From Dipylidium caninum (taxonomy: Eukaryota; Platyhelminthes; Cestoda; Cyclophyllidea; Dipylidiidae), in contig QEYB01000087.1 in NCBI GenBank assembly GCA_017562135.1, forward strand, positions 87,286-151,285: a stretch of DNA of 64,000 bases, given 5' to 3'. This document shows positions 1 to 64,000 of the stretch, piece after piece; position 1 is the first letter of the stretch; each line of letters opens with the position of its first letter. The notes under the pieces were generated by a model that was not told where the DNA came from, searched no databases, and saw nothing but the letters and a program-made list of their open reading frames with translations. A program made the translations under genes and the position numbers.

Positions 1-2758
1 TCAACACTATCCAAGGGTATTTTGTGTGGTTCCGGCTGTACGAGAGGAGAAGAATAGAAACTGTGCTGCTTCGTACCAATGTGGGAAAGGAAGACATTCT
101 TAATATCAGTTGATCCATCAATTACATTGGCGGAGAGATGGTTTGGTTCCTTTTTAAGACCGCGTATGAAAATAGGGAGCCGTTTCGGGGTACTTTGGGG
201 AGCACAGGTCAGAATCGAAACATCTGATTGCATTCCGGGATATCAAATCCTGTTCTGTCCGTCTACAAATAAAACGTCTTATTAAAAGAGTAATCTATGC
301 AGCACACGGTCAATAAATGTTACACAGTGCATAGAATTATATTAACACAGCAACAAAGCTTGATTGTTGTATATAACATCGGCACATGGTTTTCAACGCT
401 TGCTTATGTGATATAAGCATTTACCAGTGTGTATTACCAAGAGAAATACGATTTTACTAAATTATTTGTCTCGAATTCTAAGTGAAAAATCCTTTAGGCG
501 ATGGTAAGGCAAATGGTAGCAATAATAATGTTGGCAATATCTGCGGATCGGAATAGAGATTATTACTGTCTTATAATGCACCATTGCGAATACCAACTAC
601 ACAGATAATGCAAACCAAGGTATGTTTCGCGCTCGCATGAACATTAAATTGTTATAGTTTCGAAAGAATGTTTTATTTACTTGAAACACGAAAGATGAAT
701 TTAAGGCAGGAAAAAGCAGCACCAAATGAGGCGCCTCATGGCTGTCAATGACTCATGAAAACTCTATCTCAAGGACAAATGTAAATAAAGTATATCCTTG
801 CAAACATTTTAGCCGGTAATGTAAAACTTAATCGTTTTGCTTTTTAAATTTACTCTAATGGTAAGGAGTTATAACTAATTATCAAATAAACGTTTTAAGT
901 TGTATTGTGAATGAAACAAACATGAGTAAAGATGTTGCGAAATGTACTTCTTTTAACATATGAAGGTAATCCAATTTTAAGTAGCTTGAGGGCCATGTCG
1001 TTCTCCATTTGTTAATCAATATCCAGCTGCCATCCTCAGCTTTCCTGCTACCGTTCAGCGACCTTTGCCGTTTTCTGTTCAATTGACTTCTGCATCTACC
1101 AAGAGTCCCATTTCTGCTTGCCACTCACCCGGGCACAACCACCTATTTTCTCTTAGCCTTAATAAACTGTTCCGCTTGCGCGTGACTTACGTAGATTAAA
1201 TTTTCATGACATTCTTCTTATTCATTCGCACGATGACTTTTGAAAAAACCTTAATTTCTGTGACAATTCGATTTCAGTTCATGTGATGTTGCAGTGGTGT
1301 TTTACTTCTTCTTTGCATTACGCTTCTCGCTGACTTTCTGCTACAGGGAGTGTAAACTATGAGTAAGCGGATGTGCCTTCAGTCAAACTCTATCAGTAGT
1401 AAAGGTGTGTAAGTAGTAAGTTCGCCGATATAACCCTAACAAATTACCTGTTCTTCAACTTCCAACTTTCGGCCCAAATTCGCCTCTACTACCTTAGAAT
1501 GGCTACCAAGTATGGACAAAGTAGCTTGAGTAATTACTAAGACGGATATATATTTTACCTTTATATTCGATGGTACGGCCACTCGCTTGTGATAAAAAAT
1601 GTAGATTCGAGGAAACTCGGAAAATACTTTTTCGGAAAATACTTTTTGGAATAACCTTCACTAGTACTTACTAGGGTTGGAAAATGCGATATGGACATTC
1701 GGTTATGGCTTTAACCTCTATGCTTAAAAATATGGGCTTGAAACCAATATTAAATTAAAGAATTATACACAAATAGGGCATTTTATGAATGTATGGAACC
1801 GATATTCGTTTGTGAGCGGCATATAACTCGTCTGTTCCTTTGGAACTTTTATCTCGCAAATTCGACAATGAAGAGAAGCATTTGCTATCTGTCGTATGCC
1901 ATATGGTAGGCTAAACCATAAATTTTGGTGAAATTTTTTTTCCCAACTTCATGTTGAGGAATATGAATTGACACAGCATTAATTCATAACGGACAGGACG
2001 AGTAAACGATTATTGTAAGATTTCTAGGTCTCACTTATGATAGCAGAGGCGATGAATAGAATTTATATGCACCACATCTCCTCCCTTACCCTCTCCATTA
2101 TCCGTGTTGTAGGTGTCATCTATGACTAAGTATTCGTGCAAAGCCCATTAGCTTCCAGATAGTAAATTCTAGCTTAAAAATCATGATCATGAGATGGTGC
2201 ATCACTGCATCTGTACAAATTTGCCTGACAATACGTTATTTTTCATGGAATTAGATAATCACAAAAATATCTGGCGCAGTTTTCGCATAATTTGGCTGCT
2301 ATTTAAAGTCTCAAGGTTATACAAACCATTAGTTGGGAGTAAGTGTTTTTACCATTGGTATGCAGGGTGCTTGGGACATCTTGACGTCATTATCATTATT
2401 ATATCATTATCACTACTATAATTCATTACCCAAATTGTGTAGATATTTTTGTACTACTGTTATAAGTAACAACTTTGGTGACGATATTGTTAAGTAATAT
2501 GAATGTATCTATCATTTGAGTACATTTCGCGCACATTTCTTCATGACTATTTGCAACAACTTTTTTTTTAATTAAAATCTGCTATAGAATTTTCCTCGCC
2601 ATCTATGATAATGAATTTGTGCGTTAATTAATGGCTTCCACATGGCGCGAAAACGCCGACCAAAATTTGGTCATTCACCAAAATGTCTATCTCACAAAAA
2701 AAAACAAAAATACGTGCGAGACATTAGGGAAACACATTTATGAATTAACATACCTCAT
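1..2758. other. No gene recognised (left edge)
   Basis: I see no convincing exon, RNA gene or transposon here. The open frames are short (under 85 codons) and lack recognisable domains. A small imperfect tandem repeat of a ggaaaatactttt-like unit lies near 1618-1650. The last stretch before 2759 could hold 5' exons or the promoter of the downstream gene. Confidence 0.5.
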
Positions 2759-2764
2759 GTGGCC

Positions 2765-3982
2765 ATGAAACACACATGCCACCACTATGCAAATTATTGC
2801 CTAGGTGCGACTCCCACACACACAGACACATGCACTCCGCTTCATTGCACACTTCCAATGCCTTCGGGAAGGACCTTCGCTCTCACCTACCTTGGCCGAT
2901 TCACTGTTCATAACTTTGGTTACTCCACCTCCGACGCCATTCATCACCAACTCGTGGAATATTATATTGCCTATCTTTACCAGGCACTGGAAAATCATAT
3001 CCCCTTTAATAAAATCGACATTCAAAATCCTATTGAGTCTCGGTTAGTCTCCCTCGGAGACGACTGCCTCAGTGTACGCAGTTGGCGATATCGTAGTTAT
3101 GACGCGAAAGGAACCCTAATCAACGAGCGAGATGTATATAAAGTTGAGAGGATTGTTCTCTGCGACTGTCTCTGCTTCGAAGTTGTTCAATCAGCGTCAC
3201 GGAGACACTCAGGTGTGTGTTATGCTTATCTGCGCAGGGCTTCTGATGCCCGTTACACAATCCCTGAATCAAATCTCCACGAACTGGACATTAAATTGAG
3301 CACTTGGTTAATAAAGTACCGTCGATTTCCACGTCCACCGCTAGTAGTCATTGCAATTAGACGAGGTTATGGAAGTGAAAATGCCGTTGATCTACTAGTC
3401 TTTTTCGCTCCCAATTTAACAATTGGTTTGGATTTTGTTCGAAATGTCGCCGAAATGACTTGTCGTGCTAGAAATACGAAACTAACTCCTCGACGGCGAC
3501 GGGCAAAAACAGTTGATACGAGGTATTCCAGTCCTTCATCCGACTTGCAGAGGAGGAATTTTGAACGTTCGAGATCCAAGGAACGATGCAAAGAACCAAA
3601 GAGGCGCCAAAAGAGAAGTAACAGTGGAAGTAGACCTCTTTCAGCCGATCCACTTCATGAACCAATGCAAATGATGAAATTAGACGAACATCACGACTAC
3701 GTACTCGGTGCAAATGCGCATTGCTCTTGCAGTTGCTGTCAGTCAATGGGACTTTTACCTTCCATTCTCACTTCCAGTGAATTAGAACGAGTACAGAATA
3801 GGATTATGCAGTATAGGCTAGGTCAGGAAGCTTTGCATCACGCATTCAATCGAAAAACAGAGCCACAGAACTATAAGAGGTCGAACAGACAAGCTTCTTC
3901 AGGTACTCACGCAAAGGTGCGCACTCGTTCGTGTTCGGATTTGAACGAGTCCTCAACGCAGTCATACGAGCATAACGTGTGA
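2765..3982 (+). CDS. Protein with possible PTB-like domain (single large exon)
   Basis: This is the longest open frame in the window: about 405 codons from the first ATG (2765) to TGA (3980-3982). Residues roughly 35-190 look like a PTB/PID fold: a YLGRFTV strand, an amphipathic helix, a VSLGDDCLSVRSW strand, a VYKVERIVLCDC strand, then VCYAYLRR. That order resembles FAM43-type PTB proteins, but I could not confirm it. The second half is basic and Ser/Arg-rich (RRRRAK, RSRSKERCKEPKRRQKR) and probably disordered, with a Cys cluster HCSCSCCQ near residue 320. The true start is uncertain. A cctag|gtgcg acceptor at about 2803 would make this the last exon of a longer gene, and an internal Met at 2859 is also possible. 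An adaptor role is inference from the fold only. Confidence 0.6.
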   Translation: MKHTCHHYANYCLGATPTHTDTCTPLHCTLPMPSGRTFALTYLGRFTVHNFGYSTSDAIHHQLVEYYIAYLYQALENHIPFNKIDIQNPIESRLVSLGDDCLSVRSWRYRSYDAKGTLINERDVYKVERIVLCDCLCFEVVQSASRRHSGVCYAYLRRASDARYTIPESNLHELDIKLSTWLIKYRRFPRPPLVVIAIRRGYGSENAVDLLVFFAPNLTIGLDFVRNVAEMTCRARNTKLTPRRRRAKTVDTRYSSPSSDLQRRNFERSRSKERCKEPKRRQKRSNSGSRPLSADPLHEPMQMMKLDEHHDYVLGANAHCSCSCCQSMGLLPSILTSSELERVQNRIMQYRLGQEALHHAFNRKTEPQNYKRSNRQASSGTHAKVRTRSCSDLNESSTQSYEHNV

Positions 3983-6468
3983 GAGGAGTCACTTGTCACT
4001 GTTTCAATCATTATTAACTGAATTTTTATCCTGTAACATTTCCATGTTATCATATATTTCTCAACATCTCATAAAGGGTCAGTGAAAAACAGTTAGTTTG
4101 AATATTTTGTGATTTCACGGATGGACGATAATATTGCCTGGAGAAATGGTTGTTAATGGTTTTTGATATCCTATTTTGTGTGTACTTAACAATGTCTACC
4201 CAGCGAAATTACTACTATTTAAAGCCGAAAAGGTAGAAATCTTAGTATAAAATTACCTGTGAAACCACTAATTTTTTACGCGCCACCTTTAAAGGAAAAG
4301 GAGTATGCATTTGAGAGGATATCAAAGCTCTCACAAATTGGTGCCTTTAATTATTGTGCCTTTTATTTAAACTCAGTGCCTTGGTTATCTTATAAGACTC
4401 AACTCTGATTTCCAGCCTATTTTAGTCCGATTCTCTAACCACGAAGATCCCATAATTTACGTTAATTTGGTGATCATCATATCCTGGAGGTCTCCATTAA
4501 CTTCTTCTAGAGGTTGACTTGCGTTGAGACCATTTTTAATTAGGATTGAAAGGGTAAGAATCATAAAAAAGTGCATTTAGCTTGGAGATAAGTAAATGAA
4601 TTATTGTTATCGTAATTAGCAGCCGCAAACACAGACAAGATGGCAGTGGAGCAACGCTGTGTGTTTGCCCTATGCGAATGGCCATGTATGGCAACGTAGA
4701 CTTGATTCGTGTGCAGGCATTCGGTGACGTACGAGATTTACAAAGGAGTAAACAAAAGAAGTAAATAATTACAAAATAAATGACGTTCTAACTTTAGAAA
4801 ACACGAAATTTGTTAAAATCCTCAATCCCTAATATTTTGCGCAATATGCGGGAAGCATTTTTATATGAACAGGAAATAGAGCCAACTTCCTATTTGCTAT
4901 CTATTACCAAAAAATATTGTTTTCATCGTTAGGCAAAAATGTGCTATAGGGAAAATCCACTAAAGAAATGGAATAATCTTTAAGTTTACCTTGTGATTTT
5001 GAGAATTGCGGTCATAAACGCCCTTTTGAAGGGAGTATAAAATAAAAAAAAAAAAAAAAAATGGTTACGTAAATGAGGGACGCATAGGCAGGTCGCTTGA
5101 GAAGCAGGAAGGTAAAATTATGGGAGGAGAAGCGGATGTGGTTAGGGCGGGTGATGAGCGTAGGTGCGAAGCGGCCAAGAATTCGGCCAGCAAATGTGGA
5201 TAGAAGTAGGGAAGTTGGTGGGTGGAAGTGTAATAAAAAATGATGGACGATTATGTAGTTAGTGGAGCTTTTGTCGACTCTGTTGTATCATGATTTACAA
5301 CTGCCTTTTATCGCACTGACTAGATAATTATAATCCTCCATCCAAATGTCTGATTAAATGAAAAGCGTTAATTTTGCATAATGCAGTCAAGTTTAAAAAT
5401 CATCCCTGTTTCGTTTAATGCAAATTAAGGTTTTCTTGTCCATTTCTCCATGGACGACACATAGGCTGCACTAAAATGAAAATATTGTTTAAAGACGAGT
5501 TAGATGTGATAATAACGTGGACGAAGTTCGTCCCTTTCTCCTGTCAGTCACTTTAATCTGCATTATTTGTAATGACAACAATGATAAAGCGTATGCGGAA
5601 GGGTCTTGCCTGGTTACTGGAAATCGCCAATTCTCCCTTTTCGTAATATCTCAACTTTAACATATGAACCTTCACTCCCGCAACTAGTTGAGTCCATAAT
5701 CAAGGAGTGCGACCAATAACAGCGCCATTTTTTAGCAAGCAGTGATGGTTTAGAACACGTGAATGCGGCTAATTCCAGACAATCTATGACGAATGTCGGG
5801 TATCTCGAGAGAATGTCCTCACCTATGTGCTGTTAACACCTTTCTAATCCGTGTCAAGAAGGAAAAAGGTAAACATAATTACTTTATCTGCTGTTCCATA
5901 TGGATTTAAATCAACGTTTCAAACTTTGGCGGGAGCAAGGAGGGTAGGGGAATGAAAGGCAGAGACAAGTGTGTTGTAATACTCTCTCAAATATCTTTTC
6001 CATTTATCATTTTCGCACATACGAGCCATTGCAACGACTGTTGGCGGCCTGATTAAAGCAAACATTTACGCATCACGCCAGATTTGATTGATATGGAAAG
6101 AGGGAAAAGAAAAGTATCGACGTCTTAGTTTTTAATAGTCTCCTCATTCCATTACTAAATAGTGGCCAGAGAACACGTCAACATATGTGAGAAACAACCA
6201 CAAAAGTAATAACTAACGAAGGTAATTTGCAATTTAAGAGGCAAATTAGTAATCTAAATCATTCACAGACAAAAAAATCTAAAGATTCCTTAAGCATGAC
6301 CTAAGTTAAAATGATTGTCGTCCGTATAAATATTATCTTCTACAGAATAACGTCGAGTATTGGAAGAAAAAAAGGTGTAAAGAGATGAAAGAAAAAATTT
6401 GAGAAAGAGAGTGACAGATTAAGTTGATAAAGGCCGAAGATGAATGAGGAGAGTATGAAAGAGTTAAT
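3983..6468. other. Intergenic, no gene recognised
   Basis: No supported coding exon is seen. An uninterrupted A tract of about 18 bases at 5043-5060 is the only striking simple sequence. The segment separates two genes whose 3' ends face each other (plus-strand PTB-like gene and minus-strand Kunitz gene). Confidence 0.5.
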
Positions 6469-6665
6469 TCAAAGAGCACAGTGGTTCATGCATTCTTGCA
6501 TGTTCTCAAAACGGTTGTTATTGCCACCACAGCCGTGGAAGTAGAATGCACGGCAAGTGTTCGAGGGGCTGTCGTAATAATAACGAATTTGAGGGTTCCT
6601 CAGTAAGCATCCACCTTCATCCACTTGTTCCAAACACTCGTTCGGAATCAGCCTTGTATCATATT
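6469..6665 (-). CDS. Kunitz gene terminal exon: canonical Kunitz domain
   Basis: The exon begins after gatttgtag and ends at TGA three codons after the last Cys. All six cysteines are present. The spacing is 8, 17, 7, 12 and 3, so there are two extra residues in the loop after Cys14 compared with the usual 15. The residue after Cys14 (P1) is Leu, which in inhibitory Kunitz domains favours chymotrypsin- or elastase-like proteases; that specificity is inference. The core RYYYDSPSNTC and FHGCGGNNNRFE is typical. Confidence 0.85.
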
Positions 6666-9600
6666 CTACAAATCAGCACGAGACTTGGCTCAAATCGTTT
6701 AAGACTGCACAGAAATGGACTTAGAATGCCTTCCGCATAATCGTAAAAACCTAGATTTTATGAAGAACAGAAGCACTGCTATTCACACCAAGACGGTAGT
6801 CTTTATGGTTTAGTAAACACTGGTTATGATGGCTTTTAAAACAAACAAAATAATAACGAAGATGTGGTTAACCTCCAATGTACTGTCTCACACTTATCAC
6901 TTTTACCAACTAAATTATAGCGATTATTCAAATTAAATTTTCATTATAAGTTAATTATAAGGATTAGATGAAAAGTATTCATCGCAGCATTCTTGGTGAT
7001 GAAGAAAGTTACAACTATTTGAAAAATGACGTTATTTCCCGGAAGCCGTGCTTGTGATCCAAAATAATTTACGTTGAAAAGGACGTAGGCGCACGAAAAT
7101 AATCACATTCCCATAGTTTTCAACCGCATTTTCCAGTCTTTGAGGGAAGCGTTCAATTGTTACTGTCATGTCTGCCTTTTATATCGTTTACTTATAATTA
7201 ATGATACTTGGCGGCCATCTAAACTACGAAATTTTGCCGTCTCCCAACGTCCATTACTACTCAAAAGTAACGCTAATTGTCAATTTTAGTCCCTTGGCCT
7301 CTGCACTTTATGTCGTCACTCATTTGATTTGGAATCTTGAAAACCGGGCCTTCTTATGCTCCGATGGTACCGAAAACATCGGCGAGGAATCGGCCTTCTC
7401 TATAGATATGGCTAAATTAACCGAAATTGGATCAGCAGTTGCACGTGATGCCACTTTTAGATCTAAACAAACCATTTACAAATGCGTTTTAGGCTGCAAA
7501 AATGAAACTATGATTAAAATTTAGGCAATTCACTCACTTTAAAGACCGACTTTGAAGTTACAATAAACTATCACTTCCGGCATGATAAAGACATACCAGG
7601 AGGTATGATTGCTCGACGTGCGCGGCAAACTGGCTGATCTGGCGGGCATTCAGTTTCGAGATTCTTTCCACGACTCTTAGCGTAGGCTTTGCATTGTTCA
7701 TCACCTCTTAGCATGCATTGACTGCCCGGATAGCCACAACGGGCGTTCTAAAAACCGTTGAATATCAACAAGTTTGACAAACGTTTTGTGTTGCATTTGT
7801 TGTTCTAATTATACACTTTGATTGGCGGTGAATTCAACCGTTCACATGAATCACCAAGGGGATGTGAAGGAGGACTATATGTGAAATGAAATGTTAATTG
7901 TACACCAAATTAATCGGGTTTCTAATGAATGCGAATAAATTGCACAAGATTAGGCGAAGTTAGGATTAGACGGAGTAAATAGTCGCAATGTGACCGAACG
8001 ATGCATAGGTTTGCGCAGGTTCCATTCTAACTCTGTTTCCTTATTGGTTTTTGCACTATTTCAACTCATAATTTCAAATAGCTTAGTTCCTACTTAAGGA
8101 CACACAGCATTTACCGAGAATTAGCGTTGTGATTATTAAAACTGGAGTCAAGTACATCCGAACAGGCATTAATAGGTTGCGGGAAATTATAATGATGTTT
8201 TTAAGAAAACTTTGCATCTCTTTTGGCGGTTCCCTGCCCGAGACCAGTTGATCGCCACATGGTCGACGGTTAAGTAAAAGAAACACACACACTGAGATTT
8301 ACAAAAGAAGAGTTATTTTTTAAATTTTTGTTTTAGTGAATGTCGAGCGGAGAACAATAAGCGTCACCATTCTCAAAAAATCTAGCATCTTTCACTGTTC
8401 TATTAACTTGAGGGATTGATTTCAAGACACTAATTTTGTATTAAGAGTGAGGAATAACGGTTCTTAAGCATTATTAAACACTAAGACGTATTACTCAATA
8501 GATGTTCAACTGTACATATTTTATTCTGGCCTAGTTTCGTCAATTTTGGGCTTCTGCAACCATGCACTTTATAATTCCACTTAAAATATAACCGTTTCTT
8601 CAGCGAACTAACTTAGCTTCTTTTGTAAAAAGAATAAAAGTTATGAATTAGGCTCATATAGGATAGAACACGTCTCTTAATGGTTTTGGTTCCACAAACA
8701 ATAGGCAATTTTGCAGTTTTAATTGTGACCTTGATTACTTCAATTCAATGTTATCACTCTGCAAAAACTTAATTCATAACTTTTATTCTTTTTACAAAAG
8801 AAGCTAAGTTAGTTCGCTGAAGAAACGGTTATATTTTAAGTGGAATTATAAAGTGCATGGTTGCAGAAGCCCAAAATTGACGAAACTAGGCCAGAATAAA
8901 ATATGTACAGTTGAACATCTATTGAGTAATACGTCTTAGTGTTTAATAATGCTTAAGAACCGTTATTCCTCACTCTTAATACAAAATTAGTGTCTTGAAA
9001 TCAATCCCTCAAGTTAATAGAACAGTGAAAGATGCTAGATTTTGAGAATGGCGACGCTTATTGTTTTAGTGAGCGGCGCGCGGATGCTTGTGAGTAAAAT
9101 GATCGACATTCTGGTATTTCGTAAATTCCGACGTTATTGTTCCCCAAATCGGACCTTTACTCTACTGAAAGCATTTGAATCAGTGTAGAAGTGAGCGCCA
9201 TTCTGTGACAAATGCCATTCAACACTGTTAACAAGTAGGAAGAAATAAGTCATCTAACATATGTAAAATATGTAAGTCTGGATATTTAAGGCTTTTCCTT
9301 ACCTGACACAAATCGTACAAGTCGAAGACACAAAAAGACTCGCAATTTGCACGCGAATAAAACCTATTCGCATTTCCGCCGTGGCCTGCATATGAAAACC
9401 AAAGGCAGCGACCATCTGTTTGCGAGTAAAACCAGGCGGAGCGTTCCTCCGGCCCCACGCCCCACTTTGGTGGCAGTCGGCAAGCAGAATGGCGCGGATA
9501 ACTGCCAAGGCGGTTCATATCGCGTACCGGCCATCGAGAAACGCTTAAACGAACTTTATTTGCGCGTAGGAATGCGTTGCGTTCCGCCTCTGCTGCTTTA

Positions 9601-12600
9601 TCTTCTGCAATGGCGTCACTGGTGTTTGGTAGCATTAGAGCAGGTGGTGAACCTGCTGAAAGTGCTTGCATTGAAATGGGCTCGTAGTTATTCTCGACTC
9701 TTGGAGGCTCATTCGGACAGTCAACGACTCCTGAAAGTTGGCCGTTTTCCGGTCAGTGTTTTAATGACTTCAATAAGCTTATAAGAGCGTATGGTTGTAG
9801 ATATGTAGAAAAATTTTTGTTTTCATAGATTTCCACTTTTTATATGCTCTCCAAACAAAATTATCTTACCTCTGATACCCCAGCGTCTTAGCCAGGATAT
9901 ATGTCAAATTTCATTTGTATAGTTCATAAGGTGTGAGATTTCTTTTTAAGTTTACAAGCTAAGAAACACGTGAAAAGATTTGTCACAAAATCATGCGCTG
10001 TCCTCATCCTTCATGTTAGTTTTACACCTACGGTTTTAGCAAATCGAGGACGAATTTGCCAATTTATGAAAACAAGCCACCTAACATAAGTTATGTGCAA
10101 GTACTTGTATTTAAACCCAAAATATTAAAGCATTATGTTTTAATGCTCAGCATTTAGCCATATTCACAAAAGGCGGAATTTATCCGCCCGTTATACGTGC
10201 GTTTTAGTTAATAATCTATGTCCTTAAAACTGAACAGATATTCAAAGTAGGCTTGAGACCTACTTCGGTAGTTGTTCGTTAGGAAAACGAGCATATTGTG
10301 TAAAAATAACGTTAATTGCATTAAGGTTGAAAATAAGCAAAATTTCGTCATTCAGATGAGGCCATCCTGTGTAGGTTTAACCTTTCTCCACTTGAGACTA
10401 CGTACATCTAAAGGCGCCATTTATCCTAAGAAATTTAGATACCACCGCAATCAATGACTGAAATTAATTTAAAAGTAAGATGATTCACTAACAAGAATCC
10501 ACTTTGTTTCCAGATATCAAAATCTTCGTAATCGCCCTAATTTGATGCCGCAATAAGCGAATATTTGATAAAGTTACAAAAATAAGTTGGCAACTAGAAG
10601 CACTGACCCCAAAACCAACGGAATGCACCCTAATTTTCACGAGAAAGGATAAGTAATTGACACTTTTTACGCGATTTACCCAAGTAAGGCATCTTAAACT
10701 GACAGTCCACAATTATTTTATTTTTAATTCTCCATAACTACTTCGGTGTTACAGATGGGAGACTAGGCAACTTCACAGTTACTGCGCCTCCCACCCTCTT
10801 GGTTCTAAAATATTCTTAGACCAGGACGAAAGTGCTGACCAGCTGTTAGTGCAGGCGAAAGTCCCCGTAACTGTCCATAAATACTTGGTTGTGTAATTTT
10901 TAGAGGGCACCAGACTTTCTAGTCCACCGAGACATTAGAATCTTATAGAATAAATCAAACAACTTCTCCGTCATTCATCATCACTTCACCGCCTTGGATA
11001 TGTGTGTAGCGTCGGCCAGTGAGGCTGGCTCTGGGCAAATCGAATGTAACCCCGACTTTAAAGTGGAGATTATGGAAAAACACACCACATTAAAAAAATA
11101 ACTTCTTCCCTCCATCACCATGTGGTTGAGAGGAAGACGACAAAGAAAAATCAGTTTTACTTCACTAAAACTAAAGGAAGAAATCCAGATAAAGCGAATG
11201 ACTTGAGCAGATTCATTTGTCATTATCACCCTTTAAAATATCGCTGAAATTTTCTCAATTACAGTAGCTGAGAAGTTTATCTAAAAAAGGTGAACTTTGT
11301 TACTAGGGCTCTTGTTTTCTACCGTTTGCCCATCTATTCTAATTTTTTTCCGCCTTTCTATTCGTTTGCACTTGGCAAGTTTGAGTGCCTACACGTTGCC
11401 TCTTTTCACTTAATGACAAGTCTTCACTGCACTTACGCTTATTTTCACGTTATTTTAAATTTATTTCATGGGCGATAATTTAAACATCTTAAGTGTTTTG
11501 GGAGGGCTGTCCCTTTAACAACGATTTCACTGGTTTAAGGCACTTTGTGGAACGAAAATCTTGTAAGAACATGTATATCGGGGGAAAAAATGATCGATTA
11601 AAAGATTTTGTCGTTTTCTTAGCCTGTCTTTCGTTAAGGCTACAGTTTTAACTACCACGATTTTTTCATTTCACGTAAAATAAATGGATGCTAAGAAAAG
11701 GTGTGATTGCAATGAGGTATAAGACATTTGAGTGGAATTTGTGTGCATGAATTGTGTTGTAGAAGGGAAATCGGTGAATCAAGGTTGTTTAGGTCTGCCC
11801 AAATCATCCAAACTCCACCCCTACCATCAACGCATCCCGGTGCCTCGTCACCGCGCCTACACTTTCTCATTTTGTTGCTGAAACTACGCTTTCAGCCTAC
11901 CATCAGTGTAAATTACTACATAGGCAAAAAAACCCTCAATGGATGATCTACTTACGTCCCGTAGGGTCATAAATGCAGCCTCTCTGACTTCTTGTCTCGA
12001 CATGACTAGACCAGCCGTCAAATCTTCCACTTGAAGGACGTCTGTAGGTGTTCTGACTCTCGTACATTTGTTTCAGCCGCTCCTCTTCTCGCCAATATTC
12101 GTCCACTTGGCTCATTCGTCTGTCATAGGAGTTGGTAGTAATTTCCTGTTGCTTTGGATAGGCGTTATATCCCGATTCCCGGTATTGTGTTTGCTGCTCA
12201 TGATAATCCCTACCAGAATCAGGCGGATATGTTAGACTTCTGTGATAGAAGGGAGATGATGATTCGGTCCGATTAGTATCACTATAAACGATGAAGGCAG
12301 TCTGCGGAACTATGGGCGGTTCGTAGACAGGAGTTCTGGTCTCTTCCGCAGTATACTTTGGCGGTGGTGGATGTCTCTCCTGTTTAATAGTTTCCAACAG
12401 TAGAGGAGGTCGAGCCGAGTCCCTGTCGTAATCTTGAGGAGGATACTCGTTTTGTGAACCTCCCGAATCCTCAAATGTCACCTCTTGTTCATTTTCGTCG
12501 ATCTCTCCGTCAATCTTGCCTTCTGGGAGGTAGGACTCATAATGCCCCATTTCATTGTCATTTGAGGTGTTGAATGGCGGCTCATCGAAGGTATTCTCAT

Positions 12601-13380
12601 AGACGGAGTCCACAACTGGTTGATCATAGACGTCGACAGAATGATGGTCTATAATCTCAGTTGGTTGTTTCACCTCTCCATCTAAATATGGAAGTATGCA
12701 GAGAATGTTAACTTGTCCCGAAACACTATTGCCACTCGCCTTCAAAGGAATTGTAAATTTATATTGTGTAATCCGAAATCTGGTTCTCAAATGTAATTTC
12801 AGGAGCGATTGAAAAATCAGGCATAAAAAGTTGATTGAAAGCTAAATTGGATTTATCTAACAATGCATACCCAGTTTGCTATCCCATTCCTCATCATCCT
12901 CGTTATCGTGATATTCACTTTGCGAAGTTAGTGCCTGAAACTTGAGGTGTGGATGCTTCGCCGCTGAAATAGAGGAATTCAAGTCTTTTTTATAAAATTG
13001 CAAACCAAGTACCTCAAATAGTACTCAAATTGACCTCGTGAAAATCTATTTTATTACTATAGCACTAAATATGGATGTCAGCTGATTGAAGTAATGCATT
13101 TGCAAAAATTGCTCCGAGATCTGAGCAGGTATTTGTTTACAACAGATGAAATATTAAAGTGGTAATTACTTTCTAGCCGTAGAACTGTAATTTTCTCGTC
13201 ATGTTTATTTTTTTAACTGGGAAGCTCTGACTATTACTTTAATCCCCTAAGCAATTTAAGTAGTATGTCACGCTCTAAAGTATAACGAAACTAAATATGT
13301 GTATATGGGTAGAAAAATAAGCCTCAAAACCTACTTGAGTTCGTAGGTAGGGTAGAAGTCGTTAAAAATGTCAATACGAG
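6469..13380 (-). CDS. Secreted-type Kunitz (BPTI) domain protein, spliced gene, 5' end missing
   Basis: Exons in transcript order are 13380-13335 (tentative), 12963-12871, 12681-11956, 9730-9303, 7747-7597 and 6665-6469 with stop TGA at 6471-6469. Every junction uses AG and GT and the phases join correctly. The protein has an acidic stretch (EYHDNEDDEEWDSKL), then about 240 residues rich in Tyr, Pro, Asp and Glu, then a CIYDPTGRVVDCPNEPP motif. A Kunitz domain missing two cysteines follows, then a five-Cys exon, then a final canonical Kunitz domain ending CMNHCAL-stop. Multi-Kunitz proteins are normally secreted protease inhibitors or matrix proteins. A secretory signal is expected in exons upstream of 13380, which I could not trace. 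Whether this one inhibits a protease is unknown. Introns of 2.2 and 1.6 kb interrupt it, and the 1.6-kb intron contains a long foldback. Confidence 0.75.
7597..7747 (-). CDS. Kunitz gene exon: Cys-rich connector
   Basis: This exon is 151 nt, bounded by tttttag and the donor g|gtatgt, and enters in phase 0 from the preceding Kunitz exon. It codes for RCGYPGSQCMLRGDEQC, then a Lys/Arg-rich stretch, then ECPPDQPVC. With the Cys at the end of the previous exon it makes six cysteines. I do not recognise the module. Confidence 0.7.
8353..9065. repeat. Foldback element: 298/296-bp inverted repeat, 119-bp spacer
   Basis: The left arm is 8353-8650 and the right arm 8770-9065. By eye the arms are reverse complements apart from one substitution and a 2-nt difference near the outer ends, so about 99 percent identical. 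There is no open frame inside. The element lies in the intron between the two Kunitz-gene exons at 9303-9730 and 7597-7747. A gttttagtga motif occurs on both outer flanks (about 8330 and 9063) but is not directly abutting on the left. It may be a MITE/foldback transposon or a palindromic duplication. A read-chimera artefact is also possible. Confidence 0.9.
9303..9730 (-). CDS. Kunitz gene exon: Kunitz domain lacking Cys14-Cys38
   Basis: The exon runs from ctttcag|gagtcg to tgtgtcag|gtaagg and ends in phase 0. The C-terminal half is a Kunitz fold by spacing. From the first Cys to the GRC Cys there are 24 residues, as between Cys5 and Cys30 of BPTI. From there to ANC there are 20, as for Cys30-Cys51, and then three to the last Cys. 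The residues at BPTI positions 14 and 38 are Gly and His, so both halves of one disulfide are gone. The P1 position is Pro, which argues against classical protease inhibition. The hallmark core WFYSQTDGRC and GGNANRFYS is kept. Confidence 0.85.
11956..12681 (-). CDS. Kunitz gene exon: acidic Tyr/Pro-rich linker region
   Basis: This is an exon of 726 nt (2 + 241 codons + 1). It starts after the acceptor catatttag and ends at ggac|gtaagt. The product is low-complexity and hydrophilic, with many Tyr, Asp, Glu, Pro and Ser and no domain I recognise. It ends with RGCIYDPTG, which reads on into RVVDCPNEPP in the next exon. The frame is also open for 109 nt upstream of the acceptor, but I treat that part as intron because the exon at 12871-12963 joins in phase at 12681. 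Confidence 0.7.
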
Positions 13381-16300
13381 CTGTAAGAAGATGGATAAAA
13401 TAACTGGTTAGTTGATAGGCCGATGGACTTGGAGGACTGCCAAACTTTCACCTGGCTAAAACTTACAGGAGTCAATGGGCGATGTATTAAGTGCGTCAAA
13501 CTGCTCTTTACATTAGTCTACCAAGAAGTAGTAATGGAATATGAAGGCCATTAAATTCGGAATTTTAGATTTTTAATCGCTTAACGCCCAAGTAATATCA
13601 GCACAAACGTACACCGAAGATAAATGTTTTCCACATGTCTTGCACGGATTAAGGTGACAGCTAAAATGGTAGAAAACAGCAGTAAAGATGTGCAATGACT
13701 TATGGTCACATGCCAAGGGGCCAATTGTCCCGCAATCGGCGTCAGCTACGCCTACAACACCGCAAAAGGAAACCGGAGATAACATTGGTAGATCAGAGTG
13801 ATAATATTATGAAACGCAAATGCCACGTCTGCTTTTAGGCCATCAAGTCGAATGGTGTTTGAGAGACTGTCAAAATGTCGTGAGGTCAGACACTGAGTCA
13901 TCAGCCAAGGAATGATGACCTATAGTGCTGGGGAAGAGACGGTTGACAGGGTGATCGTGACCTTAGCCCAGGCCAGGGCTCCGTTTTCCTTCCGGCAACG
14001 CAAAAAGCAACATGCCGCCGGTAAGGTGTACACTGCTTACTCTGGTTCTTTTCTTTTCTACTTCACAAGGGAGGATATGACAGAAACGTTAGGAGCATCC
14101 ACTCACTTCTACGCTCATTCGAGACGGTTATAATTTAACTTTCTCGCTAATTTACTTTTTAACTAGTTTTTGCGAAAGGAAACAAACACATTTTTTGTCT
14201 TTCAGGAGTGAATAAGATATTTGCAGTGCACTAATATCGAATGCGTAATTTAGCACGCCATCAAATATGTGACACTTGAAGTTGACGGAAGGCGGATTCT
14301 ATTGGGGACGGAAGTACAGTGCCTTAAAGTTGCCTGTAATTCCGAAATAAACTCTTCCACTCCTAATTACCCTGGTCATGTGTGAAAGCGCATTTAAATA
14401 CACTTCCAACCAGAAATCTCGTTATCTGAGAGGTCGGTCCGCTTTGCTATGCCACTTTGACTGATTTGCTGATTGAAAGCTGTCAACGTAATGGCACGAG
14501 TAGATACTCGAAATGGGCCCATCCAACCTCGTCTAACCTTTATAAAAGCGATCGGTTTAAATTGAGACTTGTTTAGCAGTAGTATCATAAATTAAATGGA
14601 AATTTTCAGCAAAATCATCGACATCATAGTTTTCATAGCACGTCATTGACATGAAATTGGTCAAGATACAAAAAAGGGACTTGCCTGGAGGGTTATAGAG
14701 AGGATATAAGTACCCCGTTGACCAGAGAAGGCTTCTAATACCTCCAGAAGCATCTGAAATACCTCACCTCATTGGACAGAATCACTCGATTAGCGCAATT
14801 TCCATTGGCTGCTTATGGCACGTAGAGGCGGTGGGTGGGAGTGCTGCTGAACCTGTCCCCTTGCACCCACAGCAGCGGGGCAAAGCACCCAGTCATCAAC
14901 CCACACAATAAACGGGCTGAATGTATGGGCACGGGGGCTCGCTTACAACTGCCAACTGCCCGTTCATAGACCTAATTCAACCTGAAATTAAGTTAATATT
15001 TTGTAAGGTGAGACCAGTCAAAAGTGGAATTTATGATACGGCAGAGGGTTACCGAAGTAATGTTGTGTTTGAAATAATTTGGAATATTTTTCAAGTCACT
15101 TTCTCGCCTCCAGGTTCGACACGGTCTTTACTTTGGACCACCATTTGATAGTCTCAAAGCCAATGAATTAGTTTTACCTCTGACTTAACAAACAAATCAC
15201 AAAGAGCAATTTTTAATACACCTAAGCCCAAGCTGTGGTGACTGGATTAATTAGGACTAATCTATTTTCTCATTTTTGTCATCTCAAAAACGGAACAGAA
15301 ATTGGTTGAACGAGATAAATGGTAAACATGCGTGGTTGAGGGTTGTTGTTGCCTTATTATCACAAACTCTGTTTGTTTAACGTGCCATTGCAATCCGCAT
15401 TCAGTACAAATGACTCGCATTTCACTCAGTCATTAAATAAATTTTCAGCCTAAACCATGCTATCGTATGTGGTTGAAGGATATGCAAACTCATTCCCACT
15501 TCTTCCCATAATTTAGCTTTGAAAAGGGAAAATCTTTTCGCGAAATACTCCATACACACCTGCAAAGTAAGTTACGTTTACGCATGAAATGTGGGTGATT
15601 TTGAGACTGACGGGAATGAGTGGCAGTACATTCAGATTATTAAATGCCTCCCTTAAAGTTCACCCACATCGAAGGGTGTCGAAAGGAAGCGAAAATTAGG
15701 GGATTACCAAAGGTGGCCACTTCGAAAAGGGAGGAGTGAATTAAGTAATTCATATTTGTAATTTCCCAATAAATTTTCTCGCTATCTCCCTTCTTAATGT
15801 AAACGTTTCTTTGGCCATTTCATTGGCCCGCTTTTGGTCACAAAAAAGTAAGGCGGCTCGCCATTAACTTTTCGTATGATCTCTGTTGCATCATTTCATT
15901 TGGGTCGTTTTAAAATACACGCTGTACGTTTAATACATAATAATTAATGATGCCCTTCTATTCCCATATTTACATAAGAATTGATTAAAATGAAAAAGGA
16001 GTTTCATAGGAGCGTCGCCCTCTAGAAAGGCTAAGTGTGTAATGTAATGGGGTTGTGATGTATACATACTTCTGGTTACATTACTTAAGTCGGGCATGAT
16101 GTCCTTGAATTCTCCGCGACCTTTGTTTTAGTGCGTCGGAAAGGTTCTCTCTCATACCACTAAAATAGCCTGCCGGAATTATATGGATATGAGTTGGATT
16201 GAAAGCATATCACAGGCAGAAACTTCAAGAGCGGGTAGACACACTAAAGCATGTCCAATATGACTAGACATCTTGGCAATGTACTGCTAAGCCCTTTACA

Positions 16301-17891
16301 TTCATGCGGCAAAATGAGTAATGCACCCTGAATTGAGAAATAAAATGATGGCAGTAAGTTGAAGTGCATATGATTTTCTATACTAATAACATGGGAAATT
16401 ATTCGCCTACCCAAAGTGGTTGGGGCTCAAGGAGCAATGCGTTTATCACTAATATATCATGTTCTCACAGTGTGGGTGGCGTAGTGCGCAAAGAAATACT
16501 TCTTACTAATGTATGTACAGGGTTTGAATGTTGAAACAGTTCGTTGGTTCGCCAGACAATCGTAATAATGCGAAAATAAGAAAGTCAACAGCCACAAAAA
16601 TATGATTAGACAGCAAAAATGGCTGCCTAATAAGCGCTTATGGGGAAAGAAATGGAATTGGAATTGGCCAATTTATGTCGTTAGGCAATCGTCACGTTGA
16701 ATTTCAAATCTCAGTTATGAAAATTAATGGGGGTTTCTATGATCCGGTAACTCGCCCACTTTAACAATAACTCCTCAACAATCCGTTGAGTTCCAATTTA
16801 TCCACCATGTAATTATGAGGTTATTTTTGATGAAGTCAAATATGCGTCGATGCAATTACGAAACAGCCTTTACAAACAATTTGAAATGTGACAAAGTAGG
16901 CACTTTCAAAACATTTAGTTATATTTTAACTTTAACAGGAACTCTCCATTTTCCAGGTGGTAACTTTTACGGCGTTCAAGGCTTTTTGCATATGTAATTT
17001 ATCATGAACTCGAACGGTTCAACTTGTTCCAATGACTGCAGACACGCTTATAATAGCTTTAGCAGGTCAAGAACTTATTTTGCACCATCAATTGACTTTT
17101 TCAGGGAATTGTTAATATTAGAACCCAGAAGCAACCTGCATAGCATAAAAAATCACCCTCAAATGGCGTCTATCACGGTGAATTTTAGGTACTAAAATTG
17201 TGGTGTCTGAAAATGTACCTAGTGGTTTTTTCGCGTTATTTCGACTTTCGTAGGAAACGGTAGGGTTACTAGCCGCTTTGTACGTATTTGGCTTGTAGAT
17301 TTGCTGCAAATAGACAGAAGTTTCTCATCATTCCTGGCCTAGTGTGGGTGGAAGTAATTGCAGGCACTAAGTTCGACAGTTATAATAATGAATAAAGTAG
17401 TAATTACATCACATAATTTGCATTAATGTGCAGGCAACGCGTTTTTCGCTCAGCGGTTACAAATTTAAGCCGAATCACCGTCGTGTTACGTAAATGCAAT
17501 GTAAAACTTTCAATTCAATCCCCTCAGGACGGTGGCAATAAATAATGAAGTAAAATATTTCGCTTACCATTGTGAAAGTGGTTTGATGTTTTACCACATT
17601 AAAGAGTTGCAAGTAGGGGCCGACAAACAGTTATTCCTTGAAGAAAAGTGCAGTTAGGTTCGACATGAATGTATTAATTTAAGTGACTTTGGTCAATCCT
17701 TCCAAACAACACAAAATCACATACTTACAGCAATAAAAAATTTTGCTTTTCTCAACTTATTATATTAATTAATTTAATTTTAGACAATTGATGACGAAAA
17801 TGAACAAGGTATGTTAAAATGTTCTACCTACTACTGACCTTCGAGCGGACGCTGCTACCGACTCGAAATCCCTCACTTTAAGCAGTTCGTG
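13381..17891. other. Region between divergent Kunitz and ELAPOR-like genes
   Basis: The first exons and promoter of the minus-strand Kunitz gene and the promoter of the plus-strand ELAPOR-like gene should lie here. I could not identify either with confidence. A minus-strand Cys-containing frame at 13573-13785 ends in a stop and is not supported by a domain. The A/T-rich stretch around 17740-17790 is typical upstream sequence. Confidence 0.4.
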
Positions 17892-18954
17892 ATGCATACA
17901 AAATGTTTTCTAGGAGCTCTTTTCTTAATCTTCCTGGTTAATGGGCTAGAGGAATGTAATGAAGTAAGCTTGCTTTCTTCTCTATTGCGCAGTCACAAAT
18001 AACCTATAGTAATACTCCGTGCGGCCCTGATGGAAGTCATTTTATCATAAAATTTCCAAAGGATCCAGCTTTGTGCGTAGTGTCCACAGGACCTACGTAT
18101 GTGGATAAGTGCAGTATGCAAAAAATTTCTAAACGAAATTTTTTAGCTCAGACCTGTCCCTCTGGCAAGTCGTTGAACCTTTTATCAAATAGTTGCGAGG
18201 ATTGTCCTGTTGGAACTGCGGCTCCGGGGGACGTGTTTGAAGTTAATTCGTGGCAAAATTTGCCCACTGGATTTTATTCCGATGTTTTAAATAACAAGGA
18301 TCCTTCGTTGTGTAGCGAGTGAGTGCCAGAACGCTTATAAATTTGACTTTGCTTCATTTCTAAATTGAATACACTGCTTTCCCATATTCATGTGATACCA
18401 CTAGATCTTAACCTACTTTTTAGGTACGGTTGGTCTCCACAAGGTACCTATCTGCTGGGAAAATCCAATTCGCTTTGTGCTTCTGAGTTAACTTTAGAAA
18501 ATAAAAATATTTTAGCAGGCAATGTTACTTTCTACTACAAATTCGATGATCCACTTTCAATGGCATACTTTACGGTATGTCTTGATCACATAATAAGCTT
18601 TTTTAAAGATTCGAAATGAACGGTGTGTTCTGGACAATGGAAAGAGCCACATCTTACCTCCCAGTTCAAAGAGCAATTGGGCAGCCTACATAGCTCCAGT
18701 TCCAGCCGGTGTGTCAACACTACAGTGGTACCTCTTCTCTGAGAATTACTACGACAAAAACGCTGTAATGACGACATTTAAACTTAAATCAGTACGTGTT
18801 TCTGGACGTCCTGCAACATTTAATTGCCCTGAGTGTGAACCAGGGTACTATGCCGACAGTGTTGGTGCTGAAAAGTGCCAGAAATGTCCACAAAATACGT
18901 ATTCAGGTCGACGAGCTAGTGGTTGTGTTCCATGCCCTACGGGAACTTTTTCAT
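17892..18954 (+). CDS. ELAPOR: ELAPOR-like exons 1-4: signal peptide and N-terminal Cys-rich region
   Basis: The start is the ATG at 17892: it is followed by a hydrophobic core (CFLGALFLIFLV) and leads in frame into exon 2 across a 29-bp intron (17964-17992) that must be removed because it contains a frame-breaking stop. Exons 3 and 4 follow introns of 105 and 34 bp. Exon 2 carries CPSGKSLNLLSNSCEDCPVG and FDEWDELP-like SWQNLPTGF. Exon 4 carries NCPECEPGYYADSVGAEKC and ends CVPCPTGTFS. Order and spacing match the N-terminal third of vertebrate ELAPORs as I remember them. Confidence 0.85.
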
Positions 18955-21900
18955 GTAAGATATTTTATAAATTTTTCCTGCTCTAGTTTTTAAAAATCGC
19001 AAAAATATTGTACCATATAAATGTTATCCTGCCCTCCTTTCTTCCTATGATACCCTTTTCTCAGTCCTTTATCGGCGCCGACAGCTTATTTTATTCTGGT
19101 AGATTGACTTTTGATTTGGTTTCATCGTCATGTTTTTTTTAGGTAGTAATGGGGCGGTGTGAGTGGTGGTTATCCTTGACCACCTATCTACCTGCTAAAT
19201 GGTGCTCTTGAAGCGAAATTACATCGCATCTCCTGCTCCAGTTTATGCGACATCGCTTAGCCACTGGACGGCAAACATTAATTCATAAATCATTCCACGA
19301 ATGGAACACAAAATCTAGAGCCTGTCTGTTCTTTTGTCTACCATTCAAAGTGTCACCGCTGGCACTTGATTCAACAATCCCCCTACTTATAGCCTCTCGA
19401 TTCGTTGATGTGGTTAGATGTAAACATCATTTTAACTAATCAAATTTAGTTTGCCCTTCGTATGGCATGAGTTTGTCCCTGTGCTACAAATAATGCAATT
19501 CCCTACTCCTCGCAGTTAGTAAGGATATTGAATATTTGTCATTCCGAGGTGTAACACGGGACAACTTGTCATCTATTGAAAGTTTTCACCTAAATGCTAT
19601 TGTGAATAAATTCATTGTCTGCAACGATTCATATAACCCTCATATTAGAGCGGCTTGTCATTCCGACGCTCGTTTGTATGCATATGATGTGAAAAATGGT
19701 GTGTCTACATTACTGCTAGGCTCCTTCCGCTTTTCCCCCGCACCTGAAGACTTTTCATTCCCATTGGTTTTCTCCTCGTGAGTGTTTCCACACATTTACA
19801 CACACAAAATTATTTTTTCTCTGTTATGGAAGCTGCGTCAATGGGTTGCTTGAGACATTTCTCGTCACGGTGTTTCGTCAACTACCTACGCACGCCTATT
19901 TGATTCCCTCTCCTCAGTTGACATTCTCTTAACTTTTAGTGCCTGGCTCTAGCAGTTGCAGTGCCAAGCAGCCCTGCCAACCGTCAGAATACTTCACTGC
20001 CTACACTGTATGCTCTGCTGCGTCCAATACGGTAAGGTATTGTTTCTCTCGTTATTATGTGGCAAGAAGACTGTGTCAGTGTCCCACGAACGGTTACCAT
20101 GGTGACCATCAGCTAATAGGCTCAAGGCGTTATTGACTGTAATGCAGAATCCCTTTCATTGTCTTGCGCTCTGTGTGATTTGTTCGCACTCATGGCTCAT
20201 GAATTAATTCACCATTCTGTGTGGGCAGAGCGCATATATTCTGTTTTCACCAATCCTCGGATATTTAGTGGCTAGAGTTTCTGTGATAAGATCCGAGCAT
20301 TGAAGAAAATGATTCATCTTCTGGGTTGTAGGGGCAGATAGATGTTACACATTCGTGCATAGTAGCGACGGTTACGATGATTATCGTTTGCAAAGAGAAT
20401 ATATGTATGTATTTATCCATTCGAGGATGTCTTACTCTCTTCGTCCACTAATAATTTTTTCAAAAGAGCCAGTTAATGTTCGCCATCTGTCTTTGCTTTC
20501 GTATTGCCTTAAATTTGGCCTGCCTTATCATTTGTCCGGATGCATTAACAGAAAGGGGGGAAGAGGCGAGGGGCTCGAGGAGTCAAGAAGGAGTGAGAAG
20601 ACATTCCACATATTTGGGTTGGGTACGGAGCCCACCGCGACGTCCAAACGTGTGACACGTTCCTAATAAAATAGAGCTTAACAGAAAAGGAGACAAAAAA
20701 CTCAAGTTAGAAACAACCCATAAGGAGGTAAATGACAAATTCACCCACTCAATCTTCACAGCTTGAAAGATCGATTTCAAAGTAAAAAAAAACTGTAAAA
20801 GGCAGGATTATGGGAGTGAGCTGACGTCAAGTCTGCATGTATTTACGCAGGTGAGTTCGACATAACTACGAATGTACCCTCTTGTCTCTTTCAGCAATAT
20901 TGGGAAAGAAAACCCATCGAACCGGTGATATGTGAGGACACGTACCAATCCTCCGCAACGAGGACGGAGGAAATTTGTCAAGCCTGTCCTCTGGGCACTA
21001 CGGTACTCAACACCACACATTGTGAAACCTGTCCGACAGGATTTTTGACCTCCGCTCAAGACTTGGGATGTCACGCCTGTCCCGATGATGAAGTACCGAT
21101 CTTTGGTATTAAATATGATAAGTGGAGTCGAATGCCTCCACGTATGATGACCTATTGTTTGGATGATGGTAAGTATTGTTGCAATATTTCTGAAACCATA
21201 AGACCGCGAAAAACAAAATGGAAAACACGACACCATAAAAATTTGTCCTGGTAATTAATTATCCTTTATCCTGCCTTTTCGGCAATGGATTTATTCCCTT
21301 CTCAAAGAATTGATGAAATCCCTTTACTGACACTCCTGACTCGACCTGGGGCTTTTGTCATTCACGTGCAAGTAGAAGGTGTGCACATTTTGGGTGCTAT
21401 TTGTATTCGGCCTGATTTTAAAGCGCTGTACAATGGGCACTTGCTCTCTTTTGCTTTCCCAATCCCCACATTCAATGTGTAACACAAATCGTTCATTTAT
21501 GTCCTCTTCAAATGATTTTCCGGTCAGTTTGATAATTGAATTTCTGACTTGTTGATGTCTCGCTCGAAATTCCCTTGAACATGTTTTTAACAAGTGAAAA
21601 AGAGTACAGGATGGTGAGTTAAACAGTTTGAAATGCAGACAACCGGTTGAGAAATTTCCATTTTAACAACACGACTCAAATGGTTTGCATGTTGATGTTG
21701 CTTTTTATTCAAACCTGCAAGGCTGTAACTCGCATTGGCAGGTGAATCAGTCTCGAAACAAAGCAACATAGGAACTACAAGTCCCAGTTAATTGGTCGAA
21801 GTGCTTATCATGACTGCCTTCTGATTGGTGGTCTGGTAAACAAGTAGCGGGAGACGTGCAGGACCGATGTTGCAACCTGTCTTGAGCACGAGTGAATGGG

Positions 21901-24900
21901 AACTCAAAAAAACGCCTTAACCTAAAGGCCTATCGAATTAAACCTCTTCCTCACACAGATGTCGGTTGTCAAAAGTGGAAAGTGAACGGCTCGTCGATCT
22001 TTGTGGGTCCGGGACTCGGGAACTACGTCTATTCAATCCTGCAGTTGGAACTTCCCGGCGGGTTCTTAGGATCTAAGCCAAATGAATCCAGTTATCTCTA
22101 TCGATTTGCTAATCCCTTACCGGGTACCAAACTCGTTTTTGACTTTGAAATGGACTGTCAAGGTGAATGCTCCCTAACTTTCATTGTGGTGAGTCTCGCA
22201 TTACCCCTTATTTTCCTTGGCGCCGTACTTTAATTTGCCGACGGTAGGCACGCAACAACAATTCAAGTAAATAACTTAGGCGTTGCACACAAAATGTGTA
22301 GGTTCTCTCGAAATTCGTAATTTAGGTCACCCTGATGTCATGATCCCTTTGCAATTGTCGATTTTCTTATACTTCGACACTTTTCTCTTATGTAGCGTCA
22401 ATTCTGGAGCATTTTACTTTTCCTTAGTACCAGTTTTTATGTCTTCTAGGATTCGCCACTGATCACTCTGTTAGTTAGTAAATGGACAGGACGTGTTAAT
22501 CGGACGACCTTCTCGTAAGTGCCAGTTTCCAGATACAATTTTCTATTAGGCGGTTGTGGTTTTATCTATTTCTATAATTTGCCTGTATGAGTGTCTGTGA
22601 TTGATGGAAGTAAATGTAGTTTTACCAATTTGGTTGACACTTTTTTGCATGAACTGCACACATTGCTCCCACTCATCCAAACTTAGAGCTAAAGTTAAAA
22701 TTTAGACGCAGAGATGCAGTACCATAAAATTTATTGGTTTGAAATGTACATACACTACTTGCTTAGTTCAGTAACAATTATTGCGTCATATTTCCAGTTA
22801 TGTCCCTTATGAATGTGAAGGCGCCACATTTATATGGGAATTTAAACGATGGGACACTCCGGGAGCCGAATTCGATCCCAGGACTCGAAATGACAGAGCT
22901 ATTATCTATTCTATCGAGGTAAACAATACTCGTGACACTGGTGCTCTTGGATGCAAGAAATGTCCACTTGGCAAAAATAACCTATTGTAAGTCGATTTCT
23001 CGAGTCGATTACTGAGTTGGTCGAATTAAAATATACAGTGATTAATTGACTGATCTGTTGGCGCATTTATGGACCATGATAATAATATCACAATAGTGGA
23101 ATAGCATATGAGTTTATTTCTCGACTATGTCTTTGGCGAAGACAAACAAGTAACCTGGACTCGCGCTCTCCTACGATGTCACCTAAGCTGCCTTCTCCGC
23201 GAGGCAAACGAACGATAACCGGTTGACATTCAAGGTACCATATTCTCCTCCAAGTCCTCTTGTTTCTACGCAGCACAGTAAAACACTCCAATGTTGTAGT
23301 CTTAATACGCCCACACAAAGATTTTGAGGAAAAGAAACTGGATTGTCCGTTCATTGTTCTGATTAATAATCAGACGGTTTGCCATTTTCACTTTGAACGT
23401 GGGTGCCTAAAGTCGACAAATTCATTGACTTGCCACATAAGGTGATTCCTGTGAATCGTCCATGTTTTCGGAAACATCACTTACACCAAATGCACACTAC
23501 TTTCTGGCCGTAATTCTTATTTTTTTCCGACAATGGGGATTTTCAGGTGGATTGTGAGGCGTCATGAATAGTGATATTATCTTGCAACGCATACCCCCGC
23601 ACCATTTATCACACTTTAGTTATTTGGAAGTTGTTACTTTCATTTCATCATCACCACCTTGGGCGATTATTTACAGAAGTGACTGATGGATATGATTCCT
23701 CAACATCCCCTCAATTTCACATTCAAGAACTGGAATAGGGTGGAAGTGCACAGATAAGTTGGGATTATTTTTCTTTGTGAAAGGATTGGAAAGTTTACTC
23801 GGATTATAAGCAGATAGACTATCTTAGTAGTGACTTTTTAAGTCCGAGGCGTAATAGATTGACGGAAGAGCATTGCACGAGGGGGGAGTCTTCCTCTTGT
23901 GAAAGTGTCTTAGCTTCTTTTATGCCATCTTTCATCACAAATCCTTGTTTTTGTAGTTGTAAACCGTGTAATGATGGATTGTTTTATACAATAATCAAGA
24001 ATGAGACTAGTGGCGAATCCCATGCAGAATGCGTCCCTTGTCCTAATGGGACTATGGTAATTGGTGATGCATCGGCGATCATGACGGTGGAACAAGCCTG
24101 TAAATACTGTCCGCCTGGCACTATTCCCGGCAGTGATGAGACCTGCCACATGGATCTACAGCCCCGCATGTCTACTGGCCAAATTTACGATTTCACAACC
24201 CTTCTCAAAGGGTATGTCTTTAGGGAAGAGGCTATGTGATGCTTTTTATTTTCATGTAATTTACTGCTGCCTTACTATTTCAGGAGTTTTTCTACAGAAG
24301 GGCCCAAGTTGTTCACTTCTCAAGGTCACGAATTTCAACAGCATTTTAACCTATTTTTGAATACTCATAATACTGATTTGCGATCAAAATGCATCAATGA
24401 CAATCAGCATGATGTAAGTTAGCTTCATTGTTAACAATCTTTTTTAAATGAAATCACCCATTTTCTCGCTCACATACACACCATCACTCATCACTGTAAT
24501 CCAAGTGGAGTTATAAATTTATTCATCACACAATCGTTCGACTTTCTCCTTCCCTCCTTTTGCCACCACCACGCCTAAACTTTACTAACGTCCTCGCTAC
24601 TTGAGTGGACATGTCTGTCTGTCCACTGCCATTTCCTTTCCTCTCTCGCCCTCACGACGTCTATCCTTCTACTTCCACTCCAGAGTCCTGTCATTGGGCG
24701 ATGTTATGGCATTAACTTTCCCACACTAATGCCCAAAGTTCAATTTATTCTCTTGACTAAGTGCCTCTCTAAAATCCACACTGCGTAGGCCATATCTAAT
24801 CTTGTCCTAGGCGAGAATGGATCAGCACTTCCTTCACGGAATCGTTCATTTCTAGGCTGGAGGAAAAAAGTTGTGATTTCACACTCTTGTAGTGATGAAA

Positions 24901-27900
24901 GAGGCTTCGGAGGATAGGGAAGAAGGAGGAGGGATGAGGTGTTTTGGGATCATAAAACTCATTTTTTAATGCCATACTGCATTTTGCAGGCTGATAATAG
25001 ACTGTTTAATGTCTCTGCCATGAAGAGGATGTTGGTCATGAAGAGAAATGAGATGTGAAGTGGCGGTTTGTGTTAATTGCCTCGATATTCTACTCTAACA
25101 GGCCAATGTAACAGCGTGGATATGTCGGGAAACGTGGAGTCCCGGGAAAGGCGAATCGAGGAGCCGGTCACCCCATCGTTCCAGAGCCCTGAGGTGAGGG
25201 AGATGGCGTGTTACATAACCTTTTTGAATACTCAAATTCGAGAGGAAGCATGACTTATTATGCAGAATTTCGTGCTGAGTGCTCAAAACCTAATTGTTTT
25301 AATTTCTTACTTAACAAGCGGACTGCACAAGTATTGTCAGACTTAAATAATACATTGTCAGACTTAAATAATACGGTGGCATTGAGAAGAGATTTCAAAT
25401 TCTAATGTTAAACAAATTGAATAAGCCAGTGATGGTTTGTGTAACAAATTTTTTAGGCATCTCATACATGGCAAATGCATAAAACCTGTTTCCCACTAAA
25501 ATCGTCGCGCTTTGACTTTTCATAAATTGACTAAGTGGGAATTGTAGCACAGAAAATGCAGAAAGCGGGAAAATGTTTGCGTCTCCCTTTTTAGCCTCGG
25601 CGATAAACTGGTAAAGGGTGTGCCAACCAATTTTTCCGCTCAGTTTGCCAAAGATATAAATGAAAGACTAGTTAATGGTGGATGGCGGGCTGATGGTGAG
25701 TTAATTGCAACTGAAAGAGAAAGACCTTCTTGTATAATGTGTTATTAGCCAAATTAAATTGGCCCTTTATTTGAATCCGTTGTTTTTATCTTATATAAGG
25801 CGACGATTTAAAAGTCACCACATGTTCCACTTCTTCTTAAAGTTATTAAATAAGTTTGTTTCAAATTGCCTCAAAGGACCTTCTACCGCCTGCGCTATAT
25901 TTGATAAATTGGTACTTCGTTTTGAAATTAATGAGTTTACATGAATTAATCAAAACTTTTAACAGATTGCCAAGTTTCCAGTACCATTTTTATCTGCATT
26001 TGACACATTAATTCCTGCGTCACGCAAAATTCGTCTTTTTTTTCTCATTTCCCAATTCCTTTTCGTCCAACTTTTATTTCTACCTTGATGGCTTATGCGC
26101 CCAGAACAGGAGGAACCCTATAATAAATTAAGTATTCGCGTTGACTCTCTCATGCCTCAGGTAGTTAACACTTATGATTATCATGAGCGCCGTCCTTCAA
26201 GCTAAACGGCAATCGGTCTTAGCGATCATGTTTTAATAATCTCCTCGTGGCAAGATGTTGGAATTTAACGGTCCTGTCGGCTAGGAAAGACACCTTCGCA
26301 CCCATTGCCCCGAATGAACACTTACATCATTCACTCCGACCTGTAGTTGGGTGGAAATGTTGATTAGAGGCCATGCATCAAGGTATCGTGGCTTTTAAAT
26401 GGCAGAGAGAAGTAGCATTCCCATCTATCGTGCACATTTGGTTGCCCTAGATGTGTTACCACTTAAAGGGCGTTTTAATGGCAATCATGCGCCCACTTCC
26501 GTCTATTTGCAGTTGATCTAGCAACTGCGGAAAGTGATTTAACGGACCCCAGAACAAAACCGCCCTGAGAGTGGTGGAGGCACCAACCTCACTGATGTTA
26601 AAGTTGGGAAGTACATGACAATGATAAGCCCCCCCCCCCTTTCCCTTTATCTCGCTTTAACTGGTTATTTGATGAATACTAAACGTTTCCCCTCCTACTT
26701 TTAGCCGAAGGAACCGATTATCACCTTTTCTTTCAAACCCAATCGTAAGTCTCACTTTGACCAAGAGGCGAAGGAGACTCATCGGTCTCTCATGCCTCTA
26801 CCGCTTCATTCCTTTCAATTGTCAATAGCCGTCAACAGTCTAGTCGCGCGTGGTACGGAGGTTATAGCAATTTATATGGGAAAGAGTTGTCTTTAGATTG
26901 AGGCAATCCCAGTTCATTTTTCGCTAATATACGTGTGGGGCTCTAATTAAGACCGCTAAATAAAAAAGCGAATCCAGTGGGCATGCTCTTATGTCATGTC
27001 TTATCTCGATGTCCCGTGTTTTTACTGCGTACGCTACCAGTGGAAGGTATAAAGGAAACAGTGATCTCTCTTCTCCTATTGCCTACATGTGAAGTCTTAT
27101 TTTCCGTTTGTCATCAATTTAGTTTTACCATGGTAACGCTGAGATGAATTTTAAGTGGGTAAAATGATTTGCCGCAAAATCATGTGCCTTTGTCCTAGTC
27201 TCCTCTGAAAGCAGACTCTATAGCATTTAAAGAAGGGATTCAAATATGGGGGGGATAACAAGTGAGAAAGCTCGACCCGATGGTAGCCTTGATGACAGAA
27301 TGAGGATGACTGAGGGAAAAGCAATCTTAACAGCATGATTTAATAGGTTTTGTGAATAAAAGTAACTGACCTATCTTTATCCTCCCATTTCTCATCGTCG
27401 TAGCAGATCTTATAGGTATGTCTTGAATGTTCGGTGTACTTTAAATTGCCTCCACATAGAGTTTGTTGTGGTTTAATTATCAACATGCATGCATGTGGAG
27501 CATTTCCACCATAATTTTACCTTATTCATCAATTACGAATAAACTAACGGAGTGTATATTTTTATTCTATGCTTTTTACTAGGACTATAAGCGCCTGTCC
27601 CGATGGAATCAACACAATTGTGACCCTGCGGTGCGGAGGCCTCGCCGAGAATGGAGGCAACTTTAATAGTTCTAACCCCTCAGCAAGTGTTGAAATACCT
27701 CCGAACTGTGCAGTGGGAACGTGTGATGGTTGTCAATTCCACTTTATGCTCATCTCACCACTGGCCTGTCCTATCTGCCGTATGGAAGACTACCGTCGAA
27801 TTGAGGGTGGTTGTCGCGGTGGGACGATGGAAGTGACACTCATACCTCCCAAGTAAGCTCTTTCTTAAGGACTTTTTCTAATTTTCCCTGTCTAACTCGT

Positions 27901-30900
27901 CATTGCCTTGATAGTAAATTTGTTTAATACGACATTTCTGCTTTGTTAGTTTTATTTTGCCATTTTTTCATTTGTTAAACTTCTTCCACTGCGTTTTAGA
28001 ACATGTCGTCCCGATGCATTCTTCCAATCGGTCGTTCTAGAGATGTGTCCACTCCTCAGTACACAAGGTAAAATCGCAGTGGGTTTTACAGGCGCCCTTG
28101 TGCTGCTTCTCCTCCTCACCATCTTCTACTGCTACCGACGCAACAAAAAGTGAGCCTCTCTTTCCTTCGACCAGTCTTATAATTTTTAACTTTGGTAAAG
28201 GGAATTTCTCTTCTCTTTTTTTATGATTTTTTACGCCTCTCCCATTTGCGTAACTCGTCTGGCAGTCTTCTCTTACCTCCCATTAACTTGAGTGCATGAC
28301 CATTTAATACCCTTTTATATAATTTCTACTTAGTGTTCAAAAAAGAAGGCACGCACATTTTTCTCCTCGCTAAGCTCCTCTGTTTTATCTCGCATTTTTT
28401 CGACTGCTAAAAGACCTAGTAGATGTGGGTGAGGTTAAAGAGGCGCCGTCATGTCTTGACAGGTGGTGAAAAAGGCTACGAGATCTCCACCGCCTTCGGG
28501 AAAAAGAGTTGACGAGTGCTGTGGTAATAAGCAAGACCGAAACACTAACACAAATCTCGCCGTTCACCATTGTTAAGCATAATTAGGATGTCTCCCTTCT
28601 GCACCGCCGAGTGGCAAACCAACGCTGAGACATTCGTTGGAATTATGACAATGGCAATTAACTGTGCTCCATTAAACCTCTTCTCCTATCCAAGTGCAAG
28701 TGGACGTGGAAATTGTCAGTAATAACCGCGACTGTTTACTCTCTCCGCACAAACATCCATTTGTTCTAGTTTCTAAAAAAAATTATTAGTGTAAACAGCT
28801 TCCTTAGAAAAAGTGACAGGAAGTTGGAAGCTGAAATTGACATTGACTGTTTACGTGGGTGTTTAACGGCTCTACATGGGTTAGAAAGTGATTAATTCCT
28901 TTTGAAGAGCCACCGCCACGTTTTCTTGGTGTGTTGTGAAGAAAGTTATGAGGAATGAGAGGGTATATTTGAATATTGAGGTTGAGTAAATATTTCATAT
29001 GATTAGGCGGAAATTTTGTGTTTCTTGGCAGTACTTTTCCTTCTCTAAATGCGATCTTTCATTTTATTTAACTATTTTTGTATTTTCACACACTGCGACA
29101 GATAATTAAAAAGTGAAGTAGCCTGCTGGTAATTTAATTTTTCCCCTCTTATACCCATGAGAACAGTGCCGTATTTTATTAGCGGACCAGCTTTGGTTTT
29201 CATAAACTTACTCACATTTACAGCCCCTCGCAGAGTCTTTCACCATATTTTTAAATTGCACAAGACTTGCACAGTTGAGGTACACACAACTGCGTTCCAA
29301 AACTGGCGTTAAAATGTAATAATGCGTTAGGCAGTGCGACAGAGAAGTGTGTGGGACCAAGCCGATGGAAGGCTTTTAACTGCAGTCTCACCCACCTCGC
29401 AGCCATACGCACAGAGAGGACTGCGGTGAATGAAACAACGAGCAGGTATATTTAGCCTGGAGAGCGAGAAATGAACATCACCCTCTCCGAGCTGGAAAAG
29501 CCCTTGAGGAAGGGCTTAATTCAAGGGACAGAGAGAATGCAGATTAACTGGTTTGGGTCCACTTGATGGGAAGAATGCAGGCTTTTGGCATTAGTTTACT
29601 TAACCAGGTTTATTCAGAGCCAGGACAAAATTCTGCTTTAGTTGGAATGCTTGTAATTGGCAGAAGACGCACAATGCATTGCTACTGCCGTAATATTAAT
29701 TTCGTCTCTGCGGGAATGCCTATCAAGTCTCTGCCTTTTTTTTCTCCGATGTTTTAAGAATTCGTTTATGAACTAGTTTTACTCCATCACGGAGTGGTAA
29801 TAGGCATGTCATTTCTCGACAACCCCTTAAATTTGGTCTTCTACTTGGGGCGTGTTAGTGGTGCTGCTACTAGTGCAACCCTTCCTAATCTATCCCCTTA
29901 GCCTGGATGGGAAATCAAATTTTTAAACATACAGATGGCAAGACGAAACCCCACGACATTGAAACGGCGACTCTAGACGTGCATAGTACCGTTGAAATGT
30001 AGGCCACTCGACCTAGATCTCGCATGAATTCTCAACAAGTTTTGTATCCCATCTCATTTAAAAGCCATTTTTCCTTCTCCACGTCACAAACTTATACGGT
30101 CGTTACCTCCATCTTTCCCAAAAAAATATATTTTGGTAGACACTCAGAACGGTAACACCTTTTCGCGATTACTTAGAAAACATCTGCTCGGTCAATCACA
30201 CCAAGTATACCGTTTGAGTTGAATCGGGCGAAGTGTCAAGAGACGCATCACTAACATACTTAATTCTATTTTGGGAGGATGAGTTTCGTTGGGGAAATGA
30301 GTGTGCAATATTTGTCCCTCCTTTTCTATTTCGACAGCACAAGCATCATACTACCGACCCTTTTGAATGTAATATAAATGTATAGTGACGCAGTATCAGC
30401 TTTTTACTTGAATTTAGCGTCCTATCCTCCGCCCGTCGTCAGAAAATATATGAATATTCTACTAAAAATATTTTAATTGATTTAGAATGCATGGCCAATG
30501 ACGCTCACCAGCTTTTAAGTAGTACAGCTTCCGATTCTTAACCTGTAATTTCGAGAGACACGGCCACTAATCATGTGTTATTCAGGCTACTAATGTGTGT
30601 GAGCCACGAAACACGAGATTTGCGGAAATTTTTAACCTTAACCGACCGCTGCCTCATCCACACCCACGCGCAATAGGAACGGTGAAATGGCGCACCTTCC
30701 TCCGAAATTACACTTTCCCGGAAAGGTGAAGCGCCTCTTTTACTGGTATTCGTCGCATCTATATTTATTAGGAATAATCTAAAATTGCTTTTGACTATGG
30801 TTTTGGATTTTTTTCCTATTAAACATATCACTAGGGCTTGGCGACGTACAATGACAACAAATTCTCTCTCCACTTTTATTTATTTATTTATTCTCACCTT

Positions 30901-32089
30901 ACGAGTCGATTTCCTCGATCTCGAGGTTGTCGATTGGAGTAGTAAAGGTAAAATGAGTTCATGTCTTTATTCTTAATTTATGTAGTAAACGTTTGAGAAC
31001 TTTAAATGAGCATGTAATATGAGCTGTGAAAATCAAGAAATGCCGTATCATCATTGATGGGTTATACAATCAACAATTCCCTTATCTTCGACCTCTAGGC
31101 TAGAATACAAGTATATGAAATTGGTGGAAGGAGCAGAAGCAAGGGTGAAGAACTCGATCGGCAGTTCGGGCTCGGAAACCAATCAACAGGGAACTGAGTG
31201 CGGTATACCCGAAGACGAGAAGGAGACCGAGCTCTACCCCACCCAACACATCACTGCCATTACGGGTGGTGGACGCGACAATAAGTGGAACCAACTAAAT
31301 CCTTCCACAAGTGCCGATAGTCGGGGTGCTGGATTTGGACCCGTTATTTTTCGAGTGAGTTCTTGTGATTCCTCAGGCGGCGGAATGCCAACACCTTATC
31401 CCACTTCCCATGCTAACGTTTACCTCCACTTTCGACTTGATTTGGGAGGTCTAGGGACCCGGGCAAGGACAAGACAGGGAAGTGTAACTACATTTAAGAA
31501 CAGTATTTTATTCGCAATTGACAATTTTTAATTTACTTGAGCATTACTGCTCCCACCACTCTATGGCTTGGATACTAATAATGCCGCAAACTTCACTGAT
31601 AGGGTCGAGTATATCGCTAAATATTAGTAAGGGAGAAATCCCAGGCGTGGTTTGAGTAATTTGTTAAGAAACGGCAAGATGGGGGGATAGGCGTTTAATT
31701 TCAGAGTGGACACAATTAAAGTCAACAGACACATGAGGATGAAGGAGCGTGTGTACACCGAGTCGCTTTAAAACGGTCACCTATGCGACACTCCCCTCTC
31801 CTCCGCTACTTCGTCTCGAGCCTACCGCCAATCCTTAGTCCCGTATCCTCTTTTTATGATGCAGCGTCTAAAATCTCGTCTTTTTGCACTAATCGGTCTG
31901 ATTAATTGTTACCTCAATAAATTATTTCCAGTTTTACTCACATTTAATCTATTTTCCGAAACCGTGTGCTTGAGTGATGTGGAGGAGTGACGGGTCTGAT
32001 AAATTCATCCTTTTACTTTGCCTTTGTAGACACGTGCAGCAGACGATTCGCACATACTCACACTGGACGATGGTAATGAACCAATATGA
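17892..32089 (+). CDS. ELAPOR: ELAPOR1/2 (KIAA1324/EIG121) homologue, complete spliced gene
   Basis: Exons: 17892-17963, 17993-18318, 18424-18574, 18609-18954, 19940-20031, 20895-21168, 21959-22188, 22450-22514, 22798-22986, 23957-24211, 24284-24413, 25102-25193, 25595-25695, 26705-26744, 27583-27852, 28000-28149, 31099-31354 and, tentatively, 32030-32089. They sum to 3,099 nt (1,032 residues plus stop), close to the about 1,000 residues of vertebrate ELAPORs, and all junction phases agree. The protein has a signal peptide, Cys-rich EGF/ephrin-receptor-like ectodomain repeats (CxxC pairs), the family signature GTCDGCQFHF followed by ACPIC, one membrane span (ALVLLLLLTIFYCY) and a tail starting RRNKKLEYKYMKLVE. 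Known family members sit in the trans-Golgi, endosome/lysosome and plasma membrane and are tied to autophagy and vesicle maturation. The same site here is inference. Confidence 0.9.
19516..19777 (+). other. Exon-like block in ELAPOR intron 4, possible poison exon
   Basis: This 262-nt open block is bounded by cctcgcag and cctc|gtgagt. It can accept the phase-1 codon from exon 4, but it leaves phase 2, so exon 5 would then be read in the wrong frame and hit TAG within five codons. It is not part of the conserved protein. Confidence 0.3.
19940..20031 (+). CDS. ELAPOR: ELAPOR-like exon 5
   Basis: This 92-nt exon runs from cttttag|tgcctgg to aatacg|gtaagg and completes the phase-1 codon left by exon 4. 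It codes for PGSSSCSAKQPCQPSEYFTA, equivalent to the GSSSC..PAC...DYF segment of vertebrate ELAPORs. Confidence 0.85.
20895..21168 (+). CDS. ELAPOR: ELAPOR-like exon 6: CxxC repeats
   Basis: The exon is bounded by tctctttcag and gatg|gtaagt and encodes repeats of the form CQACPLGTT, CETCPTGF and CHACPDDEVP, followed by KYDKWSRMPP, equivalent to the EYKWWNTLP motif of the family. It ends in phase 1. Confidence 0.9.
21959..22986 (+). CDS. ELAPOR: ELAPOR-like exons 7-9: central ectodomain
   Basis: The exons are 21959-22188, 22450-22514 and 22798-22986. The segment codes for CQKWKVNGSSIFVGPG, FDFEMDCQGECSLTFIV, a short SKWTGRVNRTTF exon and CEGATFIWEFKRWDTPG, then KIYSINVTN-like IIYSIEVNNT and CKKCPLGKNN. 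These match the central domain of the family, which has been likened to mannose-6-phosphate-receptor-type folds. Phases 0, 2 and 2 are continuous. Confidence 0.85.
23274..23441 (+). CDS. Candidate in-phase cassette exon of the ELAPOR-like gene
   Basis: This 168-nt block is bounded by tttctacgcag and ag|gtgatt. It is open in the phase required (2 in, 2 out) and would insert 56 residues (HFERGC, NNQTVCHF, three extra Cys) between CKKCPLGKNN and CKPCNDG. The remembered family alignment runs directly across without it, so it is either an alternative exon or chance. The donor is weak. Confidence 0.35.
23957..24413 (+). CDS. ELAPOR: ELAPOR-like exons 10-11
   Basis: The exons are 23957-24211 and 24284-24413, with a 72-bp intron. 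They code for CKPCNDGLFY, CVPCPNGTMV, CKYCPPGTIPGSDETC and then EGPKLFTSQGHEFQQHFNLF, the counterpart of GGPSFTSKGLKYFHHF in vertebrate ELAPORs. Exon 11 ends in phase 0 at CINDNQHD. A possible 45-nt exon at 24990-25034 (after attttgcag) could follow, but its donor gtcatg is poor. Confidence 0.85.
25102..25695 (+). CDS. ELAPOR: ELAPOR-like exons 12-13
   Basis: The exons are 25102-25193 (NVTAWICRETWSPG, matching the ITAYVCQ motif) and 25595-25695 (SLGDKLVKGVPTNFSAQFAK, matching SLADRLIGVTTDM). Both are bounded by clean AG/GT sites, and the shared codon across the 401-bp intron is Ser. Phase 0 in and phase 1 out fit their neighbours. Confidence 0.8.
26705..26744 (+). CDS. ELAPOR: ELAPOR-like 40-nt microexon
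   Basis: The microexon runs from ctacttttag to aatc|gtaagt and codes for EGTDYHLFFQTQ, equivalent to GIPDVIFFYRSND. Without it, exons 13 and 15 would not join in frame, since phase 1 has to be converted to phase 2. Confidence 0.8.
27583..28149 (+). CDS. ELAPOR: ELAPOR-like exons 15-16: GTCDGC motif and membrane span
   Basis: Exon 27583-27852 carries CPDGINTIVTLRC, GTCDGCQFHF and LACPICRMEDY, the most conserved block of the family. Exon 28000-28149 carries TCRPDAFFQSV, then a single hydrophobic helix of about 20 residues (IAVGFTGALVLLLLLTIF) and the stop-transfer YCYRRNKK. A 2.95-kb intron follows with no coding signal that I can support. Confidence 0.9.
31099..32089 (+). CDS. ELAPOR: ELAPOR-like exons 17-18: cytoplasmic tail
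   Basis: Exon 31099-31354 starts LEYKYMKLVE, equivalent to LEYKYSKLV of vertebrates and containing a YxxM-type sorting motif. An acidic tail follows (ECGIPEDEKETELYPTQ). The donor cga|gtgagt joins in phase 0 to 32030-32089, coding TRAADDSHILTLDDGNEPI-stop. This last exon is tentative: reading through the donor instead gives a stop at 31529-31531. Confidence 0.65.
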
Positions 32090-33075
32090 TGCTGATGATG
32101 AACTTCTTCATCTTGTCCACCTTCTGTTTTTCTTCTTCATGTCCCCGTGCAGCTTTTACATCGCTATTCTTGCGCGGCTGTGATCCAAGCACTAACGACA
32201 TCGTGCACTTCTTGCGTCTGTTTTGTGTATCTCTTTCTCCCTTGTTCTCCTCTAATGTTGTCATGGCTATACGTGTATCTGTTGCTTTCATTCATTTAAT
32301 AACTACAACCTAAGCTATTATCGTTAGTGCATCGTTATCGTGCATCGGCTATCAGGGCTTCCCATGTATATCAATCGGACGTAGATGTGTGTTATTCCAC
32401 AATATGTAGCGTGTGTGGGCGTTGCACAGTCGTGTGTACAAAGGGCAGAAAAGGATAGAAGAGATTGTGAACATGTAAAATCAAGTAGACGATCTTGTCT
32501 ACCAGGTTTAAAGTGGCTATAACGGGCCAGTTTCGGTAGTTGCCTTTACGGTGGAAAGCAAAATTTCACATTTTTTTGATTTGCGTGCGTAACTGCACTT
32601 AATCACGATTTTAAGCATTGACAAGATATTAAAAATGGTGAATCTCCACGTCAAGAACACAGGCGGGCGGGAGAGAACTCATCAATCACAGACTATCCAA
32701 GATATGAACTTTTGAAGCAAAAAAAGTGTATATATTATTGTCTGGACAACAAACTGTGAATGGGTTCATGGCAGGTGGTCCCATAGGATTTTGGCATAAG
32801 CAGAATAGACAGCACTGAGAATTAATAAAACCACATAGTTGGAGAGATTAAAAACTCACGACCAAAGGAGTCTTTTTTTTTCACTCTCTTGCCGATGACA
32901 GTCGCAGACGGTAGTGTACACGTAACACTAATTTTGATTGTTGCTTTTTCCTCTAAAAAGTAATTCATGAGTAGAACAAAAGGCTATAGTCTGTCGGACA
33001 TTCAAATATCGGTGGGTATTGAGAAGCGTGTAGAATTTGATTTTAGAGAAGTTAATATGTCGACAATTTAAAAAC
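32090..33075. other. No gene recognised
   Basis: This stretch probably contains the 3' untranslated region of the ELAPOR-like gene. I see no supported exon or repeat. Confidence 0.5.
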
Positions 33076-33101
33076 GTTAAATTGTAAACAATAATTGCAG
33101 C

Positions 33102-33817
33102 TTCATGTAATCATCGTGTCTAATTGCGCAGAAATCTTGCGCCTGTGTGGATCGAGAATTACTGCTTGTTTTCTTCTTCATAACCTTCTCCTCATGCATA
33201 ACATCAAACTTCACGGCAATGGAGCTCCGCAACTGTTATGTTTTCGCCTGGTTGTATTATAGCAAGGAATATTTGACCGCTTCTGGGGCCTCCACCTTAT
33301 GCTAACCATAATTCCGTGGTGGAAATCCTACGTAGAGGTTGTGGTTTCGAACTGTATTCCTACCGACCCCTTTGCTTGGTCGTTCTCGACCACCACACAA
33401 GGTCCACTTTTCATCGCGAGTGACGATTTTGTGCGAAAACGACAGCAAGCGCGTATTGCGAAGGGAGCAACCGGGACGCGCACTTGCTCCTGAAGCGGTC
33501 ACGCGGTCACATGCAGTTGCGTCTCTTCGCACAGCAGGCACATACGAGGCGACTCTGCTTCCTCCTTATTTAGGGCACGCAGGTGCTTTGGCACAGCCCA
33601 GTGACTAGTGTGCGAATGCTTGCGTGGCCAGGATGCCACGGTCGTTCTCATTTGCTCTCCTTATCAATCTGAGCCGGTAGTCTGCCTCGAGGCGCATTGT
33701 CGAGCCTTAATATGACAAACTGCAAATTGTAACACCATTATTGAGCACGATTTCCACTAGGCGATCCATCCATAAATGCCTCATTAGTGTTTCTCGAAGC
33801 TTCAGCTGAGCTATGAT
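33102..33817 (-). pseudogene. Degenerate mariner transposase fragment (copy A)
   Basis: With frameshifts and stops the minus strand reads: EASRNTNEAFMNGSPSGNRA (N-terminal helix-turn-helix), LDNAPRGRLPAQIDKEE (linker, GRP-like), SHWAVPKHLRALNK (second helix-turn-helix, compare S..AVSKHLRALGK) and FSHKIVTRDEKW (the mariner IVTGDEKW motif holding the first catalytic Asp). It then decays at VILDPHSVR (compare VILQHDNARPH). The DDE C-terminus is absent, so it cannot be active. Confidence 0.8.
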
Positions 33818-34357
33818 TTAACTTGCACTAGTACAATAAATGTAGACAAAAATCACGCCCCGTTTCCACCTTATTTCTGCAAAAACAAAACACAAATGAG
33901 ATGTAAACAGGCACAAGCTTTCACAAAATGATCGAGGCACAGACGGTTATAATTTACGTGCAAAAGCAGGAAGCTCGCATCCCAATGTCTCTCACTCAGT
34001 CTCAGCTGAATACGGACTAAACCACAACGCTCGTTTCATAGTTTCCAACCTAACAGCATTCATGAACGACCTCAAGGTTTTTCGTAAAAGCATCGTATTC
34101 AAACCCTGTCGATGTAAGTGAAGGTCTCGAATTATCCTGCTTGTGGCAAAGGAGGCAGAATGTGGGTCAACCTCGTGGCAGGTCGTTTACACTTTGTTTT
34201 ACCAAAGTTTGTCCAACTGACCACTTTACAGAGGGCAAATACAAAATGCCCTGCCCAGTAATATGTGAGATAAAGCGAAAGGGGCACGAAATCAAGAGGT
34301 CTCTTCATCTGCGAAGGAGGAGTGATAGAGGTTGGAGAGATTGGCAAGTCGGGAGGA

Positions 34358-34882
34358 ACTCTTGAATGCCGTCGTAGTAGCGGGACACGGCTCCAACACT
34401 AAGTCCCATGTCAGTCTGTTGGCCGGTAATGCCACAGGAATGCAATTGCGTACAGTGCTCTGCAGTGCCAGAAAGGCACTGGTGTTGGTCAGTCGGACTG
34501 CTGAGTTGCCGCCACAGAAGAGTGTCATTTCAGCAGGTGTCTTGGGTGTTCTGCACCGCGGTGGTGGCACGGGCGGCTGAGGTGGCGACAGTGGCGGTGA
34601 TGGTGCATGAACAATGCTACTGCCAGTGGCAGTGACATCTTGTACTTTCACTGGTGCGCTCGACTCAGTTGTGTTGACTTCAGAGCTAAAATTAGTAAGG
34701 GGCGAATAAACTTCCCCTCTGAAGGCAAATCAATTAATCAATAACGATCAAAGTTTCATATGACGTGAATACCTTTTGTGAAATCGATTATACTGTCAAA
34801 TAGCAATCGTTCAAATACTGTCTTTTTTTCATAACATGTTCAACCACAAATATTTTTTGTTTGTGATATGTTTTGGCAGCGG
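34358..34882 (-). pseudogene. Captured RGS-gene segment (copy A)
   Basis: This segment is nearly identical to 38219-38745. It includes about 200 bp of intron, the acceptor attttag and the first 328 nt of the coding exon. The match ends abruptly after the codons for TTTAFKS. The open frame then continues into foreign sequence (about 20 residues, ending FADEETS-stop). Confidence 0.85.
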
Positions 34883-35072
34883 AAAAATGCAAACACCCAT
34901 ACATGCAGCTGTTGCAATCCACGAATTTTTTCATCTCGTTGACTCTGTCAGTCCTTTAAAATGCCGTTTGATGAAATGCCGCCTTTACTTTCACACGATG
35001 TCCAAATACAACAAATTTTCGTCTCAATTTCCTGCTAACTGCATAATAAATTAATATTTCGAAAACGTTTTT

Positions 35073-38000
35073 GCTCTTTATTCCAGCGTTTCGATAGAGG
35101 CAAGGTGGGTGTCAGGTAATTAGCCGAATACGCTATCCCATTGTCGGACTATAGTTAGAAGGGAAGCACTGAAATCCTACCGTTCACATCCTCCTTTACA
35201 TGGCGTCTTTTCTTGGCCGGGAAGAATACTGGCGGAATTCCCTACGCACTCATGGAGGAGAAGGAGGACATCACATTGCCTTTTATGCTCCTTACTTGAA
35301 TCTTCTAACCCCGTAATGCAATTCACTTGGATGGGAAACAGCATTGAATCAAAAAAAAGCAACTCAACCCGCCGGACAGGGGGATCTAATTAATTTTTTA
35401 TTACATCGTTTAAAGTCGCATCTATCTGGACGAGGACATCCTACATGTAGTGATTATCAAGGGCCAGGAGAAGTCGTCGAGGCCATTGTCTAAAGTGTAT
35501 CCACCGTAATTTCCTGAAAGCGCTACAAAATGTCGGGGGTTTTTTAGAGTTGGAGTAAGGGGTATTTTCTTAGACAGGATAGGCGAAGATCACATAGCAA
35601 CAGCTCTCCTGTTCTAGTTACTCTGTCTTACGCTTTCACGTGACAGGCAGCAATTTCGCTGTAAGTGTTCCATTTCTTCCGTTTTTGGGATGAATTGAAA
35701 AGTAGTTTTGAACTTCAAGTACATTGCCTGCTAATGAAAGAGCACAATGTATTCTCAAACGTCAATTCAGTGATTTGAAGTGAAAAAAGTGTCTACGCGG
35801 CTGCACTATTTTCCTTTTCTTAGGATCAGGATGTGGAAGATTTACGACCAACCTCCGTATCGCAGGCCTCTAAATATTTGTTAACTTTAAATGCCAAATA
35901 ACGAAAAGGCGCTGAATGAGGCAAAGTGTCCGCGCCGTCAGCCCTCTTCCAACTCCACCGTCGTCTCAAGAAACAATACACTTAGGACCGAAAAGGATCC
36001 CAGTAAACGTGTTTTAATATGTTGCACATACACATCTACTCAGTGAGATTGACGATACACTTCCTTTGTAAATGTGTTCATAATATCATCACACTAGTTA
36101 CCACATTTTCCGTTTGTACAAAGGACTCAGTAACCAAGAAAACGCTCCATTAATTTTCATTATTAACATTCTTGTATAGTCCTTGGCTAGTTGTAATCAA
36201 CTGAGAATCCACTTTTCAGAGGTCTCTTCCCACCATACCTAAAAGGTTACCGCCAAGTGTTAGCGAAAGAAGTAGGCGTGTAATGCTCACGTGCCCTGAG
36301 TAAAAAAAAAACAAAGGGAAATTGCCCTCACTTTTAAGGAGAATCTTAAGGAAAAAGGGTTCTTCTGAATTTTACAACTTCAAACACGCACATATTTCCC
36401 TTTGCCATATGCCTATTCGGCGTATTTAAGTAGTATGGCAGGCACGTTAAATCGGTCCAGGATGCTTACCAGCCTTCTCTTAAGGCTTTTTGGTGAACAG
36501 TTTTACGTAGCCTAACAGGTAGACCCTGGATTAGTGGCAAAAGGCCCCTCGTCATGCGTAAAACAGACTATTAATAAATGATAAGGTGGAAAATGCCCTT
36601 CGCTTCAGTGTCACAATGCAGTAAGCATATCCATATCCATATGCTTATGCCACGAAGGAACAAGCTGATTCCAGTGCACATTAAGAACAAGGTGAAGTTG
36701 TATAAAACGAGAGCATTCTTCCCCATATATGTTCATAATAGGTGAAAGGCGCCGGTGGTTATGATGTTGATGATGCCGATGACGAAATGCGATCATTGGT
36801 TAAGACGATGGACCAATGCGGATGCAGAATTGTCCTCTCCACCACGGAGGGGCAAGGGTGTTCGGAGGGGAGAGGCAGAGGGAGGAGAGGAAGAAGGGTG
36901 CAAGGGTGGGGTAGCGATTCCTAATACGCTAACTTGTAGATCCATGCGTAGCCGGATCATGTCTGCATGGGTTTGGAGTCAACCGTAACGTCCCTGTTCC
37001 GTAATCTGTCATAATCTTCTCGCAAATGAGCGGCCAAAGTATACCCACGAGGTGAGACATATTTCGTTTTCATTTTATATAATCTAACCCAAAAAATGTC
37101 CCATCTGTGGGTGGAAGTTTTACATCCCCTTATTTTACAACTTGCTTGAAAGTCGGTACAACACATTCCTCTTATATCTAGTTAAGGAGGAGATAACTTG
37201 GAAAAAAAGTAGAATTACTGTCTTCATTGTTGGTGTTAGATTACAAGCAATACTGAGTGCTCGGGACCCTGTTGATAACATTAGGATGTAGTGAGGTGCA
37301 GACGATATCTTTGCCAACTAATCTGCCCAGTATATAGACTACAATGTGTGGAAAAACAAGTCAAGAAATGTGACTCACTAGGATCATAATTTTTGTACAA
37401 CTTGGTTCTTTGAAAGGGAATTTGCCAACAGTGATTGGATGAGAAGGTGTCTTGGATGACTGAAAAGTTAAACATAAACTAAATAAGACTGTGACAATGT
37501 ATTGTGACTTTAGTTAATAATAAAAGCTTCGAAAACACTTCCATAGGGAGGATGTTTTTGCAACTTTACCCTTGCAACTAGTTTTAATAGCAGCGTTTTA
37601 GGCTTTGTTACAACGTTTACCACGCCAAATTTACCGCAATGGGGTTGTTTTGTAGGCAAAAAAAGTGTCCAACTTTACTCTCCCTCCAGACCCATTTCGA
37701 TAACAGGGCAAAACTTACAAGACATCTCATTTGGGAACTAGGAAAGGCAGACTATAATAGTCAGCCAAAGAAAGATATTTTTCTCAGTGCGACGCTGTCA
37801 ACTTCCATACCTTACTTCAGCACCAGTGGCCATGCTGTTGGGGGGTTGGTAAACTCACGAGGACACGGAAATTTGCGTTGGGTTAACGTATTGAATCAGG
37901 CACTTTTTACCTACCGCTGCCTCACATCCTCTAAGTTCCGCTTAAAACGCCAAATTTAAGTCCGACCTCATGTGGCTCCGTGATCGCATGACCGCTAACA

Positions 38001-38217
38001 TTAAATATCTTTTTTGTTAGCGTATTTAGAGCCATCTAAAGCAGTGGTTCGGCGCGCGAAGATGTAAAATAACGGCGGTAACCTCCCCTTGGTTTTGCTT
38101 GACAGAGCTAAAGTCAGGGAGGTGTGGTAGAATTTAGAGTGACTAGTGGATATGGATGATGATCAGGGAAAGGAGAGGGATTCGCTGCCGAATCTCAGAA
38201 TTCAATATTTGAATTTG
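35073..38217. other. No gene recognised, possible 5' RGS-gene territory
   Basis: The upstream exons of the plus-strand RGS gene should lie here or be missing. A 106-codon plus-strand frame at 37639-37959 begins MGLFCRQKKC, which would suit an N-terminally lipidated RGS start, but nothing else supports it. The other frames are short. Confidence 0.35.
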
Positions 38218-38218
38218 T

Positions 38219-38745
38219 CCGCTGCCAAAAACATATCACAAACACAAAATATTTGTGGTTGAACATTTTATGAAAAAAAAGACAGTATTTGAACGATTAC
38301 TATTTGACAGTATAATCGATTTCACAAAGGTATTCACGTCATATGAAACTTTTGATCGTTATTGATTAATTGATTTGCCTTCCGAGGGGAAGTTTATTCG
38401 CCCCTTACTAATTTTAGCTCTGAAGTCAACACAACTGAGTCGAGCGCACCAGTGAAAGTACAAGATGTCACTGCCACTGGCAGTAGCATTGTTCATGCAC
38501 CATCACCGCCACTGTCGCCACCTCAGCCGCCCGTGCCACCACCGCGGTGCAGAACACCCAAGACACCTGCTGAAATGACACTCTTCTGTGGCGGCAACTC
38601 AGCAGTCCGACTGACCAACACCAGTGCCTTTCTGGCACTGCAGAGCACTGTACGCAATTGCATTCCTGTGGCATTACCGGCCAACAGACTGACATGGGAC
38701 TTAGTGTTGGAGCCGTGTCCCACTACTACGACGGCATTCAAGAGT
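38219..38745 (+). repeat. Resident copy of the RGS segment found in both cassettes
   Basis: This is the donor-side copy of the segment also present at 34358-34882 (inverted) and 50466-50990 (direct). It begins at ccgctgccaaaa and ends at attcaagagt, inside the exon. Differences are few, for example one A/G in gaacgattactatttg and one A/G in cccactactacg. Confidence 0.85.
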
Positions 38746-41700
38746 CTTCACCGTGTCTCCAGTGATGAAAATATAGCAGCCAGTTTTCAGGTTAAGAAGG
38801 TGCATCTCCAAAGGGTGACATCTGAACAAATTCGTCGATGGGAAACAAACCTAACTTTTTTGCTCAGTGATCCTGGTAAGTATCCCTTCTATATAGCATT
38901 CATTGTTCTCGACTTTCCTACTTTCGGTCCCCTAGTCATCATTACTATGATCGCTTCTATTCTGACACCATTTGTATTCCGATTAAGCTTAAAGAAAGTC
39001 GGCCGTTTACAATCTCTGAGGCAAGAGTAATTATTTCCAGCTTTTTCGCAAATGACAAAGCTACTCACCTGTCCTCCTCTTTTTTGCTCTACTTGCACTA
39101 TTTTTTGAGGCATTTAAGTGTTCCTTCTTGACTTTCACTTTTCCCTTTATTGTCACTGCTTTATGCACCACCCAATGATACAGTTGTAAGCTAAACTCTA
39201 AACTTCCGGCTCTACGTGTTGATATATCTACAATACAGCAACAATTGATATACTGGCTCACCTTCTTAACTCCAACAGGATACCTGGGTCAAAACGGAAA
39301 TTGTTTGGTCCCTTTCACACTGCCTGTCTAGGGGAATTATGCATATAGAGGTAGAGAGTTTTTATTCAAGCTACTATCCCGCATATATCCTTTAAATTAC
39401 ATTTATGGAGATTGGGATTACTGTCTTAGCAATGGATTATCTTGGTATTAACGTTAATTTTGAAAGATAGATAGGCAAATGATCGTTATTTTTTATCTAA
39501 AAAAGTGCACGTAAGATGGTAAAATGGAGGGACATCGACTGTTGTGCTTTCGAGATTTTCCTCCAGCATAACCTATGACTAGACGTTAAATTTGAATGTG
39601 GATGTAAAAATTTGAATAAAGGTGACTGGTTATGCTGTGCGCAGTTGTTTAATCACCGAAATTCGTGATTATTAGAAGCATAAAGAGTCTGTAAAGGTAG
39701 TTTAGTTCAAATTCGTACTAGCAGTGTAGTTGTAGGAATGGATTTTGACCTTCTCCTAAGAACAAATGATCTCTACAACTATGGAGCGAGTGTTAGTACA
39801 ATATTCCGCAATTCGCGAACTAACAAAGCATTTGCTGCGGCAAATAGCAACTTTTTCTGGTCCATTGCAAAGATCGTAACTTGGCCAATTAGTGGCAACG
39901 GATTTGCCCAGTAAAGCCACTAACCCACAAGTTCATTTGAAATCTCTGAAGGGAACTTTTGAGAAGATTAATAGTTTAGTTTTACTTCAGTATGGACAAC
40001 TGAGGTGACGTTTAGGCAGCCATAAATCAGAGTCGCAAGAGCTCCTTGGGTTAGGAGAATTACCTTAGTGTTTCCACAAAAAAATTCCGCTTAAGCATCC
40101 TCTCTACTTAGGCGGGTGGTAAAACACACGGCTAAACCTTCGGGTGCTTGTCAGCAATCGAGCATGGGCAACTTTTCGTCTTTTTGTGTGCTTTGGTGTC
40201 GGAATCACGTCCTTACGAATAATACATCAGTTAAAAATAGTTATTTCATGTTTAAAGATTAAGATTTCGAGTTGTGCAAAGAAAATTCCTGTAGTAAAAT
40301 TCCTGAACCACAAATTCCAGATACTTATTGCTTTTTGACAATGGCCAAACGGTTCCGAATTCCACAAAGTTTATGGAATTAGGAATTCTTAAAAAATTAT
40401 GTGTAAAATGTGTATTTCAGCCCTTTTGTACGATCTTTACAAATGACGAGAGTCGTAAGGAAACCTTTTACGTAAACTATTTCGCTATACAAAAATCTCA
40501 GTCGAGAGTCATGATTTCATTCAGAAACCCCTACTTGAAAAGGTGGTTTTTAAAGGTCGTCTCCCTACATAGGTAACATGCATTAAAACGAAGAAGAAAT
40601 TCTAAACAATAAAAGAACGTGAATTACCGTCTTGTTCTTGATAAATCACCTGGAAATGCCGAAGTTATAATAACGCTTAGAGCACATATATCCTTTATCG
40701 AATCAACCTTTCTTGACACTTTCCTTTAAATTACTTTATTGCATTTGTCGAGAAGAGACAGTTGTTAAAATGCTAGTTGAAAATACCGCACCCCTTGTTA
40801 CTCCTTGAATACATTTGGAAAGATTATCGCGAAAAAAAAGAATTCCTTACCAACCTATAATAAAGCAGCACAAAGAAATGCCTTTGTCTGTTTCGTCAAT
40901 TCTAAAAATAATTGGTTGATATTAGAACTTACCGAACTACCGGTTGATAAAAATACAGCCAAAGAAACACTTCAGTAGGTTGCAATCTTTAAATAGAAGC
41001 CTAAACTGTAAATTAGTCTAATCTTTATGCCTATAGAGAATAAACATTGAATCGCTCAAAAGCTGTCTGATTTAACCACCCCCGCAAAAAATGACAACTT
41101 GTTTTATCAAGACCGCTTTTTCCTGCAGTCATGAAAACTTTCTTTCTCCTTTTGGATTCACTTGAACTCCAACACTTAAAAAAGAGACGTTGAAGTGCAT
41201 TAAAGAGGTGCGAAGCAGAATTTGAATACTCCTCGGTGCTGAACTCAGGGGCGATTTGTAGCTTTGCGCGAAAACTGATAGTGTTAAAAGTCTGACAGTT
41301 GGAAGTGTATTTTGATTTCACACAGCTATCCTTATGTCCGCCGTTAATCATTTAAATAGGCCTAAACGCTTATAGTGAGGGCGATGAAAACCCTCCAATA
41401 AACTACAACATGCAGGATTTGTAATCTTGTTAATTTTATGCGTTCTATCAAGAAATTATCCAAAATTTGGGCATTGGAGGATTTTACAGATGTTTTTTCA
41501 AGGCCACTGTTGTTTCTACAAAAGTTGCTAATAAATCAAACAACCGCAACAATGGTTTACAGATGTTTTATCATGTTTTTATTGTAGAGGGTTTGGCGCT
41601 CTTCGAAAAATTTCTCGAAAGCGAATTTAGCCAGGAAAATTTACAGTTCTGGGAAGCCTGTGAACAATATCGTCGGTTGCCTGCAAAACTCCTAGCCTCT

Positions 41701-42148
41701 GAGGCCCAGAAAATCTACCAACTCTACCTTTCCGTCCAGTCACCTCGAGAAGTGAAGCCCATATCCCTACTCCTATTACTTACTCAATGTTACTTTCATC
41801 TTATAAATAGTTTTCTTAATTTTTCAGGTGAATCTGGATTCTAAAACTCGATTAAAAACGATCAGTCTCCTCTCTACCCCGACTACCCACCTTTTTGACA
41901 GTGCACAACGCAAAATTCAAGCACTGATGGAGAAGGATTCGTATCAGAGATTCCTTCGTGCACCTCTCTTCCTCAATTTCAAGAAATCCGTATTGGAAAA
42001 TGCAGGCGCCGCCACGAAAGCCCATCAAAACTCATCACCTCGGGAACAACAACGTAAATCTACTCATCATGGTTCAACGACAATCCACAGCGCTCTTCCC
42101 TACATCCTTAATGTTAGTGCTATTCCATTGGGTCGAAAACCCTTCTAA
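38418..42148 (+). CDS. R4-type RGS protein (regulator of G-protein signalling), 5' end missing
   Basis: Exons: 38418-38875, 41588-41751 and 41828-42148 (stop). The junctions are phase 1 (Glu codon split) and phase 0. The first exon gives a Pro/Ser-rich segment (PSPPLSPPQPPVPPP), a Cys-containing stretch and the start of the RGS box (SEQIRRWETNLTFLLSDP). The second and third give FEKFLESEFSQENLQFWEAC, then EVNLDSKTR, FDSAQRKIQALMEKDSYQRF. The Galpha-contact residues of RGS4 (Glu-Asn in SEFSQEN, Asn in VNLDS, Asp-Ser and Arg in KDSYQRF) are present, so the GTPase-activating function should be intact. R4 similarity (SVQ..REVNLDS) is better than R7. The frame after the box runs to TAA at 42146-42148. 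Introns of 2.7 kb and 76 bp. Confidence 0.85.
39069..39227 (-). CDS. Possible nested minus-strand exon in an RGS intron
   Basis: This 159-nt open block has a good acceptor (gttgtattgtag) and donor (gaggacag|gtgagt) on the minus strand. It codes for a basic stretch (KGKVKVKKEHL, SRAKKRRTG) with no recognised domain. No partner exon was found, so this may be chance. Confidence 0.2.
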
Positions 42149-45100
42149 TGGGGGCTAAAAGCACTCCACAGATCCCTCATATCAACTTTTATCCATCCAG
42201 CCATCTACCCAGCCTTCTATCACTTCAGTCCACTAGAGAAAAACAGTAAATAATATTGAGGTGCCGCTTTTTATACACGAGAGAATCATTTTTATACGTC
42301 TTATTCCCTCTCCTCGATGCGAAGATTCCGCTTGTATTAACGCAAAGGATGCATCCACTAGTAAAGGAATCTCTTCTAACCGCTGATCTGTTCATTGATG
42401 TCATTTCTTCCGCGCATACATCACGTGTGCTAGATCTAAGGGTGTTTTGGTTGGAAAAGGAAAAAGGGAATTGCCTAAAGAGTAAACGCTTCAAGGGTAA
42501 ATGCAATGTCACTTTCTCAAGACCTGGGTAGTGGCCCGCAGAAATCGCCCACATTGCTCCTTTCACCCAATTCCGTTTTTCATTTAAATTGGTATTTTGA
42601 GAAGGACTGACTGTGTTTGATAGGATAATACAACGCCAGGGTATGCCAGTCCCTTCACGTGATGTTCGAATAATCCACCTCTCATGTACAAAAAGAGCCA
42701 AGCCCCCCGCATGCTTTTTACTTCATTTTATTTTTTTCTAATCATGTGAATTTTAGAGTTAGTAGGAAGTTTTCATATAAATTGCCTCAAAAGTGTTAAT
42801 TTTAGCGGAGTGCTTGAACAAGTGAGTGCATAAGTAGGCTTTCCAGTAGCATGTTGTAATCACGGGTGACTACGGCTTGTTGGGCGTGAGACACAATAGG
42901 CACTGACAATTAAAATTACCTGATTAATCCTTGACTTAACGTCAGTGAATTAGCCTACCGCTCCGACTTAAATTAATTTAATTTTTCCATTATTTACTGG
43001 AACCGCTAAAATAACTGACTAAATCGACAAGTTCTCAACAAAGAGAATTCCGTCTTCCACCACTTTTTAACTTTTTAAATCAAGGCGTTTATACTCGAAA
43101 GTTACTTAGATTTGTTTAGATAAAAGTCTCCTCAACCAAAACGTGGCCGCCGGGCTTGTACCATGTGTATAATCAGGAGGCTCTCAAGTACGACAACATT
43201 CGCACTTTGATTAAGCGGCAAATACCCTTACACATATGCACCGTATAAGGCGAGGTAAATATAGAAGTTCAATTAATTAGATGTCACGTCACTCCCCACT
43301 GAGTTAACTTCTACCCACCTCCGTGGTTTGGTGGTTTGGTACTTACCGCACTGCTGTACGATGCAGTGTACACAACCTCCTCTGTCGCCTGCTCCATCGT
43401 GTACTTACGTTAGGTGGTTTAGAATTACGGACTGCGAGGTTAATTGCTCCTCAGTCCGGCCATACGCTGGAATTGCATCCTCGTCTACGCTTCTTCAATC
43501 ACTCCCACACAATTATATCCACCTCTTCACCGGGATGTTATTGTTGGTGTCCCCACGCGGAATGGAATCTGTGTGAATCTGTCTCTCGTGACTCGCATTA
43601 CCTGCGGCACACATGGAGAACATAAAATAGCATAAAAGTCAACTTTCATGACTAAGCTTCTTGAGAATACTTAGACATGCATTTAACCTTCCTTCTTGAA
43701 GCGAATAGAAAGCCAATTACTCGTCACAGTTGCAAGTAACTCGCACTGAAGGCATAGACTGCCAATCACCATGGTGAAACAGACTCACTTGCAGTTGGAA
43801 GAGATTATTTGAGTTCCTCACTGACTAACTGGTAGTTAAAAATTAGAGAGTTCACAAATAATTTCGTTGAACTTCTATATCATAAAATTTTATACTTTTC
43901 ATTCTTAAGTGAACTTCCAAAATAGACCTAAAAATACTATGGTGGACGGAGAGGCCGCTTTCATCATAATAAAACTCTTTACCCCCAAAAAAGAATGACT
44001 CCTCATCTGGTGCCAATGAATAATTAAAAAAAGAAAACACTCGGAGAAGTGGCGCAACTCAACTCACCCATTTCCTCTAACATGTCTCTTGTATTAGACG
44101 GTTTATATATAGGAAACGGTATAATTTTCTTCACTTTGCATTTTACCAACGAAATGTGTGCATTGAGGGTGCAATTAAACCTCAGCGTAAAAAAGGGTTC
44201 CACAGGAGCATTTCAGACGTCCCAAAAAGGGGATAAAGGCGATCTCATTGTTTACGCAAGGGCAGAATAATTTATTGTTCCACTCGATAAATGGTGCTGC
44301 AAATTTCCTTCTCCCCAAATTGTCGCCTCGATCTAATTCGCAGAAAGAAGAGTTGGCCAACATCGCCTAGACGAAATACCCCATGACTTCGAGGAGTAAA
44401 AATAAATGAATGAGTTGGTCTGAGGACAGATGCGATATGAAGCGAGGAGAGGAGACCGGCGGAAGAAAGTGTCATTAACTTTTACTGTCAGGACTATTTT
44501 CCTCCGGGAGCAGTACTACCCAAAAAATTCCCTGTCGAGTGTTTTCGTAAATTAGTAGAATGACCGAATTTTAGGTCAAAGGCAGGCTGATACACTTCGT
44601 TTCTTTCATCTGTTTTTATTTCACCTTTCGTAAAGTCTGAAATTGGCTATCCCCGAGTCCAATACTTCTCAACGTCTCAAAATGCCCTTTTTAATCCTAT
44701 ACTCGCGCACTTCAAAACCACAAAATCGTGCCGCCACGTTAAACGGGTAAGTTTACCTTCGTATTAGAGGCCTCAACCGCGAAATGGAAGGTGATGGAAA
44801 AAAGGGAAGGAGGGGGGGGGGGGGGTAAAAGGGTGGTATACCTTACTTAATCTAGGCGAATTCACCTACTGTAGGAAATTCCTGCTAAAGCCATTAAGAC
44901 GATTCGAACGCAACCCTTGCACGACAGTCTAACACCTCATACTAAGTGGCAAACATCAACGCCTCCTCCTCTACCTCTTCTTCCCCCTCGGGCGAAAGGT
45001 GAATGAATTGTGATTGCTCCACATGCTATAGTTTAAACCAAATTCCACTGTGATGTAGGGGATGAGCTTAACATTATGCGTCTTTCCGTACTCTCACTAG

Positions 45101-48100
45101 CTCAGAGCGTTAGACTTAAAGGTGAGTGAAATGTGAGCAAAATGCGAGTGGTAAACAGTGGACATGTTTTTGTTTTAAAAGACAGCTCTTTCGTGAGGTC
45201 GTGTATCCGCCAAACTTGGCAGTTAATATGAAGAGTTGGACGTAAGTGGATGCTTTTCATTCGCCTGGGTGCTAAATCGCAACTTTTTTCTCATACTGTA
45301 GACAGGTGAAGAGACGCAGGAAGAGTGAATTTTAAATATTGCGCTCACCTTCTTCAAGTACTCATAGAGATGGAAGCAGATGGATAATTCTCATTCACTC
45401 GATTGCCAAACCGCAACCTCTACATTTTCATTGCCACTGTGTCCACTAGTAGTGGCAGCATTATCGACAACATCAAGGCTCTCAAACAAATCATCAAGTC
45501 GCCCCACTACTTTTGTCACTTTTTTTCCCACACCATAGACACGTCACGAAATGTTGGAAGAGTGAATTTTAGATATCTCACCCATCTTCGTTAAATGTTT
45601 ATAGACTGTGGAGAAATATTGCCATGCAGTTTGCTAGTTGACAGTTGACGCCCGCGATTCAAATCCTAACCACGTCGATAGGGTGAAGTGCAGGTACAAT
45701 CTTATCTTCCATTTATCGCGTATGCTCAAGGAGCTGCGTTAACTTATCGAAAAAGGCAATTCCTAATTATTAGATCTATTCCAGAATTTAACGTTATCTT
45801 TACTTGCTGCAAATATGGACCACAGACACCGGGGCAGACACTTCAATTTACTGTCTTAATGATTGTTCAATTTTTTTCATATTTAAGGCTTGTACCGTTC
45901 CTTGAGTAATTGTGGTGTGGCCCCTCTTTTTCTTTAATCCTCCTACATGCAACCCTCAGAATGGTGAGGTGATAAGTTTGGAAAAGATTCCTTGTAGGAT
46001 TAAGGGTTTAAAAGTATTTGACAAAAGCACTCCCCAGTACAATCTATCTACTTGGAACCCAAACACGCTCCCACGTTAACACCATACTGTTATTTTTTAT
46101 GTACAAGACAGTGTTTGGTGGGAAAATGTTTGAGAAGACTTAGAGTTTCGTGTCAAAATGGCAAATCCCACCAAAGGAAGTAACACCATGATTTATGGTG
46201 AAGATGCCTTAAAGGTTATCTATAAAAGGAGATGTCAGACCAACCTCTACATAAGGCCAGGTGGTTTTTAAAAAAATGGAAAGAACACTTCAGTTGGCCT
46301 GGACGCACTCCTGCGGTAGAACACCAAAAAAATACTTGTCATATCAAATATATTCGTTTCCTCTGCGCACACATTGGTCTGCTTACCAATGCCAAAACAG
46401 GCACTGCTAAGATTTGCAAACCCTTCATGCTTCAAATGGCGCACCAACAATACGTTGGGAAATCTTAAATAACAAGCCATTCATTTAATCTGACTTCTCT
46501 CGTTATGGGGAAAAGTCATCACTGACATAAAGGTGAAGTGACGTGCGATCTGCCATCTTCTTCTGCTAAAATGAAGAATATCCATTGAAAGAATACTAAA
46601 TTCCATAAAAGCAGACGTATGCGAATGTTTACAACAACTTAATATAAAACAATAGGATTGCGTATTTTAATCCATTATTTCCTGGTGCCATTTAGAACTC
46701 TTGATTGCTTTCGCAAAGGGAGTGACGAGCCGAACAATTTTAAAAAATCTTCATCGCCCTACACAAAAGTTTCAATGAAAATTCATGACTGTTAGGATTA
46801 ATGATGTAATTTATACGTGCATCTTTTTATTTTCTATAATATGGGAATTCGCTTAAGTTTCAACTTCACACAAATATGATTAATTATTGAAGGAAGTACA
46901 CGTTTGGAAGGAAATATGAGGATTATTGTAAATAGTTAAGTTAAATAGTGGAGAAAAGGAGAATAATGTTGGGATATAAAGCCGAGGGTAGAACATATGT
47001 TTGAAAAAACACAGTTCGAGGCATTCTAGTTAAGAGAAAACTATTTTTCCAACTCTTTTCAGTTATTTGTAAGAACTGCCCAGGCCATTGCTTGAATTGA
47101 ATGCAAGTCGTACGACAATTTAAAGTTTGGAGAAATGAAATATGGCAACAAATGGGATGCATATACCATGAGTTATCATATGCTTTTTATGAAATGCCTA
47201 CAGTAAATGAGAAGTATAACAAGTGATTGACTTTGTTTCGAACATTCTTCGTTAACTGAGTCTGCGGAGATTGTTATTACTGACTTGGGAATAGGCGAGT
47301 TTCGAATGATAATCACTCAGTATGTCGCTACATGTTTTCAACGTGATAGTAAAAACATTTAAGCTGCTTTTGCCTCATTTTCACTCTCCATTCTCCTTCT
47401 CCACTGCAAAATACCATGGCTATGGACCACACTTAGAGCGGATATAGTCTTTCGGGACTTTTTAACACAAACTTAAGCCTTTCGAACGGAAGCGCAAGGT
47501 AGCGTGACATCACAATTGCTTAACTAACTCTTTTTTACTTATTAATAATTAACTATACTTAGAACACTACAATTCATTTGTCAGGTGCCCTCCGCCACCC
47601 TAAAGAGGCATTTAAATTACGGACGAGTGGTTCAACATTTCTTAATATCTATACAATGACAAATTTAACTTCAAATTTTTGACGATTCCCATATTTTTAT
47701 GCTGTCTAAAAAATTCATTCTTGACAGAGTTCTAACGGGCATTGGGGGCAAGAAAAGTGCCTTGTTTTTGTCAGTGCTCCTTGTTTCCTCCCTCTTTCCA
47801 CTTCTTCCCTATCTCCTTCTTGATTATTTCACTTTTTCTGCCCTCTGCTGTCCTAATGTAAGTCACTCAAATGAAATTGCCAATAACCTTTTCATTTGGA
47901 TTCTTATTAATTCTACAAATTGTGGCTTGATACGCGATGGTCAGGTTGTAAAACTAGTCAGAAAATCATTCAGCTCCCAGATCCTCCTTAGTTTTACTAA
48001 AATTTTGTCTAAGATCTGCTGGAAAGTACTGTCCCTTTTTGGATTAGAAAGACAATTTTCCTCACAGTTATTAGAGTCTATAAAATAATATAATTGCCAC

Positions 48101-48514
48101 TATTATTTTGACTTATTGTCAGAGTGAAGGCAATTGCATATCCCATTCTTAAAAATATTTAACATCTTCTTGTGCGAAAATTTGAATCAGTTCTTGTTTG
48201 ACAACTTCTTCTATTTTAAATTTTTGCCCTTCAAAAAGGCCTGTAATGTCAAAGCGAGTGGTAGTTGGGGCATGCTAAATCCCGGGAACATAATGGATGC
48301 AACGGAATTTTCCTGCTTAATTCTACGATTATTCGACGAGTCCTCGTAGCAAAATAATGCATCTTTTCTTTTACTGCTTTCTTTAACTTCTCCACTTGCT
48401 GACAATACTTCTCCGAATTAAGCTTTTCGTCCTAAGATGTCCCATCGTATAAACATTTTCTTAATAAAAGATAACTTTAGTTTAGATATGGAAGGGCTAG
48501 ATTTTCCGACTTCC
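42149..48514. other. Intergenic, no gene recognised
   Basis: Open frames without recognised domains include a 158-codon minus-strand frame at 42225-42701, a hydrophobic 129-codon plus-strand frame at 47699-48088 and a 78-codon frame at 46232-46468. A degenerate direct repeat lies at 45280-45375 and 45515-45615, and a run of 14 G at 44812-44825. I do not call a gene. Confidence 0.4.
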
Positions 48515-49050
48515 ATGAAACTCCTCCGAAGGTAAGCCACATTCATCCCCCATTATTATCCTCTCCAAGAAGGCCGCGATTTTGTTACCAGCAAGCAGAG
48601 ATGTCCAAATGACTACTCGATTGTCCAAAAAGACATGACTTTTCACACTTTCCACACAAATGTCATCTTTTACATGTGGTCGGATATGGTTTATTGAGCT
48701 GAATTAAACTTTTCTGCGATTTTCGGTACTGTCGGAAAAGGATCTTTCTCCAAGATGGTCTTAACAAAATCGTCGTAGACCAAAGATGGTCGCACAGAAA
48801 ATGGCTCTCCTGAAAGGTCAAAATCATCTTTGTTACAATTTTTGACCATATTTTGCAAATCTTATCGTAAGCTCTAACTTCCCCCAACGCTTTTACTAAA
48901 TTTCTCCAAATTTCGGTGGCATTTGTTCCATGACGAAATTCGTGTAAACTACAATGGCGTAAATGAACTTCATCGGTAGCCGTGGGGTACACCATTGCTT
49001 CATCCTTAAGACTAACTCGATTTAATTTTGTTTCAGTCAATTTGCCGCGT
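48515..49050 (-). pseudogene. Degenerate mariner transposase fragment, second lineage
   Basis: The minus strand reads, with at least one frameshift and several stops: LRHCSLHEFRHGTNATEIWR (N-terminal domain, compare LR.CLLYEF..GTNATEAAR), DDFVKTILEKDPFPTVPKIA with AEKFNSAQ and TISDHM (second helix-turn-helix), then SLLAGNKIAAFLERIIMGDE (compare SLL.RNK..FLDRIVTGDE). The order is that of a mariner transposase up to the first catalytic Asp, and the rest is missing. The sequence differs clearly from the mariner parts of the 2-kb cassettes, so it represents another family. Confidence 0.75.
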
Positions 49051-49361
49051 CATTCCGCACACATTAAGCGATAAAAATAGAGAGCCAAACATAAGCCGAA
49101 TAAACATATGCCAAGTGTGTAAAGTAGTAGCCATAGAAATGGGTAGAACTTTCCGGTAGACCCGATACATTTCTCCGTGAGAATCTACCTGGAGTGGAGA
49201 TTGCTGGTGAGTAAGTGTGCACTTAGAGATATTTTATTGTTATTTTTACCCATATGAGAGTAATCTAAGGGCACACAAACAGCTTGGAGGGGATAGAAGT
49301 GGCGCTGGCAGGCCGACATTACTCGTCGGGTGCAAGTATATTATGACTGATAACTAAGAAT

Positions 49362-49493
49362 AGGAGGAGGAGGAGGAGGACTCAGGGAGGAGGAGGAGGA
49401 GGACTCAGGGAGGGGGAGGAGGACTCAGGGAGGGGTAGGAGGACTCAGAGAGGGGGAGGAGGACTCAGGGAGGAGGAGGAGGAGGAGGAAGAG
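49362..49493 (+). repeat. Purine-rich minisatellite (GGAGGAGGACTCAGGGAGG type)
   Basis: Five to six imperfect copies of a unit of about 20-25 bp built from GGAGGAGGACTCAGGGAGG with extra GGA triplets. One strand is almost pure purine with many GG runs, so triplex or G-quadruplex formation is possible. Confidence 0.9.
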
Positions 49494-50172
49494 ATTACAT
49501 TTCACTTTCGAGCTTAGGTTGTTTAAGTGGCGAATAGCCGGGCAAAGCCTCCTATCTTCCCAAACTAAGGAGTGTAAGTCCACTCTTACTCTAAGTTTCA
49601 GGAATTGGCGTAGAGTGAAAGATATTGCACCAGTCCCATTGCTTTAAAAGGGGCTTTGAGAAAAACTAGTTAGAGCGCCCAGACGAGAAGACTAATAGCG
49701 ATAAGAGGCCGTTAATGTGCACGACTTCTCGCCATACTTAACCATACTGATTTTCTCATCGTAGGGGAAGTAGGCTAATTGCAGAATCACCACATTAATC
49801 TCCCTCCTGCCAAATATATCCCACTTTTGTCAAGTTTTTAACACATTTCACCCAACCCCCGCGTCTCACCCCATCTCTCTCGCCTCCACCCACTGTTGAC
49901 ACTCTCCAACCTCCCTTCACACGAGAACACAGGGAGGTTAAATTTATGAGGAGGATGAACATTTCTTTAATTTATATTTTCGACCGAGTGTCTCTATAAT
50001 TTAGCAGTTTGGAAACTATGAGGAATGATATTTTTGTTTAGTCTGTGTTGACCTGCCACTGCGTGATACATTGTAAACCAAACTTGACATTTTAATTAAA
50101 AAATTTTTAGATATTATATTCTTAATCACCTATTTTTAGTGCATTTCTCACCGAAACCAACGAAAATAAAAT
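49494..50172. other. No gene recognised
   Basis: No feature seen between the minisatellite and the cassette. Confidence 0.5.
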
Positions 50173-50465
50173 ATTGTTTACAATCAAATTTATCGTACTA
50201 GTCCAAATTGGCTCTTGGCTCAGCTCAAGCTCCGAGAATCATTAAAGAGGCATTTAAAAATGGATTCTCTAATGAAAAACGTTTTCGAAATATTAATTTA
50301 TTATGCAGTTAGCAGGAAAATTGAGACGAAAAATTGTTGTATTTGGACATCGTGTGAAAGTAAAGGCGGCATTTCATCAAACGGCATTTTTAAAGGACTG
50401 ACAGAGTCAACGAGATGAAAAATTCGTGGATTGCAACAGCTGCATGTATGGGTGTTTGCATTTTT

Positions 50466-50990
50466 CCGCTGCCAAAACATATCACAAACAAAAAATATTT
50501 GTGGTTGAACATGTTATGAAAAAAAGACAGTATTTGAACGATTGCTATTTGACAGTATAATCGATTTCACAAAGGTATTCACGTCATATGAAACTTTTGA
50601 TCGTTATTGATTAATTGATTTGCCTTCCGAGGGGAAGTTTATTCGCCCCTTACTAATTTTAGCTCTGAAGTCAACACAACTGAGTCGAGCGCACCAGTGA
50701 AAGTACAAGATGTCACTGCCACTGGCAGTAGCATTGTTCATGCACCATCACCGCCACTGTCGCCACCTCAGCCGCCCGTGCCACCACCGCGGTGCAGAAC
50801 ACCCAAGACACCTGCTGAAATGACACTCTTCTGTGGCGGCAACTCAGCAGTCCGACTGACCAACACCAGTGCCTTTCTGGCACTGCAGAGCACTGTACGC
50901 AATTGCATTCCTGTGGCATTACCGGCCAACAGACTGACATGGGACTTAGTGTTGGAGCCGTGTCCCGCTACTACGACGGCATTCAAGAGT
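50466..50990 (+). pseudogene. Captured RGS-gene segment (copy B)
   Basis: This copy contains the intron end, the attttag acceptor and about 330 nt of exon. It diverges from the resident gene after attcaagagt, and the open frame then continues with SSRLANLSNLYHSSFADEET and a stop at 51054-51056. The RGS box itself is not included. Confidence 0.85.
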
Positions 50991-51529
50991 TCCTCCCGAC
51001 TTGCCAATCTCTCCAACCTCTATCACTCCTCCTTCGCAGATGAAGAGACCTCTTGATTTCGTGCCCCTTTCGCTTTATCTCACATATTACTGGGCAGGGC
51101 ATTTGTATTTGCCCTCTGTAAAGTGGTCAGTTGGACAAACTTTGGTAAAACAAAGTGTAAACGACCTGCCACGAGGTTGACCCACATTCTGCCTCCTTTG
51201 CCACAAGCAGGATAATTCGAGACCTTCACTTACATCGACAGGGTTTGAATACGATGCTTTTACGAAAAACCTTGAGGTCGTTCATGAATGCTGTTAGGTT
51301 GGAAACTATGAAACGAGCGTTGTGGTTTAGTCCGTATTCAGCTGAGACTGAGTGAGAGACATTGGGATGCGAGCTTCCTGCTTTTGCACGTAAATTATAA
51401 CCGTCTGTGCCTCGATCATTTTGTGAAAGCTTGTGCCTGTTTACATCTCATTTGTGTTTTGTTTTTGCAGAAATAAGGTGGAAACGGGGCGTGATTTTTG
51501 TCTACATTTATTGTACTAGTGCAAGTTAA

Positions 51530-52245
51530 ATCATAGCTCAGCTGAAGCTTCGAGAAACACTAATGAGGCATTTATGAATGGATCGCCTAGTGGAAATCGT
51601 GCTCAATAATGGTGTTACAATTTGCAGTTTGTCATATTAAGGCTCGACAATGCGCCTCGAGGCAGACTACCGGCTCAGATTGATAAGGAGGAGCAAATGA
51701 GAACGACCGTGGCATCCTGGCCACGCAAGCATTCGCACACTAGTCACTGGGCTGTGCCAAAGCACCTGCGTGCCCTAAATAAGGAGGAAGCAGAGTCGCC
51801 TCGTATGTGCCTGCTGTGCGAAGAGACGCAACTGCATGTGACCGCGTGACCGCTTCAGGAGCAAGTGCGCGTCCCGGTTGCTCCCTTCGCAATACGCGCT
51901 TGCTGTCGTTTTCGCACAAAATCGTCACTCGCGATGAAAAGTGGACCTTGTGTGGTGGTCGAGAACGACCAAGCAAAGGGGTCGGTAGGAATACAGTTCG
52001 AAACCACAACCTCTACGTAGGATTTCCACCACGGAATTATGGTTAGCATAAGGTGGAGGGCCCCAGAAGCGGTCAAATATTCCTTGCTATAATACAACCA
52101 GGCGAAAAACATAACAGTTGCGGAGCTCCATTGCCGTGAAGTTGATGTTATGCATGAGGAGAAGGTTATGAAGAAGAAACAAGCAGTAATTCTCGATCCA
52201 CACAGCGTAAGATTTCTGCGCAATTAGGCACGATGATTACATGAA
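51530..52245 (+). pseudogene. Degenerate mariner transposase fragment (copy B)
   Basis: This has the same content as the copy A fragment: NTNEAFMNGSPSGNRA, PRGRLPAQIDKEEQMRTTVA, SHWAVPKHLRALNK, KIVTRDEKW, VILDPHSVR. The pieces fall in different frames and are interrupted by stops. It lacks the C-terminal half with the remaining catalytic Asp residues. Confidence 0.8.
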
Positions 52246-52271
52246 GCTGCAATTATTGTTTACAATTTAAC

Positions 52272-55200
52272 TTTTCTGAAGTATGAAATTATGCAACATT
52301 ACCTGAATTGACCCGACATCTCACCGACTGATTGTTACCTTTATCGCAATCAAGAATTAGTTTTTGGGAACAAATATGCTGTAACTAATATGATCTTATA
52401 TTTGATTTTGAGCATTTTATTGAGTAGAAAAAATAACATTTTCCTCAGACGTTCATATGACTTATTCATTTTTATAAAGTAAGCCGTGGAAGCCCGTGAA
52501 AATTGTGCCGATTTATTGTAATAACTAGAGTAAGCCGCTTTTTTTTTGTCCTCTACTAATTTTCGATATCCGTTTTATAGACTCTAACTTAATAGAAAAC
52601 ATATAGACAAAGAAGGTTCAAAAGGTTGGGTGTGATAGTTTCTCTAATTTTTTCATCAATGCAACCATTTTAATCCTTTTTTTTCAAGCCGGAAAAACAG
52701 AGCCTACCGCTACTCTTAGACTCTACAGGCATATCTTTTTTTGTGCCAGAGGCATCCCTCGTTAAAAAGTATTATTTTCACTGTCAAACATAATCCAGTT
52801 TAGCTTTTCAAAATTAGGGGCATTATCATCTCATCCCCGTGACGGCAAATCGTCTTGACGGTAAATCATATATTCCAATTTTCTGCTCAGCTTGCATCTT
52901 CAGCTAAACTATAAGTTGAATTTGTAAATGAAAAGTCATGATTAAATGTCACCTAATTAAAATAAATAGGGTTTTTTTTCACTCATTCCCTTTAGGTGCT
53001 TTCTTCTCCTCCCCAGCATCCTTCCCATTCAGCCCCACGCCTAAAGAAATTGTATTATTCGCATTGTGTGCGCAACTGAATGCCAGAATAACACTTGCCA
53101 CAGAGAGCGGCCACTGCCATGTCAATAAGCTTTAACCTGTGGCCAATGAATGGGTATTTCGTGATTTTCACTTCCCTCGTGATATATCAAAATTGAGAGA
53201 CAACGAACAGCACTTCCGCCGAAATGACAATTTGTAGGAGTTGGGACCACTCCGCTTCCCTCACATTCTTGACAAGCGCGAGGCTACAGAACGGTTCGTT
53301 ACTAGAAAGGTCGGAGGACTAATGTGCATGATTATACTTTTAACTGTTTAAACCTTCGCCAATTATTTTGATACGGTCGATTGAAGCATAATGGAATTCC
53401 CTGAAAGCTTGTAACATTGCAACAATAACTGGAGTGTTATACACTTTCCTTTTATGAAATTCACCTACTCTTGCCGGTAGATCAACCTCTATCGGACTTG
53501 CACTTGAACATTAAGTGGACCAATCAAATCCCCGGTACTGTTGCGTGTATCACAACAGTTATCTGACAAGAGTACTTTTTAGCATGTAGTTTGATAATAA
53601 TTCGCAGTCTTAATTAAGTACTCAATTTTATGCACCTTTATTGGGCTATTGCTCCAGTGCTATGATCTCAATGAGTGGTTCACTATTGCCGACTTTGCGT
53701 GTCTGAAAAACATTTTCAGTTAACCAATGGGCAATAGGAGAAAATTTCTCTCTTGTGATTGGTCTATTCAAAGTGGAAGTGAAGGCATGCGTCAAATGTC
53801 TTCGTTATGAATTGAACGATATTCTTGCCTGTAACACTCTGGATGACCGATTATATCCTCTAAAGCACGCAATTTAACTCGAATGGGTTAAACATCATCT
53901 GAAGTTTGAAGGAGGAGACAGTGACCAATTGTCATCTCTATGATTAAGGGCTACTTACCGCAGAACTACCTATTTTGTGTTTACAACAGATATTTCAGGA
54001 ATCAATTGTGGAAACGGTGAAGAGAAACGTGTTTATAACCCAATCTGTCGCTTTGGCGAACAATTTGACAGCCGGATTGTGCAACCGGGGAAATTTGCTC
54101 GTTTCGGAAATCTTTGGGTTAGGTTGGAAGCTGTCTCCGCTTTCAGACTTTCAACGCAAGTTGCTTGCAGCGCCAGCAAAGTTGGGAGAATATTTCAAGT
54201 TCGGCGATGATTTGCTTTGATGCCGTATTTTCGGTTTTTTCCATTTGAATAAATGGAAGCTTCTGTACTAAAAAAGTTATCAAGGAATTTGGATGCGCTG
54301 GATAGCGCTAACGAGACATAAATTATTAACCTTTACTACGCTTAACAAATCACGCATTGATTTCAAATGCTATTTCCCCAACGCGAATTTTAAAATGATT
54401 TATACCTCGCTTCATCTGAGGATAAGTAATTTAAGGCTCGATTGCGGGCATAATTACCCATGTGATACTCTAAACCGAAAGCGACCCAAAGGTGCACTTA
54501 CCATACGAAAAATTATAAACAGAGGACATTTGGAATCCCCTTCATTGGAGGACAAACTCTTTACTCCCGACGTCATTTGGGAATGGTTTCCGATTGTATT
54601 TGTTTGTGTTTCCTCATGGAATGAAGTCTAACTCGCAATCGAACCAACTTGGACGAAAATAATTCATAGGAAAAAAATTTTCCACGATGAAATAAGTCAC
54701 TGATAAGCATTATCTTGTTAGAAGTGTGAAATTCTTATTGAAATACTTATCCGGAGTTTTAACACCAGAAGAAATAATAACACATGAGCATTTCAATTCT
54801 CAGCCCAAAAGGCTATGCCGACTGCAGCTTTTAGGCATGTAGACGATATATGACATAGTCGAACAAATAAACCGCCATCTGGCACAGTTTATGGAGGGAT
54901 ATTTGAAATTTGATGACAATGTAGCTACAGTTGATTTTTATATGTTTGAGGTGCAGTACATGAGAGGATTAAGTAATCTAATGCAATCCCGCCACGCTTG
55001 TGTTTCACCGGGTGTCCTTAAGGGAGAACGCGCTATTGCATTTGAGGGAAATGGCTATACAAATTGCGAGCGTACGTTAGCTGAGTGATTTTTGCGACGG
55101 TCATTATGACTTTCAAGCAAGCTAATGGACTCACATTAATTCAATTAACGTATTGACTATAGACTAAAATATGTGTCAAGGTGAATCGGACTACTTTAAA

Positions 55201-56280
55201 AGAAATCTCGTTAGAGTGCCAATTCAGCACGAACAGATTTTCGACTATCCACACAATCATGTTCAAATAAGGCTGAATTTACCGATGACCGGTCAACAAA
55301 TCCCCAACACTTTTATGAATTTAGATTTCGTGAATCGCATAATCTTGGGTAAGTTCTGCGACCCAGACTTAGGAAGCGCTGTCTGAGTTGTGGTTAAAAA
55401 GTTAGGCTAAGTGCTTCATGCGGCTTGTAAAAAAACTTCATTGAGGTTGTCAAAACAGTTAATTTTGCAATAATTCTATTTGTTATAGGTTTATTGAGAT
55501 TAGAATTTTTTGTTTAGCTTTTCCTACATTGCTACCGGTTTCTATGGCGACCCCAACAACCGCAGTTAATCGTTGATGAGCGGAAGCTTTGGGAAGCACG
55601 CCAGTATGAAGCCCCCACCCCACCTCCTTAGCATTTTTAATAAAAATGGATTGGCCCGAACTTAGTAATACGAGACGTTGGAGTCACCTTTCCCCTCAAA
55701 TAAACCTTTTATTAATAGGAAAATTTGCATTGTCCAAGACCACATACATAGATATTTCATACATGTCATCTGAATTTTTTACTATCGGCGGACCATGTCG
55801 CACGGAAAACCTTGGTGTGCCGCCTGAAACGAATAATAACACGACTCAAACTCTATCTTGTCTCACAGATCGAAAACATTACGGGTCTTCTTGATACTGG
55901 CTGCCACAAAGAATAGACAGTTAAAAAATGGGTGACATCCGGTGACTAGTAAACTTCACTGCTACAGCAGACCCCTTTTCTGTAGATTCCAGCTTAATCA
56001 ACCCGCCACCTTAAAGGTGCAGGGGCCTCAAATCAGCAAAAGGTTGTCTTCTTAGTTCGATTCGCACACGAAGAATGAAACCAGAACTGATGACCTGTTT
56101 AAATAATCGCCTTTTTGCGTCTTTATCGGTAGATGCACCAACAAAACGCCTTAAGAATATTGCAGACAGGGGGGGACGTATTTGACAGGTAATCATTTGC
56201 AATGTGGCGACGTCCACACAAGCAGTCAAAAATAACAGGCATTTATTCAAAAAAATGGTAGTGCATGAAAGATGCTGATA
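52272..56280. other. Intergenic, no gene recognised
   Basis: Several open frames of 65-112 codons occur (53975-54220, 54293-54631, 54891-55088, 55171-55386, 55646-55894), but none shows a domain or convincing splice partners. The 3' untranslated region of frataxin should occupy the right edge. Confidence 0.4.
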
Positions 56281-56690
56281 TCATAACGAAGGCGCCTTAA
56301 AGAATACGGTTGAGTGCACAATTTCAGAAACCTCACTGGAAAGAAGCTGAAGTAGGTCAGTCTGGTCATGATTGTACACCCATGAGCCGTTGGAGATGTA
56401 GTCATATCGTTTGGGACCACTTTTCGGGGACGATAACCAAATCTGTTTGTTTTGGACTCTGTTTGTTCAAGACGTAAGTGCCGTGTTGATCGCCAAACTT
56501 GATCGTCAAGACGCCGTCAGAATAGGAAACATCGTAATCTGGACCGAGGTCGAAGTTGTCGGAAAGATCCTCGAAGGCACTGCAAAGATATTCCAAAACA
56601 TGACTGCTTATTTTATCGAATTCAAAAAGACGATAATTCCGAAGTGGATGCTGCGTGGACTGAGGGTAGTTTTGCGAAAGCGGCACCGCC
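56281..56690 (-). CDS. FXN: Frataxin (mitochondrial iron-sulfur cluster assembly factor), frameshifted in this sequence
   Basis: The conserved core is unmistakable: YDVSYSDGVLTIKFG, GTYVLNKQSP, then in the next frame NKQIWLSSPKSGPKRYD, SNGSWVYNHD and the C-terminal helix LLQLLSSEVSEIV, with TGA at 56283-56281. Frataxin binds the NFS1-ISD11-ISCU complex in mitochondria and stimulates sulfur transfer. The acidic first-helix region (LEYLCSAFEDLSDNFD) and the Trp of KQIWLSSP are present. The frame changes by one base at a run of four A (minus strand, 56453-56450). Removing one base would restore the family reading, so a sequence error or a recent null mutation is likely. The N-terminus, with its targeting peptide, is unclear: an Arg-rich frame (VRLLIRAPRYLTQLGFAF) lies upstream at 56874-56700 but is not in phase and starts with GTG. 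Confidence 0.85.
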
Positions 56691-56874
56691 AGTGCAGATA
56701 AGATTGGCGTGTGCCGTTCTGTTCGAAGGGAGATAAAAATTGCTTTTCATATAAAGATGACGACTTCGGAAAAAGAATCTGAGTCTGGTACCCCACATTA
56801 ATGGATGGTAGCGGCTGCGAAAAAGCGAAGCCTAACTGTGTCAAATATCGCGGCGCTCGTATAAGGAGGCGCAC

Positions 56875-57668
56875 GCTTTAATGCGGTAATCTAACTTTAT
56901 GGGCGCGATTACCATTGCTCCAAGTGGAGTGATTTTTAATATGCATTTATTTGATCAGGATTGTCGTAGGAAGCTGCCATTCTTTTAAGACACGAAAATT
57001 TCCCTTCTTGCGCCAAATAGCACCAATAAGACACTGCTATCCTTGCTCATCACGCTTCATGTTAGTTTGCTCGGTGGTGATTCAACTCTAGACTTGTGCT
57101 TCTTTGAGTATGTGGACATTCCGTATATCACCTAGCAGACTTTTACGTTCGAACATATGTTGCGCCCTAAGCACCCACTTTTCATAAGGCCCAAAAAGTA
57201 TCACTTATAACCGCGAATCCATTTTGTGTAATAATTTATAAGTAGAAATTTTTCAGCCTTCTGATATTACGTGTTGTGCACTGAATGCCTCAGCCGGAAT
57301 ACAAACTTTCCTTCCTTTTAAGTATATCATCTAACGCGGGTTAGTTGAATGTTCCCCTCCGTGTTATTTCGCGTCTCCTCTTATGATCTTGAATTATTTT
57401 CTCTCTCCGATTGATAATGTCCATCATCTAATGGACACAAAGAAGTTCTGGAATACTTTGAAACTCCGAGGGCATCTATAAGCTAAAAGCGGTTTTTATC
57501 GCCTAAATGCCTACCGAATATCCCTCAATCGGGCCGTCCGTCAATCGGTTCGTCTATCGTTCTGTGATAGCAGAAGTGTGTGTTGCATTAATTCTGGCAG
57601 GGATGTTTGCATTTACCCTATTTTAGGGTGTAGAGTACGTTCTTTTTGAGGTTCATTCTCATTTTCAG
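56875..57668. promoter_or_regulatory. Putative bidirectional promoter / 5' exon region between frataxin and WDR20-like genes
   Basis: About 800 bp separate the divergent coding regions of frataxin (minus) and the WDR20-like gene (plus). No specific promoter element can be named. The first exons of both genes may also lie here, since neither N-terminus is fully accounted for. Confidence 0.3.
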
Positions 57669-60600
57669 ATGTTTGATTTCCCATGCCCCTGCAAAAACAA
57701 GCTTTTAAAACTACTCCTGTATGTCATGATTTCGGGGTTTCTTCACTATTGCTCGTGGGCTTTGCCGCAGGCGAAATTCATATGATCGACCCATTCCACA
57801 AGGAATTTTGCAAAGTCTTTAATGAAGAGGTTGGGTTTTGTCCTTTTTTCTTATATTCGCTTTTCAGAAATACATCGAACGTACATCCGTGACATGCATT
57901 CGTTGGGTTCCCTACTCTACAAATCAGTTTCTTGTAGCTTATGCAAGTGACATATGTATCTTTACAATGAAGAACTTCCTTGTAGTCCAACTCCTCCTGT
58001 CTACCAAATGTTCAAACGGAGCTCAAGTTATGTTGTGTACACTTGCAAGACTAAGTCGACTTGCAATCCTCTTTATAATTGGGCTCTCACAAATGTTCCC
58101 TCTGATTCATTGCAGTCTAAACTTTTTTGAGGATTGTGATGTTTTCAAACCGCGCCGCTCTCTTCCATTAATCAATTTTCTTTTTTCTACCTGTGGGAAA
58201 TATCTCGCTGTTGTCACTGAGGATGGATATCTCCGCGTTTTTGATTATCATCGAATGCACCTCTATGTACGCTTATTCGATAGCTTATGGTCACACTTTT
58301 ATTTGCATGTACTTGATGTTCTTTTCTTCTGTGAAGGGTTTTATGCGATCTTATTTTGGTGGTCTCACATGTGTGGACTGGTCACCAGACGGCAAGTATG
58401 TGGTCGTTGGTGGGCAAGATGATCTGATTACAATTTGGTCCTTCAATGCCCAAGCCGTGATTTGCCGTGGTCAGGGTCACAAATCCTGGACTAGCGTGGT
58501 CCGTTTTGACCCCTTTGTCTATTCCCCTTCCCTTTGTAACGGTTCCGCTGCGCCGAAAGATCTTGGGACGGGCCTTCGGATCCACTCTCCTCTAATGTCG
58601 CCTTGCATCATCTTAACTCCTCTTCAACACCTTGATTCTGACCCAGCCTTCCGTACCTATCGGTAGGTTTATGTCTTTGTTCACCTTTTTAGTTTGGGTT
58701 CCGTAGGTCAGGATACGTTTCTATGCCTCTGGGAGTTGACAGAGGATGTTATTCGCCAAGGCCTTCGTTTCTCCACACATTACCACCAATTCAGCGACAG
58801 TGGACGTGTTTTTGGGGGCTCTCCTCCTCTGCGTCTACTTCCGCTTGTACTGACAGCACGATAGATGGGTTTGAGAGGAGTCGCACCGTTCCTCGCAGCA
58901 GTGGAGGTGGAAAGCGTAAACCCTTCCTCTGCAGCTTTCGCTCTCCATTGCCCTTAGCATCGCGACACATGGAACAGGTTGATGTATCCGGCAAGTCATC
59001 CGCTCTTTCTGACAGTGGATGTCTCTCTTTACCTTATGACAGGCGTTCCGGAGATGGAGTTATCGGAAACAACTCTCCCGACATTTTGTCCAAAGAGTGA
59101 GTGTGGTCATGTGACCAGAAGATTGGTTTGATGCCCCCTTTTGTCACCGCAGTTGGGTAGTATAATTTTGAATCGGCTTAGGTTTAGCTTAATTGTTGTT
59201 GCAAATATTCTAGTTTACTCTTGACGAGATAGTCTTTAATTTTCGAAGCTTTGAGAATTCGTGCTATGCGCTATTACCTAACTCGTTTGTCTTCCTGGCT
59301 CACACAAGGTAGTATAATGCACTTGAACAAATGGCCACTTACTTTTTATCTGGAACTTTGAGTTTTTTCTCGACAGTGCTCAGCTCCCTTCGCTTTGTTT
59401 TTTTACAATCCTGGATCTATTTAGCCATAAACTTCTTATTGTGTTTATTTTTTGGTAAACTGACATCATCATATCATCTAGAAAGGGGAAATCTCTTCGG
59501 TTGAAATAAATTCTCGTGGCAACTTACTGCTGTAAAATTCACATTATTCGATTAAAAAGATTATTTGATGATTACTTATCTACGAGTCATTTGATTTAGT
59601 AGTCGCGCGGATACGTGGATTGGCCGTGTTTGTCCTTAACCACATTTTTTTGAGCGTTAATGAACAAAGAGAGAAAGTCCAAATTGTGGTGTGTTTTTGT
59701 TGATTTGCCAGAATGAGGTTTTTAGAGATTGATGGTGTACCATTTCCTTTCTCGTATACTTTAATATCTCCAAACAAAAGCTTCAAAAAAGTTAGCGGTT
59801 AATTTAACACAAGTTTTCTTGTTTCATGTTGATTTTTTCTACGTTACGATTTACTTTCTGACCAAGACTCCGTTTATTTTGACCTCGAACGATCTTTCAC
59901 GTAATCGAAACATCTAGGCATGTTCTTTTCGTACTTTTATTTCACTCGCTTTAGTTGTCATTCGTGTAAGCTGCCAACTTCAGGGTCATTCTGTTGGTGT
60001 GAAATCTGTGAATTACCCTGACAGTATATTTCATCTTTGATCAATCATTGCTTAATACCGCATCTCGTGATGTTTTGTCTAATACATGCCAAACTGGGAT
60101 GAGTGCTCTTATAGCATTCTCCTTTAAAAAGCCAATGTTGATGAATATTTAACTATTGACTGGCTTTTATTTTCTTCACTTATTCCTTCTTTTGGCGCTA
60201 GTTCTCCGCTCCCTCTATTGAATTATAGCTTCATAACAGGACGATTCTTCGTTACACTCGTTTTTCGTATCTATTTTTATGTGTCCTAGGTGTAAAGAAT
60301 CAGCAGGAAGGTACTTTTTAACGCATTCACTCAATGCATCGTTGATGTCTGCTTTAATGTTGTCTAAAAGGTGCATTTAGATATTTTCGAGAATTGTTTT
60401 ATTCCGCTGACTAAACATTGGGGATAAAATCTACTTCACTCGGTTTTTTTAATTTTATCACCTCGTTGAACATGTCAGAGCTGTCTCACTTCTGTCCGTG
60501 TAAAAAAAATTCATTTTGGCATGGTTTTTATTCACCTATTAAAAACTTTCCTCTGCAACCCTTTCACAAAAACGCTGAGAATCTCGATTCTGTTTAGTTA

Positions 60601-60856
60601 CTTAAATAATACGGTTCAAACCCCGATCGAGGTCGCTGTTAGACTTGTGTTTAACACTTGTCAAATAATTTTTCTTTGTTTGTTTTCTAGTCTTCTGGGC
60701 ACGCCGAATTGGTCCACGCTTGTCAGATGTGCAATTCTTGAACCTTTCGCTAAATTCAGCGGCATTACTCGCGACCTCATTACTGATTTAGTCTTTCGAG
60801 AAGATAGCATCAATCTCGCCTTTCAACAGGGCATTATTCTTAGCTTACTCTCGACC
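57669..60856 (+). CDS. WDR20: WDR20-type WD-repeat protein, N- and C-termini incomplete, several frameshifts
   Basis: Exons: 57669-57829, 57868-58266, 58337-58662, 58693-59096 and 60691-60856. The introns are 38, 69, 30 and 1,594 bp. Family motifs appear in order: [141 protein letters not shown], then a Ser-rich insert and [18 protein letters not shown] with [18 protein letters not shown]20 activates the USP12/USP46 deubiquitinases with WDR48 (established for human and fungal relatives). Single-base shifts are needed at about 57707-57710, 57948-57951, 58123-58128 and 58814-58818 to keep the family reading. The first, third and fourth lie in homopolymers. Confidence 0.85.
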
Positions 60857-63800
60857 GTAAGTCATGTCTGTCTCTTAACCACAACTGTTTTATAGCTTTT
60901 TTTGATGAAATGCCTCTGGCATGTTCATTTGGAGAAGTTGCATGGGATTCGCTGATATCAGTTTGATTTAATACTGCTTTCGTATTTTGCCCTGTGTGTG
61001 GGTAATTAGTGATCTCAACGTCGACCAAAAGTAGGTTTTTTTGGCTCTTTTCTTTTTTTGATTGTTGCTTCGCGCTAGCTTAGGTCTAAGGAGTGTAGGG
61101 CAGAGTTAGACAAAATGAGGAGTTTAGTTTTTTCCTCCGTCATGGCCGTTATTTAAAACATTTGATTGAAACTGCATTTGATGCTGTTCGCATTTTTCGT
61201 CCTTTACTTAACACTAAATAGGTTATCTCCTTGATGGACCTTCTTCCTCACTCTATCGTGGGAATACCCAGTCAGTGACGAACCTTGAGTAGAATTAGTT
61301 AATTATTTTTTACTCCACTTTTTATTCTTTCTTACCCTCAAGTGTTGTGAGCTATTAATATGACTTGTTTTGTTTGGATGCTATATGTGAGGCACAATTT
61401 CTGCCCATCACTTTTATAGTCTTCGGGGGTGACGATATTTTTAATTCCGTTCCTGCCTTCTGCCACCTACCTATTCCTTTTTGTCCTTCAAGGTCCACCG
61501 TCTTCTGCCTGCTAAGGCCGCCATGTTCCTAATTTTCTGAACTGTTTTCTTAAGTTAAAGGGCGTTTTCACCTAAAATACATTCGAAATATACGTATTCC
61601 CCTTATTATTCGACTTGCGATGAGTTTATACCAAACTCCGTTGGCGGCATAACTCAAAATTATTAGGGGTTTTTCGAGACAATCAGACGTTTCATACTCA
61701 ACCGCAAATTGCCATAGCTGTCTGAGATGGAGGAGTGGTCACATTGTCTGACTTTTACTGAGCATTTACTCTTTTTGCTGACTTGTGTTTTTTTATTAAA
61801 TATTCGCCTAGATTTGAAATTCTTTTGAAAAGTCCCTTGCCACCAGCACTTCTTGTTCAAAAGCACACGTAGTGAATGTGAAGGTTTTTTTTTTTGACCT
61901 AGCAATCCGGGCAACATCGACTTGTTGATATGCCGTACATATTTAACTAAATTATTCTTATCTCGGGTTGGTGGGTAATTAGTTGTTTTCTTTTTGATTC
62001 AAGTCTATAAATTTTCATGGTCCACGTTGACACTATTCAAGGACTCCAAATCAAGAATTTCGCTTTCATACGCAAATTCTCTGCTTCTGTTTGAGTTAAT
62101 CAATAGCCTTTGCAATTTGAGACCTTATTTTTATATTATTTTTTAGTCGATGAAGGCAAGTTAGCACCCTGGGTGCTTTTAAATAATTTATTGTTTTTAG
62201 CCAATTTTTTTTGATCACGCTTAACATTGTTTTTGTATAATGGGGAAGATTTTTCTTTGGTTAATCTTGTTCCACTCTTACAGAGATTGAGACCTTGTTC
62301 TGCGGTCGCCGGTGATTTGAGTATCTTCGATACATCCAATCTCATTGGTGAGGGAAGGCGCGGTTGAAGACGAAGACCGATTGACGTTGTGATTGACGAG
62401 AAACCATTGACGTGGAATACGCGGAGGCAGCGGGCGATGAACGTGCTATTGATAGGGCTTAAGGACAATGACGAGACCTCTCCTGCCCATGTTGGTTTCC
62501 TTTCCAACAATTCGGCAACGAGGTGGGCAGCACACCACACCTATTACAGCAGCGGTTATCGTCAATTACGCCACCAAATCCTCTCTCCGAGGCTCCAGAA
62601 TCGGATTTTCGCGCCCCCATTCGTGTCCGAATCTGCTGGTCAGGCGCTGTAATGGACAATAATGCATCGATGGATGTTTATTTTAATCTAATGTCTTTCA
62701 ATGCACAACTTCTATTCTCTACTTCCCCCAACCTCTTCCTATCCCATCCACTGTCAAGTCTATCTGAATGTCATCTACCTTGGCGTACTTTTGTTGTGTG
62801 CTCACATCTGACATTCGCGGTTTATGACATTTGTAGAAATTCGAGCGAAAATGCTATAGATTGTAGTAAATGGGATGCCCTCATTTCCGTCTTAGTTTGA
62901 TTAAAGAAATACTTTTTGTGGTTGACTGCGCTTGGTATTTTAAATGGTACGAGTTGAGCTTCTCGCCGACCGCATTTTCTCCATGAATTTAGGCGCGGAG
63001 TCTCACGGGTGACTTTTAATAGGCCTACAACTTTAGGTACCAGCGTAAACTGGGCAGATTAAAGATGATTGAGGCCGAAGTTCCCCTTGCTTTGGCCGAA
63101 TGGACATTGGGGTACTGGCACCATTTCATTACCCTTGTGTTCTCATTTTGGCCTGGTCTGACCTAAAGGCAACTTTCTGCATTCCATGAGGTTCTCTCGT
63201 TGTATGGAAATAACGGGGAAATTGAACCTAATTGTTTATCTTCAGATTGTCACTGTGTCTAAATGTCGTAATTTCTGGAAGGGTGCTTCTAATATTCAAG
63301 TTCAACGTTCTTGCCTCTACTACTAGTGGTATGGTTGAGTAGGCTGTTCGGCAACCGAGCGGACTTCACCTGTTAAACGGGCAACTTGATCTTCTTCCAA
63401 AGCGGGTCACTCTTCGATACTTTCTTTCACGAAAAGCGCCTAATCTAGTTGGCCTCGTTCTCCGTCTCTAGATTTTTGCCATCCGATTTAATTTTTTAAT
63501 CGATGGTAGCTGTCAATCTATTTTATCCATTCCCCTCTTTTCGGGCCTGACGACACCATCACGCAAATCTGCTTGTCCCCTCGTAGTCTCGTTTATTCCT
63601 AAGCCATTTCGTCAAGGCGGAAAATAGGGTGCATGCCATCGCCTTCAAGTTGCCAAGTCTAGCCATGTTTGCGCGCAAGTGATTGATATCACAGTTTTTG
63701 TTCCATCTCTCACATTCTACTGGCTTTTGTGTTCCCTCCATCACCAGCTTCATTGTTGCCGTAGAGTTTGATTACTGTGACTGAGGGTTTAGTCACCAAA

Positions 63801-64000
63801 GTTGTGTCTATGCCGCAGAAATTACCATACGTAACGATCAGAGTCAGCCGGTTTTCTCTCCACCGTCCCTCACGAAAGTCCGCTTTGAACATGTCGCAAA
63901 ATTTTCTAAGGCTTTTGTGTATAGCAGAAAAATTGATAAAATTTGCTCCCTAACAAGTCTCGGCCTCTGAACCACTCATTGTTTGCTTGAATTTTTTGGT
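60857..64000. other. No firm gene; last WDR20-like exon expected here
   Basis: The C-terminal exon of the WDR20-like gene (family ends with a W-x-RP motif) should follow but was not found. The minus-strand frame at 62136-62540 is listed separately. Nothing else is supported up to the window edge. Confidence 0.35.
62136..62538 (-). CDS. Possible terminal exon of an unrecognised minus-strand gene
   Basis: A 134-codon minus-strand frame follows an acceptor-like tgctgtaatag and ends in TAA, with A/T-rich sequence behind it. The C-terminal part is basic and lysine-rich (KRDQKKLAKNNKLFK). No domain is recognised, and no upstream exon was found. Confidence 0.25.

Follow-up and report, generated by a model that had tools for sequence, protein, structure and literature searches.

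Inverted duplicates flanking an RGS gene of Dipylidium caninum as the probable scar of a 15-kb inversion

A window of 64,000 nt from the Dipylidium caninum genome (position 1 is its first base) holds two 2-kb blocks in opposite orientation, each carrying a copy of part of the RGS gene that lies between them. How did a piece of a resident gene come to stand twice, next to old mariner sequence, at either end of the same segment? The first-pass annotation had suggested either a non-autonomous element mobilised in trans or a segmental duplication with inversion. We consider it probable that the blocks are the scar of an inversion, within a history that also includes capture of the exon piece, divergence of the locus, duplication of the composite and later gene conversion.

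The duplicated blocks and the captured exon piece

The blocks, the gene and its copies are placed as follows, in window coordinates.
Block A, 33072-35072, minus strand: 2,001 bp, inverted duplicate of block B (self-comparison and pairwise alignment)
Block B, 50275-52275, plus strand: 2,001 bp (self-comparison and pairwise alignment)
RGS source stretch, 38208-38745, plus strand: intron end and exon start (self-comparison, pairwise alignment)
RGS intron/exon copy within A, 34358-34893, minus strand: 98.0% identical to 38208-38745, antisense and 3.3 kb upstream of the source
RGS intron/exon copy within B, 50455-50990, plus strand: 98.5% identical to 38208-38745
RGS gene, 38418-42148, plus strand: three coding exons, 38418-38875, 41588-41751 and 41828-42148, with splice sites assigned by eye

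Based on self-comparison of the window and pairwise alignment, A and B are 99.1% identical on opposite strands (1,989 of 2,007 columns, the rest being six mismatches and 12 one-base gaps), and a chance match is excluded. The near-identity in reverse complement earlier reported for 33076-35072 and 50275-52271 is thus borne out, the ends on one side reaching four bases further. Of the 18 differences, three fall in the central half, fewer than expected (p 0.008), and the 12 that are single-base indels may be assembly errors.

The captured piece spans approximately 538 bp, with about 210 bp taken from the end of the intron, acceptor included, and about 328 bp from the start of the exon. As the annotation had stated, it is present in both blocks with the gene in between (98.0-98.5% by self-comparison), and the inclusion of the intron end with its acceptor in both supports its proposal that the capture occurred at the DNA level. 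A search of the worm's own genome, in which 40 of 144 candidates were scored, matched the stretch to five places: A, B, the live exon, and the exon and composite of C666, a second form of the locus described below (the form in the window is called C129). All five lie on C129 or C666, so the segment did not prove to be a common repeat. The RGS reading frame is open in both the window and C666, and its product has an RGS domain (Pfam PF00615, E 5.8e-32), a top match to a Taenia crassiceps RGS (78%) and RGS4, RGS8 and RGS16 as best solved relatives. Judged by its dN/dS of 0.22, the captured part of the exon is under selection. Motif searches for the 5' coding exon gave nothing convincing. An R7-type RGS with a DEP domain was considered and dropped because all five DEP matches sit on other contigs and because of the solved relatives named above.

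Mariner pieces at the block boundaries

Segments were scored against 25 mariner loci; dinucleotide shuffles, 12 for each segment and run on 12 of the 25 loci, served as the baseline. As 22 of the 25 loci had been chosen for matching the block, the block's own score is partly by construction.
m2, 51294-52600, plus strand: decayed near full-length mariner within which block B ends and which continues past B; locus L007 aligned over 51294-52598
m2 portion in block A, 33072-34053, minus strand: cut at the block end
m1, 50002-50278, plus strand: mariner 5' fragment that stops close to B's inner boundary; 20 of 25 loci exceed the shuffle maximum
mX, 32923-33071, minus strand: mariner 3' fragment that begins where A ends on its outer side; 12 of 25 loci exceed the shuffle maximum

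The first-pass annotation had placed mariner sequence on both sides of the capture in each block. This holds for 51294-52275, where 23 of 25 loci exceed the shuffle maximum (22 of the loci having been pre-picked as block matches), but not for the other side, 50279-50455, where none of the 25 loci gave a signal; 50991-51290 was likewise without mariner signal (0 of 25). On that other side, m1 adjoins B just outside the block, whereas A's inner flank (35073-35372) again lacks a signal (0 of 25). At the end of m1, 11 of 13 boundary-crossing alignments stop at 50273-50291 and the remaining two at 50257 and 50325; mX is roughly in register with m2. The nearest of the 25 loci is L055 for both m1 and mX (by a slim preference in the case of mX, 36.6 versus 36.3 for L038) and L007 for m2; the shared neighbour is weak evidence that m1 and mX may come from one element.

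A protein-level search with short fragments yielded one modest mariner match, on B's outer side (E 1.7e-4); L013_0, an ORF among those queries, is not taken for a transposase. A much older A/B pair in which only the core had been homogenised was rejected, as A's outer mariner is a different one from B's: it matches other copies, yet its match to B's outer mariner is not above shuffles (score 19.2, against up to 19.9 in 100 base shuffles).

A second form of the locus and the proposed order of events

A diverged copy of the locus is present on C666, with the 15 kb between A and B in the opposite orientation.
Segment inverted relative to C666, 35073-50274, no strand assigned: 47688-50274 lies beyond the C666 start and is not covered

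Positions 1-12674 of C666 match window 47687-34885 in reverse, and positions 12681-25993 match window 50607-64000 in the forward direction; over their long alignments the two forms are 10-13% apart. A near relative of the composite occupies C666 12490-12674 (89%) and 12681-14339 (87%), flanked by A's inner sequence on one side and B's outer sequence on the other. Past B, m2 runs on and C666 continues with the same sequence, whereas A cuts m2. The other two window junctions, A outer and B inner, look new, and each lies at an old mariner piece. At B's inner join just a few bases (AAAAACG) are shared. The two mariners that meet at A's outer join are roughly in register, which resembles repair guided by homology more than random end joining. 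One visible C666 composite that joins the inner flank of one duplicate to the outer flank of the other, set against inverted duplicates A and B, is the pattern expected of a staggered-break inversion, C666's other end being outside the contig.

Based on the continuity of m2 and the m1/mX pieces, we infer that the C666 order is ancestral; m1 and mX would be parts of one element. The outer left junction of C666, the expected site of an unbroken m1/mX, is out of view because the contig starts at the equivalent of window 47687, and a second composite may lie beyond that start. C129 and C666 may be either paralogues or hyperdivergent alleles; the sampled left flank and the right side of C666 are single-copy. 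All three contig ends searched, of ten fetched, had a reverse-oriented second copy (85-91%), against none of three other stretches, the third of which had a match to the C129 end confined to its first 994 bases. Among the searched ends, C154 has indel-rich arms (78 mismatches and 47 gap openings in 1,537 columns), and its start may be an error-laden fold-back; for this reason the comparison is not used as proof of paralogy.

The history that we favour would begin with the copying of about 538 bp of RGS intron and exon, inverted, to a site near the old mariner m2, some 3.2-3.3 kb upstream of the live exon. The locus would then have split into two diverging forms, C129 and C666. In C129, a second old mariner (mX plus m1) would have been broken, as would the DNA on either side of the 2-kb composite, so that 35073-50274 was inverted and the composite doubled, leaving one at each end in opposite orientation. 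Staggered single-strand breaks, filled in and sealed by end joining, would be expected to give this product, and so would break repair in which the composite was copied. Gene conversion would afterwards have passed sequence between the live exon and the antisense copy in both forms.

Three other accounts of the blocks were weighed. Mobilisation in trans by a mariner transposase of a non-autonomous element with a captured RGS exon is largely refuted, and we give it next to no credence. Mariners are common in this genome (135 PF01359 matches) and C687 carries two long mariner ORFs without stops, but the whole-assembly search, with 40 of 144 candidates scored, found no dispersed copies: only A, B and one C666 relative (87-89%), which sits at the homologous place, contain anything beyond the mariner part or the exon piece. 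The block ends fall inside m2 and in non-mariner DNA. Terminal inverted repeats at the ends do not rise above shuffles (end-to-end scores of 10.1 for A and 8.1 for B, equalled in 46 and 237 of 500 shuffles, respectively), and the bases flanking the blocks do not match as a target duplication. Copy count, block ends and the opposite orientation of C666 support instead the second of the earlier suggestions, segmental duplication with inversion. An assembly artefact, in which a joining error or a mis-scaffolded haplotype produced one of the two blocks or the C129/C666 pair, is improbable. Such an error would be in keeping with both contigs ending within the region, with the last 4 kb of C129, which is rich in insertions when set against C666 (15-27 gaps per kb in the four bins from 59607 and eight in the final 375 aligned bases, compared with 0-9 in each of the 22 earlier bins), and with C154 as another contig start that resembles a gap-rich fold-back. 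Against it, interior differences between the two forms are mostly substitutions (523 mismatches and 57 gap openings in 7.5 kb), the exons are conserved and open in both, the A/B substitutions are polarised by C666 in both directions (two to A, four to B), and the flanks of A differ from those of B.

A more serious competitor, although still unlikely, reverses the order: A and B would have arisen first, by plain segmental duplication in inverted orientation, and homologous crossing-over between them would later have flipped the segment to give the C666 form. The visible C666 composite would have the same flanks on this account, inverted repeats of 2 kb that are nearly identical make good substrates for such an exchange, and inversions in herring have been read as recombination between inverted duplicates (PMC11499932). 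It requires, however, two coincidences, the end of m1 at about B's inner boundary and the start of a complementary mariner 3' piece at A's outer boundary; and had A been copied from B, the junction at A's inner flank should be new, whereas it is one of the two that the window shares with C666.

Probable gene conversion and the reading of the locus

Five copies of the captured stretch were compared: A, B and the live exon of C129 (C), and the live exon (E) and copy (F) of C666. Exon and copy are 98-99% alike within each locus and approximately 91% alike between loci. At 40 two-state sites, 31 split {A,B,C} from {E,F}, none split {C,E} from {A,B,F}, and nine split otherwise. F and A/B share homologous host DNA and the same right breakpoint, which point to one capture that would be older than the C129/C666 split. 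Since copies that predate the split nevertheless group by locus rather than as exon versus copy, the site pattern indicates gene conversion between live exon and copies. Identical tracts extend over 422 bp between exon and B, 338 bp between exon and A, and 331 bp between exon and C666 copy, with diverged edges. At four positions in 38217-38299, C and E agree with each other and differ from A and B; these positions are among the 143 bp of the capture missing from F, so left-edge patterns rest on four copies. Seven of eight E/F differences fall in 38363-38402, and four sites further right are peculiar to E, F siding there with C129. The latest conversions probably ran from exon to copy. Two recent, separate captures of the exon in the C129 and C666 forms would also account for the high likeness within each locus without gene conversion, but this is very unlikely given the same host DNA and right breakpoint in both loci and the concentration of divergence at tract edges. 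The earlier argument that similar copies imply late duplication can hold for A versus B, but not for the RGS piece, where conversion fits better.

The inversion and conversion readings have parallels in four published reports. Drosophila mojavensis inversions 2h and 2q, attributed to staggered single-strand breaks, have inverted duplications of originally single-copy DNA (about 1, 4.3 and 7.1 kb) at both breakpoints, one containing a gene without its first exon (PMC3355041). The window segment likewise bears duplicates in opposite orientation at both ends, but it is just 15 kb, one breakpoint seems staggered while the other lies in a mariner, and the duplicate holds an older captured exon copy converting with its source. 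Atlantic herring inversions are flanked by inverted duplications with highly identical cores, for which gene conversion was proposed (PMC11499932); the core of the window's breakpoint duplicates is similarly more alike than the remainder, although the herring inversions are megabase-sized polymorphisms attributed to recombination between the duplicates. In Anopheles gambiae 2Rj, segmental duplication modules over 99% alike, for which the authors weigh recency against gene conversion, lie at both breakpoints and, like A and B, do not resemble transposable elements; unlike the window's local copy, they are 14.6-kb inserts thought to come from heterochromatin or the Y (PMC1952172). Interlocus gene conversion between Caenorhabditis paralogues also homogenises duplicated stretches (PMC3966223), whereas in the window it pairs a live exon with an adjacent truncated antisense copy.

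In both loci an antisense copy precedes the live exon stretch by 3.2-3.3 kb (A to C; F to E), so that any transcript begun upstream of the copy would form a hairpin with a perfect duplex of >330 bp. It is a speculative and improbable idea that this copy, rather than being a relic, is a self-renewing small-RNA source tuning the RGS gene, with conversion keeping the hairpin matched and the inversion adding a downstream copy.

The rearrangement is of a known kind, well preserved, and not a new mobile element. Its scar is readable, with both orders present in one assembly, the window breakpoints visible nearly to the base and old transposons located at the breaks. The locus keeps two clocks: how alike A and B are is informative on when the inversion happened, whereas the likeness of captured exon and source is not, since conversion resets it, and dating such captures by sequence identity would mislead here.

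Inverted blocks and their mariner content

The window (C129:87286-151285) forms the right end of the 151-kb contig C129 (106-Mb assembly, 920 contigs). The inverted pair of about 2 kb spotted by the first-pass annotation is real, with 1,989 identities over 2,007 columns in pairwise alignment (6 mismatches, 12 single-base gaps), and part of both blocks is present a third time in the live RGS gene between them.

33072-35072, minus strand: block A, from pairwise alignment to B
50275-52275, plus strand: block B, from pairwise alignment to A
38208-38745: live RGS stretch, third copy of part of A/B; ~210 bp of intron with acceptor, then ~328 bp of exon

Two more exons join the RGS exon, completing RGS domain PF00615, with a stop at 42148. 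In the blocks, AAGAGT is the last shared stretch of the exon copy, with unrelated DNA beyond. The best RGS relatives are tapeworm proteins (Taenia crassiceps first, 78% over 84%; Echinococcus, 71-72%), and cestodes provide the top eight of 103 protein matches, which makes a tapeworm the most likely source of the genome. Elsewhere in the window, 57838-58666 is coding-like (WD40 match of 29 bits, cut-off 27; 96-98% between C129 and contig C666), so the doubled region may include another gene. Segment 8353-9065 is a 0.7-kb palindrome, arms ~91% alike and without another copy in the genome search, and is another local inverted duplication.

Mariner content was scored against a set of 25 mariner loci, each segment being controlled with 12 dinucleotide shuffles against 12 of these loci. 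Segment 51294-52275, belonging to the decayed mariner m2, was recognised as mariner by 23 of 25 loci exceeding the shuffle maximum, a score that is partly by construction because 22 of the loci were fetched for matching the block itself. Its continuation at 52276-52575 (17/25), 50002-50278 (20/25) and the outer flank of A at 33071-32772 (12/25) are also mariner; no locus of the 25 exceeded the maximum in 50279-50455, 50991-51290 or the inner flank of A at 35073-35372. The earlier description of mariner on both sides of the captured RGS piece thus stands within the block for the 51294-52275 side only, the 50279-50455 side having none. Near full-length at ~1.3 kb (locus L007 aligned over 51294-52598), m2 extends past the end of block B, which stops inside it. 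On another contig, loci L015 (C687:97649) and L014 (C687:58175) each carry a stop-free mariner ORF (346 and 290 residues); the two are closely similar, and they may represent a younger family alongside the decayed copies. The window also contains another mariner copy at 48084-48986 (minus strand), inside the stretch that C666 does not cover, and a 20-bp minisatellite at 49366-49483 (5.8 copies) with relatives on several contigs.

Copy number and inversion relative to C666

An own-genome search with the whole block returned 49 matches, 40 of 144 candidates being scored; repeat counts are lower bounds. Among the scored candidates, near relatives other than A, B and the live RGS exon were confined to three pieces on C666.

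C666:12490-12674: composite piece, 89% to the block
C666:12681-14339: composite piece, 87% to the block
C666:8965-9500: exon copy, 89% to the block

The remaining 43 matches (64-83% alike) all hit the block's mariner portion, and among the scored candidates the RGS piece matched nothing beyond A, B, the live exon and C666. Terminal inverted repeats at the block ends did not exceed the shuffled controls, and the flanks do not match. With no dispersed near copies among the scored candidates either, a mobile composite was rejected, and the suggested non-autonomous element mobilised in trans is not supported, the scored near relatives outside the window being confined to C666.

The other suggestion, segmental duplication with inversion, is supported by the opposite orientation of the intervening segment in C666 and by the fit of the composite flanks. 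In alignment, C666:1-12674 is window 47687-34885 reversed and C666:12681-25993 is window 50607-64000 forward. The window order is A, RGS segment, B; C666 has the RGS segment reversed and one visible composite (F), whose left flank is the inner flank of A (ATCGAAACGCTGNAATAAAGAGC, one base different) and whose right flank is the outer flank of B. The start of C666 falls 2.6 kb before its other junction would be reached, and a second composite is possible there. Two window junctions are common to C666, and the two that are not look like breaks. The inner boundary of B approximately coincides with the end of m1, a mariner 5' fragment (of 13 alignments crossing there, 11 stop within 50273-50291), and a 3' fragment (mX) begins at the outer side of A. 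Turning 35073-50274 back gives mX and m1 a common strand and the order expected of two ends of one element, with ~0.7 kb missing between them; L055 is the best of 25 relatives for both, L038 being close behind for mX (36.6 vs 36.3).

Because the unshared junctions look like breaks with m1 and mX, we regard the C666 order as the older one and that of the window as inverted: 35073-50274 would have been inverted in the C129 form, with the 2-kb composite duplicated and one copy placed at each break. The opposite course starts from the same A/B pair and derives the C666 order later by recombination between A and B; given the break-like junctions in the window, we consider it possible but less likely. 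In the copies worked out, the two mariners that meet at the outer junction of A keep register to roughly 30 bases, and the repair there may therefore have been guided by weak homology.

Probable exchange between the live exon and the captured copy

The capture predates the C129/C666 split, since F and A/B have it embedded in shared host DNA and cut at an identical right breakpoint. The window and C666 composites are ~13% different. With gaps not counted, the live stretch (C) differs from its C666 counterpart (E) by 9.1% (48/530), from B by 1.1% (6/536) and from A by 1.3% (7/535), and E differs from F by 2.1% (8/380). In a five-way alignment, 31 of 40 two-state sites separate A, B and C from E and F, and none separates C and E from A, B and F; the other nine set apart E alone (4), F alone (3), C alone (1) or B and C (1; 50628 in B, where A sides with E and F).

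In C129, a 422-bp tract of the exon is identical to B; seven differences fall within the first 92 bp, and one lies close to the right end. The exon is identical to A for 338 bp, left of which A has its own changes (one substitution, two one-base indels). In C666, the exon and its copy agree at every base for 331 bp; the 40 bp on the left of this tract hold seven differences, and a single one follows on its right. Four positions at the left edge in C129, including one gap, unite C and E against A and B, F being without sequence there. On sequence comparison, these identity tracts and diverged edges indicate probable conversion between the live exon and the captured copy. Differences between A and B are mostly near the block ends, the central half having 3 of 18 (p 0.008). 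This is a hint that A and B have also undergone conversion with each other, although many of the differences are one-base indels that may be assembly errors.

Between C and E, dN/dS is 0.22 in the captured part of the exon, and no amino-acid change occurs in the remainder of the three exons. The captured part has more synonymous change (16/85 sites) than the remainder (7/138; p 0.002), an excess that would fit changes imported from the unconstrained copy and would also fit plain regional variation. Both RGS genes are open across these exons, so both seem, from their reading frames, to be in use. Identical runs of 402 (covering the last RGS exon), 305, 282 and 242 bp are shared by C129 and C666 within the inverted part, whereas 200 column shuffles gave no run above 117. 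They suggest either constraint or that the two forms have exchanged sequence as well.

Alleles or paralogues, and known precedents

Genome searches found window 1500-6500, window 28000-33100 and C666:26000-30000 to be single-copy, so on these three samples the doubling looks local. Second copies at 85-91% occur at three other contig ends, in two cases on the same contig; the latter should not be alleles unless misassembled, and sequence quality is poorest at contig ends. In our judgement C129 and C666 are somewhat more probably paralogues, a reading favoured over hyperdivergent alleles, which we hold to be plausible and less probable. The account of inversion and conversion is independent of this question.

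Among other contig-end observations, window 59600-64000 has 15-27 small gaps per kb relative to C666, against 0-9 in 22 earlier bins, with insertions in excess, so this end of C129 is probably poorly polished. C154:1-21361 (L065, L070, L071) has an inverted copy of the contig start ~20 kb in, 85-86% alike at two places compared and with many indels, and may be an old palindrome, or else an artefact of fold-back. C666:364927-366926 and 221151-223061 form an inverted 2-kb duplicate (85%), which at the single place sampled was not part of one giant palindrome.

Among the matches listed in our literature search on cestode inversions, gene conversion and tapeworm segmental duplication there was no tapeworm precedent; close precedents for the pattern come from insects and fish. 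PMC3355041, on Drosophila, describes staggered breaks as leaving duplications at inversion breaks, the same signature as a composite duplicated at the breaks of an inverted segment. The structure is real and, on this reading, belongs to a familiar class: a probable inversion whose breakpoints carry inverted duplications, together with probable gene conversion of the captured exon.
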